Source: a virus. From it: a stretch of DNA of 42,463 nt. Numbering within the stretch: the stretch's first letter is position 1; each line of letters starts with the position of its first letter. The notes below the pieces were generated by a model. It saw only the letters and a program-made list of their open reading frames with translations, had not been told where the DNA came from and made no database searches. Positions 1 to 42,463 of this stretch are shown here, piece by piece. Position numbers and translations under genes: made by a program. The DNA is taken from positions 1 through 42,463 of the IMG/VR virus record IMGVR_UViG_3300042507_008413; one strand, written 5' to 3'.

Positions 1-15
1 TTTCTAACTCTTGGG

Positions 16-47
16 TAAAATTACGAAAGATTTTAACGCAAACCAAA
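16..47 (-). promoter_or_regulatory. Bacteroidota-type promoter P1
   Basis: On the minus strand a TTTG box (44-47) is followed after exactly 20 nt by TAATTTTA (16-23). This matches the -33/-7 layout seen at eleven other sites in the window. It lies just past the stop of the DUF458 gene, so it drives a gene beyond the left edge. Confidence 0.6.
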
Positions 48-54
48 TTTCTCT

Positions 55-516
55 TTAATTTCTTATAATGTGATCTGCAGCTCTAGTTGCGATTTGAAGT
101 GCAGGTTTTGTTGTGCTTTTAAAACCTGCTGCTTGAACCCATCCTTTAGAGGCCGCTACTAGTTTATTAGAAGCCTTATATTCATCGTCATTGAAGTCTA
201 AATCGATTGATTCGATTTTGAGTGGGCTATTTTCTGTAATAAATAAAGCTGCTTCAATTGATAATTCTGTTTCTCTCCATAAACGCGACCAAAAATCTCG
301 TACAATAGGTACTTTAAACTTATTGTATAAAACGTGGCAACCTCTACTTCTATATCTTAACACCACAGAAGTGCAATATACAGTTTCGGGTCCACGATTT
401 TGCGAATCTGTACCTACATATATTTTTGTTTCTGGGTTGGTTTTAATATAGTCCAGGAGATAAGGTACTAACTGTATAGGTTTATAGGTTGTACCGCTTC
501 GAAATATTGCATTCAT
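55..516 (-). CDS. DUF458 / YkuK-like RNase H-fold protein
   Basis: About 153 residues from ATG at 516. It matches the DUF458 (YkuK) family, which has a ribonuclease H-like fold: an early YVGTDSQ with the acidic residue, an aromatic Y-x-TSVV strand, a WRETELSIEAA helix, an IDLDFN strand, and a closing segment with GF, KPA and ADH. An upstream in-frame ATG at 630 would run the gene through tRNA-Tyr, so the internal ATG is preferred. It is the last gene after the tRNA cluster on the minus strand. A nuclease or nucleic-acid-binding role is inferred from the fold; the biochemical function of the family is poorly known. Confidence 0.75.
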   Translation of the reverse strand: MNAIFRSGTTYKPIQLVPYLLDYIKTNPETKIYVGTDSQNRGPETVYCTSVVLRYRSRGCHVLYNKFKVPIVRDFWSRLWRETELSIEAALFITENSPLKIESIDLDFNDDEYKASNKLVAASKGWVQAAGFKSTTKPALQIATRAADHIIRN

Positions 517-532
517 AATGTAACGGATTTTG

Positions 533-615
533 TTGGAAGGGACGGATTCGAACCGCCGTACCCGTAAGGGAGCAGATTTACAGTCTGCCGGTTTTAACCA
601 CTCACCCACCTTCCA
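533..615 (-). tRNA. tRNA-Tyr (GTA)
   Basis: Folds by eye as a class II tRNA: 7-bp acceptor TGGAAGG/CCTTCCA, anticodon loop CTGTAAA (anticodon GTA), a long variable arm and T loop TTCGAAT. The discriminator base is A and no CCA is encoded. Confidence 0.93.
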
Positions 616-621
616 GTTTAG

Positions 622-692
622 CACGTCCACTAGGACTCGAACCTAGAACAACGGTTTTGGAGACCGTGATGTTACCATTACACTATGGACGC
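622..692 (-). tRNA. tRNA-Trp (CCA)
   Basis: The acceptor GCGTCCA pairs with TGGACGT (terminal G-U). The anticodon loop CTCCAAA gives CCA, and the T arm is CTAGG/CCTAG with TTCGAGT. It is separated by only 6 nt from tRNA-Tyr, so the two are probably co-transcribed. Confidence 0.92.
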
Positions 693-700
693 AATTGTTG

Positions 701-774
701 TTGGAAAGGTAGGACTCGAACCTACGACTCCCTCGGTATCAGCGAGATGCTCTAACCATCTGAGCTACATTCCA
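701..774 (-). tRNA. tRNA-Ile (GAT)
   Basis: Canonical cloverleaf: acceptor TGGAATG/CTTTCCA (one internal mismatch), D arm GCTC..GAGC, anticodon stem-loop CTCG-CTGATAC-CGAG giving GAT, and T arm GTAGG/CCTAC. Confidence 0.92.
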
Positions 775-1126
775 GTATAAAGAGAGGCTCTGGGTCTTTC
801 AGGGTTTCTGATAGGTGATTTGCTTATGCTATGACTACTCTAAAACCCTTTTTCGTCATTTTAACACCATCACCTATTACAGCTTGAACTGCCTCTCCAT
901 TTTACCAAAAAGTCAAAGAACTTTTGTAAAGATACAAAAAATTTCTAGAAAAGAAAACCCGGCTTTTAGGGCCGGGTCTGTCTATGAACTTATGTATGTG
1001 TAGTTACATGACAGACCCAAATGTATAGCTACCCCATTGGAAATTATTCCAATTGGTGCTAATAATAGGTGATGTTATGAGGTGTTTCATACTATGATAC
1101 ATATATAATTTTTTCAAAAAATGCAG
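775..1126 (-). other. Structured non-coding spacer inside the tRNA cluster
   Basis: No convincing gene is seen. The spacer holds several inverted repeats. ATAGGTGAT (812-820) is opposed to its complement at 870-878 and recurs at 1067-1075. ATTGGAA/TTCCAAT forms a hairpin at 1042-1059. A 9-bp repeat GGGTCTGTC/GACAGACCC brackets 974-1019, and a terminator sits at 958-978. A processed small RNA or a processing/attenuation leader for the downstream tRNAs is possible. Confidence 0.4.
957..979 (-). terminator. Intrinsic terminator within the tRNA cluster
   Basis: On the minus strand a 7-bp stem ACCCGGC/GCCGGGT with a 7-nt loop is followed by a T-rich run (TTTTCTTTTC). Its left arm shares ACCC with the upstream 9-bp GGGTCTGTC/GACAGACCC pairing, so the two structures compete for part of the same sequence. 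Confidence 0.6.
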
Positions 1127-1203
1127 TTGGCAAGAAGGGACTCGAACCCTCATGTGACCAGTTACTCTTTCTACAAGGTATAAGCTTGAGGAGATACTTG
1201 CCA
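1127..1203 (-). tRNA. Non-canonical tRNA-like gene, apparently without a D arm
   Basis: Two tRNA landmarks are intact: a 7-bp acceptor TGGCAAG/CTTGCCA and a T arm GAGGG-TTCGAGT-CCCTT. The 43 nt between them do not give a normal D arm. The best anticodon arm is CAAG-CTTATAC-CTTG, whose loop has U33 and a purine at 37 and would give anticodon TAT (Ile, AUA). It begins only about 7 nt after the acceptor. A roughly 21-nt variable region follows. It may be a D-armless tRNA, a tRNA mimic or a decaying gene. Confidence 0.5.
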
Positions 1204-1209
1204 ATTTTG

Positions 1210-1289
1210 TACACCCGGCCGGAGTCGAACCGGCATGCCGAAGCGAGGGATTTTAAGTCCCTTGTGTCTACCTATTTCACCACGGGTGC
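1210..1289 (-). tRNA. tRNA-Leu (TAA)
   Basis: Acceptor GCACCCG/CGGGTGT, anticodon stem AGGGA..TCCCT with loop CTTAAAA (anticodon TAA), a short variable arm and T arm GCCGG/CCGGC. It is the first gene after promoter P2. Confidence 0.92.
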
Positions 1290-1305
1290 AATTATAACTT
1301 TTGGG

Positions 1306-1337
1306 TAAAGATACGATGGATATCTTACATCTCCACC
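1306..1337 (-). promoter_or_regulatory. Bacteroidota-type promoter P2 for the tRNA cluster
   Basis: A perfect TATCTTTA -7 box (1306-1313) followed by ACCCAAAAGTTA, the same downstream context as P3 and P12. The -33 box at the 20-nt spacing is weak (GGTGG instead of TTTGG). Transcription would start near 1300, about 10 nt before tRNA-Leu. Confidence 0.6.
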
Positions 1338-1392
1338 TTCTCTCCCCCTTCTCTCATCCCTCTCTCTCCCTTCTCTCCTCATTTCCCAACCC
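1336..1392 (-). repeat. Purine-only tract upstream of the tRNA promoter
   Basis: About 50 nt are nearly all G and A on the minus strand (all C and T on the plus strand), rich in GAGA and GGGA steps. It lies between the end of the 75-residue gene and promoter P2. The tract is low complexity and non-coding. It could form triplex or other non-B DNA, or act as an upstream promoter element. Confidence 0.5.
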
Positions 1393-1434
1393 CTGTATCC
1401 CGAAGTTACGGAAAAGATTTTAGGGAGGCAAGTT

Positions 1435-1662
1435 TTAGTAGTATTCTGGAGGGTAATTTAACCATTCTACAGCACCTTCCCCATAGAAATATCTTTGGAT
1501 TTCTTCCCTTGTATATTCTTCATACCAGGATAAAGAAGATAAGAATGAAGGATTATCAGCTTCAAACATAACTTTGGTATTAAAGTTATCAAAAGTTAAA
1601 TCAGAATCCAACTCTCTTTGAATTATTTTATCTATTTGAGAAATATCAGTAATGTAGTACAT
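1435..1662 (-). CDS. Hypothetical protein (75 aa)
   Basis: ATG at 1662, six bases after the stop of the fibre-like gene, so it is probably co-transcribed with it. The product is acidic and rich in Tyr and Trp, ending in a WLNYPPEYY tail, with no signal peptide or membrane segment. I do not recognise a family. Position suggests a virion accessory, possibly a fibre chaperone. Confidence 0.6.
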   Translation of the reverse strand: MYYITDISQIDKIIQRELDSDLTFDNFNTKVMFEADNPSFLSSLSWYEEYTREEIQRYFYGEGAVEWLNYPPEYY

Positions 1663-1668
1663 AATAAA

Positions 1669-3396
1669 TTAACAATTATAAACATCTTGAATTTGATTTG
1701 TTCTTATATAAATTGCAATATCAGAGGTTCCACCTGTACCCCCTTGATTCAAACATTTATACCAACCATCGGTTACTCCAGATACGGCATTAGTTAAATC
1801 TATATCAGTATAAATAGGAATAATAGTAGAAGCCGGAGGAATTGCATTAACCATAGCTGCCCCAGTATTCCAATAAATTTGAGTATCATTAGGACTTCCA
1901 GCATTGGTGCATGCATCAAAACCATCAGTTCCTGTATAAGTCCCTACATATTGTATATAATCAGCTTCTGCAGTATTATTAATAGTAAGAGAACAATCAT
2001 CAAGAGCATCTACATTCCCAGCACTACTTAATTGATACCAATAAGTATCACCTACACCTATTAAATATAAGTCACCTCCATTGTATGCGTTAACACCACC
2101 TGTATCAGTAAATAAATCATCATTTAATACCGGAGAAGCATAAGTACCATTTCCTGTTCCTATATTATAATAAAGATCAGTTGTACCTGCTAAACTATAG
2201 TATACACAAGCATCTTCCACAGTGTTTATATGTAAAGAAACATATTCAGGTGGTTGAGATAAAGGATCGTAGAATGTATAATTATCATAATCTGGAACTG
2301 GAGGTGCAGGAGAACCTGTACAAAAACTGCTAGTAGGAACTCGAGTAAGATAAGTAGCACCATTTACTGCTATTAAATCTTTAGCAGTATATGAATTAGT
2401 TAAACCATCTCTTCCATTATCCGAAAATGGATTTGAACTAAATCTATAATATTGAGCCCACGATCCTGTAGTTAAATTTGAAGCTTCTCTGGGGTCATGG
2501 GGGCAGCCTCTATTGTATATAGCATCTGGGATGGCAGAAGCAGTAAGTCGAGTATTAGGCCAATAGCAAAGACTATCAAATGGTCCACCCCAAGGTGTAC
2601 CTCCAACGTTATTAATAGCTTGACCTACTAAAAACTGTTCAGTACCATCATAAGTAAAAGTAGCACTAGTTCCTAAGTTATTATTTGTGGTTTGAGTAAG
2701 TTCTTGCCCATTCCACCAAAGTCTAAAATTACCAGCAGTTGCACTAACTCCTAATCCATCATATACTAAATGAAGATTAACCCAACCTGGGACTCGAGTC
2801 AATCCCCAACCATCAGATCCGGTAGTAATTCCTGTAATAGTACTATTACCACTATTGGTCAAATTCCATCTTCTATCTACACGAGATGTACCAAAAGCTG
2901 TTCCTATTAATCTGGCTATAAGTTGATTAGATTTAGTTCCATTTGAAAGAGTACCTTCATAAAATAAAGAAAAATATGCAGCTCCAAAATTTCCTATTCT
3001 CCCTGAAGATAAAAGATATGGTTGAAAAGATGTTGCTGGAAGCACATCAATTGCTTCTTGTCTTATCCAAAAGTTTAAACTAAAAGGAGTAGAATAATTA
3101 GGATTTAATCCTGAACCTGATAAATTTACTGAGCTTGAGAAAAAATCATTAACTCCGTCTAAATACCCTGTTCTATGGTTATATCCTCTAAACTGAGAAG
3201 CAGAAATTAAAGTAGAAGCAGCATATTGTCCTTGAAAATAAAATGCAGATTCACTATTACTAGCGGTAAACCATAATTGAGCATTTAGACCGCTATTAGA
3301 AGCATTGTATGCTCTATTAAGTTCTAAATTTATCTGAGAAAATGGTAAGGGTAATCTTCCACTATAACTTATACTACTACTTAGGGGTAATGCCAT
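1669..3396 (-). CDS. Tail fibre / adhesin-like structural protein
   Basis: 575 residues. The N-terminus (SSISYSGRLPLPFSQINLEL) resembles the start of phage tail-fibre and structural proteins. Residues about 60-330 are Ser/Thr/Asn/Gly-rich with a predicted beta-sandwich resembling concanavalin A-like (LamG) lectins: SLNFWIR, WVNLHLVYDG and FLVGQA strands. The C-terminal ~180 residues hold two diverged copies of a domain starting at a DAC motif, with a Y-W/Y-N-T/I-G strand and ending near C. Such repeats are common in surface proteins of Bacteroidota phages. Receptor or glycan binding is inferred. An inverted repeat ACTCTAG/CTAGAGT and an ATATTTAT element lie just upstream of the ATG. Confidence 0.75.
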   Translation of the reverse strand: MALPLSSSISYSGRLPLPFSQINLELNRAYNASNSGLNAQLWFTASNSESAFYFQGQYAASTLISASQFRGYNHRTGYLDGVNDFFSSSVNLSGSGLNPNYSTPFSLNFWIRQEAIDVLPATSFQPYLLSSGRIGNFGAAYFSLFYEGTLSNGTKSNQLIARLIGTAFGTSRVDRRWNLTNSGNSTITGITTGSDGWGLTRVPGWVNLHLVYDGLGVSATAGNFRLWWNGQELTQTTNNNLGTSATFTYDGTEQFLVGQAINNVGGTPWGGPFDSLCYWPNTRLTASAIPDAIYNRGCPHDPREASNLTTGSWAQYYRFSSNPFSDNGRDGLTNSYTAKDLIAVNGATYLTRVPTSSFCTGSPAPPVPDYDNYTFYDPLSQPPEYVSLHINTVEDACVYYSLAGTTDLYYNIGTGNGTYASPVLNDDLFTDTGGVNAYNGGDLYLIGVGDTYWYQLSSAGNVDALDDCSLTINNTAEADYIQYVGTYTGTDGFDACTNAGSPNDTQIYWNTGAAMVNAIPPASTIIPIYTDIDLTNAVSGVTDGWYKCLNQGGTGGTSDIAIYIRTNQIQDVYNC

Positions 3397-3440
3397 AGAA
3401 ACTCTAGTTTTATTATAAATATCCTAGAGTCCTAGTTTTT

Positions 3441-3908
3441 TTATACGTAAGACTTTCCTAAAAATTCTATAGTTTTAATAGCTTCTTCTAGATCTATCTC
3501 AAAAAACTCTCTATCGTTATTCACACGATATGCATCTAAGTATCTATGAATCTCACCTTCTAGCAATAACCCATCGTGACATTTAAAAGCATATTCTACA
3601 TCAAAGGGGTAAACTACACCGGTTGAAGCCGATACTTGTTTTGCTCTTTCTTCTGGAGTATTGTGGGTATAGCCTATCTTATATAGGTTGGGCATAGAAC
3701 GATTTGAAAGGATATAAATCCAATATTTTCCTTCACCACGTTCTCTATATGGGTTTCTTTTTCGGGCAGTATAATATGTTATATAATCCCACCCATCATC
3801 TTTGGCTTCAGATGTAAAATATGGACATTCAGCTACAGTTGTACCTGTAAAATCTTCTTTGAGGGGAATAAAATTCTCAGCCTCTTCAACAGAAATCCTT
3901 GTTAACAT
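3441..3908 (-). CDS. T5orf172-domain protein (GIY-YIG superfamily)
   Basis: 155 residues. The second half has the T5orf172 signature: a YWIYILSN strand, then NLYKIGYT with the K-I-G core, then a PEERAKQVSASTGV helix and PFDVEYAFKC. The last third has a conserved E and H (LEGEIHRYL) followed by FFEI, as in the family. T5orf172 domains belong to the GIY-YIG nuclease superfamily and occur in phages, some of them mobile endonucleases. It sits between the fibre gene and a multi-module protein. Whether it is a catalytic nuclease here cannot be told. Confidence 0.8.
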   Translation of the reverse strand: MLTRISVEEAENFIPLKEDFTGTTVAECPYFTSEAKDDGWDYITYYTARKRNPYRERGEGKYWIYILSNRSMPNLYKIGYTHNTPEERAKQVSASTGVVYPFDVEYAFKCHDGLLLEGEIHRYLDAYRVNNDREFFEIDLEEAIKTIEFLGKSYV

Positions 3909-3923
3909 AACTTTAATTTTTAA

Positions 3924-5231
3924 TTAGAAACCGTATTGATCTATAATATTGAATTTAATATTATTATTACGTGAAACGTTTGATATCCTATATTCTCTCC
4001 ATTGAGGCATTCCTTCCTCTAAGTCAGAACTTGTAATACCATAAGCTGAAGGTGAAAGAGAATCTAAAAATCCTTTTAACGCTGGAGAATCAGTTACAAA
4101 AGATAATTGATCCAAACCTAAATTATAATTAGAAAATTCTATTTGCCTTGGAGAAGACTGGAAATATTCGTCTTGGCTTTCTACTTCATAATGGAATATA
4201 ACCATTTCTCCATAAGTTTCATGGCCTGTAAAATAATCAATTTCTAAAATTGGTGGGGGGGCTTGAACTTTAATTTCTTTTAGAGCTTTTTCAATTTCAT
4301 TTAAACCATTCATTAGGGTCTTGTCTTCAACAGTAAAGTAATTTCTAATATTATTAACAATAAAGTGAACCCCTTTAATGTCTATGGTTTTTTTATATTT
4401 TATTCTGTTCTTTTTAAAGAAATTTTCTAATTCTTTTATAATTTTATATAAATCATTCTCTTCTTCATCATCGGCAAGCCAAATATCTTCAAAATCTATT
4501 TGTATATACCCATTTTCAGCATCAGGAACATAATTCCCAATAAATTTTAAATTTTCTCTTTCAGGATTAAAAGTAAAAAAGAACGGAGATTCTTCATAAC
4601 GACTATCAGTTATAACTAAAGTAGAATAAGGAGATACTACTTTAATTTCAGATAAAACATCATCAAAGATACTAAAATCAGCAGGTATTTTTTGAGCTAC
4701 CTTTTTTATAGCATTTTTAAAATCTTCTACTCCTTTATTAGCATATGCTTTAGCTTTTTCTTGAAGATTATCTTTTTGAATTTTCTTTATCAGTTCTATT
4801 GCTTGTTTTAATATAGAATCATAATCTTCTTTTGGGATTGTAATATCACTAATAATACTTTTAAGAAGAGGAGCATTTATAGTTTCATCCTTAAATTTAT
4901 CTAAATATCTACTATACATGAACCTCTTTTCCTGTAAAAACTTTCGTTTTAAGAATTCATTTTTTGCTTTATAATCAAAATTTCCTTCCTCACCTTTTCT
5001 ATAATACTCAGTAAATTCCATATCAGATTCAAGAAGTTCTCCGTCAGGGCCAAAGTTTACAACTTTAATAACTACTTTATATCTTTTAGGAGTTTCTTTT
5101 ACGTTAATGATATACATTAGGTAATATGTATCTATACCACTCGCCCCCAAATTTCTAACATCACCTTCCATAAAAGGTGGTCTTTCAGGAGCTGTTACTT
5201 TAATCTCATCTAATAATTTTGAAAGCTTCAT
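3924..5231 (-). CDS. Multi-module protein with capsid-targeting-like N-terminus (3 modules)
   Basis: 435 residues. It starts MKLSKLLDE-IKVTAP, and the E-I-K-V junction recurs twice inside (LSE-IKV at 193-198, LKE-IKV at 317-322), splitting the protein into three parts. All three sites fit [I/L]-x-E, the consensus of the T4 prohead protease gp21. The N-terminal nonapeptide resembles the T4 internal-protein capsid-targeting sequence. The first part has strands (Y-x-V-V-I-K-V) and a Lys-rich helical stretch around 135-185. The module type also occurs in the 8.4-13.9 kb cluster. Suggested role: internal head protein released by cleavage. Function is otherwise unknown. Confidence 0.65.
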   Translation of the reverse strand: MKLSKLLDEIKVTAPERPPFMEGDVRNLGASGIDTYYLMYIINVKETPKRYKVVIKVVNFGPDGELLESDMEFTEYYRKGEEGNFDYKAKNEFLKRKFLQEKRFMYSRYLDKFKDETINAPLLKSIISDITIPKEDYDSILKQAIELIKKIQKDNLQEKAKAYANKGVEDFKNAIKKVAQKIPADFSIFDDVLSEIKVVSPYSTLVITDSRYEESPFFFTFNPERENLKFIGNYVPDAENGYIQIDFEDIWLADDEEENDLYKIIKELENFFKKNRIKYKKTIDIKGVHFIVNNIRNYFTVEDKTLMNGLNEIEKALKEIKVQAPPPILEIDYFTGHETYGEMVIFHYEVESQDEYFQSSPRQIEFSNYNLGLDQLSFVTDSPALKGFLDSLSPSAYGITSSDLEEGMPQWREYRISNVSRNNNIKFNIIDQYGF

Positions 5232-5309
5232 ATTAATAAATATAAAAGATCCCTTAAAATCAACCGACTTCTTTATAATAACCCACCCCCATCCTAATAT
5301 CCGTATATA

Positions 5310-5699
5310 CTATATACCCTCAATAATCTTGGTAGTAGAATAACCTCCATACCTCGGCATATAAACAATTTTCCCGATATATTCTTGGCCTATTATAGGT
5401 TTACCCACATAATCGCCGCCAATAACCATTATATCGGGTTTATACGTTTTAATACAATGGATTAACTCATTATCGCTACCGAATGTGACTACTTCATTAA
5501 CCCACTTTATAGACGCTAAACTAAAAACCCGGTCGGATAAAGTATGATATGGACGACCTAGCCCTTTATTCGCTTGGATTCTCTCATCAGTATCGACCCC
5601 AACTTTAACATAATCTCCAAATTGCCAGGCAAACTGAAGGAGCTTAATATGTCCGGGATGCAAAACATCGAATGTTCCGTTTACCCATACCTTTACCAT
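5310..5699 (-). CDS. Cytidylyl/adenylyltransferase (HldE C-domain / TagD type)
   Basis: 129 residues, the usual length for this single-domain nucleotidyltransferase. It has VNGTFDVLHPGH, in which HPGH is the HxGH nucleotide-binding motif, then VGVDTDERI and SDRVFSLASIKWVNEV. The ending GGYSTTKII resembles the YSTT segment of HldE domain II. The family transfers AMP or CMP to sugar or polyol phosphates: heptose-1-phosphate to ADP-heptose, or glycerol-3-phosphate to CDP-glycerol. A heptose-kinase-like gene at 19741-20490 supports the ADP-heptose reading, but substrate is not decided by sequence. Confidence 0.8.
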   Translation of the reverse strand: MVKVWVNGTFDVLHPGHIKLLQFAWQFGDYVKVGVDTDERIQANKGLGRPYHTLSDRVFSLASIKWVNEVVTFGSDNELIHCIKTYKPDIMVIGGDYVGKPIIGQEYIGKIVYMPRYGGYSTTKIIEGI

Positions 5700-5740
5700 A
5701 ACATTGGGGTTTTAACTGGGAATAAATACGAGGGGAAACT

Positions 5741-5905
5741 TTAATGAGAATGGATAAACAAGACGTATATCCAAAACCCTAGTAAGTAACCGGCACCTAA
5801 TATAAAAATTACGGCTCTAATTTTAGCGGGAATTAGGGAAAAAATCCAAACTAGTAAGATCGCCATACCCCAATGTGTGAGGTCTTTTTTGGTTTCGTTA
5901 TCCAT
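5741..5905 (-). CDS. Small membrane protein (54 aa)
   Basis: ATG at 5905, six bases after the stop of the preceding micro-gene, with TAA at 5741. A charged N-terminus (MDNETKKDL) is followed by two hydrophobic segments at about 13-26 and 31-50. No family is recognised. It is the second gene after promoter P3. Confidence 0.6.
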   Translation of the reverse strand: MDNETKKDLTHWGMAILLVWIFSLIPAKIRAVIFILGAGYLLGFWIYVLFIHSH

Positions 5906-5911
5906 GGTCTT

Positions 5912-6061
5912 TTACTTTTGATAGTAAGTTACTCCTTTATAAACAATAGTATTACTTGTTCTTTTTGGAGCTAAAGCAAACGATACATAAACCACACCAT
6001 TGATTTGAATGGTAGCAGGAATTTTGGATGGGGTGAGGGATTTTGTGTACTTGACTTTCAT
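5912..6061 (-). CDS. Small hypothetical protein (49 aa)
   Basis: ATG at 6061, about 26 nt downstream of the P3 -7 box. The basic product has beta-strand-like stretches (ATIQINGVVYVSF, TIVYKGVTYY). It has no recognisable family. Promoter position and clean spacing to the next gene support it. Confidence 0.55.
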   Translation of the reverse strand: MKVKYTKSLTPSKIPATIQINGVVYVSFALAPKRTSNTIVYKGVTYYQK

Positions 6062-6086
6062 AACCTTAATTATTTTAACTTTTGGG

Positions 6087-6118
6087 TAAAGATATGGAAC
6101 CCCTTTCGGGGTTCCAAA
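6087..6118 (-). promoter_or_regulatory. Bacteroidota-type promoter P3 with a hairpin in its spacer
   Basis: TTTG (6115-6118), 20 nt, then TATCTTTA (6087-6094), in the same ACCCAAAAGTTA context as other promoters. The spacer is almost entirely a perfect inverted repeat (6096-6115), so the -33/-7 gap can extrude a hairpin that is also positioned to terminate the DUF932 transcript. Confidence 0.75.
6096..6115 (-). terminator. Hairpin after DUF932, nested in promoter P3
   Basis: An 8-bp perfect stem GGAACCCC/GGGGTTCC with a 4-nt loop begins 9 nt after the DUF932 stop. On the minus strand it is followed by ATATCTTTA, only moderately T-rich, so termination is likely but not certain. Confidence 0.5.
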
Positions 6119-6124
6119 TCTCTC

Positions 6125-6916
6125 TTACGCTGCGTATTCCATCGCCAACTCGTACAACTCGCTGTTGATCTTGATATCCTGCTGGAAATTCTTGATTTTA
6201 CGAGCTTTACGGTTTTTCTTTCCGTTTTGGTAATTTACCATACCGTGAATCAATTTTTCTTGAATCACATTATATACACTCCACAAATCGTTTCCATTGT
6301 CTTCTTTACGAGTTGGGGTAAGAAGCTCTTCAACGTTGAAGGTCTTGTCGGTAGTATTAAAACGCAAACCAAGAGCAGCCAACGCAAATTTTTCTTTACG
6401 CTCTTGATCCAATTGAGTTTGTTTGAAACGATTCATACACTCAACTGTCAACGGAAGCTTTTCTACCATAGTGTTAATGGTCTTTTGAAGTTCTTCAAAA
6501 TCGTAACCCATGTGGCGAATTTTGAAATTTGCAAAATCTTGGTCGCTAATAACCAAACCATTCTCACAAACCAAACGGAACAAACCTGCTGTAAAAGTAA
6601 AGGCATTTTTACCGTCGTGGCTATTGGTAAGCAAAATACGTGGAAAAACTGTGTCGCCGTCGTTTCCATCAATCACGATATCTGGATTTCCAAATACTAC
6701 CAAATGCTTTTGAAAACCTGCTCCTTTACGAGCGTGTACTTGCTTTGCATCTACTACACCCCAACCTAAAGCACTCATATCATCGATAATCTGCTCGGTT
6801 GAAATGTGCTTGTAGTGCTCACTTGTCTTTCCACCTTTCTCTTTGGTGAAAACACTGTTTGCTGCTTGACGAATTTCTTCTTTCGTCATGAACGTGTTTT
6901 TCTTGATGTCTAACAT
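6125..6916 (-). CDS. DUF932 protein
   Basis: 263 residues. It matches the DUF932 phage/plasmid family: an N-terminal helix with a VFTKEKGGK stretch, then ILLTNSHDGKNAFTF followed by a GLFRLVCENGL box (the strongest family motif), and a Lys/Arg-rich C-terminal helical half. The ATG at 6916 lies about 45 nt below the P4 -7 box. DUF932 proteins are often highly expressed early genes of unknown function. Codon use looks more GC-rich than in the late glycan genes. Confidence 0.85.
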   Translation of the reverse strand: MLDIKKNTFMTKEEIRQAANSVFTKEKGGKTSEHYKHISTEQIIDDMSALGWGVVDAKQVHARKGAGFQKHLVVFGNPDIVIDGNDGDTVFPRILLTNSHDGKNAFTFTAGLFRLVCENGLVISDQDFANFKIRHMGYDFEELQKTINTMVEKLPLTVECMNRFKQTQLDQERKEKFALAALGLRFNTTDKTFNVEELLTPTRKEDNGNDLWSVYNVIQEKLIHGMVNYQNGKKNRKARKIKNFQQDIKINSELYELAMEYAA

Positions 6917-6960
6917 AACCTTTGTTTTTAATTGTTAATTGTTTGTTTTTAACTCTTTGG

Positions 6961-6992
6961 TAAAGATATGAATGGTCTCCTGCGCAACCAAA
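6961..6992 (-). promoter_or_regulatory. Bacteroidota-type promoter P4
   Basis: TTTG (6989-6992) extended as TTTGGTTGCGC, 20-nt spacer, TATCTTTA (6961-6968). It is one of the two best matches to the window consensus and precedes DUF932. Confidence 0.85.
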
Positions 6993-7316
6993 TTTCCTGC
7001 GCAAGAAAGAAAATTCATGGATATTTGTATATCCTTTGTCGACGCCAAAAATCTATAGTTCGAGACGAAGTAATGAATGCGGGTTAGTGGTGAAATGGGG
7101 TAGTCTAAAATTCATGAGATATAAATATATACGCTTCGATTCCCTATACCTATATTCGATCTATAAATTAATCCAATTTTTTATATATACTGCCGGCCCC
7201 CCGTATGGACACCGGCGCGCGTGGGGCTATAGGCGTAATATACGCATGCCGGCCGCCGGCGAGTAGGTGGTGGGCACGCACCGCGCACCCACCACTACCA
7301 CTAGGGGAAATTGCTT
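6993..7316. other. Long non-coding region, partly GC-rich, with inverted repeats
   Basis: No credible gene is seen. It contains a perfect hairpin GGATAT-TTGT-ATATCC (7018-7033), a stretch of ATATAT/TATAT steps (7120-7190), then an abrupt GC-rich patch (7190-7297) with CCGGC repeats. A GTGGTGGG/CCCACCAC inverted repeat near 7268-7297 may terminate the 7317-7652 gene. Composition differs sharply from the surrounding AT-rich genome. Origin, packaging or regulatory functions are possible. Confidence 0.5.
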
Positions 7317-7652
7317 TTACTTTTTAATCCACCGACGCCAAACAATATTGTCTTGGAACAACTTTTGGCGAGCGATTTGTCGTTGGCTTCTCATGTTGCG
7401 CTCACTGTTGTCAGGGTAGCATTTGAACTGAAAAACCAAACGATTAGTTACTGGTGAAACTGTCACATCAGACAAGGCGATGAAATCACGAGCTGGAATT
7501 TTAGCCATTACACCTGCATCATCGACAATGAGGACAACCTTTACTTCACCGGTAGGAACATCGGAGGTGAACAATCGGGTTTCATCAATGGCAAATTGAT
7601 AACGACCTTGTGTTGTAGCACCTTCGGTTGAGCAATAAATTTCTTGTGACAT
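7317..7652 (-). CDS. Hypothetical protein (111 aa)
   Basis: ATG at 7652, three bases after the stop of the AT-hook gene, so the two form one operon from P5. The predicted fold is beta-rich (RYQFAIDETRLF, VKVVLIVDD, RLVFQFKCY) with a strongly basic tail (RSQRQIARQK, WRRWIKK). The basic tail and its partner suggest a nucleic-acid-associated role, but no family is recognised. Confidence 0.65.
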   Translation of the reverse strand: MSQEIYCSTEGATTQGRYQFAIDETRLFTSDVPTGEVKVVLIVDDAGVMAKIPARDFIALSDVTVSPVTNRLVFQFKCYPDNSERNMRSQRQIARQKLFQDNIVWRRWIKK

Positions 7653-7655
7653 GGG

Positions 7656-7955
7656 TTATTTGGTTTTTTTACGGTTGGACTTTTCCATTGCATTGGCAAT
7701 CTTGTTAGCCATGTTATCGGACAATGGCTTTTTCTTTGCGGTGCGGGTCGGGGTTGCTTCAATTACTACCTCGGGGTTGTTGTTGGTGATTTCCAAGGCA
7801 ACGACGGCAACGACGGTGCTCATTTTACTCGGACGACCACGACGCACAACTAAACCAGCGGCTTTCATTGCTTCCCATTTGGCAATTTTACTCTGTCGAG
7901 CGGAATTGGCAACGACGGGACGACCACGACGGGGAGATTCAACGTTTTCAGACAT
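7656..7955 (-). CDS. AT-hook-type DNA-binding protein
   Basis: 99 residues, very basic. It has two copies of the AT-hook core R-G-R-P: RRGRPVV near residue 10 and RRGRPSK near residue 40, separated by a helical Ala-rich stretch. The Lys/Arg-rich C-terminus (AKKKPLSDN, KSNRKKTK) adds charge. AT-hooks bind the minor groove of AT-rich DNA, so a nucleoid-associated or replication/transcription architectural role is likely. It lies between the two longest non-coding regions of the window and is driven by P5. Its own GC-richer codons resemble those of DUF932. Confidence 0.7.
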   Translation of the reverse strand: MSENVESPRRGRPVVANSARQSKIAKWEAMKAAGLVVRRGRPSKMSTVVAVVALEITNNNPEVVIEATPTRTAKKKPLSDNMANKIANAMEKSNRKKTK

Positions 7956-8005
7956 AACATTTATTTTTATTTAATTATGAGTTGATAACCGCATCAACTC
8001 TTTGG

Positions 8006-8037
8006 TAAAGATATGAATCGGATCTCGGGCAACCACA
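8006..8037 (-). promoter_or_regulatory. Bacteroidota-type promoter P5
   Basis: TGTG (8034-8037, in TGTGGTTGC), 20-nt spacer, TATCTTTA (8006-8013), followed by ACCAAAGAGTT exactly as at P4. It drives the AT-hook operon. Confidence 0.8.
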
Positions 8038-8418
8038 TCCCGTCGCACATTTTTTTTCAATCATTGAATTTTACGTGTGGCAGTTGCGGTTCGTATATAT
8101 TTTAGTGGGTATGGAAAAGGGGTGAGGCGATGCATGGAAAGGTTGACTCCCCTACCCCCTTACACCACCCACCACCACACCATTTGCTCACATACAATCG
8201 TTCTATAGTTTCTATAACGCATTCACATATAGGGTTCGCCACATTACCCGCATCCACTTCCCCGCGTTAATATCCATTTATATCAATTTACCCAGTTATA
8301 TAAACCACGACCGATTCCAGATCAACACCCGTCGCGCTCGCGTGAAATGAAAGATGACCCGCGTTAATATAAACACGAGTCACCGTTGTTGTTGTCCTGG
8401 GTATTGTCGTTATTGCCC
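8038..8418. other. Long non-coding region between the AT-hook operon and the module cluster
   Basis: About 380 nt without a gene. It contains a palindrome TTCAAT-C-ATTGAA (8057-8069), two copies of CCGCGTTAATAT (around 8262 and 8358), a C-rich run on the plus strand (8146-8182), TATAG-TTTC-TATA at about 8203-8216, and a weak CCCC/GGGG hairpin after the stop at 8419. It might hold an origin, protein-binding sites or an untranslated RNA. Confidence 0.45.
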
Positions 8419-8970
8419 CTATACGGGGTAAAGGATGATTGAATTTATATCCGAGCGTATATTAATTTTCCAATTACCCGGCAATCGATTAAGATTTTTT
8501 TCTATATATTTAGTATATAATTTGCCTCGTTTTGAATTAAGATCCGGCTCATCTTCTGAATTATCTCCTTTTGGTCGTATTACAATAAAGATAATTTTTA
8601 CATTACCAAGTTTATTTATTTTTTTAATAAAGTCTATTACACATTCAATAACTGTAGCTATTAAACTATATTGTTCAAATAAATTTGTTGTTTGTTCTTC
8701 CTTTTCGGCATCCTTTACGTCGAACCCAACACCTAAATACGTTTTGTACCAAATGTCACCTGAACTTTTAAATTGTTGTAAAGAACCCCTTATAAAAACT
8801 TGATAAGTAGTTTTAGGGCTATTAATTGTATAAGTAAATTCATATTGATTACTTTCTGGATATGGGCCCATTTCTGATTTAATAGTTGCCTCTACATCAC
8901 CATCTGGTGTCCACGGAAATGGTTTAGCTGATGCATCACCAATCTCACTTAATATGTCTGTTAGTTTCAT
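8419..8970 (-). CDS. Single-module protein with capsid-targeting-like N-terminus
   Basis: 183 residues from ATG at 8970, starting MKLTDILSE-IGDASA. A longer in-frame start at 9000 would add residues that are a relic of the neighbouring repeat, so 8970 is chosen. The nonapeptide is identical to that of the next gene upstream and fits the T4 capsid-targeting pattern with an L-S-E cut site. Behind it are strands (YEFTYTI, TTYQVFIRG), a hydrophobic helix (LIATVIECVIDFIKK), an IIFIVIRPKG strand, and an SKRGKLYTKYI motif. Probably an internal or structural head protein; the fold is not recognised. Confidence 0.6.
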   Translation of the reverse strand: MKLTDILSEIGDASAKPFPWTPDGDVEATIKSEMGPYPESNQYEFTYTINSPKTTYQVFIRGSLQQFKSSGDIWYKTYLGVGFDVKDAEKEEQTTNLFEQYSLIATVIECVIDFIKKINKLGNVKIIFIVIRPKGDNSEDEPDLNSKRGKLYTKYIEKNLNRLPGNWKINIRSDINSIILYPV

Positions 8971-8989
8971 TTTTTTAAATTGCGTATTG

Positions 8990-9028
8990 TGTCTTGCCAC
9001 ATTGGGTCGTTGATGTCGTGATTGTTTT
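8990..9028. repeat. 39-bp direct repeat (copy 2 at 9755-9793)
   Basis: This non-coding stretch matches 9755-9793 at 37 of 39 positions by eye. The other copy codes for the N-N-H-D-I-N-D-P-M-W-Q-D segment near the end of the 1014-residue protein. Here it lies just upstream of a gene with the same N-terminal peptide, so it is a scar of junction duplication. Confidence 0.9.
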
Positions 9029-9033
9029 AGTAA

Positions 9034-9732
9034 TTACCATTTAAGATTATTCAGCCCACGCTGAACTTCAGATGGAGATACTAACTCATACGCTTGTGCA
9101 TTAGTCCACTCCCAAAATTTATTATACTTTACAGTAGCTATTAGAATTGCATCTTCTTCTCCTTCTTTCTTAGAGTAGAATTTATTAGGAAGTAGTTTAA
9201 AGTATAAATCATAATAAACAATATTATCTTCACCTCCATGAGGATGTCCCTGATATGGGGGGTGGACAATGTGTCCTAAATATTTTAATTGTGATGGATC
9301 CTCAAAGTAACCAGATTTATCTACTAATTCACCCATGTATTCACTATCTAATGGGAATGGGAGTTCTGATTGACCTGAGGTTACTTTAATTTCTCGTAGT
9401 AAGTTATTAGGTATATCATCTTCATCTATATTAAACCAATTGTAGAACTCATACCCATCTTCCCTTCCATAATTGTAACTGTAAATTACTTTAAATGGGT
9501 AACCCTTATTATCTCTAAAATATGTTGAAATTAAGTGAACATCTTTACCTGGGGTAGGGTGTCCTCTAAATGGCATTTTTTCAAATCCAATATAATGTTT
9601 ATTAATATCAAACTGGCCTATATTGCCTTTTAATACATCTTGAGAAATAAAATCCCAAACTGCTTCAATGTTTAGAGGGTAAGCATCGCCTCGTACTACT
9701 TTAATCTCACTTAATATATCTGTTAGTTTCAT
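9034..9732 (-). CDS. Two-module protein with capsid-targeting-like N-terminus
   Basis: 232 residues from ATG at 9732, which overlaps the stop of the 1014-residue gene as ATGA. The longer start at 9765 would overlap further and is rejected. It begins MKLTDILSE-IKVVRG, and a second junction LRE-IKV occurs at residues 112-117. Both halves share a helix, then a Y-I/L-G segment, a GHP motif (PFRGHPTPG, YQGHPHGG), then Y-F strands, so they are tandem copies. Proposed to be cut by the prohead protease after each E. No known enzyme motif. Confidence 0.65.
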   Translation of the reverse strand: MKLTDILSEIKVVRGDAYPLNIEAVWDFISQDVLKGNIGQFDINKHYIGFEKMPFRGHPTPGKDVHLISTYFRDNKGYPFKVIYSYNYGREDGYEFYNWFNIDEDDIPNNLLREIKVTSGQSELPFPLDSEYMGELVDKSGYFEDPSQLKYLGHIVHPPYQGHPHGGEDNIVYYDLYFKLLPNKFYSKKEGEEDAILIATVKYNKFWEWTNAQAYELVSPSEVQRGLNNLKW

Positions 9733-12700
9733 TTTGTAAGTTGAGTTTTTATAATGTCTTGCCACATTGGGTCATTAATGTCGTGATTGTTTTCACCCCA
9801 ATATGAGTAGTCACCCGTATCACTATCGAAGCTAATTTGGATGACTTTTAACCAAGGGTTTGTGGTGGGGAGTGATACCCTAAAATAATAGGTAATAGTT
9901 TGTGTTGAATCCACAAATAAACCATCGTATATAGAATATCCTAAAAACTCATCGGGTATGTAATTAAGGAATACTTTCTCGGAGTATAATTCCCAAACTT
10001 CTTCAGGACTAGGTATACTAATTGCTGGTTTTACCTTAATCTCGTTTATTTTATGTGGAGGAAACCTCTCTTTGAAATCATTAATTGGCAAAGGCCAAGA
10101 GCTATCATACACATATTGATCTGAACCTGTAGGATCTTCTCTAAAGAAGATCATTCTAATTGTTTCTGGGTCTGGGGTTTGGAAAAAATATCTTATATAT
10201 TGTTTTGGATCATATTCATCTTTTGTATAGTCTACAGAGTCTTGATAGCCTATAAGTTTGTAGTCTTTAATCTCATCTTCCCTCATAGGCTTACGAAGTA
10301 ATTCTTGTCTCAATACCTCATCAGGGTTAACCTTAAATTTAGTCGGAGGTTTTACCTTAATCTCGTTTATTTTATATTCACTATAATCCCTATTGAAATC
10401 ATCAGTTAGCAAACGCCAAGAGCTATCATACACATATTGATCTGAACCCATAGGATATTCTTTAAAGATGATTAGTTTAACTATTTCTGGGTCGGGAGTT
10501 TGGAAATAATATCTTATATAATGTCTTGGATCATTAGTATAATATTGGGCATAGGCACTTTCTGTATCGTCTTGATAACCTATGAGTTTATAGTCTTTAA
10601 TCTCATCTTCCATCATAGGCTTACGAAGTAATTCCTGCCTTAACACCTCATCAGGATCAACTTTAAATCTAGTCGGAGGTTTTACCTTAATTTCGTTTAA
10701 TTCATCTGATTGTGGTTTTAACCAAATTATTTCCTTATCGCCCCTATATGGGCTATCCATGTTCCACTTAACATCTACATAATTAGAAGGATCTTGCTCT
10801 ATATCTCCTAAATCGGTAGTCTCGTAAATGAAGGTAAATATTACATCGAAATGAGATTCACGATAGGTTTCAGCATAAATCTCAGTAGTTTGTTCCTTAG
10901 AGTCTATTTTAAATGCAATTATAGGCTCATTAGGTATTTTAACAAAATCATCTTCATCATAGTATGGGTATCTTGGGTCGTTGTTTTCTAGGAACTCATT
11001 GAAATTGTCAACTGCATTTTGTAATACATCTTTCATTATGGTTTGAAGTGCATCGTAATTGGAAGCTGGTTTAACCTTTATTTCATCAATTTTGATTATA
11101 TCTTTACTATTTTCAAATTCGGATGGGTATATTGAACCCATATTTACAATTTTATAATTACCTGTTTTAGGGTCTTGAGATAAAACTACCTCAAATATAC
11201 GGAGAGTATTATACCAAAGCATCTTGAAATAATAATGTAAATAATCTAGATCATCTTTAGTATATTCTTTGTAACCTATGAATTTGATTGCATCTGCTTC
11301 CTCCTTACTAGTAATATAGAATCGATCAAGATAGAATTGTAAAACCTTATCGGGATCAAGTTTAGGTTGGAACGCCGGTTTAACCTTAATTTCATTCACC
11401 TCAGTTACCTTATTGAATTGATTAGGATCAGTAGCATAGTAATAAAAATACTCATCTGAAACCTGCTTCTCCAAGTCTGGGGATTTTCCTTTTCTAAGAA
11501 ATATTATTACTGTTTCACCTGTGAATCTATATTTAAAATGGTAAGCTATAAAATCTCCTTTAAAACCCCCTATCCAAAGATTGTTAAAATGTTCTGTATA
11601 ATTAACCAGTTTATAGTTTTCAGGGTTGAAAAGTTGAGGTCTTTTCTTTAATCTCCATTCCTTACTACCGTCAGTGTTAGATGCCAAATGATCTTTTAAA
11701 TCATTTATATAATACTGTAATACTTCATCTGGGTCAATTGGTGGAATAAGAGGTGCTGATATCTTTATTTCATTTAATTTAGTTATATCAGTCCTTTCAT
11801 TAAAAGCATCTAAACTTATCTTATCATCTGAATCAAATTGGTAAATACCAGAGCCTTCAGGATATTCCATTAAGACGATCCTTAGAATTGAATCTTCAAA
11901 ACCTGGTATCTCGGGAGAAGTTACAGCAAAGAAATAAATTAGATTATTAAAAATATCTGGGCGTTTTTGTGCTAGATTTGTCTTATATCCTATTAGCTTT
12001 AAATTGGAGCTATCTTTAATTCGTTCAGAATACCAGGCTGAATCATCCTTAAAATATATGTCTAATACCTCATCAGGTGGAACTAAGTCAAATGCTGGTT
12101 TAACCTTAATCTCATCAATTCTTATTGTACCTTCATCAGAATCAAATTGATTCCTAGGAATTGTAGTGAGTTTTATAAATTCGTATGGGGTTGATTCACG
12201 GTATTTACGATAAGTTAATCTCTCAATTCCATCTGGGCGTTGAGAATTAGATACATAGTAAATAGCCAGAGGGTATTCTTCAGGTCTTTCTCTTTCTTCA
12301 TAACCTACAATTTTTAATTCAACAGGTTCATTCGGATATGTTCTGAATAATGATGGGTCCAGGAGATGCTTTAATGTTTTGAGTTGTTCTATCACTTCAT
12401 CGGGATCAACTTTGAATGGTGTTGCAGGTTTGACCTTAATTTCGTTAATTTTAGTTATATCTTTCCTGTTTTCAAAGTCATATGAGGTTATGAAGTCTTC
12501 GGCGTAGTATTCATACACACCTGTTGCAGGATCTTGCTTTAAAATTATTTTAACTATTTGATTTTCATTTCCAAAATTGAAAAAATAAAGCAAATACTTT
12601 TCATCATCCCTATCATAATCTTTATAACCTATAAGTTTAAATCCTGGTGTATTTTCACGAGGATTCCAATGAACCATTTGGTCAAGAAACATTTGTAAAA

Positions 12701-12773
12701 CCTTATCTGGGTCAACTTTGAATGGTGTTGCAGGTTCAATCTTAATTTCTTTTAATATATCTGTTAGTTTCAT
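9729..12773 (-). CDS. Nine-module putative capsid-targeted polyprotein
   Basis: 1014 residues from ATG at 12773. It starts MKLTDILKE-IKIEPA. Nine homologous modules of about 102-130 residues follow, each introduced by [I/L/V]-[N/D/K]-E-I-K-[V/I]. The junction Glu residues fall at about 9, 111, 221, 335, 461, 564, 694, 804 and 911. A typical module has a P-x-x-F-K-V-D-P-D-E-V-L helix start, a Y-K-L-I-G-Y strand, a Y-Y-F strand, an I-I-L strand and a D-P-x-T-G-x-Y hairpin. Modules 7 and 8 are nearly identical; 4 and 6 are most diverged. Eight of nine junctions obey [I/L]-x-E, the gp21 rule of T4. No signal peptide, membrane segment or catalytic motif is seen. Proposed: precursor of many small internal head proteins. 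An uncleaved repeat protein is the alternative. Confidence 0.7.
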   Translation of the reverse strand: MKLTDILKEIKIEPATPFKVDPDKVLQMFLDQMVHWNPRENTPGFKLIGYKDYDRDDEKYLLYFFNFGNENQIVKIILKQDPATGVYEYYAEDFITSYDFENRKDITKINEIKVKPATPFKVDPDEVIEQLKTLKHLLDPSLFRTYPNEPVELKIVGYEERERPEEYPLAIYYVSNSQRPDGIERLTYRKYRESTPYEFIKLTTIPRNQFDSDEGTIRIDEIKVKPAFDLVPPDEVLDIYFKDDSAWYSERIKDSSNLKLIGYKTNLAQKRPDIFNNLIYFFAVTSPEIPGFEDSILRIVLMEYPEGSGIYQFDSDDKISLDAFNERTDITKLNEIKISAPLIPPIDPDEVLQYYINDLKDHLASNTDGSKEWRLKKRPQLFNPENYKLVNYTEHFNNLWIGGFKGDFIAYHFKYRFTGETVIIFLRKGKSPDLEKQVSDEYFYYYATDPNQFNKVTEVNEIKVKPAFQPKLDPDKVLQFYLDRFYITSKEEADAIKFIGYKEYTKDDLDYLHYYFKMLWYNTLRIFEVVLSQDPKTGNYKIVNMGSIYPSEFENSKDIIKIDEIKVKPASNYDALQTIMKDVLQNAVDNFNEFLENNDPRYPYYDEDDFVKIPNEPIIAFKIDSKEQTTEIYAETYRESHFDVIFTFIYETTDLGDIEQDPSNYVDVKWNMDSPYRGDKEIIWLKPQSDELNEIKVKPPTRFKVDPDEVLRQELLRKPMMEDEIKDYKLIGYQDDTESAYAQYYTNDPRHYIRYYFQTPDPEIVKLIIFKEYPMGSDQYVYDSSWRLLTDDFNRDYSEYKINEIKVKPPTKFKVNPDEVLRQELLRKPMREDEIKDYKLIGYQDSVDYTKDEYDPKQYIRYFFQTPDPETIRMIFFREDPTGSDQYVYDSSWPLPINDFKERFPPHKINEIKVKPAISIPSPEEVWELYSEKVFLNYIPDEFLGYSIYDGLFVDSTQTITYYFRVSLPTTNPWLKVIQISFDSDTGDYSYWGENNHDINDPMWQDIIKTQLTK
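9755..9793. repeat. 39-bp direct repeat (copy 1)
   Basis: The coding copy, near the 3' end of the 1014-residue gene, of the repeat found again at 8990-9028. Together with the shared N-terminal peptide sequence next to each copy, it marks a gene-junction duplication. Confidence 0.9.
10054..10704 (-). repeat. Two recent tandem modules (7 and 8)
   Basis: The DNA of modules 7 (about 10378-10704) and 8 (about 10054-10377) is nearly the same for long stretches, for example around 10251-10375 against 10577-10702. Both contain the VLRQELLRKPM segment followed by EDEIKDYKLIGYQD, and QYVYDSSW. The other modules are far more diverged, so this is the latest duplication in the array. Confidence 0.8.
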
Positions 12774-12779
12774 CCTTAT

Positions 12780-13118
12780 TCAATACTCAAGTTCAATTGC
12801 TGCTACCCTAATACCATCTAATGTACGGACTATATAACCTAACCCATAGTCACTAACAAAATTTTCATCGTTTTCTGCATCCTCTAAAAACCTAAAAATA
12901 ATACTCAGTTTTAATTCGTCATCCACTTCAGGATCATCACCATCATCAATAATAGCATTCATTTTTACTTCTTGTGGATTAGTCCCAATTAACTCTATAC
13001 TTTCTATTGTTTTTATATAGAATTTTTTTTTAATATATTCTAAATTACCTTCTATAAGATCTAATAACATGCTAGGTGCTTGAATCCTAATCTCATTTAA
13101 TAGGTCAATCAATTTCAT
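12780..13118 (-). CDS. Single-module protein with capsid-targeting-like N-terminus
   Basis: 112 residues from ATG at 13118. It begins MKLIDLLNE-IRIQAP, again an L-x-E junction followed by I-R/K-V/I. It then shows an acidic body with an IESIELIG strand and DDGDDPEVDDELKL loop before LSIIFRFLED. The following 1014-residue gene starts 6 bases after its stop, so they share an operon. Upstream is TTAATATTTATAGGT immediately before the ATG. Same proposed class as the neighbours. Confidence 0.65.
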   Translation of the reverse strand: MKLIDLLNEIRIQAPSMLLDLIEGNLEYIKKKFYIKTIESIELIGTNPQEVKMNAIIDDGDDPEVDDELKLSIIFRFLEDAENDENFVSDYGLGYIVRTLDGIRVAAIELEY

Positions 13119-13139
13119 ACCTATAAATATTAAGAAAAG

Positions 13140-13304
13140 TTACATCTTAAATAATCTGATGTTCCTTACTATCACCCATTGATTTATATTTCGAGCAAAT
13201 CGAGTTGCTTCTCTTAAATCTGGAAATTCACGAGTCAATTCTTCCCAATAACCAGGGCGACTACTGCTATCCATGTTGTAACGATTGTAAACTATTTTGT
13301 ACAT
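13140..13304 (-). CDS. Small hypothetical protein (54 aa)
   Basis: ATG at 13304, TAA ending at 13140. The product is basic (MYKIVYNRYN, REATRFARNIN) with an EELTREFPDL helix, with no family recognised. It resembles small proteins that describe a query by row or residue (W-V-I-V-R-N) in phages but nothing decisive is seen. Confidence 0.5.
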   Translation of the reverse strand: MYKIVYNRYNMDSSSRPGYWEELTREFPDLREATRFARNINQWVIVRNIRLFKM

Positions 13305-13308
13305 AACC

Positions 13309-13446
13309 TTAATTTTGTTTTTTAATTATTATTTTACCAAAACACATTCCGAAGAATAAAAATGCTAAAATGTTTTGTGTATAAAATCCTATGCACCAAA
13401 AAGTAAAACCAAGCAACGCCCAACCTAAGTTAGTTAGTTGTATCAT
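13309..13446 (-). CDS. Small membrane protein (45 aa)
   Basis: ATG at 13446, stop at 13309, four bases before the next gene. Two hydrophobic segments (about 7-20 and 25-37) and a Lys-rich tail suggest a two-span inner-membrane peptide. Family unknown. Confidence 0.5.
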   Translation of the reverse strand: MIQLTNLGWALLGFTFWCIGFYTQNILAFLFFGMCFGKIIIKKQN

Positions 13447-13475
13447 AAAGATTGTATATTTGTAGGGATTTAGGC

Positions 13476-13862
13476 TTAAGGTAGATTCTCTATTTGATTT
13501 ATAAACTCAACTAAATACTTATAGTCATAAGTTGATTCAATTTCTAGAATATATTTATTTCTACCTAAAGGGCGAAGAAATTGGTCTGGGTTTTGATTAG
13601 GTAAATCCTCTAAATATTCTACTGTAAATACCTTAGCAGGAATTGTACCATACTCTGGGATTGTGAATGAATGGATGCTTCGAGGTATGTTAGCTAGTTT
13701 TAATCTAACTAACCCATTAGAAGTTGTGAATGAATCTCCTATATTTGAATATGCTAAATAATCGTCTAATGAAGGTAACATTGCTGTTACTTTAATTTCA
13801 TTAAGTAAATTAATTCTTCTATTTTTATAAATAAACTCTGTTATATCAAAATTACCTTTCAT
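13476..13862 (-). CDS. Single-module protein, variant capsid-targeting-like N-terminus
   Basis: 128 residues from ATG at 13862. The LLNE-IKVTA junction sits at about residues 19-26, after an extra N-terminal stretch that itself contains I-T-E. The rest is beta-rich (LVRLKLANI, AKVFTVEYL, YILEIESTYDY) and short. TTTATATTTATCACC precedes the ATG. It belongs with the EIKV family by its junction, but the longer leader sets it apart. Confidence 0.6.
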   Translation of the reverse strand: MKGNFDITEFIYKNRRINLLNEIKVTAMLPSLDDYLAYSNIGDSFTTSNGLVRLKLANIPRSIHSFTIPEYGTIPAKVFTVEYLEDLPNQNPDQFLRPLGRNKYILEIESTYDYKYLVEFINQIENLP

Positions 13863-13891
13863 GGTGATAAATATAAAGAGATTATCTAGAC

Positions 13892-14155
13892 TTAATTACT
13901 AAAAGTAAATACTTTACTCTTAATTTTAATTTTTCTAATAGTGGAGACATTAATCATTCTATACTCAAATTTCTCCATATCAAATACAGGTAGAAGGTTT
14001 TTAGCTTCAGCATTATATGCTAAATTACCTCCTCTAAGATGATTAACTACTCCTAAACGAGCTTTCATTTTACGAATGCTACCATCTTTTTTGATAAATT
14101 CTACAGAGAAGATTTTACCATCAGATGCTAGTGAGCGAATTTCTAGAATTGTCAT
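13892..14155 (-). CDS. SH3 beta-barrel fold-containing phage protein
   Basis: 87 residues from ATG at 14155; the longer frame to 14215 starts upstream of promoter P6 and is rejected. It starts MTILEIRSLASDGKIFSVEF, continues with KKDGSIRKMKARLGV and a YRMINVSTIRKI ending. This pattern is familiar from small phage proteins annotated as SH3 beta-barrel fold-containing, widespread in Bacteroidota phages. Function unknown. Confidence 0.7.
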   Translation of the reverse strand: MTILEIRSLASDGKIFSVEFIKKDGSIRKMKARLGVVNHLRGGNLAYNAEAKNLLPVFDMEKFEYRMINVSTIRKIKIKSKVFTFSN

Positions 14156-14179
14156 AACCTTTATTTTTAATTTCTTATA

Positions 14180-14211
14180 TAAAGATACGAAACATGTTTC
14201 AATCTCCCAAA
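14180..14211 (-). promoter_or_regulatory. Bacteroidota-type promoter P6
   Basis: TTTG (14208-14211), 20-nt spacer, TATCTTTA (14180-14187). It fixes the start of the SH3-like gene at 14155. Confidence 0.8.
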
Positions 14212-14463
14212 TCAAATTGTTATATAAGCTTCGTAATCATAAAGTTTAGGAGAGTATTGAGGGTAATCTTCATGAGTAGAATAATTAACTATTTCCCCAG
14301 TCTCCAATACTTTACTTTTCCACTCCCACAAACCATTAATATCTCTTTCGGGTAAACTAATTACTTCTACTATTACTTTATAACCATATTGGAATTCATA
14401 ATGAATGTCTCCAATTTTAATATCATTTACTTTGATATTACCACGAGTAGTTACAGCTTTCAT
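14212..14463 (-). CDS. Hypothetical protein (83 aa)
   Basis: ATG at 14463; its stop lies against the P6 -33 box. The fold is beta-rich: an N-terminal VTTRGNIKVNDIKIGDIHYE stretch, then VIVEVISLPE, then WEWKSKVLETGEIVNYS. The 'G-D-I' and 'TGEIV' pattern resembles small barrel proteins, but I assign no family. Confidence 0.6.
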   Translation of the reverse strand: MKAVTTRGNIKVNDIKIGDIHYEFQYGYKVIVEVISLPERDINGLWEWKSKVLETGEIVNYSTHEDYPQYSPKLYDYEAYITI

Positions 14464-14483
14464 ACTAAATTTATTTTAAAAAA

Positions 14484-14537
14484 GGTGGAACCTAACAAAA
14501 CCACCTATTATCCTAAATACTAAACCGGTGTTAGGTT
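14484..14537 (-). terminator. Terminator with a competing upstream pairing
   Basis: On the minus strand, GGTGG-(12 nt)-CCACC followed by TTTTTT (14484 downward) forms a short terminator after the 63-residue gene. Its loop contains TGTTAGGTT, which is complementary to AACCTAACA (9 bp) lying about 30 nt upstream in the transcript. Pairing of that arm with the loop would compete with, or form a pseudoknot on, the terminator. Confidence 0.45.
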
Positions 14538-14540
14538 TTT

Positions 14541-14732
14541 TTATTTTTTGGTAAGGGTACCAATACGTTTATCTAAAGATTTAAAAAGTTCTCTCTCAAT
14601 CAATAAAATATAAGTTGAGAAATGAAGTGACTTTTCCCTAGGAATTAATTGCATAGCCGAATCTAACCCTTCAGTAAGAGAAGATTTGAGTTCTGAAATT
14701 AATTCTGGGGTAAGATTATTTTTTAGAGGCAT
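14541..14732 (-). CDS. Small helical hypothetical protein (63 aa)
   Basis: ATG at 14732, overlapping the end of the upstream micro-gene by 17 nt. All-helical appearance (LTPELISELKSSL, YILLIERELFKSL), amphipathic, no family recognised. Followed by a terminator-like structure. Confidence 0.6.
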   Translation of the reverse strand: MPLKNNLTPELISELKSSLTEGLDSAMQLIPREKSLHFSTYILLIERELFKSLDKRIGTLTKK

Positions 14733-14793
14733 AACCTAAAGCTAATAAGAATATTACTAGAATAGTTCCTAAAATGACAATAATGGGTTTCAT
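14716..14793 (-). CDS. Membrane micro-peptide (25 aa)
   Basis: ATG at 14793 is the first start codon below promoter P7. The product is one hydrophobic helix (IIVILGTILVIFLLALG) with a basic end. Very short; support comes from the promoter and from coupling to the following gene. Confidence 0.4.
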   Translation of the reverse strand: MKPIIVILGTILVIFLLALGYASKK

Positions 14794-14812
14794 TGGCTTT
14801 TTAACTTTTGGT

Positions 14813-14844
14813 TAAATTTACAAATTATTTTTAGAGCAACCAAA
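14813..14844 (-). promoter_or_regulatory. Bacteroidota-type promoter P7
   Basis: TTTG (14841-14844, in TTTGGTTGCTC), 20-nt spacer, TAAATTTA (14813-14820), a -7 variant. Confidence 0.7.
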
Positions 14845-14997
14845 TCATTTATAATGATATTTGTAAAAAGTTTCAGTCATTAAATGACCTTTAGTGGAGC
14901 ATTTAAGTGCTTCTTCAAATGTTGTAAAATAGTGAGGAATCAGGTTAGGTGTTTCCACTACAACCCAGTCTTCTTGTTTAGTTATATCTTTATACAT
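14845..14997 (-). CDS. Small hypothetical protein (50 aa)
   Basis: ATG at 14997 overlaps the upstream stop by 8 nt. MYKDITKQEDWVVVET then FTTFEEALKCS, a short strand-helix arrangement. Its stop abuts the P7 -33 box. No family recognised. Confidence 0.5.
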   Translation of the reverse strand: MYKDITKQEDWVVVETPNLIPHYFTTFEEALKCSTKGHLMTETFYKYHYK

Positions 14998-15241
14998 TGG
15001 TATTGTTTCGAATAATACGAACCAAATCTTCTAGGTCACCAGCACCTTTAACCTTCAGAGTTAAAGAATCAAAAATATAGGCTTCCCAACCATTTTTAGC
15101 TGCTTCATCATCAGCATTTGACATGATGCAAATATCGCCAATATCAAGAGTGTAGTAATAGAAATCAGTGTCATGTCCTGATTCTTCTATTGTTACTACT
15201 ACTTTCTCAAAACCCAATTTTTCAAAAATTTCTTCAGTCAT
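14990..15241 (-). CDS. Hypothetical protein (83 aa)
   Basis: ATG at 15241, chosen because the P8 -7 box lies at 15261-15268; a longer frame to 15271 would begin inside the promoter. MTEEIFEKLGFEKVVV is followed by FYYYTLDIGDICIMSN and a WEAYIFDSLTLKVKGAGDLEDL end. This strand-rich pattern with a closing L-x-x-L-V-R-I helix is typical of small phage proteins of unknown function. Confidence 0.65.
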   Translation of the reverse strand: MTEEIFEKLGFEKVVVTIEESGHDTDFYYYTLDIGDICIMSNADDEAAKNGWEAYIFDSLTLKVKGAGDLEDLVRIIRNNTNV

Positions 15242-15248
15242 AATATTT

Positions 15249-15395
15249 TTATTTATGTCCCCAAGATACACAAAAACCCCAACGTCCCCAAATAAAATCT
15301 ACACAGTAATAACCAAATAGGATCTTATCGTAAACAAATTTAATACAAGGTATAACAACAAACTCGTAGGATTGTTCGTAACGCTCTATTTTCAT
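15249..15395 (-). CDS. Small aromatic-rich protein (48 aa)
   Basis: ATG at 15395 overlaps the upstream stop as ATGA. The product is rich in Tyr, Trp, Phe and Cys (YYCVDFIWGRWGFC) with a possible membrane-associated segment. Its 3' end doubles as promoter P8. No family recognised. Confidence 0.5.
   Translation of the reverse strand: MKIERYEQSYEFVVIPCIKFVYDKILFGYYCVDFIWGRWGFCVSWGHK
15261..15292 (-). promoter_or_regulatory. Bacteroidota-type promoter P8, inside a coding gene
   Basis: TTTG (15289-15292), 20-nt spacer, TATCTTGG (15261-15268). The whole element lies within the 3' end of the 15249-15395 gene and sets the start of the next gene. Confidence 0.6.
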
Positions 15396-15697
15396 TTTTT
15401 ATTTAGGTTATAATATTCTTCATAGTTTGAATAAGCCAAACCCCACATCACATTAAACCACATCATCTCTTTTTCAGCAGCTGCTGCTCGCATTTGAAGA
15501 TTTTTCATAAGGTATTTTTTACCCCATTTCTTAAATTCCTCCCCTTGCTCAACAGTCATTGTGTATTTTTGGTACCATTTTTCTACACCTAGAATATCAT
15601 CATAGGTAACATTGTGACCTGCAATTACAAACATTTGATTGATAAGGTCTTTGAGTGCCTTATCTTTCTTTTGGTCTCGAGTTAGTCGCTTTGCCAT
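15392..15697 (-). CDS. Basic helical hypothetical protein (101 aa)
   Basis: ATG at 15697; the frame opens three codons earlier at a TTG, not needed. The N-terminus is Lys/Arg-rich (MAKRLTRDQKKDKALKDL), then helices around WYQKYTMTVEQGEEFKKWGKKYL and an Ala-rich stretch. Driven by P9. No family assigned; the pattern is of a small soluble phage protein. Confidence 0.65.
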   Translation of the reverse strand: MAKRLTRDQKKDKALKDLINQMFVIAGHNVTYDDILGVEKWYQKYTMTVEQGEEFKKWGKKYLMKNLQMRAAAAEKEMMWFNVMWGLAYSNYEEYYNLNKK

Positions 15698-15742
15698 ATT
15701 ATCCAAAATAAATTAAATTATTCTGTTGTTTTTAATTATACC

Positions 15743-15774
15743 TAAATATACTAACTAAGTTAATATGAACCAAC
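15743..15774 (-). promoter_or_regulatory. Bacteroidota-type promoter P9
   Basis: GTTG (15771-15774), 20-nt spacer, TATATTTA (15743-15750), followed by GGTATAAT as at P10. Confidence 0.65.
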
Positions 15775-15789
15775 TTTTATTTTAAGTAA

Positions 15790-15810
15790 GAGAGGATTAT
15801 TCGTCCTCTC
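15790..15810 (-). terminator. Terminator overlapping a stop codon
   Basis: Stem GAGAGGA/TCCTCTC (7 bp), loop of 7 nt that includes the TAA of the 63-residue gene, followed by TTACTTAAAAT on the minus strand. It separates that gene from promoter P9. Confidence 0.55.
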
Positions 15811-15988
15811 CTACCCAATCTTTTTTGAAAGACTCTAACTCTAGATCTAATTTCAACTTCAAGTAAGCCTTTATTTGATCAAAAGTAAACTCTTGGTCTC
15901 TATTCAGTTCCAGACAGATTGACTTTACTACACCCTCGAAAGCTGTGTCTAAGTAAGTGTTGTATGCTTCGCTAATTTCTTCAAACAT
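15797..15988 (-). CDS. Small acidic hypothetical protein (63 aa)
   Basis: ATG at 15988, about 26 nt below the P10 -7 box. All-helical and acidic (MFEEISEAYNTYL, FDQIKAYLKLKLDLELESFK, ending VGEDE). A stop-overlapping terminator follows it, so this is a single-gene unit. No family recognised. Confidence 0.65.
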   Translation of the reverse strand: MFEEISEAYNTYLDTAFEGVVKSICLELNRDQEFTFDQIKAYLKLKLDLELESFKKDWVGEDE

Positions 15989-16013
15989 AACCGTTTTTGT
16001 TTTTAATTATACC

Positions 16014-16045
16014 TAAAGATATGAACTATTTTTCAGATAACCAAA
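16014..16045 (-). promoter_or_regulatory. Bacteroidota-type promoter P10
   Basis: TTTG (16042-16045, in TTTGGTTATC), 20-nt spacer, TATCTTTA (16014-16021). Confidence 0.85.
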
Positions 16046-16046
16046 C

Positions 16047-16517
16047 CTATTTATATTTGTCTTTTAGGATAATATCATAATAGTTTATTAACTCCTTTGG
16101 TTTACCTGGTTTATAACTAGTAAACATAAGTGGAAACTCTTTCTTACATTGCTCAATACGTTCACGCTTAGTTCCTTTAGTCTTGTAGGTGTAGAACAAG
16201 AACGCCATCCAGTATTGGTCTGGATGTGGTGTCCAAACTGTAACTGCAATCTGCCATTTGAAGAACACAAATGATATGACTGGGGAGTATTCATAGCGAT
16301 AATCTGTTTCAGTCCATTTTGTTTTCCATCCTAAACTGCAATGATCGAAGCCAACCTTTCTAGGTACAGCCATTTTGTATCCTGGCTTTTCAGGATGTTT
16401 AACCCATTTGCGAGGTAAAAAATAAGGTACACCAATAGCGATCTTCCCAAAGTACCATCTGAGGGAAGGTCGCTTGAATGGCGAGCAAAATGCTTTTAAA
16501 TACATGAATCTATTCAT
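16047..16517 (-). CDS. Conserved phage hypothetical protein (156 aa)
   Basis: ATG at 16517, three bases after the phosphoesterase stop. Rich in aromatic residues: WYFGKIAIGVPYFLPRKW near the N-terminus, then FDHCSLGWKTKW, YRYEYSPVISFVFFKWQI and YWMAFLFYTY. The combination 'GK-x-G-x-P-x-FLPRKW' plus 'LGWK-x-K' is a pattern I recall from unassigned proteins in many phages. The middle segment is hydrophobic but not clearly membrane-spanning. Function unknown. Confidence 0.7.
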   Translation of the reverse strand: MNRFMYLKAFCSPFKRPSLRWYFGKIAIGVPYFLPRKWVKHPEKPGYKMAVPRKVGFDHCSLGWKTKWTETDYRYEYSPVISFVFFKWQIAVTVWTPHPDQYWMAFLFYTYKTKGTKRERIEQCKKEFPLMFTSYKPGKPKELINYYDIILKDKYK

Positions 16518-16520
16518 GAC

Positions 16521-17255
16521 TTACATAATATCAATTACAGAGGGTGTTAATTGTCCATCTTGATAGACAACATAACCGTTAGAGTCCAAAGCATCAATCA
16601 AATAATATTTAGCACCCATTGACTTTTTAGTAGCTTCAAACGAATCTATAATATTGGTTACTTGAGTGTGTCCTACTACTTGAATGTAATCCTTTTTGAA
16701 TCCTTTCTCACCCTTATTAGAGCTCATTAAAGATCTAGGACGAATCCAAAATGGACCTTGTGATTCATCATCACCATAGGGATCCCAACCAGCTTGACTA
16801 AAGTTAAAACGTCGTGGGTGATATGTAAATAGATCGTTTACAAGTTCAACTACATTCTCATGCTCCCAACCTGGTAGACAATGACTTAACCATACAGGAC
16901 TCAATCCTGCATGAGTACAAATTATGTTATCGAGTTGGTAAGCAACTTGCAGGTGATGTTTATTTTGTTTTAACACGTCCTGAATATCCCAATGTAATGC
17001 TGCTTGATGACCACTATAAGCCTCACCAGCATCCATATAATGGTGATCGTGATTACCAATCAACATGATAACTTCCTTATCGGTGTTCTCCTTGAACTCA
17101 ATAATGTCTTTAAAGTTACGAATCTGAGATACACCTGGAATATCAAATGAATCAAAGTAATCTCCCCAGAAGATAACCCGGTCAGGGTTTTCTGCTTTGA
17201 TAATATCTTTCCAGATGGAACGACCGTGTGTATCTCCAAGAAAGACTGTTTTCAT
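16521..17255 (-). CDS. Calcineurin-like metallophosphoesterase
   Basis: 244 residues with the full set of metallophosphoesterase motifs: GDTHG (7-11), GDYFD (about 31-35), GNHDH (about 67-71), THAGLS (about 115-120) and GHTQV (about 196-200). These bind the two-metal centre that hydrolyses phosphomonoesters, diesters or nucleotide tails. The length fits the Ser/Thr-phosphatase/ApaH-like branch. The ATG at 17255 overlaps the upstream micro-gene as ATGA. In phages, relatives act as protein phosphatases or nucleotide hydrolases; the substrate here is unknown. Confidence 0.88.
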   Translation of the reverse strand: MKTVFLGDTHGRSIWKDIIKAENPDRVIFWGDYFDSFDIPGVSQIRNFKDIIEFKENTDKEVIMLIGNHDHHYMDAGEAYSGHQAALHWDIQDVLKQNKHHLQVAYQLDNIICTHAGLSPVWLSHCLPGWEHENVVELVNDLFTYHPRRFNFSQAGWDPYGDDESQGPFWIRPRSLMSSNKGEKGFKKDYIQVVGHTQVTNIIDSFEATKKSMGAKYYLIDALDSNGYVVYQDGQLTPSVIDIM

Positions 17256-17320
17256 TTGCGTTTAATTTCACCTAAGATTTCCAACAAAATCCAAACCACA
17301 ATAATACCAAATATCCACAT
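17252..17320 (-). CDS. Membrane micro-peptide (22 aa)
   Basis: ATG at 17320 shares its A with the preceding TAA (TAATG), and its own stop overlaps the phosphoesterase start (ATGA). One hydrophobic helix (WIFGIIVVWILLEIL) and a basic tail. Precise coupling on both sides is the support. Confidence 0.45.
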   Translation of the reverse strand: MWIFGIIVVWILLEILGEIKRK

Positions 17321-17439
17321 TACGCTTCCAGTTTAGACATTAGTATATCGGCACGGTTTTTGTACTCCATAGCTAACACAATCATCCCTTGATTGAGATA
17401 ATACTCATACTTATTGAGCATTTCACGAACTTGTTCCAT
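17320..17439 (-). CDS. Small helical protein (39 aa)
   Basis: ATG at 17439 coupled to the upstream stop (TAATG) and its stop coupled to the next start. MEQVREMLNKYEYYLNQG then a second helix. No family recognised. Confidence 0.5.
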   Translation of the reverse strand: MEQVREMLNKYEYYLNQGMIVLAMEYKNRADILMSKLEA

Positions 17440-17699
17440 TATCCTTTAATAAGTTGTTTTGAGACAGATGCCTGTTGGTTTAGGTTTTGAATATATTCCG
17501 AGTTTTGGATATGTTCAATATTATATTGATTTTTATGTACCTGTTTTCCTAAATCACTAATTTGTTGGTCCAAGAATTTTTGATTTTCCTTAAGTACTAA
17601 AATTCGCTCTTTAAGCATAATTATTTGTAAAAATAAAGAAAATGCTATTATCAAAGTTAATATCCAAAGTAAACTTATAATAAATGTTGTTAGTGTCAT
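17439..17699 (-). CDS. Membrane-anchored coiled-coil protein (86 aa)
   Basis: ATG at 17699. Residues about 5-27 form one strongly hydrophobic N-terminal helix; the rest is a heptad-like Leu/Ile/Gln-rich helix (MLKERILVLKENQ and onward). This is the layout of an inner-membrane spanin or a Rz-like accessory, but also of many other small phage proteins. A glucosaminidase lies at 21025-21582; no outer-membrane lipoprotein partner is seen. Confidence 0.6.
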   Translation of the reverse strand: MTLTTFIISLLWILTLIIAFSLFLQIIMLKERILVLKENQKFLDQQISDLGKQVHKNQYNIEHIQNSEYIQNLNQQASVSKQLIKG

Positions 17700-17713
17700 A
17701 AAATAATTAGAGG

Positions 17714-17878
17714 TTAGTTATTTTTGATTTCTTTTTTAGCAATTTTGTAAGCAGTTTCAATTCTTTCAACATGATCCATTTTTGGATGATCTATTATTAA
17801 CTGTTGAGACAAAGCAAAAACTCGTTGTTGAATTCCTTTTTTATAAGCTTTATGCATTATTTTTTCAATTTCACTCAT
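17714..17878 (-). CDS. Small basic helical protein (54 aa)
   Basis: ATG at 17878 overlaps the upstream stop as ATGA. MSEIEKIMHKAYKKG, then a helix ending KIAKKEIKNN. Basic and soluble, family unknown. Confidence 0.55.
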   Translation of the reverse strand: MSEIEKIMHKAYKKGIQQRVFALSQQLIIDHPKMDHVERIETAYKIAKKEIKNN

Positions 17879-18096
17879 ATCTGAATCTCACTTGAAGTTT
17901 TTAAACGTTTTTCCCATAAATCACATAGCTCTTCAAAAAGTTCATCATTTTCTACTTCAAACTCATTTTCATCTGTAATAGTAATGTATTCTTCTTCACA
18001 ATCATCATGATCTATCTCATGTACTAAAGTATAGTACAAATCATCAGTTTCGGAGTGAATGATGTAGGTTTGAGTTGTTTTGGATAATCTTATCAT
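17875..18096 (-). CDS. Acidic hypothetical protein (73 aa)
   Basis: ATG at 18096, one base after the upstream stop; a longer frame opens at a TTG and is not needed. Starts MIRLSKTTQTYIIHSE, then very acidic (HEIDHDDCEEEYITITDENEFEVEND). Unknown function; acidity suggests a DNA-mimic or protein-binding role only as speculation. Confidence 0.6.
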   Translation of the reverse strand: MIRLSKTTQTYIIHSETDDLYYTLVHEIDHDDCEEEYITITDENEFEVENDELFEELCDLWEKRLKTSSEIQI

Positions 18097-18097
18097 G

Positions 18098-18286
18098 TTA
18101 GTTGTAATTAAGGGGGAATTTAAAGGGATCAAAATCTGATATTTCTTCTAATGCAGCTGTTAAACCTTCAATATAACCTTTTAAGTAAACTATTTCACCT
18201 TCAGAGTATTCTCTTGAAGGGTAAAGAAGCTCTAACTTTTGGTCTTCAATAGCTTCTTCTAGCTTATATTTTACTTCATTAATCAT
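18098..18286 (-). CDS. Small acidic helical protein (62 aa)
   Basis: ATG at 18286 (the frame extends upstream without an ATG). MINEVKYKLEEAIEDQ, then a YSEGEIVYLKGYIEGLTAAL helix pair. Resembles the many short coiled phage proteins of early regions; not identified. Confidence 0.55.
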   Translation of the reverse strand: MINEVKYKLEEAIEDQKLELLYPSREYSEGEIVYLKGYIEGLTAALEEISDFDPFKFPLNYN

Positions 18287-18312
18287 ATTATGGGGTAAAA
18301 TTACTAAAAATA

Positions 18313-18712
18313 CTATAACTTTTGTGCCCAACTATTAAAGTAATCACATTTTTCTTTAAGATTCATTTTCTGTCTTGCTTCCCAATTAGGAGGATAAACA
18401 GTTCTAGCCTTAATAAAACCTTGAGGTGGATTGTTGATTTTGTCTGGGGTCAGTATCTGCTTCAAACCTAACTTGATTTGAATTTTTTCGTGCCACCACA
18501 AGATTTGTCTTATAAAGGTAGACTGGGCCAGTGTATGGTGTGTGGATTGGTTCATTGGAATTATTGTAACTAATTAAACGTCTTTCGCCATCAAAACTTC
18601 GAAATTCTCTAGCAGTAACTCTGTACCAAATTTCATTACTAAGTTTAACTTCACAACAACTAGTTTCAAAATCATAAATTAATTTAGCTGTGTTTCCTCG
18701 CTTTTCACTCAT
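18313..18712 (-). pseudogene. Frameshifted hypothetical gene (or +1 recoded gene)
   Basis: The frame from ATG at 18712 codes 100 residues and stops at 18410. A second frame (18313-18555) carries a plausible continuation. Joining them at GAC-CCC-A-GAC (near 18446) by skipping one base gives ...EADTDP-DKINNPPQGFIKA..., ending WAQKL at 18313. Removing one C from the CCCC run restores a single frame of about 132 residues. It may be a real frameshift mutation, a sequencing error in the homopolymer, or programmed +1 frameshifting at CCC-A. The start overlaps the upstream stop as ATGA. Family not recognised. Confidence 0.55.
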
Positions 18713-18876
18713 GCCTTTAGGGGTTTACCATTAGATAAAAATACAAACCAATTTCGAGTAGACCCCCCCTTACCAGAAGGATGTTTAACCACTCTATAAT
18801 TCTTAATATCGTTAAGAACACAGTATATAAAAGCATCAGAATATTCTAAAAAGATTTTAACTGATTTCTTTTTCAT
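18709..18876 (-). CDS. Small basic protein (55 aa)
   Basis: ATG at 18876 coupled to the upstream stop (TAATG). MKKKSVKIFLEYSDAF, then VKHPSGKGGSTRNWFVF. The basic Gly/Ser loop between strands could contact nucleic acid. Not identified. Confidence 0.55.
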   Translation of the reverse strand: MKKKSVKIFLEYSDAFIYCVLNDIKNYRVVKHPSGKGGSTRNWFVFLSNGKPLKA

Positions 18877-19130
18877 TAGAAAGGAAGAGTATCATCAGGT
18901 TGATAATCATCAAAGAAACTTTCTTGTGGTGGGTAAGAGATTAAATTAACTCCTAAAAAATCGAATAAAGCCTTAATTTGACTTTCATCTTCTACTACAT
19001 TCACACACGCTCCAGTATTTAAATAAACTGAGGTGTAGTTGTCTTCGAAGCAGATATCAGCAATTGCTTTTATAGGAATAAAATGCTTTTTATGATTCCC
19101 ATAACCACTTAATTCAATGTACTTTGTCAT
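18876..19130 (-). CDS. Small protein resembling FlbD-like (FlbEFD) fold
   Basis: 84 residues. The start FIPIKAIADICFED, SVYLNTGACVNVVEDE and a closing ALFDFL helix follow the strand pattern of FlbD-type small proteins (I-x-L, I-x-x-I, T-x-I-x-L-x-x-G, V-x-E). Many phages encode such proteins without known role. Acidic C-terminus (FFDDYQPDD). The assignment is by eye only. Confidence 0.5.
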   Translation of the reverse strand: MTKYIELSGYGNHKKHFIPIKAIADICFEDNYTSVYLNTGACVNVVEDESQIKALFDFLGVNLISYPPQESFFDDYQPDDTLPF

Positions 19131-19351
19131 AACAATAAATTATTATTTTCTAAACCATACCAAAAACGTTCCAACCATAAACTAATCTTAACTCCTTCTA
19201 TTAAATCATCAATTTCTTTACCTTCATATCTTTCTTTAGCTACTATCATCAATCCAAAATCAAAAAGATCACGAGCTAAATCTAGATTTCCCTCTTTTAC
19301 TGCTTGTCTGGCTTTTTTATAAGATTCGGTAACGGTATATTTCTGATTCAT
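19127..19351 (-). CDS. Helical hypothetical protein (74 aa)
   Basis: ATG at 19351, about 33 nt below promoter P11; its stop overlaps the next start as ATGA. Helical repeats (SYKKARQAVKEGNLDLARDL) have a TPR-like look, with an EGVKISLWLERFW end. Not assigned to a family. Confidence 0.6.
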   Translation of the reverse strand: MNQKYTVTESYKKARQAVKEGNLDLARDLFDFGLMIVAKERYEGKEIDDLIEGVKISLWLERFWYGLENNNLLL

Positions 19352-19383
19352 AAGAGGAATAGTTTATATGGAACTTTACTTCG

Positions 19384-19415
19384 TAAAGATACAAAACCTC
19401 CTTTGAAAAATCAAA
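19384..19415 (-). promoter_or_regulatory. Bacteroidota-type promoter P11
   Basis: TTTG (19412-19415), 20-nt spacer, TATCTTTA (19384-19391). The -33 box abuts the stop of the 94-residue gene. Confidence 0.8.
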
Positions 19416-19700
19416 TTATATAATACCTTTCTTTTTAGCTGTTTGATAACTAACGTAATAACCTTCTACTTCATCAAAATACATTCGCTTAGTAGCAGAT
19501 AATGTTGCTTGTTCTTCTTCATAGCTCTTAAAATTTTTAGGATATTCTACTTCTACAGAAATAGGACCATTAGCAAAAATGGTTTTATCCCAAATCCAAG
19601 TAGTTTTAATACCATCTCTTTCAAATACTTGAGTATATTTTAACCTAAGTTCAGCTGGTTTTTCTGAAGGACGACCTTTGGGGAGAGAATAATTAGACAT
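19416..19700 (-). CDS. Hypothetical protein (94 aa)
   Basis: ATG at 19700, about 25 nt below P12. Begins with a Pro-rich MSNYSLPKGRPSEKPAELRL (a possible single GRP basic turn), then strands YTQVFERDGIKTTWIWD and a YYVSYQTAKKK end. Stand-alone unit between P12 and P11. Unknown. Confidence 0.65.
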   Translation of the reverse strand: MSNYSLPKGRPSEKPAELRLKYTQVFERDGIKTTWIWDKTIFANGPISVEVEYPKNFKSYEEEQATLSATKRMYFDEVEGYYVSYQTAKKKGII

Positions 19701-19724
19701 AACTTTTATTTTTTAACTTTTGGG

Positions 19725-19756
19725 TAAAGATACAAACAAATCAGGGCGTAGCCACA
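19725..19756 (-). promoter_or_regulatory. Bacteroidota-type promoter P12
   Basis: TGTG (19753-19756, inside the last codons of the kinase gene), 20-nt spacer, TATCTTTA (19725-19732) and the ACCCAAAAGTTA context. Confidence 0.8.
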
Positions 19757-20490
19757 CCTCTTTTTAAAACCACTTTACTGGCTATTACATTTGCCCATAC
19801 AATAGCTTGTTCAGCATCCCCAAAGTCAAAATAATTAAGAATAAAGGCAGCAGTAAATGTATCTCCAGCTCCTGATACATCTATGGTTTGTTTAGGATTT
19901 TCCTGAGGTATAAGTTTATCATCGTAAAGTACTCCTTTGGATCCTAAAGTAACAATAAGATTATCAGGATTAAGATGTTTATTATTTTGGGATTCACTTT
20001 CGTTTAACTTAATAAAAGTAAACTTATCAGCTATTTCTTGAGTTAATTTACGTTTAGTATCTAAAATAGATAATTTAGCTAAATGACCTATAGCCCATAA
20101 ATTAGTATTATCTAAATAACCTTTATTGTAATCACTTACAATTACAATATCTGAATTTTTAATAAAATTCTCAACATCGGTAGACCACTCAATAGGGGTT
20201 ATTGTTTCTTCACCTTCATCGACTCGAATGAACATATGATTCGATTTAGAATCAACATAACGAGTTTTAGTTACATTAGAAAGAGGAGTTAAATGTATTA
20301 TTTGAACTCCAGACTTTAATGCTTTAACATTAGCAACTACATTAGCTGCCATCCCCCCATTAATCGTTGTTTCTACAGGATTAAGTACGGGGACAGGGGC
20401 TTCAGGTGATAAACGTTTAGTGCTACAATAAATAAATTTATCAATGCACGATTCCCCTATTACTAGAACTCTTAATTCGTTCAATTTCAT
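19741..20490 (-). CDS. PfkB-family sugar kinase, HldE N-domain type
   Basis: 249 residues. It matches the D-glycero-D-manno-heptose-7-phosphate kinase domain of HldE (RfaE): VLVIGESCIDKF, RLSPEAPVPVL, a GGMAANVVANV box, IVIVSDYNKGYL and the PfkB signature DVSGAGDTFTAAF, whose second Asp is the catalytic base. It is shorter than the usual ~320-residue domain; about 25 residues of the lid region after the GGMAAN box seem absent. It would supply heptose-1,7-bisphosphate for ADP- or GDP-heptose. The nucleotidyltransferase half of HldE is a separate gene at 5310-5699. The start at 20490 lies inside the preceding gene by 50 nt. Confidence 0.82.
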   Translation of the reverse strand: MKLNELRVLVIGESCIDKFIYCSTKRLSPEAPVPVLNPVETTINGGMAANVVANVKALKSGVQIIHLTPLSNVTKTRYVDSKSNHMFIRVDEGEETITPIEWSTDVENFIKNSDIVIVSDYNKGYLDNTNLWAIGHLAKLSILDTKRKLTQEIADKFTFIKLNESESQNNKHLNPDNLIVTLGSKGVLYDDKLIPQENPKQTIDVSGAGDTFTAAFILNYFDFGDAEQAIVWANVIASKVVLKRGVATP

Positions 20491-20623
20491 ATAATTCTAA
20501 AGTTAAACCAATGCAGATGCTATGGAGAACTTGAGGTTTCTCCATAGCAATCTCTGCAAGATGTTCGTCAGGAAGACTAAAAACAAGTTCTAACATTGAA
20601 TCTGGAATTTCAATATTCCTCAT
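20441..20623 (-). CDS. Small acidic helical protein (60 aa)
   Basis: ATG at 20623 overlaps the upstream gene by 14 nt and the kinase by 50 nt. MRNIEIPDSMLELVFSLPDE then helix segments. The long overlap is unusual, but the reading is coherent with the surrounding coupled chain. Not identified. Confidence 0.5.
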   Translation of the reverse strand: MRNIEIPDSMLELVFSLPDEHLAEIAMEKPQVLHSICIGLTLELYEIERIKSSSNRGIVH

Positions 20624-20744
20624 TATAAGCCAGATACTCAGGACGTTGTTTTCTCTTCTTTTTGAGTTCTGGGTATTTGGTTTTGGCCCAGTTTAACCAT
20701 TCTATAAAGGTTTGGGCATTTTGGCGAGCGCTGTTTTTACTCAT
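20610..20744 (-). CDS. Small basic protein (44 aa)
   Basis: ATG at 20744. MSKNSARQNAQTFIEWLNWAK, then a Lys/Arg-rich stretch (ELKKKRKQRPEY). Likely nucleic-acid- or protein-binding; no family recognised. Confidence 0.5.
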   Translation of the reverse strand: MSKNSARQNAQTFIEWLNWAKTKYPELKKKRKQRPEYLAYNEEY

Positions 20745-20844
20745 ATTTAGTGCATTTATTACATTTATTCCCCGAATATAATGAAGAAATTAACGTCCAG
20801 CAAGCCCAAATAACACAAAGATATATAAGAAATGTTTCTATCAT
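20737..20844 (-). CDS. Membrane micro-protein with CxxC (35 aa)
   Basis: ATG at 20844 overlaps the upstream stop as ATGA. One hydrophobic helix (FLIYLCVIWACWTLI) is followed by NKCNKC, a C-x-x-C pair. Overlaps the next start by 8 nt. Confidence 0.45.
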   Translation of the reverse strand: MIETFLIYLCVIWACWTLISSLYSGNKCNKCTKYE

Positions 20845-20984
20845 TTTCCTTGCCCTACATAGGGCTTGTCATAATGTTTCCCATGTTTATGAGAAGACTG
20901 TTTAGTTTTAGCATGCACCCCAGGTCTTCTTTTTTTAGGTTTTTTTAAAAAGATTGTAACAGTTTGTCCCTTAATTTTAGCCAT
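20841..20984 (-). CDS. Small highly basic protein (47 aa)
   Basis: ATG at 20984. MAKIKGQTVTIFLKKPKKRR, then a His/Lys-rich tail (KQSSHKHGKHYDK). Probably binds nucleic acid; no family recognised. Confidence 0.5.
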   Translation of the reverse strand: MAKIKGQTVTIFLKKPKKRRPGVHAKTKQSSHKHGKHYDKPYVGQGK

Positions 20985-21024
20985 ATCAAATATATTAACG
21001 ATTAATAAAAACCGTTAATACATA

Positions 21025-21582
21025 TTAAAATTTCTCCTTTAATTTGGCTGAAAGTTTTTTAATCTTAAGTAGATAATTAGGGTCTTCAGCATAACTATTT
21101 CCTAAATAACAAAGATATTGTTCTTCTGTTTTAATCTTATTTAAAAATGTTGCTTGGTAATAACCATAATCGTAAACTGATTTGGTCCAATCCTGGTAAT
21201 AAGCATGTTTACGTTTAGTACCTAGGGCTGTAGTGATACGTTGTTTGGCTTCTCTCATCCCAAACAAATTATGATTGTGTCGGAAGATATTTGAGCTGTA
21301 GTTGTTTGATTCGAGTTTGGCTTGAGCTAAAACGATGTGAGGAAATTTAATATTTAACTCTTTCATTAAATCAATTAGTTCATCCTCGCTGAATGGAGGA
21401 TGATCCATATTAACTAACAGGATTTCCTTTTCATATGGTTCTAGATGATAAATTTTAGTCATCCTACCTACCCCATAAGCTAGGGCTAAAGCTAAAACAA
21501 AAATAACTCCAGTGTTGAAGTAAATTTTATGAAGTTTGATCTTCTCAAAAGTCAAACTTTCAGTGTTGAATTTGTAAAACAT
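21025..21582 (-). CDS. Membrane-anchored glucosaminidase (peptidoglycan hydrolase)
   Basis: 185 residues. A transmembrane helix at about 24-38 follows a positively charged N-terminus (signal anchor). The C-terminal domain matches the glucosaminidase (lysozyme-like, FlgJ/LytG) family: VLAQAKLESN with the catalytic Glu at about 91, NHNLFGMREA, then YQDWTKSVYDYGYYQ. It would cleave peptidoglycan glycan strands from the periplasmic face, so it is the lysis enzyme candidate. No holin is evident next to it; several one-helix micro-peptides lie around. Confidence 0.82.
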   Translation of the reverse strand: MFYKFNTESLTFEKIKLHKIYFNTGVIFVLALALAYGVGRMTKIYHLEPYEKEILLVNMDHPPFSEDELIDLMKELNIKFPHIVLAQAKLESNNYSSNIFRHNHNLFGMREAKQRITTALGTKRKHAYYQDWTKSVYDYGYYQATFLNKIKTEEQYLCYLGNSYAEDPNYLLKIKKLSAKLKEKF

Positions 21583-21604
21583 AACCTTTTAGTTTTAAAG
21601 TTAA

Positions 21605-21907
21605 TTAGGATTTGGTTTCAAGCTCTTTAATTGCATTAATTATTTTGACACACCCTTCATAAGCTTCATTAGCTTCAAATATTTCTAAATTTTGTTTTAA
21701 AGTTTCTACCATATTAACTCTATCTAAAGTAATATCAAATATTTCACCATCATCAATTACCTCTACTTCTAAAACCGGAATAAATCTTTTACCTGAATTA
21801 AGGTGTTTTAGGGCTTGAGTTACTATAGCTTCTGAGATGCGGAAGTCTTTTTGAAGAAGAATTGATTCGAATTCTTCTATGGTTTGGACTTTAATTAGAG
21901 GCACCAT
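21605..21907 (-). CDS. Hypothetical protein (100 aa), paralogue of 23701-24015
   Basis: ATG at 21907 (TGATG coupling with the upstream stop). It shares with the gene at 23701-24015 the arrangement: strand, helix AIVTQALKHL, strand, then a final helix F-E-A-N-E-A-Y-E-G-C, matching Y-E-A-R-E-D-Y-V-K-C there. A small phage-specific family of unknown role. Confidence 0.65.
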   Translation of the reverse strand: MVPLIKVQTIEEFESILLQKDFRISEAIVTQALKHLNSGKRFIPVLEVEVIDDGEIFDITLDRVNMVETLKQNLEIFEANEAYEGCVKIINAIKELETKS

Positions 21908-22062
21908 CAAAACAAATTTAAAAATTTACCATCCGTTTTCTTTTCTCTAAATTTATCAAATTTTTCTTGCGTATCCAAAAGATTTGTCGCAAGTTTTTCT
22001 AAATGTTTTGACTTAACATTTTGATAATCATTTACTATCTTATCATGTTTTTTGTGTTTCAT
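21907..22062 (-). CDS. Small basic helical protein (51 aa)
   Basis: ATG at 22062, stop coupled to the next start. MKHKKHDKIVNDYQN, then a long helix (KFDKFREKKTDGKF). Family unknown. Confidence 0.5.
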   Translation of the reverse strand: MKHKKHDKIVNDYQNVKSKHLEKLATNLLDTQEKFDKFREKKTDGKFLNLF

Positions 22063-22180
22063 GGTTGGATAGTTTTTTTAATACTAAAAAATTATTAGTA
22101 GTTCTTTTTAATTCATTAAGAATTGATTTTCTACTTTTAGGTTTGTGTTGAAATCCTCTTTTTTTAACAGATCTTGCCAT
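22043..22180 (-). CDS. Small basic protein (45 aa)
   Basis: ATG at 22180, one base after the HNH-gene stop. MARSVKKRGFQHKPKSRKS, very basic, probably nucleic-acid-binding. Overlaps the next gene by 20 nt. Confidence 0.45.
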   Translation of the reverse strand: MARSVKKRGFQHKPKSRKSILNELKRTTNNFLVLKKLSNHETQKT

Positions 22181-22181
22181 T

Positions 22182-22820
22182 TTAAATTCTTGATATTAAG
22201 TCCAAATCATCGTCCTTAGGTGGATCATACAACCCTAATTCTCTAAGACGTTGAATTTGATACTCATCAAGATCAAAATTAACAGCATCAGTAGTGTTAT
22301 TTAGTGGTCTTGAAGTTTCAATTTGCTCTTCGTCCTTGGCACTAAATATATCACCAATTGTTAAAAAATAATGATTATAACAAAGAACTTCTAAATTTTC
22401 TAATCTATAGTTCTTTTTATTATTATCCTTAAAATGAAGTAATAAAGGTATTTTGTAATCTAATATGCGTCTTTCATTAAAACCACACATGTAACATTCT
22501 TCATTTAAATGTCCTTCCTCAAATAATCTTTTTTTAACTTTTTCTGGGTTAAAGTTAGTCATAGGTACACGACCCTCTAATAAATCATTAAGAGCTGGGA
22601 CTTTACGACTATTTTTAAGGAATTTAGGAATACCTTTACCTTGCTGGTTTAAATGTTTGTCAAACAAATTTTTACCACTTTCCTCATCAATATAAAATTT
22701 AGCCCATTTTTTGTAATGAGTATAGGAAAGATTCAACCACCTTGCAGCAGACCTATTAGACTTGGTCTGCGACATGGCAGCTAAAATTTGTTCTTTAGTT
22801 AAGGGTTTAGGTAAGGGCAT
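22182..22820 (-). CDS. HTH-HNH nuclease-like protein
   Basis: 212 residues. Residues about 8-40 form a helix-turn-helix-like unit (TKEQILAAMSQTKSNRSAAR). The core has CYMCGF, then LLLHFKDNNKKNYRLENLEV and LCYNHYF, which together look like an HNH domain with a zinc-binding Cys pair: H, N-N and a closing N-H. Similar HTH-HNH proteins are frequent in phages, as homing-like or packaging-associated nucleases. It overlaps the upstream zinc-finger gene as TAATG, so it is co-expressed with it. Confidence 0.72.
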   Translation of the reverse strand: MPLPKPLTKEQILAAMSQTKSNRSAARWLNLSYTHYKKWAKFYIDEESGKNLFDKHLNQQGKGIPKFLKNSRKVPALNDLLEGRVPMTNFNPEKVKKRLFEEGHLNEECYMCGFNERRILDYKIPLLLHFKDNNKKNYRLENLEVLCYNHYFLTIGDIFSAKDEEQIETSRPLNNTTDAVNFDLDEYQIQRLRELGLYDPPKDDDLDLISRI

Positions 22821-23134
22821 TACTCAAAATCTCCTTCTAGATTTTCAACATCAAAGTTTTGAATGAAGTCTTGTTTTTCATCTTCATCATCAAAGTTAGT
22901 AACTTCATGAATTTGTGGTTTAGAAAAAGCCGGTTCTTTTACTATAAAGTCTATAAACTCGGGTTCATCTAAAATCACAATGTCCGTGTAACTATGATCG
23001 CCTTCGCCTAATTGAACTGTAACCCCGCGTTTACGACCTGAATCGCTGCAATTAACACAAAATTTAGTGTTAGGTAAAATTTCTAAACGTTTAGGATTAA
23101 TAAGTTCTCCACATCCTGAGCACTCTTTATTCAT
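22820..23134 (-). CDS. Zinc-finger protein (DksA/TraR-like C4)
   Basis: 104 residues. Residues 5-30 hold C-S-G-C-G and, after RLEILPNTK, F-C-V-N-C, a four-Cys treble-clef-like finger similar to DksA/TraR. The rest is acidic (FDDEDEKQDF, VENLEGDFE). Suggests a regulator binding RNA polymerase or another protein. Overlaps its neighbours by 3 and 8 nt. Confidence 0.6.
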   Translation of the reverse strand: MNKECSGCGELINPKRLEILPNTKFCVNCSDSGRKRGVTVQLGEGDHSYTDIVILDEPEFIDFIVKEPAFSKPQIHEVTNFDDEDEKQDFIQNFDVENLEGDFE

Positions 23135-23534
23135 CTGTATCAGTTTCTAGTTTTATTATAAAATCATAAAGTTCTCCAGCGGTCTGTATTTTAACTTTAT
23201 TCCCTTCTAAATCAGTAACAATGAGATCATTCTCATCTTCAGCTAAGTGTTGTTCATAAACAAACCAAAGAATTAATTCTGCAACAAGTTCGTCAAAAGT
23301 AAAATTTATAAGACCTTCTAAAGCCTTGGCATACATATCATCCCATGACCAAAGATCCAAATTATATTTATCTTCTACTTCTACTGATCTTATAATAGCT
23401 TTTTGGTAGTTTTCTATAAATAAGATAAAATTCTTTCTTTCTAATTCTTCAGGAGTTAATTGAGTGCCTTCTATTTCTATATCAACACCCAATACTTTTC
23501 TAAAGAGATTTCTAAAATCTTTTTTTGGATTCAT
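23127..23534 (-). CDS. Hypothetical protein (135 aa)
   Basis: Acidic, helical. FRNLFRKVLGVDIEIEGT, then ELERKNFILFIENYQ, and LIVTDLEGNKVKIQTAGELYD. ATG at 23534 shares its A with the preceding stop (TAATG). No recognised family. Confidence 0.6.
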   Translation of the reverse strand: MNPKKDFRNLFRKVLGVDIEIEGTQLTPEELERKNFILFIENYQKAIIRSVEVEDKYNLDLWSWDDMYAKALEGLINFTFDELVAELILWFVYEQHLAEDENDLIVTDLEGNKVKIQTAGELYDFIIKLETDTDE

Positions 23535-23704
23535 TAAAACATTCCTTTTTTACCTACCGCCCAAATTTTAAGAAATTCTTTAAGGGGTAATTGTTTTTGT
23601 TTAGCAAATTCTTTAGCTGCTTCTAGTCTTGAACGTGTAAAATGAGATTTACCTAAAATTTCTTTAGACTCATCTTTACGGATATAATAAAAACAAAAAC
23701 TCAT
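23534..23704 (-). CDS. Small basic protein (56 aa)
   Basis: ATG at 23704 overlaps the upstream stop as ATGA. MSFCFYYIRKDESKEILG, then a basic helix (RLEAAKEFAKQKQL) and a KIWAVGKKG end. Not identified; resembles phage micro-proteins with a tRNA-synthetase-like KIW-x-x-G end only superficially. Confidence 0.5.
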   Translation of the reverse strand: MSFCFYYIRKDESKEILGKSHFTRSRLEAAKEFAKQKQLPLKEFLKIWAVGKKGMF

Positions 23705-24015
23705 AATCTGGATTTTAAGGTTAATAATTCTTTACATTTGACATAATCTTCCCTAGCTTCATAATATTTAATTATTTTATCTAATAAAAATTTGTATTGA
23801 GATTTAGGAAGTTTAACCTTAAAGTTATAAGTGACTAGATCAAATAAAACACATTCACTTTTATTTTTGCGTATTGCCTGTTTTAAAGCTGCTAATGCAT
23901 TTTCTATTACTAAATCACAAAACTCCTCACTTAAAACTAAATTCTCTAAATCTTCTGGGTCATTGTATTTTATGTCTAACTTTAGGGGTATTGAGAGTCT
24001 AGCTGCTGTTTCCAT
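23701..24015 (-). CDS. Hypothetical protein (104 aa), paralogue of 21605-21907
   Basis: ATG at 24015, two bases after the glycosyltransferase stop. Shares architecture with 21605-21907, including the Y-E-A-R-E-D-Y-V-K-C helix. It marks the end of the glycan operon and the start of the small-gene region. Function unknown. Confidence 0.65.
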   Translation of the reverse strand: METAARLSIPLKLDIKYNDPEDLENLVLSEEFCDLVIENALAALKQAIRKNKSECVLFDLVTYNFKVKLPKSQYKFLLDKIIKYYEAREDYVKCKELLTLKSRL

Positions 24016-24017
24016 GT

Positions 24018-24821
24018 TTATAAATATTCTATCTCTAACCCTGGAATCCTATCATATTGATGAACTATACAATATAATTCTCCAGAGTAGGTAAAAACTT
24101 GATTATTCTTTATTACTGGGGGGTTGGATAATAATTTGGAGGTGTATTTAGGTGCAACTTTAGGGTCTAAGGTTGTTCCTAATTGAGCACACCAACTTTC
24201 TTCTAGGGAATTAAAACAAGTTACTTTTTCCCAAGGTTTAGTATTAAGAATTAAATTAAATGCGGCTTGATCGGGTTGGGGGTCATGTTGTGTTCCGACT
24301 AAGCTAAGGTGGAATACACTAAAACAAAGATCCCTAACATAAGAAGATACACCACCAAAAGTTCCGGCATTGAAAATTTCATTGTTTTTATGATTTTCGT
24401 ATAGGTGGGGGTAACAAGTAGCTAAGTTATTATTCCCCCAATCTTCATCTACATACTTAAGACCCTCACTTCCTACTATTATCTTATCAAATTGCATCTT
24501 ATAAACATCCTTTATATGTTTTATAGGATCCCTTTGAAATATTACATCTTTAACATCAGTAACTACAACATACTCATAATCAGAGTGTTGGCTCAAAAAA
24601 TTATAAATGTCTAAAAATCTTTGAACTACTATATGTAATCCCGTAGATTGAGTAACAACTACACTAACATTATTTTCTTTAAGATATTGGAGGGTTTCTT
24701 CAGGAACATCATATACTATAGTTAAAATTTCTCCTGAAAAATGTTTTTTAGCAGATTGAACCCAATGGTGGATTTTATCAGGGGTGTATCGAGTTATGTT
24801 CCCTATCAGTAAGTTTTTCAT
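24018..24821 (-). CDS. Glycosyltransferase (GT-A like, GT8-type DxD)
   Basis: 267 residues. VVVTDVKDVIFQRDP (about 85-100) fits the metal-binding D-x-x-D stretch of GT-A enzymes such as GT8. NAGTFGGVSSYVRDL and DPQPDQAAFNLIL are the usual acceptor-side motifs. The N-terminal MKNLLIGNITRYTPDKI is a nucleotide-sugar-fold strand and helix. It is the last enzyme of the glycan operon and overlaps the upstream gene by 44 nt. Donor and acceptor unknown. Confidence 0.72.
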   Translation of the reverse strand: MKNLLIGNITRYTPDKIHHWVQSAKKHFSGEILTIVYDVPEETLQYLKENNVSVVVTQSTGLHIVVQRFLDIYNFLSQHSDYEYVVVTDVKDVIFQRDPIKHIKDVYKMQFDKIIVGSEGLKYVDEDWGNNNLATCYPHLYENHKNNEIFNAGTFGGVSSYVRDLCFSVFHLSLVGTQHDPQPDQAAFNLILNTKPWEKVTCFNSLEESWCAQLGTTLDPKVAPKYTSKLLSNPPVIKNNQVFTYSGELYCIVHQYDRIPGLEIEYL

Positions 24822-25677
24822 TGAACTTAATTAATTCAGGTTGGAAATTAGAATGGGATTGTTGAGTAAATTCTTCTTTTCTATCTATAAATTTAATTAA
24901 AGACTTTAAATACTCCAACCTAAACTTATTATTTTCAATAACAAGTTCACCTTCAATAACATATTGTTGAGGGTGAATATTATGATGTTTCATTATTCCA
25001 CAGGCATACATGATAAAAGTATCATCTAATCCATAGGGACCTAATGAATCTGGGATGTCAATAAATCTACCTAATTGGGTTGCAATTACAGTACCCCACC
25101 CAGCAAATTTAAACTCAGATATAGGTTTAAGATTAATACTAGAATTAAAAAAGGTACTTTTATAAGGATCTCTGTTAAAATAATTTTCATGAGTTGCTTC
25201 CTCATTGAAAAAACTTTCATTACTAACTACATCCCAAGTAGTGTCCCACATTCTGGTGAGTTGGGGAGTGATAATACATAAAGGATTAGTTACAAGTTCA
25301 ATACTATCAAATATTCTTCTTAATAAAGTATCATTAAAAATAACATCAGTATCCAGATACATAACATAATCAGCATCTGTTGTTCTAAAAGTATGTCGTC
25401 TTAAATCATTACACCCTAAAAACTTACCTTCAGTATCTATCCTTAAAACACACTCGGCCCAATCTTCATTTATTTTAATTAACTCGTGATAGGCTGAGCT
25501 GAAAAAATTTATATCTAGGACTGAAAAGGACCAATCTACTAGATTAGTGTTTAATAAAACCTCAATTCTTACTCTATGATTCTCATTTAGATATTGACTG
25601 GACCTTTTTAACTGGATTAATGTTTGTTCTAAGGCATTAAGTTCGTAAGGTAAAGTGTGAATTATTATATGTAACAT
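24778..25677 (-). CDS. Glycosyltransferase-like protein (GT-A)
   Basis: 299 residues. LDTDVIFND (about 113-121) is a D-x-D metal-binding motif, and LGPYGLDDTF is an acidic acceptor-side motif. An N-terminal fold with VRIEVLLNTNLVDWS suits a Rossmann-like nucleotide-sugar domain. C-terminus is rich in Lys/Glu helices. It overlaps both neighbours. Donor unknown. Confidence 0.65.
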   Translation of the reverse strand: MLHIIIHTLPYELNALEQTLIQLKRSSQYLNENHRVRIEVLLNTNLVDWSFSVLDINFFSSAYHELIKINEDWAECVLRIDTEGKFLGCNDLRRHTFRTTDADYVMYLDTDVIFNDTLLRRIFDSIELVTNPLCIITPQLTRMWDTTWDVVSNESFFNEEATHENYFNRDPYKSTFFNSSINLKPISEFKFAGWGTVIATQLGRFIDIPDSLGPYGLDDTFIMYACGIMKHHNIHPQQYVIEGELVIENNKFRLEYLKSLIKFIDRKEEFTQQSHSNFQPELIKFNEKLTDREHNSIHP

Positions 25678-26441
25678 TATAGTTCAATTAAAGTATGGTC
25701 TTTCAAACCCGTAATAATATCAAATTGCTCCCAGCCTGTAGGGACTTCCCAGTGTTCACAAAGAGTAGGATTTTGAATTACTTCATATCCCCCAAGCATC
25801 ATAACATATTGTAAACTGAAATCAATCCAACCTATAATTTTGTTGATTTTTACTAAATCATCATAATTTTGGTAGAAATGATCTTTACAATCTTCCCAAG
25901 CTTTTATAAATTGTTCTCTATTTACTATAGTCCCCCCACCTGATGCATACCCAGGACAATTATCAACTCCACCATGTTGTTTAGAATAATCAAAAAATTC
26001 TTGATTAATATAATTAGGTCTCATTCTACCTGTTGGGCTAGGAGCTGTAGGGTGAATCGCTATGCTAAAATCATATTGTAAAATAGTAATAGGTTTTAAA
26101 ACAAAATCATCTTCTTCTAAAAGAAGCATATAATAAGAATCTGTTTTTTTGCAGGCCTCATAAAAACCTCTAAACCATTCAAAAGTTGCTTCTTTATCCC
26201 AACACTCTCTACCTACCTGGACATTGCCAAAGTTACCACAATAACCTAGTTGAAAAAGATTAATTGATGTTTTAGCCCCAATTTCAAGACCACGTTGTTG
26301 GTAATTGATTAAATCACCCTCGTAATCTACATTTATAAATAAATCAGCATCCGGGTAGTGTTTTTGGAGGCTTTGGAGAGATTTTATTCCTGAATCTACA
26401 TTTCGATAAGCCCAAAGGTAACCACTGATAATTTTAGTCAT
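25677..26441 (-). CDS. Glycosyltransferase-like protein
   Basis: 254 residues. LLLEEDDFVLKPI (about 105-117) is an acidic motif like the D-x-D of GT-A proteins, preceded by an aromatic FEWFRGFYEACKK helix. GYASGGGTIVNREQF fits a donor-side glycine loop. The start MTKIISGYLWAYRNVDSG is a typical strand. It shares only the A of its ATG with the upstream stop. Donor unknown. Confidence 0.6.
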   Translation of the reverse strand: MTKIISGYLWAYRNVDSGIKSLQSLQKHYPDADLFINVDYEGDLINYQQRGLEIGAKTSINLFQLGYCGNFGNVQVGRECWDKEATFEWFRGFYEACKKTDSYYMLLLEEDDFVLKPITILQYDFSIAIHPTAPSPTGRMRPNYINQEFFDYSKQHGGVDNCPGYASGGGTIVNREQFIKAWEDCKDHFYQNYDDLVKINKIIGWIDFSLQYVMMLGGYEVIQNPTLCEHWEVPTGWEQFDIITGLKDHTLIEL

Positions 26442-27099
26442 GGCGAGTTAAAATATAAAGATCATTAGTTATAGCATTCTTAAATTCATCATCAACCCAT
26501 TGGACATTTTCAGCTCCAACTTGATTAACCATAGGAAGATACCAATTATGCATAGCTACATTTATACCTTCAGGTGGATTAGTTTCCATTTCTTCAATTG
26601 ATGATATAACATTATCTAACATAGAGTAAGGAAACACTACAAAAGTATCATTTACAATAGGTAAATTAGTATACTCAGGTTCTCTCCAAAGAAAATTGAA
26701 TTTAGTAAAATCGAAGTTATATTCTTTAAAGGGATTTTTAAAAAATTTTATATCAAACCTAGTTGAAATAATTAAATCTAAGTCTTGATTTTGAAGAAAA
26801 TTTAAACTATTTAAATAAATAGAAGAAATAGCTTTATATGATCCTACTTTATCACCTCCACCTAAATTATTGTAAGATGGAGGGGCAATAACAAAGTTTT
26901 GAGGTTTATAATCTTGTTCTATCTCTTTTAATTTATCATTATAGTAGGTACAAATATAGAATGATACTTCATGTCCTTCTTCTTTTAATGGGTTAACTAT
27001 CCATGTGTTAAATTCATTTATAGCATCTTTATAGTTTCTATAACGTCCATAAACACCATCATTAAAAGATACACCTACTAAATTAATTCCTATCTTCAC
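26434..27099 (-). CDS. Glycosyltransferase-cluster protein (GTG start)
   Basis: 221 residues starting at GTG 27099; no ATG exists in the frame near it. KIGINLVGVSFND, LIISTRFDIKF and FVVFPYSMLDN give a nucleotide-sugar-like alternation of strands; the R-F-D triad may be the metal motif. Overlaps the acetyltransferase gene by 17 nt. It resembles uncharacterised glycan-cluster proteins. Confidence 0.55.
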   Translation of the reverse strand: MKIGINLVGVSFNDGVYGRYRNYKDAINEFNTWIVNPLKEEGHEVSFYICTYYNDKLKEIEQDYKPQNFVIAPPSYNNLGGGDKVGSYKAISSIYLNSLNFLQNQDLDLIISTRFDIKFFKNPFKEYNFDFTKFNFLWREPEYTNLPIVNDTFVVFPYSMLDNVISSIEEMETNPPEGINVAMHNWYLPMVNQVGAENVQWVDDEFKNAITNDLYILTRHD

Positions 27100-27511
27100 C
27101 CCATTCCATTTTTATATAACTTCTTCCTCTAACAAATCCTCGTTCTCCGGTTTCCTTAAAACCTAGCTGTTTATATAAATCTTTAGCAAAATTGTCACTA
27201 AAGACCCATAAACTAGCATAAGTTTTATCTTTTAAATATTTTTGGTAGGCAGCTTTAGCATATCCTTGTCTTCTATGTAGAGGGTGGATATCACACCCAA
27301 CTTCATCCCCACTTGTTCTTAAATAACCAACTGCTTCTAGGTGTTGATTAATTATAATGTACCAAGGAGATTTTAAATTATCAAACCAATTTTCACATTG
27401 TTCTAAAGTAAACACAGAATTATTTTCCAGATTACGTCTGGTAGAATGATCATTTCTTACTTCTAGTAAAAAAGGTAAATCTTTTTTAGTTAAAGGTCTT
27501 AATGTTACCAT
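27083..27511 (-). CDS. GNAT-family N-acetyltransferase
   Basis: 142 residues. VTLRPLTKKDLPFLLEVRND is the GNAT N-terminal strand-helix, and LHRRQGYAKAAYQKYL contains the R/Q-x-x-G-x-A/G acetyl-CoA loop; SLWVFSDNFAKDLYKQLGF is the classic C-terminal half. The neighbouring aminotransferase suggests N-acetylation of an amino sugar made by the pair. Confidence 0.82.
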   Translation of the reverse strand: MVTLRPLTKKDLPFLLEVRNDHSTRRNLENNSVFTLEQCENWFDNLKSPWYIIINQHLEAVGYLRTSGDEVGCDIHPLHRRQGYAKAAYQKYLKDKTYASLWVFSDNFAKDLYKQLGFKETGERGFVRGRSYIKMEWGEDRN

Positions 27512-28698
27512 CCTTGTTTAATACAATTTACGATATATTCTCTTTCTTCCTCAGTAACCCACCAACCTACAGGAATTGAAACTACTTTACTAATAGTTTT
27601 ATCTAATGTAGGAAGTGAAGACTTATACTCTCTAACTGCAGTGTGTTTATCATTTCTTTCATGTACCTGGGAGGCTACTATGTTGCATTTTTTCATGTGT
27701 TTGTAGAAACCATCTCGATCTTCTACTAACATGGAATAAATCCAAAATGCAGATTCAAACCCCTCTTCACGTTTTAATAAAGTTACTCCAGGTGTATTAG
27801 ATAAATGTTTATCATAATAAGCAGCATTTTCTTGATGCTTTTTTACTAATTCATCAGCATGTTTTAAATTTTCAATTCCTACTGTAGCGCAAACATCATT
27901 CATATGAAATTTAAATCCCCATTCTTCGATATCGGCTTCACATCTAAAATCTTTACGATTAGAATCTCTATCAATTCCATACCAACGAATTAATTTGGCT
28001 CTATTATATAATTCTTGGTGGGGCAAAGTTAAAATACCACCATCAATTGCTGTTATATGTTTAATGGCTTGTAAAGAATACATTACCATATTCCCATGGT
28101 TGCCTAAGTATTTACCTTTATATTTTGAACCAAATGAGTGAGCTCCATCTTCAATTACAGCAGGTTTAAAACCATACATTTGTTGGGCTTTCATTTGAAT
28201 CTTTTTAATTCTATCTAAATCATTTGGATAACCCCCCCAGTGAACTAAAATAATAGCTTTAGTTGTTGGGGTGATTTTACGTTCTAAATCATCTAAATCC
28301 ATATTAAGTGTAGTAGGATCGACATCTACCCACTTAATTTTTAAACCATTAGCTAAAATAGGAAAATTTGAAGCAGTACAAGTAAGAGCAGTAGCTAAAA
28401 CCTCATCACCAGGTTGTAGACCAGGCCAATAGTTTTCGGTAGCTATTACCCCATGATAAACCTGAGTGGTTTTTTTAGGGTTTTTAAGTAAATGAAGAGC
28501 CAAATGTAGTCCTGAAGTTCCAGAGTTTAGAGTAACAAGTTTATCAACTTCAAAGAATGATTGGAGTTGTTTTTCAAATTCATCTACTTTAGGTCCTTGT
28601 CCTATATAACCACTATTTAATACTTTAGCTACTTCATCAGCAGCTGTAGGAGCCATGTGGACTTTAAAAAGTTGTATTGGATTTTTAGGTGTTTTCAT
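27505..28698 (-). CDS. DegT/DnrJ/EryC1/StrS aminotransferase
   Basis: 397 residues, normal for the family. LNSGTSGLHLALHL (PLP-phosphate loop), a VIEDGAHSFGSKYKG stretch (D stacks on PLP), and SLQAIKHITAIDGG with the Schiff-base Lys at about 213. It aminates a keto-sugar nucleotide, for example the product of the nearby 4,6-dehydratase. The following GNAT would acetylate the amine. Overlaps the GNAT start by 7 nt. Confidence 0.88.
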   Translation of the reverse strand: MKTPKNPIQLFKVHMAPTAADEVAKVLNSGYIGQGPKVDEFEKQLQSFFEVDKLVTLNSGTSGLHLALHLLKNPKKTTQVYHGVIATENYWPGLQPGDEVLATALTCTASNFPILANGLKIKWVDVDPTTLNMDLDDLERKITPTTKAIILVHWGGYPNDLDRIKKIQMKAQQMYGFKPAVIEDGAHSFGSKYKGKYLGNHGNMVMYSLQAIKHITAIDGGILTLPHQELYNRAKLIRWYGIDRDSNRKDFRCEADIEEWGFKFHMNDVCATVGIENLKHADELVKKHQENAAYYDKHLSNTPGVTLLKREEGFESAFWIYSMLVEDRDGFYKHMKKCNIVASQVHERNDKHTAVREYKSSLPTLDKTISKVVSIPVGWWVTEEEREYIVNCIKQGW

Positions 28699-28706
28699 AT
28701 TTTTTA

Positions 28707-29411
28707 TTAGGATAATACTTTTTCAGAGATGATATTTCCTTGTGGATCACCCCACCAAAGCCAATTATCTCTAAGTAAAGTAAATTTTAAATCAGGATTT
28801 TTAATAACATTAGATAATAGTCCTGCTTCTTCTACTATTTTAGTCCAGCTTTCTTCAGCCGTATTTAAAATTCTTTTTTTTCTAGATTGTTTTATTAGCT
28901 TATAAAAAACTTCATAATATAAAGTTTCAGCATTTTTTTGATTAGTTATGCAAAGGTTATCATCTAAAAAATTCTCATTACCCGCATGGTGTAAAAAATT
29001 ACCATCAATTAAATCTAAATTTAAAGGATATCCTATTCCTAAATCATAACGACTTCTTATAACTAAATCATATTGGATTTGGGTATCTTTCATTAATTGA
29101 AAAACATTTTGCCAACTGTAAATCATAGGAAATTGTCTAAAACAACTCATCACATCATATTGAGGGAGAGGTCTCGAGGTATCATTATGAGGTAATTTAA
29201 TTCCTTGTTTATATGAAGTAAATTTAAACGGTTCTTGGATATGAATTGACTTAGCATTAGGGTAAAATTGTGAAACTTTTTCCCATTCTTCATCTTTCCA
29301 ACTGTGAAGGTAAACATCAGTATCGTAGTTATCTATAATATGTTTCCAAGTTATATTATAGCCTTCTTCTACTTTTCTAGCTAATCCTGAGAGTAATAAA
29401 GCTACTTTCAT
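28707..29411 (-). CDS. Glycan-cluster protein, paralogue of 39661-40464
   Basis: 234 residues. Starts MKVALLLSGLARKVEEGYN and has DLVIRSRYD at about 116-124, closely paralleling MKTAILLSG... and DLVIRLRTD in the gene at 39661-40464. The R-x-R-x-D motif and the nucleotide-sugar-like N-terminal fold suggest a glycosyltransferase of unclassified type. Such proteins recur in the glycan clusters of marine and freshwater myophages. Confidence 0.6.
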   Translation of the reverse strand: MKVALLLSGLARKVEEGYNITWKHIIDNYDTDVYLHSWKDEEWEKVSQFYPNAKSIHIQEPFKFTSYKQGIKLPHNDTSRPLPQYDVMSCFRQFPMIYSWQNVFQLMKDTQIQYDLVIRSRYDLGIGYPLNLDLIDGNFLHHAGNENFLDDNLCITNQKNAETLYYEVFYKLIKQSRKKRILNTAEESWTKIVEEAGLLSNVIKNPDLKFTLLRDNWLWWGDPQGNIISEKVLS

Positions 29412-30151
29412 TTTCCGTATTTAATTAAATCAACATGTTTAAATAATCCTTCACCATGAGCTACTTTAAAATTTTGTTTAGCCCACCAACGAGAAATATT
29501 ACCTTCAAGAGCAATACCATCCCCAGCAAAAGGTTTTACGCATTCTAAATAAAAATCTTTAGAGTATAAACAGGGATTATTAGTCCAGTTAGCCCATCTT
29601 GAGGTTGTAGTAAAATATTCTCCAGTTTTTTGGATTTTATCTGGGAATTTCTCATAGGGGTCACACCAATGAACTGAATCTAATAAGTGGGGAGAAGTGC
29701 ACTCAATTTCAGAGTCGTAGTAATCTAATTCTCTACCTTGATATTGAAATGAAAAGTGAGGGTACCCTGGGTCTTGTCTATGTCTGTATCTGATGCAATT
29801 AAAATCAGAGTTAGTAATTAGGTTTAATCCTTGGGAGAGTCTAGTAAAGGTTATCTCAGGTGATTCAATAAGTTGCCAATCATGTTCTAAAATCATAACA
29901 TGATCATACTTAGCTTTTTCAGTTAATTCTATAAAACCTTTACCAATACCTATATTGTTAGGTAAACCTAAATAGTTAATATTAAAATGATCTGCTATTT
30001 CTTTATCCCCACTATTAAATTCCTGAAAAAGGATAGTAATATCATCAGTTATATCTAATAAACCATTAATATAATAACTGTATAGGGTATTAACTAAGGT
30101 TTGTCCTGATTTCCAAGATAAGATTCCTATGCTGATAGGTAGTTTTTCCAT
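29408..30151 (-). CDS. Family 2-like glycosyltransferase
   Basis: 247 residues. ISIGILSWKSGQTLVNTL is a GT2 N-terminal strand-helix; MILEHDWQL (about 90-98) replaces D-x-D as E-H-D; FAGDGIALEGNISRW is the acceptor-side region. Overlaps the following gene as ATGA. Probably transfers one sugar to the glycan made by the operon. Confidence 0.7.
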   Translation of the reverse strand: MEKLPISIGILSWKSGQTLVNTLYSYYINGLLDITDDITILFQEFNSGDKEIADHFNINYLGLPNNIGIGKGFIELTEKAKYDHVMILEHDWQLIESPEITFTRLSQGLNLITNSDFNCIRYRHRQDPGYPHFSFQYQGRELDYYDSEIECTSPHLLDSVHWCDPYEKFPDKIQKTGEYFTTTSRWANWTNNPCLYSKDFYLECVKPFAGDGIALEGNISRWWAKQNFKVAHGEGLFKHVDLIKYGK

Positions 30152-31011
30152 TGTTCTAATATAGTGTTTACTCTTTGTACTTGGGTATGTAAAGATAATA
30201 TTTTTTCTCTACCCCTCAAAGCTATACTATTTAATTCTTCAGGAGAGTTTGTGTAATGATTAATTTTATTAATACACTCTACAATATCATCATAAAAAAC
30301 TATTTCTTCATTTTCAACAAATAATTCATGAAGTTTTTTAGATTCATTTAGGCGATCTGTTAATACCATCTTACCACAAGCCATTGCCTCAAAAATACGT
30401 CTTGTAACTTCACCCCAACGGCTATTTTGAATTACCATTACTCCTGAGCAAAGAAATTTACTATGCTCTTCACCTTGCCAACCACCTTGATTGGCAATTG
30501 CCCCTTCAGAATGTTCAGTTAAAATATCTAATAATTCACTTCCACCTTTACCTCTTGAGGTTACGGCAGCATATCGAATAGGTACATTTTGGGGTTTATG
30601 AATTTGAGTATCAGCAAAATGGGTCCACCAAATAGCATTTATGCCTCGTTTTGTATATTCTAAGTATGAATCGTGGTCTGGTGTGAGGGTAAGGTGGAAA
30701 CGGTTGGCTTTAGGATAATTGCGCTCAAAATTTTGAGGGTCATCTCCTGATTCTTGAATCCAAAATGCTGGGACTAGATCTTTATTTAGGTAAGGAGAAT
30801 CAAATCTACCCCAATCCATAAACATTACTAGATCTGTTTTTGGTTTAGATTCAACCCACTTTTTTAAATCTGTATCATGATAATAAGCTTTAGAATTACT
30901 TCCTATAGAAATAATCTCAGTTTCCCACCCTCTATTTTTAAATTCATTAACTATAGATAAAGGAGTAGACCAAGTTTCACCTTCATAAGCATAAATAAAA
31001 GTTATTTTCAT
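30127..31011 (-). CDS. Glycosyltransferase, GT-B (CgeB / GT1-like)
   Basis: 294 residues. N-terminal strand MKITFIYAYEGETWS, then a C-terminal RRIFEAMACGKMVLTDR segment, the E-x7-E-like nucleotide-sugar motif of CgeB and GT4-like enzymes, followed by EEIVFYDDIVE. Length is short for GT-B, about 300. Soluble. Donor unknown. Confidence 0.75.
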   Translation of the reverse strand: MKITFIYAYEGETWSTPLSIVNEFKNRGWETEIISIGSNSKAYYHDTDLKKWVESKPKTDLVMFMDWGRFDSPYLNKDLVPAFWIQESGDDPQNFERNYPKANRFHLTLTPDHDSYLEYTKRGINAIWWTHFADTQIHKPQNVPIRYAAVTSRGKGGSELLDILTEHSEGAIANQGGWQGEEHSKFLCSGVMVIQNSRWGEVTRRIFEAMACGKMVLTDRLNESKKLHELFVENEEIVFYDDIVECINKINHYTNSPEELNSIALRGREKILSLHTQVQRVNTILEQWKNYLSA

Positions 31012-31631
31012 AATTTGCTATACAATTCGTTTTGCTTTTCTTGTCGTTTAATATCTTTATGATGTTGAAGCGCAAATTCTTCTTCTAACGGTAGTACGGC
31101 GTGAGTATTGTAACCATCGAGAACCTCGTGTACTTTGTTTTTCCACTTAATATCCGGTGATTTTCTGTAGATTCTCCACTGTAAATCAGGCCATTGGACT
31201 CTACCTTTACCATCTACAACCCAACCCCATTTTTGAACGTGTTCTGGAGTTAAACCTGAGACTGTATTAACTCGAGGTACTCGAATTACATCTACTGGGT
31301 TATTGGAAAGGATTGGACCTAAATATCTCATTAAATTTTCAGTGGGCATTTCATCAGCATCAACTTGAAAGATATAATCTCCAGTACAAAGATTAGTTAA
31401 GTGATTTTTCAGATCAGAGAAATTGCCTTCAAAATCATAGGAATGCCATCTAAATTTAGAATCGGAAACTGATGATGCTCTTAGATATTGTTCTACAGAT
31501 GAGGGACCATTCTTAGAATCAAATAGGACTACAACCTCATCATTTGGAGATTTATGTTTAAGCAAGAAAGGTAGAAGACGTTGTATCTCTACCAATTCAT
31601 TGCAAACTGTAACTGCGTAACTTATTTTCAT
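31008..31631 (-). CDS. Family 2 glycosyltransferase
   Basis: 207 residues. YAVTVCNELVEIQRLLPFLL and VVVLFDSKNGPS are the GT2 donor-binding strands, and FQVDADEMP has the D-x-D at 91-93. VQWPDLQWRIYRKSPDIKWKN and VHEVLDG are typical of the SunS/WaaE-like GT2 subgroup. Shares one base with the next start. Donor unknown; in WaaE homologues it is a beta-glucose to heptose transfer. Confidence 0.85.
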   Translation of the reverse strand: MKISYAVTVCNELVEIQRLLPFLLKHKSPNDEVVVLFDSKNGPSSVEQYLRASSVSDSKFRWHSYDFEGNFSDLKNHLTNLCTGDYIFQVDADEMPTENLMRYLGPILSNNPVDVIRVPRVNTVSGLTPEHVQKWGWVVDGKGRVQWPDLQWRIYRKSPDIKWKNKVHEVLDGYNTHAVLPLEEEFALQHHKDIKRQEKQNELYSKL

Positions 31632-32002
31632 TAATACTTTGAATATGATTTTTCTTCTATAAAAGAAGAATTATATTTTAAATTAATAGCTTTTTTTATT
31701 TTAGCTCTTTCATCATTGATATAATAGACTGATCTAGCTAATTCAATAAAATCCTGATCAAAATTCTTATCACGTTCTTTATCACGAATATTATCTTCAA
31801 TTTCCCAAAGTTTTTGATTAATAATTACCATATCAAAAAAATCGGACTGTTCAATCTTCATCTCATTGAAAACTATATCATAAAGATAATTATATTCTTT
31901 TTTTATATTAGTAAGTTTTTCCTCGTCTTTAATAAGGGCTGTTTTTATTTGAAGAATTGAAAGTTTATCTACAATTTCTCCAACAGATACTTCAATTTCC
32001 AT
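31631..32002 (-). CDS. DUF6165-like protein
   Basis: 123 residues. [20 protein letters not shown] is the family's recognisable N-terminal helix, followed by [18 protein letters not shown] and a helical charged C-terminus. These proteins are found in glycan clusters next to glycosyltransferases, with no known biochemistry. Overlaps the dehydratase gene by 11 nt. Confidence 0.7.
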
Positions 32003-32960
32003 TTTTCAATAAATTGACATCATTTTCAACCATAATACGAACTAGATCTTTAAAGCTAGTTTTAGGTGACCACCCTAAATTTTGTTTTGCTTTAGTATAA
32101 TCACCAAGTAAAACATCTACTTCAGCAGGACGCATGTAACGAGGATCTTGAACTACATAAGAAGACCAATCTTCAATACCTACTACTTTAAAAGCTTCAG
32201 TCAAGAACTCTCTAACTGAGTATTTTTCATTAGTAGCAATTACATAATCCTCTGGGGTATCTTGCTGGAGCATTAACCACATAGCTTCAACATAGTCAGG
32301 GGCATAACCCCAATCTCGTTCGGCATCTAAATTACCTAAAGTAATAGTATCAGCTAAACCTAAATGAATTTTAGCTACACCATCTGTAATTTTGCGAGTT
32401 ACAAATTCAATACCTCGTCTTTCAGATTCGTGATTAAAGAGAATTCCTGAGCAGGCAAACATATTGTAGGATTCTCTATAGTTTTTGGTAATCCAATGAC
32501 CATAAAGTTTAGCTACGCCATAAGGTGAACGTGGGTAAAATGGAGTTGTTTCTTTAGAAGGATTTTCTACCATTCGACCAAACATTTCAGAACTAGAAGC
32601 TTGATAGAATCTAATTTTAGGATTAAACTCACGAATTGCTTCTAATATTCTTAATACCCCTAAAGCTGTTACCTCAGAAGTATGTTCAGGAGTATTCCAA
32701 CTTTCACCTACAAATGATTGAGCACCTAAATTATAAATTTCATCTGGGTTACTTTCTTTTAGGCAACGAAGAAGTGAATTTTGGTCTAGTAGATCACCTT
32801 GTAGAAAGGTCACTTTATCTGCTAAATGCTCAGTGTTGACTCGGTTTCTATTAGATGCTCTTCTTTCAACACCATAAACTTTATAACCTTTTTCTAGAAG
32901 AAAATCAGCTAAGTGACTTCCATCCATACCATTAATACCTGTTATTAAGGCTGTTTTCAT
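31992..32960 (-). CDS. gmd: GDP-mannose 4,6-dehydratase
   Basis: 322 residues, near family length. NAD(P)-binding GINGMDG at about 8-14, ASSSEMFG with the S/T-x-E catalytic pair (about 121-128), YGVAK giving Tyr147 and Lys151, [12 protein letters not shown] and [15 protein letters not shown]. It converts GDP-mannose to GDP-4-keto-6-deoxymannose. Neighbours include two PLP enzymes that could use that keto sugar. Its ATG overlaps the upstream PLP gene as ATGA. Confidence 0.93.
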
Positions 32961-34114
32961 AAAACTTCAATTATACTATTACAAACTAATTCAATTTCTT
33001 CTTTGGTCAAATAGGGATGATTTGGAATATATAAACCACAACTATCTACCACATCGGCATTCGGTAATTTAAGATTTCCATAAATGTCCGAATAAAAAGG
33101 TTGATTTCCTAGTGATCCACAAATTAAAGGACGACATTCAATATTATTTTTACCTAAATTTAATATAATTCTATCTCTTTGTTCTTTGTTTTCTGCTATA
33201 ATAGGAAAACAAAAACTAGAAGTAAAAGTATTTTTTAAAGGTTTAGGTACCCAAATATGATTTTTTAATTTAGAAATATATTGTTTAAAATTTTGATTTC
33301 GTTTTTTTATAGTTTTATCAATACTTTTTAACTGTTCAATTCCTATAAAAGCTTGTAAATCTGTAGAACGCAAATTAAACCCAGGTACATAAAAAGTATA
33401 CAAAGAATCAAATTTGCTTACATTATATAAAAGTCTTAATAAATTTTGTTCCTCTGGGGGTAGGTCTCTATCCCAACCATGACTTCTAAGTTGTAAAAGT
33501 AGATTGTAAAATCCTTCATCATCTGTTGTAATTACTCCACCTTCAATAGTACTCATAATATGACCAAAAAAAGTAGAGAATGATGAAGCTAAACCAAAAG
33601 TTCCTAATTTTTTACCTTTATAAGAAGTACCTTGTGATTCACAGTTATCCTCTAAAAGAATAACATTATATTTCTCACACAATTCTACAATTTTATCCAT
33701 ATCAGGAGATAATCCTAATATTGAGACTAAAATAAAAGCATCCGGCTTTTCATTTTTAAAAACCTCTTCAAGATGGTTAAGATCAACTGAAAGGTTATTT
33801 AAATTGCAATCTACTAAAACTGGAGTAATTCCAAATTGGAGTAGAGGGGAGAGGTCGGTTGCCCAAGAGAGTGTTGGGATAGCAATTTTATTAGTGTTTA
33901 ATAAATTTGCATATTTTAAAGCATAAACCATTAATAGGTTAGCTGACGAACCTGAATTAACAAAAATAGCATATTGGCTTCCTACCCATTGAGCAAATTC
34001 TGCTTCAAATTTTAGAGTTTGTTCTCCCTTAGTAAGTCTAGGATATGTTTTTAGCCACTTAATTAAACTGTTAATATCTTTTTTAGTAATAGTATCTTTA
34101 ACTAAGGATATCAT
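32957..34114 (-). CDS. ColD-like PLP-dependent 3-dehydratase
   Basis: 385 residues, DegT fold. The PLP phosphate loop is [11 protein letters not shown]; the aspartate motif is LEDNCES. The position of the Schiff-base Lys is occupied by His: [13 protein letters not shown], His at about 185. RSHGWDRDL follows. Loss of the Lys is the hallmark of ColD, which removes the C3 hydroxyl of GDP-4-keto-6-deoxymannose, as opposed to aminotransferases. With the adjacent Gmd it would yield GDP-4-keto-3,6-dideoxymannose, a colitose-type precursor. No ColC-like epimerase/reductase is seen in the window. Start at 34114 overlaps the zinc-ribbon gene as ATGA. Confidence 0.8.
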
Positions 34115-34566
34115 TCAATTTCATTTTTAAATATTCCAATATAATCCAAAGCCTCTATAAAATCACGTTCAGAGAAATGTTTTAAAGTAGTCATATCCAT
34201 TTTCCAATCATAATCTTTGCCTTTAGCCTTAAACTTAGCTTTCTCTTCTTCAGGCATTAAAATTGCTTTTACTGCTCCCCACATCCAAGATTTCCCACTA
34301 GGACCATCGGCAAATACCATCCCTTTATCAGGAATATTAACTACTGAAGGCATCCAGATAAGACCATTCTCATCTTCACCCATTAGTTCTTTATATAATT
34401 CTGGGAGAATTTCTAATTGTTGAGATAAAAATTCAGATTCACGGGTCATAGCTGAGTTAGCTACAAAACCACAACCATAACATTGGTAAAGTTTAATTTC
34501 ATCATTTACTTCTTGTGTGTAGCAGGCATCGCTCCCACATCTAGGGCATGTTGTTATATTATCCAT
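34111..34566 (-). CDS. Zinc-ribbon protein
   Basis: 151 residues. CPRCGSDACYTQE and YQCYGCGFVAN (residues 8-40) form a C-x2-C...C-x2-C zinc ribbon. The rest has GMVFADGPSGKSW and WKMDMTTLKHF. Such proteins with a ribbon and a trailing helical part recur in T4-like phages of aquatic bacteria. Function unknown. Overlaps both neighbours. Confidence 0.65.
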   Translation of the reverse strand: MDNITTCPRCGSDACYTQEVNDEIKLYQCYGCGFVANSAMTRESEFLSQQLEILPELYKELMGEDENGLIWMPSVVNIPDKGMVFADGPSGKSWMWGAVKAILMPEEEKAKFKAKGKDYDWKMDMTTLKHFSERDFIEALDYIGIFKNEIE

Positions 34567-35848
34567 TTAATTTTTCAAGTTTAGGAAGGGTTAATTTAGG
34601 TAATTCTAATTTGACCTCTTTAGGAAATTCAGGTACTCTTTCAGTAAGGATTTGATCAACACGTTCAACCATTTTATCCCAACTAAATTCTGTTTTACTT
34701 CTATAAGCTTGACGTTTAGCTTTTTCCGAATACTTTTTATAGTTTTCAAATATGTCTTTAAAATAGTGCCCTACTTCACCATAGTTAACATTAAACCATT
34801 GTGCTTCAGGAATAAACCATTCATTATGAACACTTGGGTGGAGAGGTCTTAATTCACCATTCATTAAAACTGTGTATTCAGGATGAAGGAATTCAATATG
34901 AGATGACCAGTTAGTAGTCATAATTGGTTTTTTGCTTAAACTGAATTCTAGTAGAGGTAGACCAATACCTTCACCTTTAGTTAAGCTAACCATAGCTTTT
35001 ACTTTAGGATGATTATACAATTCATTTATTTCTGAATCAGTAAATTCACCGTGAATTAGGTAAATGTTAGGAAGGTTAGTTGAGTTAACAGAATTCTTAA
35101 TTAAGTTAATTTTCTTAAGAATTTCATCTCTATCCATATAAGATGAACCACCCCCACTAGTCTTAAGAATCAAAGCTGGTTTTTTGGTTTTATTTTTAAA
35201 GGTTTCAAAAAATGCTTTTACTAATAAACCTACATTTTTTCTATCTTCACCAAACTCACCTTGCATCCAATGACCTACAAACAAATAAGCAAAATCTTCT
35301 TTGACTGAACTTAGGTCTATATTTTTAATCTGATGGGATTCAATTACTTTATAAATGTTTGTATCAGCTCCTCCTAAAATTACTTCAATAGGAGTAGTTA
35401 ATGTTAGTGTTCCTTGAGGTTGACCTTGTTGCCCTTTAACCTCATAACTAGCATCAGTAAAGACTTTTTTACAAAATTCTGAGAATGTAAATACTAAATT
35501 CATGCGGTTACAACCCTCAATCCAAGAACCATGTGCTGCTGTAGTTTCGATACCAGCTGTAGCTCCTATATTATATTTTCCTACAGGTTGAAATTCATTA
35601 GGAATTGTAATCTGCATCCAAATTTCAGGTTGTTTAGGTAAATTATTACCTTCTAATAAATAAGCTTTTAAGAAATGCCACTCTTCATGCTTATCTATAA
35701 AACCCCAGGGTGTATTACCCCATCGTTGGGGTAATACTTTAACATCATATTTATCAGTTTTGATAATAGCTTTAACTACATCTCGAGCCAAACTTCCATA
35801 ACCCGAGAAGGTATCAATAGGGCAACTTATTACAAATAACGGTTTCAT
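34559..35848 (-). CDS. GT4-like glycosyltransferase (GT-B)
   Basis: 429 residues. N-terminal CPIDTFSGYGSLARDVVKA has the Gly-rich start of GT-B transferases; the C-terminal half has YLFVGHWMQGEFGEDRKNV, LILKTSGGGSSYMDRDE, then KGEGIGLPLLEFSLSKKPIM, the E-x7-like donor loop. Probably adds a sugar to the operon's product. Its ATG lies on the stop of the upstream GT gene. Confidence 0.82.
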   Translation of the reverse strand: MKPLFVISCPIDTFSGYGSLARDVVKAIIKTDKYDVKVLPQRWGNTPWGFIDKHEEWHFLKAYLLEGNNLPKQPEIWMQITIPNEFQPVGKYNIGATAGIETTAAHGSWIEGCNRMNLVFTFSEFCKKVFTDASYEVKGQQGQPQGTLTLTTPIEVILGGADTNIYKVIESHQIKNIDLSSVKEDFAYLFVGHWMQGEFGEDRKNVGLLVKAFFETFKNKTKKPALILKTSGGGSSYMDRDEILKKINLIKNSVNSTNLPNIYLIHGEFTDSEINELYNHPKVKAMVSLTKGEGIGLPLLEFSLSKKPIMTTNWSSHIEFLHPEYTVLMNGELRPLHPSVHNEWFIPEAQWFNVNYGEVGHYFKDIFENYKKYSEKAKRQAYRSKTEFSWDKMVERVDQILTERVPEFPKEVKLELPKLTLPKLEKLNG

Positions 35849-37281
35849 TAATATATTAATTTATGTTCAATAACGGGTTTTTCAAATTCAGTAGCATTAA
35901 TTAACTCATATTTCTCTCTGGGGGACCAGGTTTCAAAAAGAGTATCTGTTGCTTCTATAAAACGTTGGGCTTGATGTTTAGAAGTAAATCCAGCTTCATT
36001 GCTTGTAGCCCACTCATACCCTGCCATACCTTTTTCTTCTCTTTCCTTTTTAGACAAGTTATATACTTCAGCAATACGTTCAGCAGCATCTTCCCACTTA
36101 CATCTATCATCAAAAATATAAGGAGTTGGGACTGAACCTTGCATTGAAATGCTACTTGGGTACACCGGGAATGCCCATTTACCATGTTTCTTATAGGTAC
36201 CTCTATGGTTTGAAGGAAAGTCAGCATCAAAATCAATCCAAGTACCATCTTCAAATTCAAAACGCATTTGGTCTTGCATTCCACCTGTTACGTTAGCAAT
36301 AATAGGAGTACCTGTTAGAAGTGCTTCTGTAAGTGATAGACCCCAACCTTCATTTGAAGTAAGTAGAATCTGAACATCTGCCATATTATACAAATAGTTC
36401 ATGGCTTTAGCCTCTAACCTACCAGGAGTAAAAAATACATTACCTTGTTTAATATTTAAAGCTTCTAAAGTAGCTGCTAAATCAGTACCATGTTCATTAG
36501 AAACTTCAGTGTGCATCAATAAAGCACATTTATCAGCCTTTTCTTTAGGTAATTGTTCTACAAATAACTTATAGGCTAATATCGTATCAGGAATTTGTTT
36601 TCTTCTAATATTACGAGAGTTAAAGAAAACAATAAAATCAATATCTTTATTTCCTAAAACATTTTTTCTAAACTCTTGATATTCCTTATCATCTTTTTTA
36701 TTAGCAATAGGATAAAAAATATCAGTGTTTAATCCATGAGGAACGTACTTAATAATCTTATTCTTAGCTTTATCACCTAAAACTAATTTATTGATGTTAA
36801 CTGTTTGTTTTGAAATGCCAAACAAAGCGTCACATGACTCATAAAATGCTTTATTATATAAAGGTGTTGGGTAATCATCCCAAATGTTAAGATATATAAT
36901 AGGAATTTGCTGTCTAACCTCGTTTTCAATTTGAAACAACCAAACAAAATAACGAGGATCAGTAATCATCATTATAGCGTCTGGTTTTTCTGCTTTAATA
37001 AGATTTCTAATTAACTGAGCATCCCCATAGCCATTACTAGGATATAAAAATACACTAGCATCATCAATTCCTAAAAGATCATTAGTGTCTTGACTAATGT
37101 CAAATCGTTTTCCTAAATCAGGGTGATTAACTGCTGCACCAATATTTACCCAATTGTATCTATGGGCGGTATGAATAACAATTTCTTTACCAATGTTACC
37201 TACACCTGAGGGTAGTCGGATATCGTCTGTTAGTAATAGGATCTTTTTTCTTTGGTCTCTTGGTATATAACCTTCTTTCAT
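35848..37281 (-). CDS. GT4-like glycosyltransferase (GT-B)
   Basis: 477 residues. ILLLTDDIRLPSGVGNIGKE resembles a GT4 N-terminal strand and the S-G-V-G loop. IVFFNSRNIRRKQIPD, VFFTPGRLEAKAMNYL and SNEGWGLSLTEALLTGTPI show the C-terminal fold and the E-x-x-x-x donor motif. The last 40 residues are a helical tail. It is the first of a GT pair. Confidence 0.85.
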   Translation of the reverse strand: MKEGYIPRDQRKKILLLTDDIRLPSGVGNIGKEIVIHTAHRYNWVNIGAAVNHPDLGKRFDISQDTNDLLGIDDASVFLYPSNGYGDAQLIRNLIKAEKPDAIMMITDPRYFVWLFQIENEVRQQIPIIYLNIWDDYPTPLYNKAFYESCDALFGISKQTVNINKLVLGDKAKNKIIKYVPHGLNTDIFYPIANKKDDKEYQEFRKNVLGNKDIDFIVFFNSRNIRRKQIPDTILAYKLFVEQLPKEKADKCALLMHTEVSNEHGTDLAATLEALNIKQGNVFFTPGRLEAKAMNYLYNMADVQILLTSNEGWGLSLTEALLTGTPIIANVTGGMQDQMRFEFEDGTWIDFDADFPSNHRGTYKKHGKWAFPVYPSSISMQGSVPTPYIFDDRCKWEDAAERIAEVYNLSKKEREEKGMAGYEWATSNEAGFTSKHQAQRFIEATDTLFETWSPREKYELINATEFEKPVIEHKLIY

Positions 37282-37292
37282 AAATTATTTTA

Positions 37293-37481
37293 TTATAACT
37301 CTAGTTGATTGTGATTATGAATTTGTTTTCTAAAACCATCATCGGTAAGATACAAATGAATTGCTCGATCGGCAAGCTTTTGGAACGAGAATTTATGCCT
37401 TACACAGGAAACTTTAAACTCATCAAATAAATCACTTTGGATTTTAACACTAGTAAGTGTCATATCTTTTTTTGTACTCAT
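37293..37481 (-). CDS. Ribbon-helix-helix regulator
   Basis: 62 residues. TLTSVKIQSDLFDEFKVSC is the ribbon plus helix 1 of an Arc/CopG-like fold, and FSFQKLADRAIHLYLTDDGF is helix 2 and its tail. Many T4-like phages of environmental bacteria encode close relatives. A DNA-binding repressor for the region is plausible. Start at 37481 is fixed by a 45-nt spacer to the nuclease gene upstream. Confidence 0.72.
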   Translation of the reverse strand: MSTKKDMTLTSVKIQSDLFDEFKVSCVRHKFSFQKLADRAIHLYLTDDGFRKQIHNHNQLEL

Positions 37482-37526
37482 AATCTTAATTTTTTGTTGA
37501 TATACGGTTATACATATATTAGGATC
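37482..37526 (-). promoter_or_regulatory. Possible regulatory spacer before the RHH gene
   Basis: A 45-nt gap, one of the few in this operon, with an AT-rich ATATATGTATAACCGTATAT stretch on the minus strand. It does not match the window's promoter consensus. It could be a distinct promoter or an operator for the RHH protein. Confidence 0.3.
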
Positions 37527-38477
37527 TCAAAGAATAGATGAGTTACATAGACTTTTCTGATTTTTAAAGGGGCAATAAGTGCAATTAAACTTTGAAGGAT
37601 TAGCTAATAATTCCCTTTCAGTATAAGAATTATCTTTTTGGAAGGCAAGAGTAATAAATTCATTTAATTTAGAAATAGCTCTTCCTAATTTAATTTTACC
37701 CGAAGCGGGTACATGGAGTTGAACTCTAGGATCAGGATAATCAGGATTTCCATGAAGTTTACGTTTAACAATAAAATATTCGATATCAATATTGTCTACT
37801 GGGAAATTAAATTGGTCGCTAAAGAATTTCTTGTAAAGAATTAGCTGCATGTTTTTTACTTCATCAGTTTTTTCTTTGTCCTTCCAACCACGAGTAGAAG
37901 TTTTAATATCGATAATTTTTATTTTATTAGTGGGCTCATGGTATAGCACAACATCAAGAAAACCCTTGTATATAACGTTATTATAGGCGTTATTAGGCGA
38001 TAACACAATAGGGATTTCACATCCTGCGATATACCATCCTCGTTTGCTAAAATACTTACCTTTATTTCTTCTAAGCCAAGATAAAATCCCTAAACCATCT
38101 TCAAAAAATTCTCTTAATTGCTCAGAACTAGAAAAATGAGTTTTTTTATTTTTTTCGTAATCAATTTTATATTGATTTCTTAAAACTTCTTCAAATTCTT
38201 CTTCTAAATTAATTTCATCTGCGGCTTTAATGCTAATATTGTATAATGTATCTAAATAGTTTTGTAATACACTATGAATAGCAGTACCAAAAGTCATGTG
38301 AATAGAAGATTCACTTGTGTAATGACCATCCCTGTATTGAAGTGCCCATTTATGCTGGCACTGGTTAAACATTAGGAATTGACTAAAAGAAATAACTTTT
38401 TGAAATCTATAATCTACTTCTAAAGATTTAAATTTTCTTATTTCTTTTATTATTTGTGGAATTTTTTTCTTAGCCAA
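37527..38477 (-). CDS. PD-(D/E)XK nuclease (RecB/Cas4-like), TTG start
   Basis: 316 residues. The start at 38477 is TTG and overlaps the upstream stop by 8 nt. Motifs: FGTAIHSVL (His about 68), KGFLDVVLY (Asp about 175), IIDIKTST (D-x-K about 190-192) and QLILYKKF (Q-x3-Y). One Cys near residue 40 and C-x2-C...C at the end (CTYCPFK to LC) fit the Fe-S cluster of Cas4/AddB-type nucleases. Role: DNA end processing in recombination or replication. It is embedded in the glycan operon. Confidence 0.82.
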   Translation of the reverse strand: MAKKKIPQIIKEIRKFKSLEVDYRFQKVISFSQFLMFNQCQHKWALQYRDGHYTSESSIHMTFGTAIHSVLQNYLDTLYNISIKAADEINLEEEFEEVLRNQYKIDYEKNKKTHFSSSEQLREFFEDGLGILSWLRRNKGKYFSKRGWYIAGCEIPIVLSPNNAYNNVIYKGFLDVVLYHEPTNKIKIIDIKTSTRGWKDKEKTDEVKNMQLILYKKFFSDQFNFPVDNIDIEYFIVKRKLHGNPDYPDPRVQLHVPASGKIKLGRAISKLNEFITLAFQKDNSYTERELLANPSKFNCTYCPFKNQKSLCNSSIL

Positions 38478-39231
38478 AACTTAATCCTATTTTAGGTTCA
38501 TTTACTTCTTCAGGAATAGCTATAAATTGTCTCTTAGGATTATTAGGCTTATAATACACTTGTTCCATCCACCATCCAGGATGAGCTGGTTTTTCTTTGT
38601 AGTAAATAGTATAATTAATATCCATTAAATCAATAAGAACTGCTAATCCTCCTTCTGAAACATAAGTGTGTTTAGCTTGTTTCATAGTTACAAGATCAGC
38701 ATAAAGGCTTTTTTCACCTGTAAGAAATTTACTTTGAGATGGAATATAATTACTTAACATAAAATGTCCCCATTCTCTTTTACCACAATCATCATAGATT
38801 TTTTTAGCTTCTTTAGATTGAATAAAAGGTCTATTCACTACTATATCATTAGTACTAGCTTCAACTCCAGAAACATTTATTACATAATCTAAATCTACTC
38901 CTAAACCATACTCAGCAGCCATAAAATAGGGGACCCATTCTTCTCTGGGGTAGTCTCTGAAGCCTAGATTCAAGTATTCTCCTTTAATTCCAAATTCACT
39001 AGGATTAAATTTATAAGGTTGACCCCCCATTCTATAGTTTTCTACTTTATGGGGTACCTTAATAATTTCTTTAGTAAAAGGTTGGTTTAAAGTAAGTTCA
39101 GCTATATCCTTAAAACAAGGAATATCTGCTAAAACAAAAGTTATCTTTTCTCCAGTCTGCTTATAGTACCAAGATGCAATGGGCCAAGTTTGAACAAAAT
39201 CACCCATTAAACCTGTATGAGTAAAGATCAT
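38470..39231 (-). CDS. GT9-like glycosyltransferase (heptosyltransferase-like fold)
   Basis: 253 residues. HTGLMGDFVQTWPIASWYY has the G-D-x-x-x-T-x-P start of GT9 heptosyltransferases, and SEGGLAVLIDLM near residue 200 resembles the donor-site strand. The protein is shorter than bacterial heptosyltransferases (about 330). If the heptose-kinase genes work with it, an ADP- or GDP-heptose donor is attractive, but this is inference. Confidence 0.6.
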   Translation of the reverse strand: MIFTHTGLMGDFVQTWPIASWYYKQTGEKITFVLADIPCFKDIAELTLNQPFTKEIIKVPHKVENYRMGGQPYKFNPSEFGIKGEYLNLGFRDYPREEWVPYFMAAEYGLGVDLDYVINVSGVEASTNDIVVNRPFIQSKEAKKIYDDCGKREWGHFMLSNYIPSQSKFLTGEKSLYADLVTMKQAKHTYVSEGGLAVLIDLMDINYTIYYKEKPAHPGWWMEQVYYKPNNPKRQFIAIPEEVNEPKIGLSFG

Positions 39232-39680
39232 GCTTTATACTTTTCTATATGATCGGAGCAAATCCCAATACAAAGTGATAAATCCTCAGTTTCATTTAAT
39301 TCTGGGAGGACTGCTATACTATGTTTAATAGGTTGTTTTCCAGGGTATGCCCAAATATTATTTTTGCTAGTTAAAGCAGCTGTATCTTGTTCGTGCCAAA
39401 AATAATTTACTTTAGCTCCTACAGGATCTAAATCTAACAATATTTCTAAAGCTGCTGTATTTTTACAGTGGATCCAAATTTTAGAATGATGTTCATTAAT
39501 TAGCTCAAATGGGAAATCATATTGAGGGCCATCGTGCCCTAATTTAAATTTACCATCTACAAACCAAACATCAATCTCAACTTCATACCCAGCTTTAAGA
39601 GCTTCCAAAATATAATCAGGGTGATTTTCTCTTTCAGGGTTAGGACCTGAAATGTTGCCTCTATGAGATATTAGTATCAT
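39228..39680 (-). CDS. Glycerophosphodiesterase-like (GDPD/PI-PLC) protein
   Basis: 150 residues from ATG at 39680; the longer frame is non-ATG. ISHRGN with H-R, then ENHPDYI and VEIDVWFVDGKFKLGHDGP are the GDPD metal-binding motifs (E-x-D...H-D). Half the usual length, so it may be a small or partial member. Found in glycan clusters where it may remove glycerol-phosphate groups. Overlaps its upstream neighbour by 20 nt. Confidence 0.65.
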   Translation of the reverse strand: MILISHRGNISGPNPERENHPDYILEALKAGYEVEIDVWFVDGKFKLGHDGPQYDFPFELINEHHSKIWIHCKNTAALEILLDLDPVGAKVNYFWHEQDTAALTSKNNIWAYPGKQPIKHSIAVLPELNETEDLSLCIGICSDHIEKYKA

Positions 39681-40464
39681 GGATAAGATTAGAATTATTA
39701 TCGATATCAAAATCAGAAGTTAAATTAAGAATAATTTCATTGGAGTAACCATCATAGGTAGTTCCATTAGGGGCCCAAAGAATACAAGAATTCTTATAAA
39801 CTCTTCCTAGTTTAATATCACTGTTAGTAAAATTAAGAGCTTGTTGTTTTAAAGTTTCATATAGTAAATTTTCAGGACTAACATATTGATAGTTTTTCCA
39901 AACATTACTATAATACTTTTCTATATTTTTAAATATTGCAATATACTTCCAGGGGAACATAATAAAATTATCACTAGCATGAGAAAATCCAAGATGGCTT
40001 TTTTCGGTGCAATGAGGTCCTAGTAGTATAGTATTATTTAAAACTAAATCTATATGATGTTGAGTTAATCTATTAGTAAAAAAGAAATCTGTTCTTAAAC
40101 GAATTACTAAATCATATTCTATATTGTGAAACCCAGAATATTCATTAATAATATTAAGACCTCTTCCTATTTTATACCACATATATAAAGAATTAGGACT
40201 TCCATATTTAGGCTCTAATTCTAAACTTTTTTGGTAATTATAACTACCTTCAAACAGATACTTAGTATCTTCATTAAGAACTTCAGTATGCAATACTTTA
40301 GGGCTATATAAAGAAATTAAATCTTCTTTATCATTTTCAGATAAATCCCAAGTACTTATAAAAACATCATAATCCTCTAAAGATGAAAGTAATCTTTGAG
40401 ATATGTTATTATAAGTATCCCTAAAATGTTCTAACTTCCCCGAAAGTAGGATTGCTGTTTTCAT
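39661..40464 (-). CDS. Glycan-cluster protein, paralogue of 28707-29411
   Basis: 267 residues. MKTAILLSGKLEHFRDTYNN and DLVIRLRTDFFFT match the paralogue's N-terminus and R-x-R-x-D motif. C-terminal half diverges. Probably a glycosyltransferase of unclassified type. Coupled to the HAD gene by ATGA. Confidence 0.6.
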   Translation of the reverse strand: MKTAILLSGKLEHFRDTYNNISQRLLSSLEDYDVFISTWDLSENDKEDLISLYSPKVLHTEVLNEDTKYLFEGSYNYQKSLELEPKYGSPNSLYMWYKIGRGLNIINEYSGFHNIEYDLVIRLRTDFFFTNRLTQHHIDLVLNNTILLGPHCTEKSHLGFSHASDNFIMFPWKYIAIFKNIEKYYSNVWKNYQYVSPENLLYETLKQQALNFTNSDIKLGRVYKNSCILWAPNGTTYDGYSNEIILNLTSDFDIDNNSNLIHDTNIS

Positions 40465-41819
40465 TTATAGTTTTCTAAATAATATTTTAAGTCTTCAGGA
40501 GTACCCAAACCCCACATACCTTTAATATTGAAAGTTCTAATTTGTTTACAATCTTCAATAGCTTGGTTAAATACCGGACAGACGTAAAATTCATTGTTAA
40601 CACGGACATTTTGGTCAATCATTTGTTCTGCATATTTTACAAAATCAGAGCCGTGTTTCCAATAATAATAACCTACTGTAGCAATATTTGAAATAGGATT
40701 TTTTTCAGCTACTTCAGTTACTAAACCATTTTCATCTATTTTAGCAAATGACCATTTAGGGTGGGTTGCTTCAAAAGTTACAATGCCTCCGTCAGCATTT
40801 GTTTCATTCATTTTATACATGAACTCATTTGAATCCCATTCAGCAAATTGGTCTGAATTAGCAAAAAATAGAGGAGCATCATTGTTAATATATTCTTTAG
40901 CCATTAAAGCTGTAACGGCCGCTCCTTCAGTAACCCCCTCTACTTCTACAATTTTACAACCTGGGGTAATAAGGTTAAGTAGAGTATCTAGATTATATTT
41001 TTCTCTATGAGATTTCTGGACAATGAAGATATAATTGGCTTCAATGTTGAGGTTTTCAACTACAACTTGAATCATAGGTTTACCCTTAACATCAATAAGG
41101 GGTTTGGGGAAGGTGTAGCCTGCCTGTTCAAAGCGAGAACCAGCACCAGCCATTGGGATTAATACATTTAATTTTTCGTCTCTCCAAGCAGGTGATTTCA
41201 TAACGTATCCGTTTTCTATTTCTTTTAATTTACGTAAGATATTGGTATATGTAACTTCTTTGGGGTTAGCAACTCGTAGTATATGAGCTTTAGCACGAGA
41301 TGCAGCTAATAACCCATAAGGTGAATCTTCTACAATTAATGTTTCTTCTGGGAGGCGACTCATTAATGAAATTGCTTTCCAATACATTTCAGGATGAGGT
41401 TTGGAATTTTTAACATCTTCATTTGAGATGATTAAATCCATATACTCTATAATCCCTAATTTTGAAAGTACAGTTAGTACTGTTTTTCGAATAGAATTAG
41501 AACAAACTGCTAATTTGTAACCCTCTTCGGACAAAGTAGACATTACTGATTGAAGAGTTTGATCTGGTTTTAACTCTTTTAACATTTGTAAAGTCCAGTA
41601 TTGTTTAGCTTCCCAAACCAATTCGTGACTGCTTTCAGGTAAACCCTTTCTTTCAGTCAACATTTGAAGTTTTTGGGTAGTTTTTAACCCATCATAAATT
41701 GAAAGATGTTCGTTCCAGTCGATAGCATATTTACCTAATGCTCTATTTAAAGCTTCAAAGTGAATATTTTTTGCTTCGACTAGAACTCCATCTAAATCAA
41801 AAATTATTAATTTTATCAT
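40461..41819 (-). CDS. HAD phosphatase - nucleotidyltransferase fusion
   Basis: About 452 residues from ATG at 41819 (ATGA with the upstream stop; another ATG lies 6 bases earlier). Residues 1-200: HAD-type domain with DLDGVL (D8, D10), SNS loop, K-P-H-P and VEDSPYG. Residues about 218-452: NTP-transferase with VLIPMAGAGSRF, FPKPLIDVKGKPM and late N-S-D-x-F/VTFE. This fuses the phosphatase and nucleotidyl steps as in hexose or heptose activation. A heptose-phosphate substrate fits the kinase in the window, but the HAD is of beta-phosphoglucomutase type rather than GmhB type. Confidence 0.85.
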   Translation of the reverse strand: MIKLIIFDLDGVLVEAKNIHFEALNRALGKYAIDWNEHLSIYDGLKTTQKLQMLTERKGLPESSHELVWEAKQYWTLQMLKELKPDQTLQSVMSTLSEEGYKLAVCSNSIRKTVLTVLSKLGIIEYMDLIISNEDVKNSKPHPEMYWKAISLMSRLPEETLIVEDSPYGLLAASRAKAHILRVANPKEVTYTNILRKLKEIENGYVMKSPAWRDEKLNVLIPMAGAGSRFEQAGYTFPKPLIDVKGKPMIQVVVENLNIEANYIFIVQKSHREKYNLDTLLNLITPGCKIVEVEGVTEGAAVTALMAKEYINNDAPLFFANSDQFAEWDSNEFMYKMNETNADGGIVTFEATHPKWSFAKIDENGLVTEVAEKNPISNIATVGYYYWKHGSDFVKYAEQMIDQNVRVNNEFYVCPVFNQAIEDCKQIRTFNIKGMWGLGTPEDLKYYLENYK

Positions 41820-42172
41820 TTCCATTTACCTCGCATAACTAACTGAGCAATAATCCCATAGTTAGAAATGTCTATAAAACTATCAATTGCTGCTTCTCCT
41901 GCTACGTAATTTTTACCGCCACGTTTTAGAATATTTTTTAAACGATTAATTTTATCGTTGCAGCGCAACCAAATGCCTGTAATTGAAAGATTAACATCAT
42001 CTGGGTCTTCAAGTGTTGAACCTAGAGCAATATTACCTAAACCATAGTCCATCATTTTAGCAGCGAACAGTTCATACTGTTCTTTTTGAATTAAAGCAAA
42101 TTCAGCTGCTAGTTCAGGATATGTTTTTTCAAAATCTTTAATTGATGTATTATAACCTACTTGTTCTTCCAT
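41816..42172 (-). CDS. Nucleotide modification associated domain 1 protein (DUF1599)
   Basis: 118 residues. YELFAAKMMDYGLGNIALG, then IWLRCNDKINRLKNIL and IDISNYGIIAQLV match the DUF1599 (Nmad1) pattern. The family is found in phages with modified DNA bases, sometimes beside thymidylate-synthase-like enzymes. It lies next to the gp62-like gene. A role in nucleotide modification here is inferred. Confidence 0.72.
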   Translation of the reverse strand: MEEQVGYNTSIKDFEKTYPELAAEFALIQKEQYELFAAKMMDYGLGNIALGSTLEDPDDVNLSITGIWLRCNDKINRLKNILKRGGKNYVAGEAAIDSFIDISNYGIIAQLVMRGKWK

Positions 42173-42463
42173 TTATAAAGTTTTTACTAATTTATCTTGT
42201 TCTTTTTGATCGACTCCCATTTGCCAAAGAATGTTTCGAACACCGTGTTCTTTAATTATATCAATGTAGTGATCAGCTTCGCCTAAACTGCATTCATAAT
42301 ATTTAGCAACGTATTCTGCTACGTCTTTGGATTTGCTTTTTTTAGTAGATTTAATGTACTTCAGGTAGACATTCTTTTTAGGGATCATTTTAACATAAAT
42401 TTTATAGTATTTTTCTTTATCTGTGTAGGGTATGAACTGCACAAAATTTACTAAATCTATGTA
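42173..42463 (-). CDS. gp62-like clamp-loader small subunit (C-terminal part)
   Basis: Open to the window edge, so the gene is 5'-truncated; 97 codons are visible. VKMIPKKNVYLKYIK, KDVAEYVAKYYECSLGEADHYIDI and ILWQMGV are like the C-terminal region of T4-type gp62 proteins (small clamp-loader subunit): a helix pair with Y-x-x-S-x-x-E-A-x-x-Y. Supports T4-like replication. Alternative: an unrelated phage protein of similar helical pattern. Confidence 0.5.
   Translation of the reverse strand, partial: YIDLVNFVQFIPYTDKEKYYKIYVKMIPKKNVYLKYIKSTKKSKSKDVAEYVAKYYECSLGEADHYIDIIKEHGVRNILWQMGVDQKEQDKLVKTL

What the first reader, a model, noticed from the sequence alone, without database searches (positions are those of the whole stretch)
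8419..13862. Putative capsid-targeted polyprotein: nine modules with [I/L]-x-E junctions
A 1014-residue protein is nine homologous modules, each preceded by x-x-E-I-K-[V/I]; eight of nine junctions fit [I/L]-x-E (the ninth is V-N-E). Flanking genes carry one or two modules behind near-identical N-termini (MKLTDILSE, MKLIDLLNE). The T4 prohead protease gp21 cuts after [I/L]-x-E, and T4 internal head proteins carry a similar short N-terminal capsid-targeting peptide that is removed by it. Together this suggests head-packaged peptides released from a precursor during maturation, perhaps ejected into the host. I know of no described phage polyprotein of this kind.
Basis: partly seen in the sequence, partly recalled or inferred. 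Interest (0 to 1): 0.9.

Follow-up and report, generated by a model that had tools for sequence, protein, structure and literature searches.

The report
Precursor of many packaged phage proteins
In uncultured T4-like phages of Bacteroidota-type bacteria, one gene seems to string together up to 17 small protein domains joined by cut sites for the phage's own head-maturation protease, so a single precursor could stock the head with many different proteins to be injected into the host.

Summary
Window 9729-12773(-) encodes 1014 aa in nine modules, each preceded by xxE-I-K-[V/I]; eight junctions are [I/L]xE and one is VNE. Two corrections: module 6 is not detectably related to the others (module 9 only marginally), and a second, three-module precursor lies outside the given range (3924-5231).

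A near-complete relative (G050, 128 kb) carries a 1795-aa, 17-module version plus a 500-aa one. No module homology was detected between the two phages; the junction [LIV]xE-IK[VI]xxP is what they share. G050 encodes the gp21 prohead protease and gp23.

Evidence for head targeting and cutting: near-identical leaders sit on unrelated proteins beside terminase and portal in a close relative; gp23 carries [V/L]xE at T4's known cut position; the cut motif is depleted inside modules of the two long precursors; two unrelated modules are predicted compact with a disordered junction; a candidate late promoter shared with tail genes heads the operons.

The locus is absent from the nearest long relative, like T4's variable internal-protein genes. 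Cleavage, packaging and ejection are inferred, not shown. I judge this a new variant of the T4 internal-protein system: polyprotein-borne internal head proteins.

The parts
9729..12773 (-). 1014-aa precursor: leader MKLTDILKE plus nine modules
12747..12773 (-). leader MKLTDILKE (predicted capsid-targeting propeptide)
   Evidence: sequence; near-identical leaders on neighbouring and head-region genes
12441..12746 (-). module 1 (102 aa)
12111..12440 (-). module 2 (110 aa)
11769..12110 (-). module 3 (114 aa)
11391..11768 (-). module 4 (126 aa)
11082..11390 (-). module 5 (103 aa), preceded by the VNE junction
10692..11081 (-). module 6 (130 aa), not detectably homologous to the others
   Evidence: E 1.3
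10362..10691 (-). module 7 (110 aa); AlphaFold pLDDT 80, pTM 0.75, junction disordered
10041..10361 (-). module 8 (107 aa), 67% identical to module 7
9732..10040 (-). module 9 (103 aa), marginal homology
   Evidence: E 0.006
9034..9732 (-). 232-aa two-module precursor, MKLTDILSE|IKV ... LLRE|IKV (true start 9732, ATGA overlap)
8419..8970 (-). 183-aa single protein, MKLTDILSE|IGD (true start 8970); leader DNA duplicated from the 9732 gene, homology ending at the E-I codons
12780..13118 (-). 112-aa single-module protein, MKLIDLLNE|IRI; head of the operon
13476..13862 (-). 128-aa single-module protein, ..INLLNE|IKV
3924..5231 (-). 435-aa three-module precursor (MKLSKLLDE|IKV, VLSE|IKV, ALKE|IKV), modules not detectably related to each other; outside the finding's range
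13123..13130 (-). ATATTTAT candidate late-promoter core before the 112/1014/232-aa operon
13867..13874 (-). ATATTTAT candidate late-promoter core before the 128-aa gene
5236..5243 (-). ATATTTAT candidate late-promoter core before the 435-aa gene
3415..3422 (-). same candidate promoter before a fibre-like gene (1669-3396)

Best explanation
The cluster encodes precursors of internal head proteins of a T4-like phage, probably of Flavobacterium-like bacteria. Steps: (1) The genes are transcribed late with the virion genes (supported by the shared candidate promoter). (2) The short N-terminal segment and/or the repeated LNE-IKVxxP element brings the precursor into the prohead core (inferred). (3) The gp21-type prohead protease cuts after [L/I/V]-x-E at every junction, freeing about 80-190-aa domains that each begin IK[VI] (inferred; site and protease present in relatives). 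(4) The freed domains stay with the packaged DNA and are ejected into the host, where different modules act on different host targets such as restriction or other defences (inferred by analogy with T4 IPI*). Joining many cargo domains with cut sites lets one leader and one gene package a quickly changing set of cargoes.
For: Junctions far above chance and confined to the cluster. A second phage, G050, has the same architecture at the 17-module scale; no homology was detected between its modules and those of the window, while the junction is conserved. One junction is attached to many mutually unrelated domains. G050 has gp21 (PF03420, E 3e-25) and gp23; gp21 is found in 11 of 12 late-region contigs of the clade with the H/S/D positions of T4 gp21 kept. 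gp23 of these phages has [V/L]xE aligned with T4's known LTE|A cut, with variable residues after E. In G065 (same metagenome as a contig whose polymerase is 99% identical to that of the window's near-twin) the leaders MIKLINILHE|IKI, MIKLTDILQE|AKE, MIKLANILSE|AEL and MIKLSDILKE|INI head four different proteins just upstream of terminase and portal, so conservation stops at E; another protein there ends in a window-type module after LQE|IKVKPP (A1 profile E 2e-7). [LI]xE is depleted inside modules of both long precursors (3 vs 11.3, P 0.0015; 14 vs 22.2, P 0.03), with none of six control proteins depleted. Two unrelated module families are predicted as compact domains with the junction at pLDDT about 50 or below. 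The candidate late promoter lies before 21/67 late versus 1/90 other ORFs in G050 (P 3e-8), including the 1795-aa gene, and before the cluster's operons in the window. The locus is missing at the same place in the closest long relative, G068, as expected of variable internal-protein genes. T4 rules: gp21 cuts after L/I-X-E and a 10-residue leader suffices for targeting (PMC9026906); T-even internal proteins share only a conserved targeting sequence, and IPI* is an injected restriction inhibitor (PMC3012670).
Against: No gp21 in the window itself (fragment). G050's precursors start MNE-IKV, with no MKLxDLL leader. IKVxxP after the cut is conserved, unlike the variable P1' side of gp23 and of the other leaders, so the motif may have an added or different role. 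Shorter precursors (435 and 500 aa) show no depletion of [LI]xE. No Pfam, PHROG or fold match gives any module a function. No proteomic evidence.
Confidence: 0.6

Rival explanations
1. LNE-IKVxxP is a docking motif, not a cut site: the protein stays whole as a string of domains inside the head, each motif binding the scaffold, portal or DNA, and is ejected intact, like the multi-domain 'polyvalent' proteins.
For: IKVxxP is conserved beyond the proposed cut and in G050 also without an upstream leader. Multi-domain injected proteins are known in phages (PMC5512222).
Against: Similar leaders followed by A, I or S show conservation ending at E; [LI]xE avoided inside modules of the long precursors; single-module genes with the same start exist beside them.
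Confidence: 0.22
2. A tail, fibre or head-surface repeat protein whose repeats happen to start with a conserved strand.
For: Lies next to a fibre-like gene and shares the candidate late promoter with tail genes; modular length variation is common in such proteins.
Against: Repeats are often unrelated domains; the shared element is predicted outside the fold in two unrelated modules; similar leaders occur on single small proteins beside terminase and portal; no fibre-like family or fold match.
Confidence: 0.08
3. Not in the virion: a multi-domain protein made in the infected cell (for example a panel of inhibitors), with EIKVxxP as a linker.
For: The window's cluster sits among small hypothetical genes, away from capsid genes.
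Against: Candidate late promoter; motif and leader recur in the head operon of G065 and G050.
Confidence: 0.1

Closest known systems
T4 internal proteins IPI/IPII/IPIII with capsid-targeting sequence, cut by gp21 (PMC9026906, PMC3012670)
   Same: About 10-residue N-terminal leader ending [L/I]xE; diverse, variable small proteins sharing little but the leader; gp21-family protease in relatives; accessory locus.
   Different: T4 has one protein per leader. Here up to 9 (window) or 17 (G050) modules follow in one chain with a site at every boundary, and a conserved IKVxxP follows the site. No sequence similarity to T4 internal proteins found.
Polyvalent proteins of phages and conjugative elements (Iyer et al. 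2017, PMC5512222)
   Same: Many domains in one phage polypeptide, thought to be packaged and injected.
   Different: Those carry recognisable enzymatic domains and often their own metallopeptidase; here there are none, and the cut sites would serve the prohead protease.
phiKZ/SPN3US ejection-protein paralogs cut by a gp21-like protease (PMC5694885, PMC9026906)
   Same: Head-packaged, ejected, paralogous, processed C-terminal to Glu by a gp21 relative.
   Different: Separate genes with long propeptides, motif S/A-x-E; no tandem cargo chain in the passages read.
Flavobacterium phage vB_FspM_immuto (NC_055915)
   Same: Nearest isolate by gp23 (57.5% identity to G050); gp21 present; leader proteins such as MIKLIDLLTE|SLF.
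   Different: No [LIV]xEI[KR][VI] junction anywhere in 50.7k aa of ORFs and no precursor found.

Membership tests
T4-type internal head proteins (CTS + gp21) | N-terminal leader of about 10 aa ending in the protease motif | tested here: met
   MKLTDILKE, MKLTDILSE, MKLIDLLNE, MKLSKLLDE in the window; not met for the two G050 precursors, which start MNE|IKV
T4-type internal head proteins (CTS + gp21) | gp21-family protease in the same phage | tested here: inconclusive
   Window is a fragment without head genes; present in G050 (same cluster) and in 11 of 12 late contigs of the clade
T4-type internal head proteins (CTS + gp21) | Site matches that protease's other substrates | tested here: met
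   gp23 [V/L]xE at the position of T4's cut in 21 distinct gp23s
T4-type internal head proteins (CTS + gp21) | Late expression with virion genes | tested here: inconclusive
   Shared candidate promoter only
T4-type internal head proteins (CTS + gp21) | Found in the head, cleaved, ejected | not testable with these tools
   Needs virion proteomics
T4-type internal head proteins (CTS + gp21) | Sequence homology to IPI/II/III or other described phage families | tested here: not met
   No significant PHROG or Pfam match. Not a defining feature, since internal proteins are hypervariable; it limits the claim to 'works like'
Polyvalent proteins | Several recognisable effector domains in one chain | tested here: not met
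   No significant Pfam domain in any of the precursors

The most novel reading that the evidence does not exclude
A phage polyprotein in the viral sense: a prohead protease that matures capsids also cuts one precursor into 9-17 separate cargo proteins inside the head, a cassette system in which new anti-host modules are added by recombination at the cut site.
Probability: 0.5. Interest if true: 0.88.

Novelty: new variant of a known kind. Interest (0 to 1): 0.76.

Why it matters
If true, T4-like phages outside Enterobacteria pack a changing panel of injected proteins from one gene, the first such phage polyprotein I could find (literature searches). It would give a simple sequence signature ([LIV]xE-IK[VI]xxP) for finding injected anti-host proteins in uncultured phages of Bacteroidota, and a natural design for loading many proteins into a T4-type head. 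It also makes the question of what internal proteins do testable module by module.

Tried and rejected
tblastn of the 1014-, 1795- and 435-aa proteins against 50,697 phage records found no relative (one chance hit at E 0.3). A GTDB scan for leader plus junction was empty. The T4 late promoter TATAAATA is not enriched in the window; upstream sequences instead showed ATATTTATAAYAAAA. Foldseek gave no significant match for either module (best E 0.37 and 0.12 in PDB, 0.066 in BFVD), so weak hits are ignored. Most of the 76 contigs found by the leader pattern are chance (for example 18-aa ORFs) and were discarded. 'One inseparable repeat fold' was considered and rejected because modules are unrelated in sequence and the junction is predicted outside both folds. 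Window versus G001 shows no amino-acid change in xEIK[VI] among 18 differences in the 1014-aa protein, but that is too few to be significant.

Full report
What is there. The window is a 42-kb fragment of a virus record with nearly all genes on the minus strand. At 9729-12773 a 1014-aa protein has nine modules of 102-130 aa, each preceded by xxE-I-K-[V/I]. Shuffled versions of the protein contain 0.13 such motifs on average (observed 9), and [LIV]xEI[KR][VI] is found 16 times in the cluster and never in 10,641 aa of the other ORFs of the window. Flanking genes start with near-identical leaders; two of their starts were corrected to internal ATGs. A second precursor of 435 aa with three modules lies at 3924-5231, outside the reported range.

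Modules. With junction residues removed, modules 1-5, 7 and 8 are homologous (leave-one-out E 3e-5 to 1e-26), module 9 marginally, module 6 not; the modules of the 435-, 232-, 112- and 128-aa proteins are not detectably related to them. AlphaFold models of module 7 (pLDDT 80, pTM 0.75) and of an unrelated module family from a second phage (pLDDT 82, pTM 0.73) are compact, and in both the junction segment has very low confidence and no secondary structure. Neither matches a known fold.

The phage. A 96% identical contig (G001, 59 kb) extends past the window and carries T4-type replication genes (gp43, gp44 and gp45 by inspection), GroEL and queuosine genes. A relative of 128 kb, G050, found with a DNA pattern for nothing but leader plus junction, contains gp21 and gp23 by profile and gp17, gp20 and gp22 by inspection and synteny. 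Its gp23 is closest among isolates to Flavobacterium phage immuto (57.5%), so the host is probably a Flavobacterium-like bacterium (inference). The terminase of G065, a close relative of the window phage, has at least 600 relatives in IMG/VR, so the wider clade is large.

Conservation of architecture. G050 has a 1795-aa protein with 17 modules of 80-172 aa and a 500-aa one with four, plus a single-module protein between them, in one overlapping operon. BLAST and HMM comparison finds no homology between modules of the two phages, while [LIV]xE-IK[VI]xxP is conserved. G050's modules themselves fall into two families plus unrelated singletons. One signal on many unrelated domains is what a processing or targeting signal looks like and what a repeat fold does not.

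Link to the head. In G065, terminase and portal are preceded by a run of proteins with leaders MIKLINILHE|IKI, MIKLTDILQE|AKE, MIKLANILSE|AEL, MIKLSDILKE|INI, MKKSQLNKIIRSALQE|IKVKP and MFDLKKYLSNNPLLNE|IKVKAP. A further protein of that contig carries a window-type module after KSVLQE|IKVKPP (A1 profile E 2e-7). In the four MIKLxxIL leaders conservation stops at E and the next residue varies. The same stop is seen at DNA level in the window: the leader of the 232-aa gene is duplicated in front of the 183-aa gene and the match ends at the E-I codons, as if leaders are recombined onto new cargo.

Protease and site. gp21 (PF03420) is present in 11 of 12 late contigs examined, with the H, S and D positions of T4 gp21 kept. 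At the position aligned with T4 gp23's known cut (LTE|A), 21 distinct gp23s of the fetched contigs have [V/L]xE with a variable next residue (the pattern used required a hydrophobic P3, so this shows V is usual, not that alternatives are absent). [LI]xE is depleted inside the modules of the two long precursors (3 against 11.3 expected, P 0.0015; 14 against 22.2, P 0.03), not in the shorter ones, and none of six control proteins is depleted; the scaffold gp22, which in T4 is cut many times, leans the other way (15 against 9.4).

Timing. Upstream of tail and other virion genes in G050 and immuto lies ATATTTATAAYAAAA. In G050 it precedes 21 of 67 ORFs of the late regions and 1 of 90 others (P 3e-8). 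It precedes the 1795-aa gene, and its core precedes the 112/1014/232-aa operon, the 128-aa gene, the 435-aa gene and the fibre-like gene of the window. I read it as a candidate late promoter; it has not been tested.

Variability. In G068, a 170-kb relative with flanking genes up to 88% identical, both insertion sites lack the module genes; the other long or late-region contigs fetched with it lack them too, though most are fragments. Presence, absence and complete replacement of modules between relatives resembles the T-even internal-protein loci, whose proteins share only the targeting sequence (PMC3012670).

Mechanism and its limits. I propose late synthesis, entry into the prohead core, cutting by gp21 at every [LIV]xE junction, and ejection of the separate domains with the DNA, as for T4 internal proteins (PMC9026906). 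Shown: architecture, motif, protease and site in relatives, leaders on head-operon proteins, candidate shared promoter. Inferred: packaging, cutting, ejection, function. Two facts do not fit easily: G050's precursors begin MNE-IKV without the longer leader, and IKVxxP is conserved after the proposed cut. Either this stretch is read by this protease, or it is itself the targeting or docking element; the second possibility is the main rival.

Known or new. The parts (leader, protease, packaged small proteins) are of the T4 kind; the chaining of many cargo domains with a site at each boundary is not in the papers I could search. Polyvalent proteins (PMC5512222) are multi-domain injected proteins but carry recognisable effector domains and are processed differently. 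I file it as a new variant of a known kind, not as a proven member.

Noticed in passing
G050 (L146-L152), immuto (L171-L174), window 3415-3422, 5236-5243, 13123-13130, 13867-13874: Candidate late promoter ATATTTATAAYAAAA of T4-like Bacteroidota phages, in place of T4's TATAAATA; upstream of sheath, tube, tape measure, hub and fibre genes.
   Followed up: partly
L212:14212-14775 (G065): Leader protein MIKLSDILKE|INIQ.. beside terminase that reads by eye like a small kinase fold (no Pfam hit); possibly a packaged kinase-like protein.
   Followed up: partly
L212:10007-12214 and G050 117339-121055: Large (735-1238 aa) similar-looking head-region proteins with leader or internal LDE-IRVKAP; the 735-aa one has no Pfam match.
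   Followed up: partly
window 8941-9732: DNA upstream of and including the leader of the 232-aa gene is duplicated before the 183-aa gene, with a remnant of the end of the 1014-aa gene at 8979-9029.
   Followed up: yes
G001: L004 17463-20322: T4-type DNA polymerase split into two ORFs around a 71-aa ORF that looks Smr-like.
   Followed up: no
G001: L004 211-993: Phage protein with a C-terminal sequence resembling a Bacteroidota type IX secretion sorting signal (YPNPTTGF..).
   Followed up: no
window 24018-41825: Long run of glycosyltransferase, aminotransferase, epimerase and nucleotidyltransferase genes (probable surface-sugar pathway).
   Followed up: no
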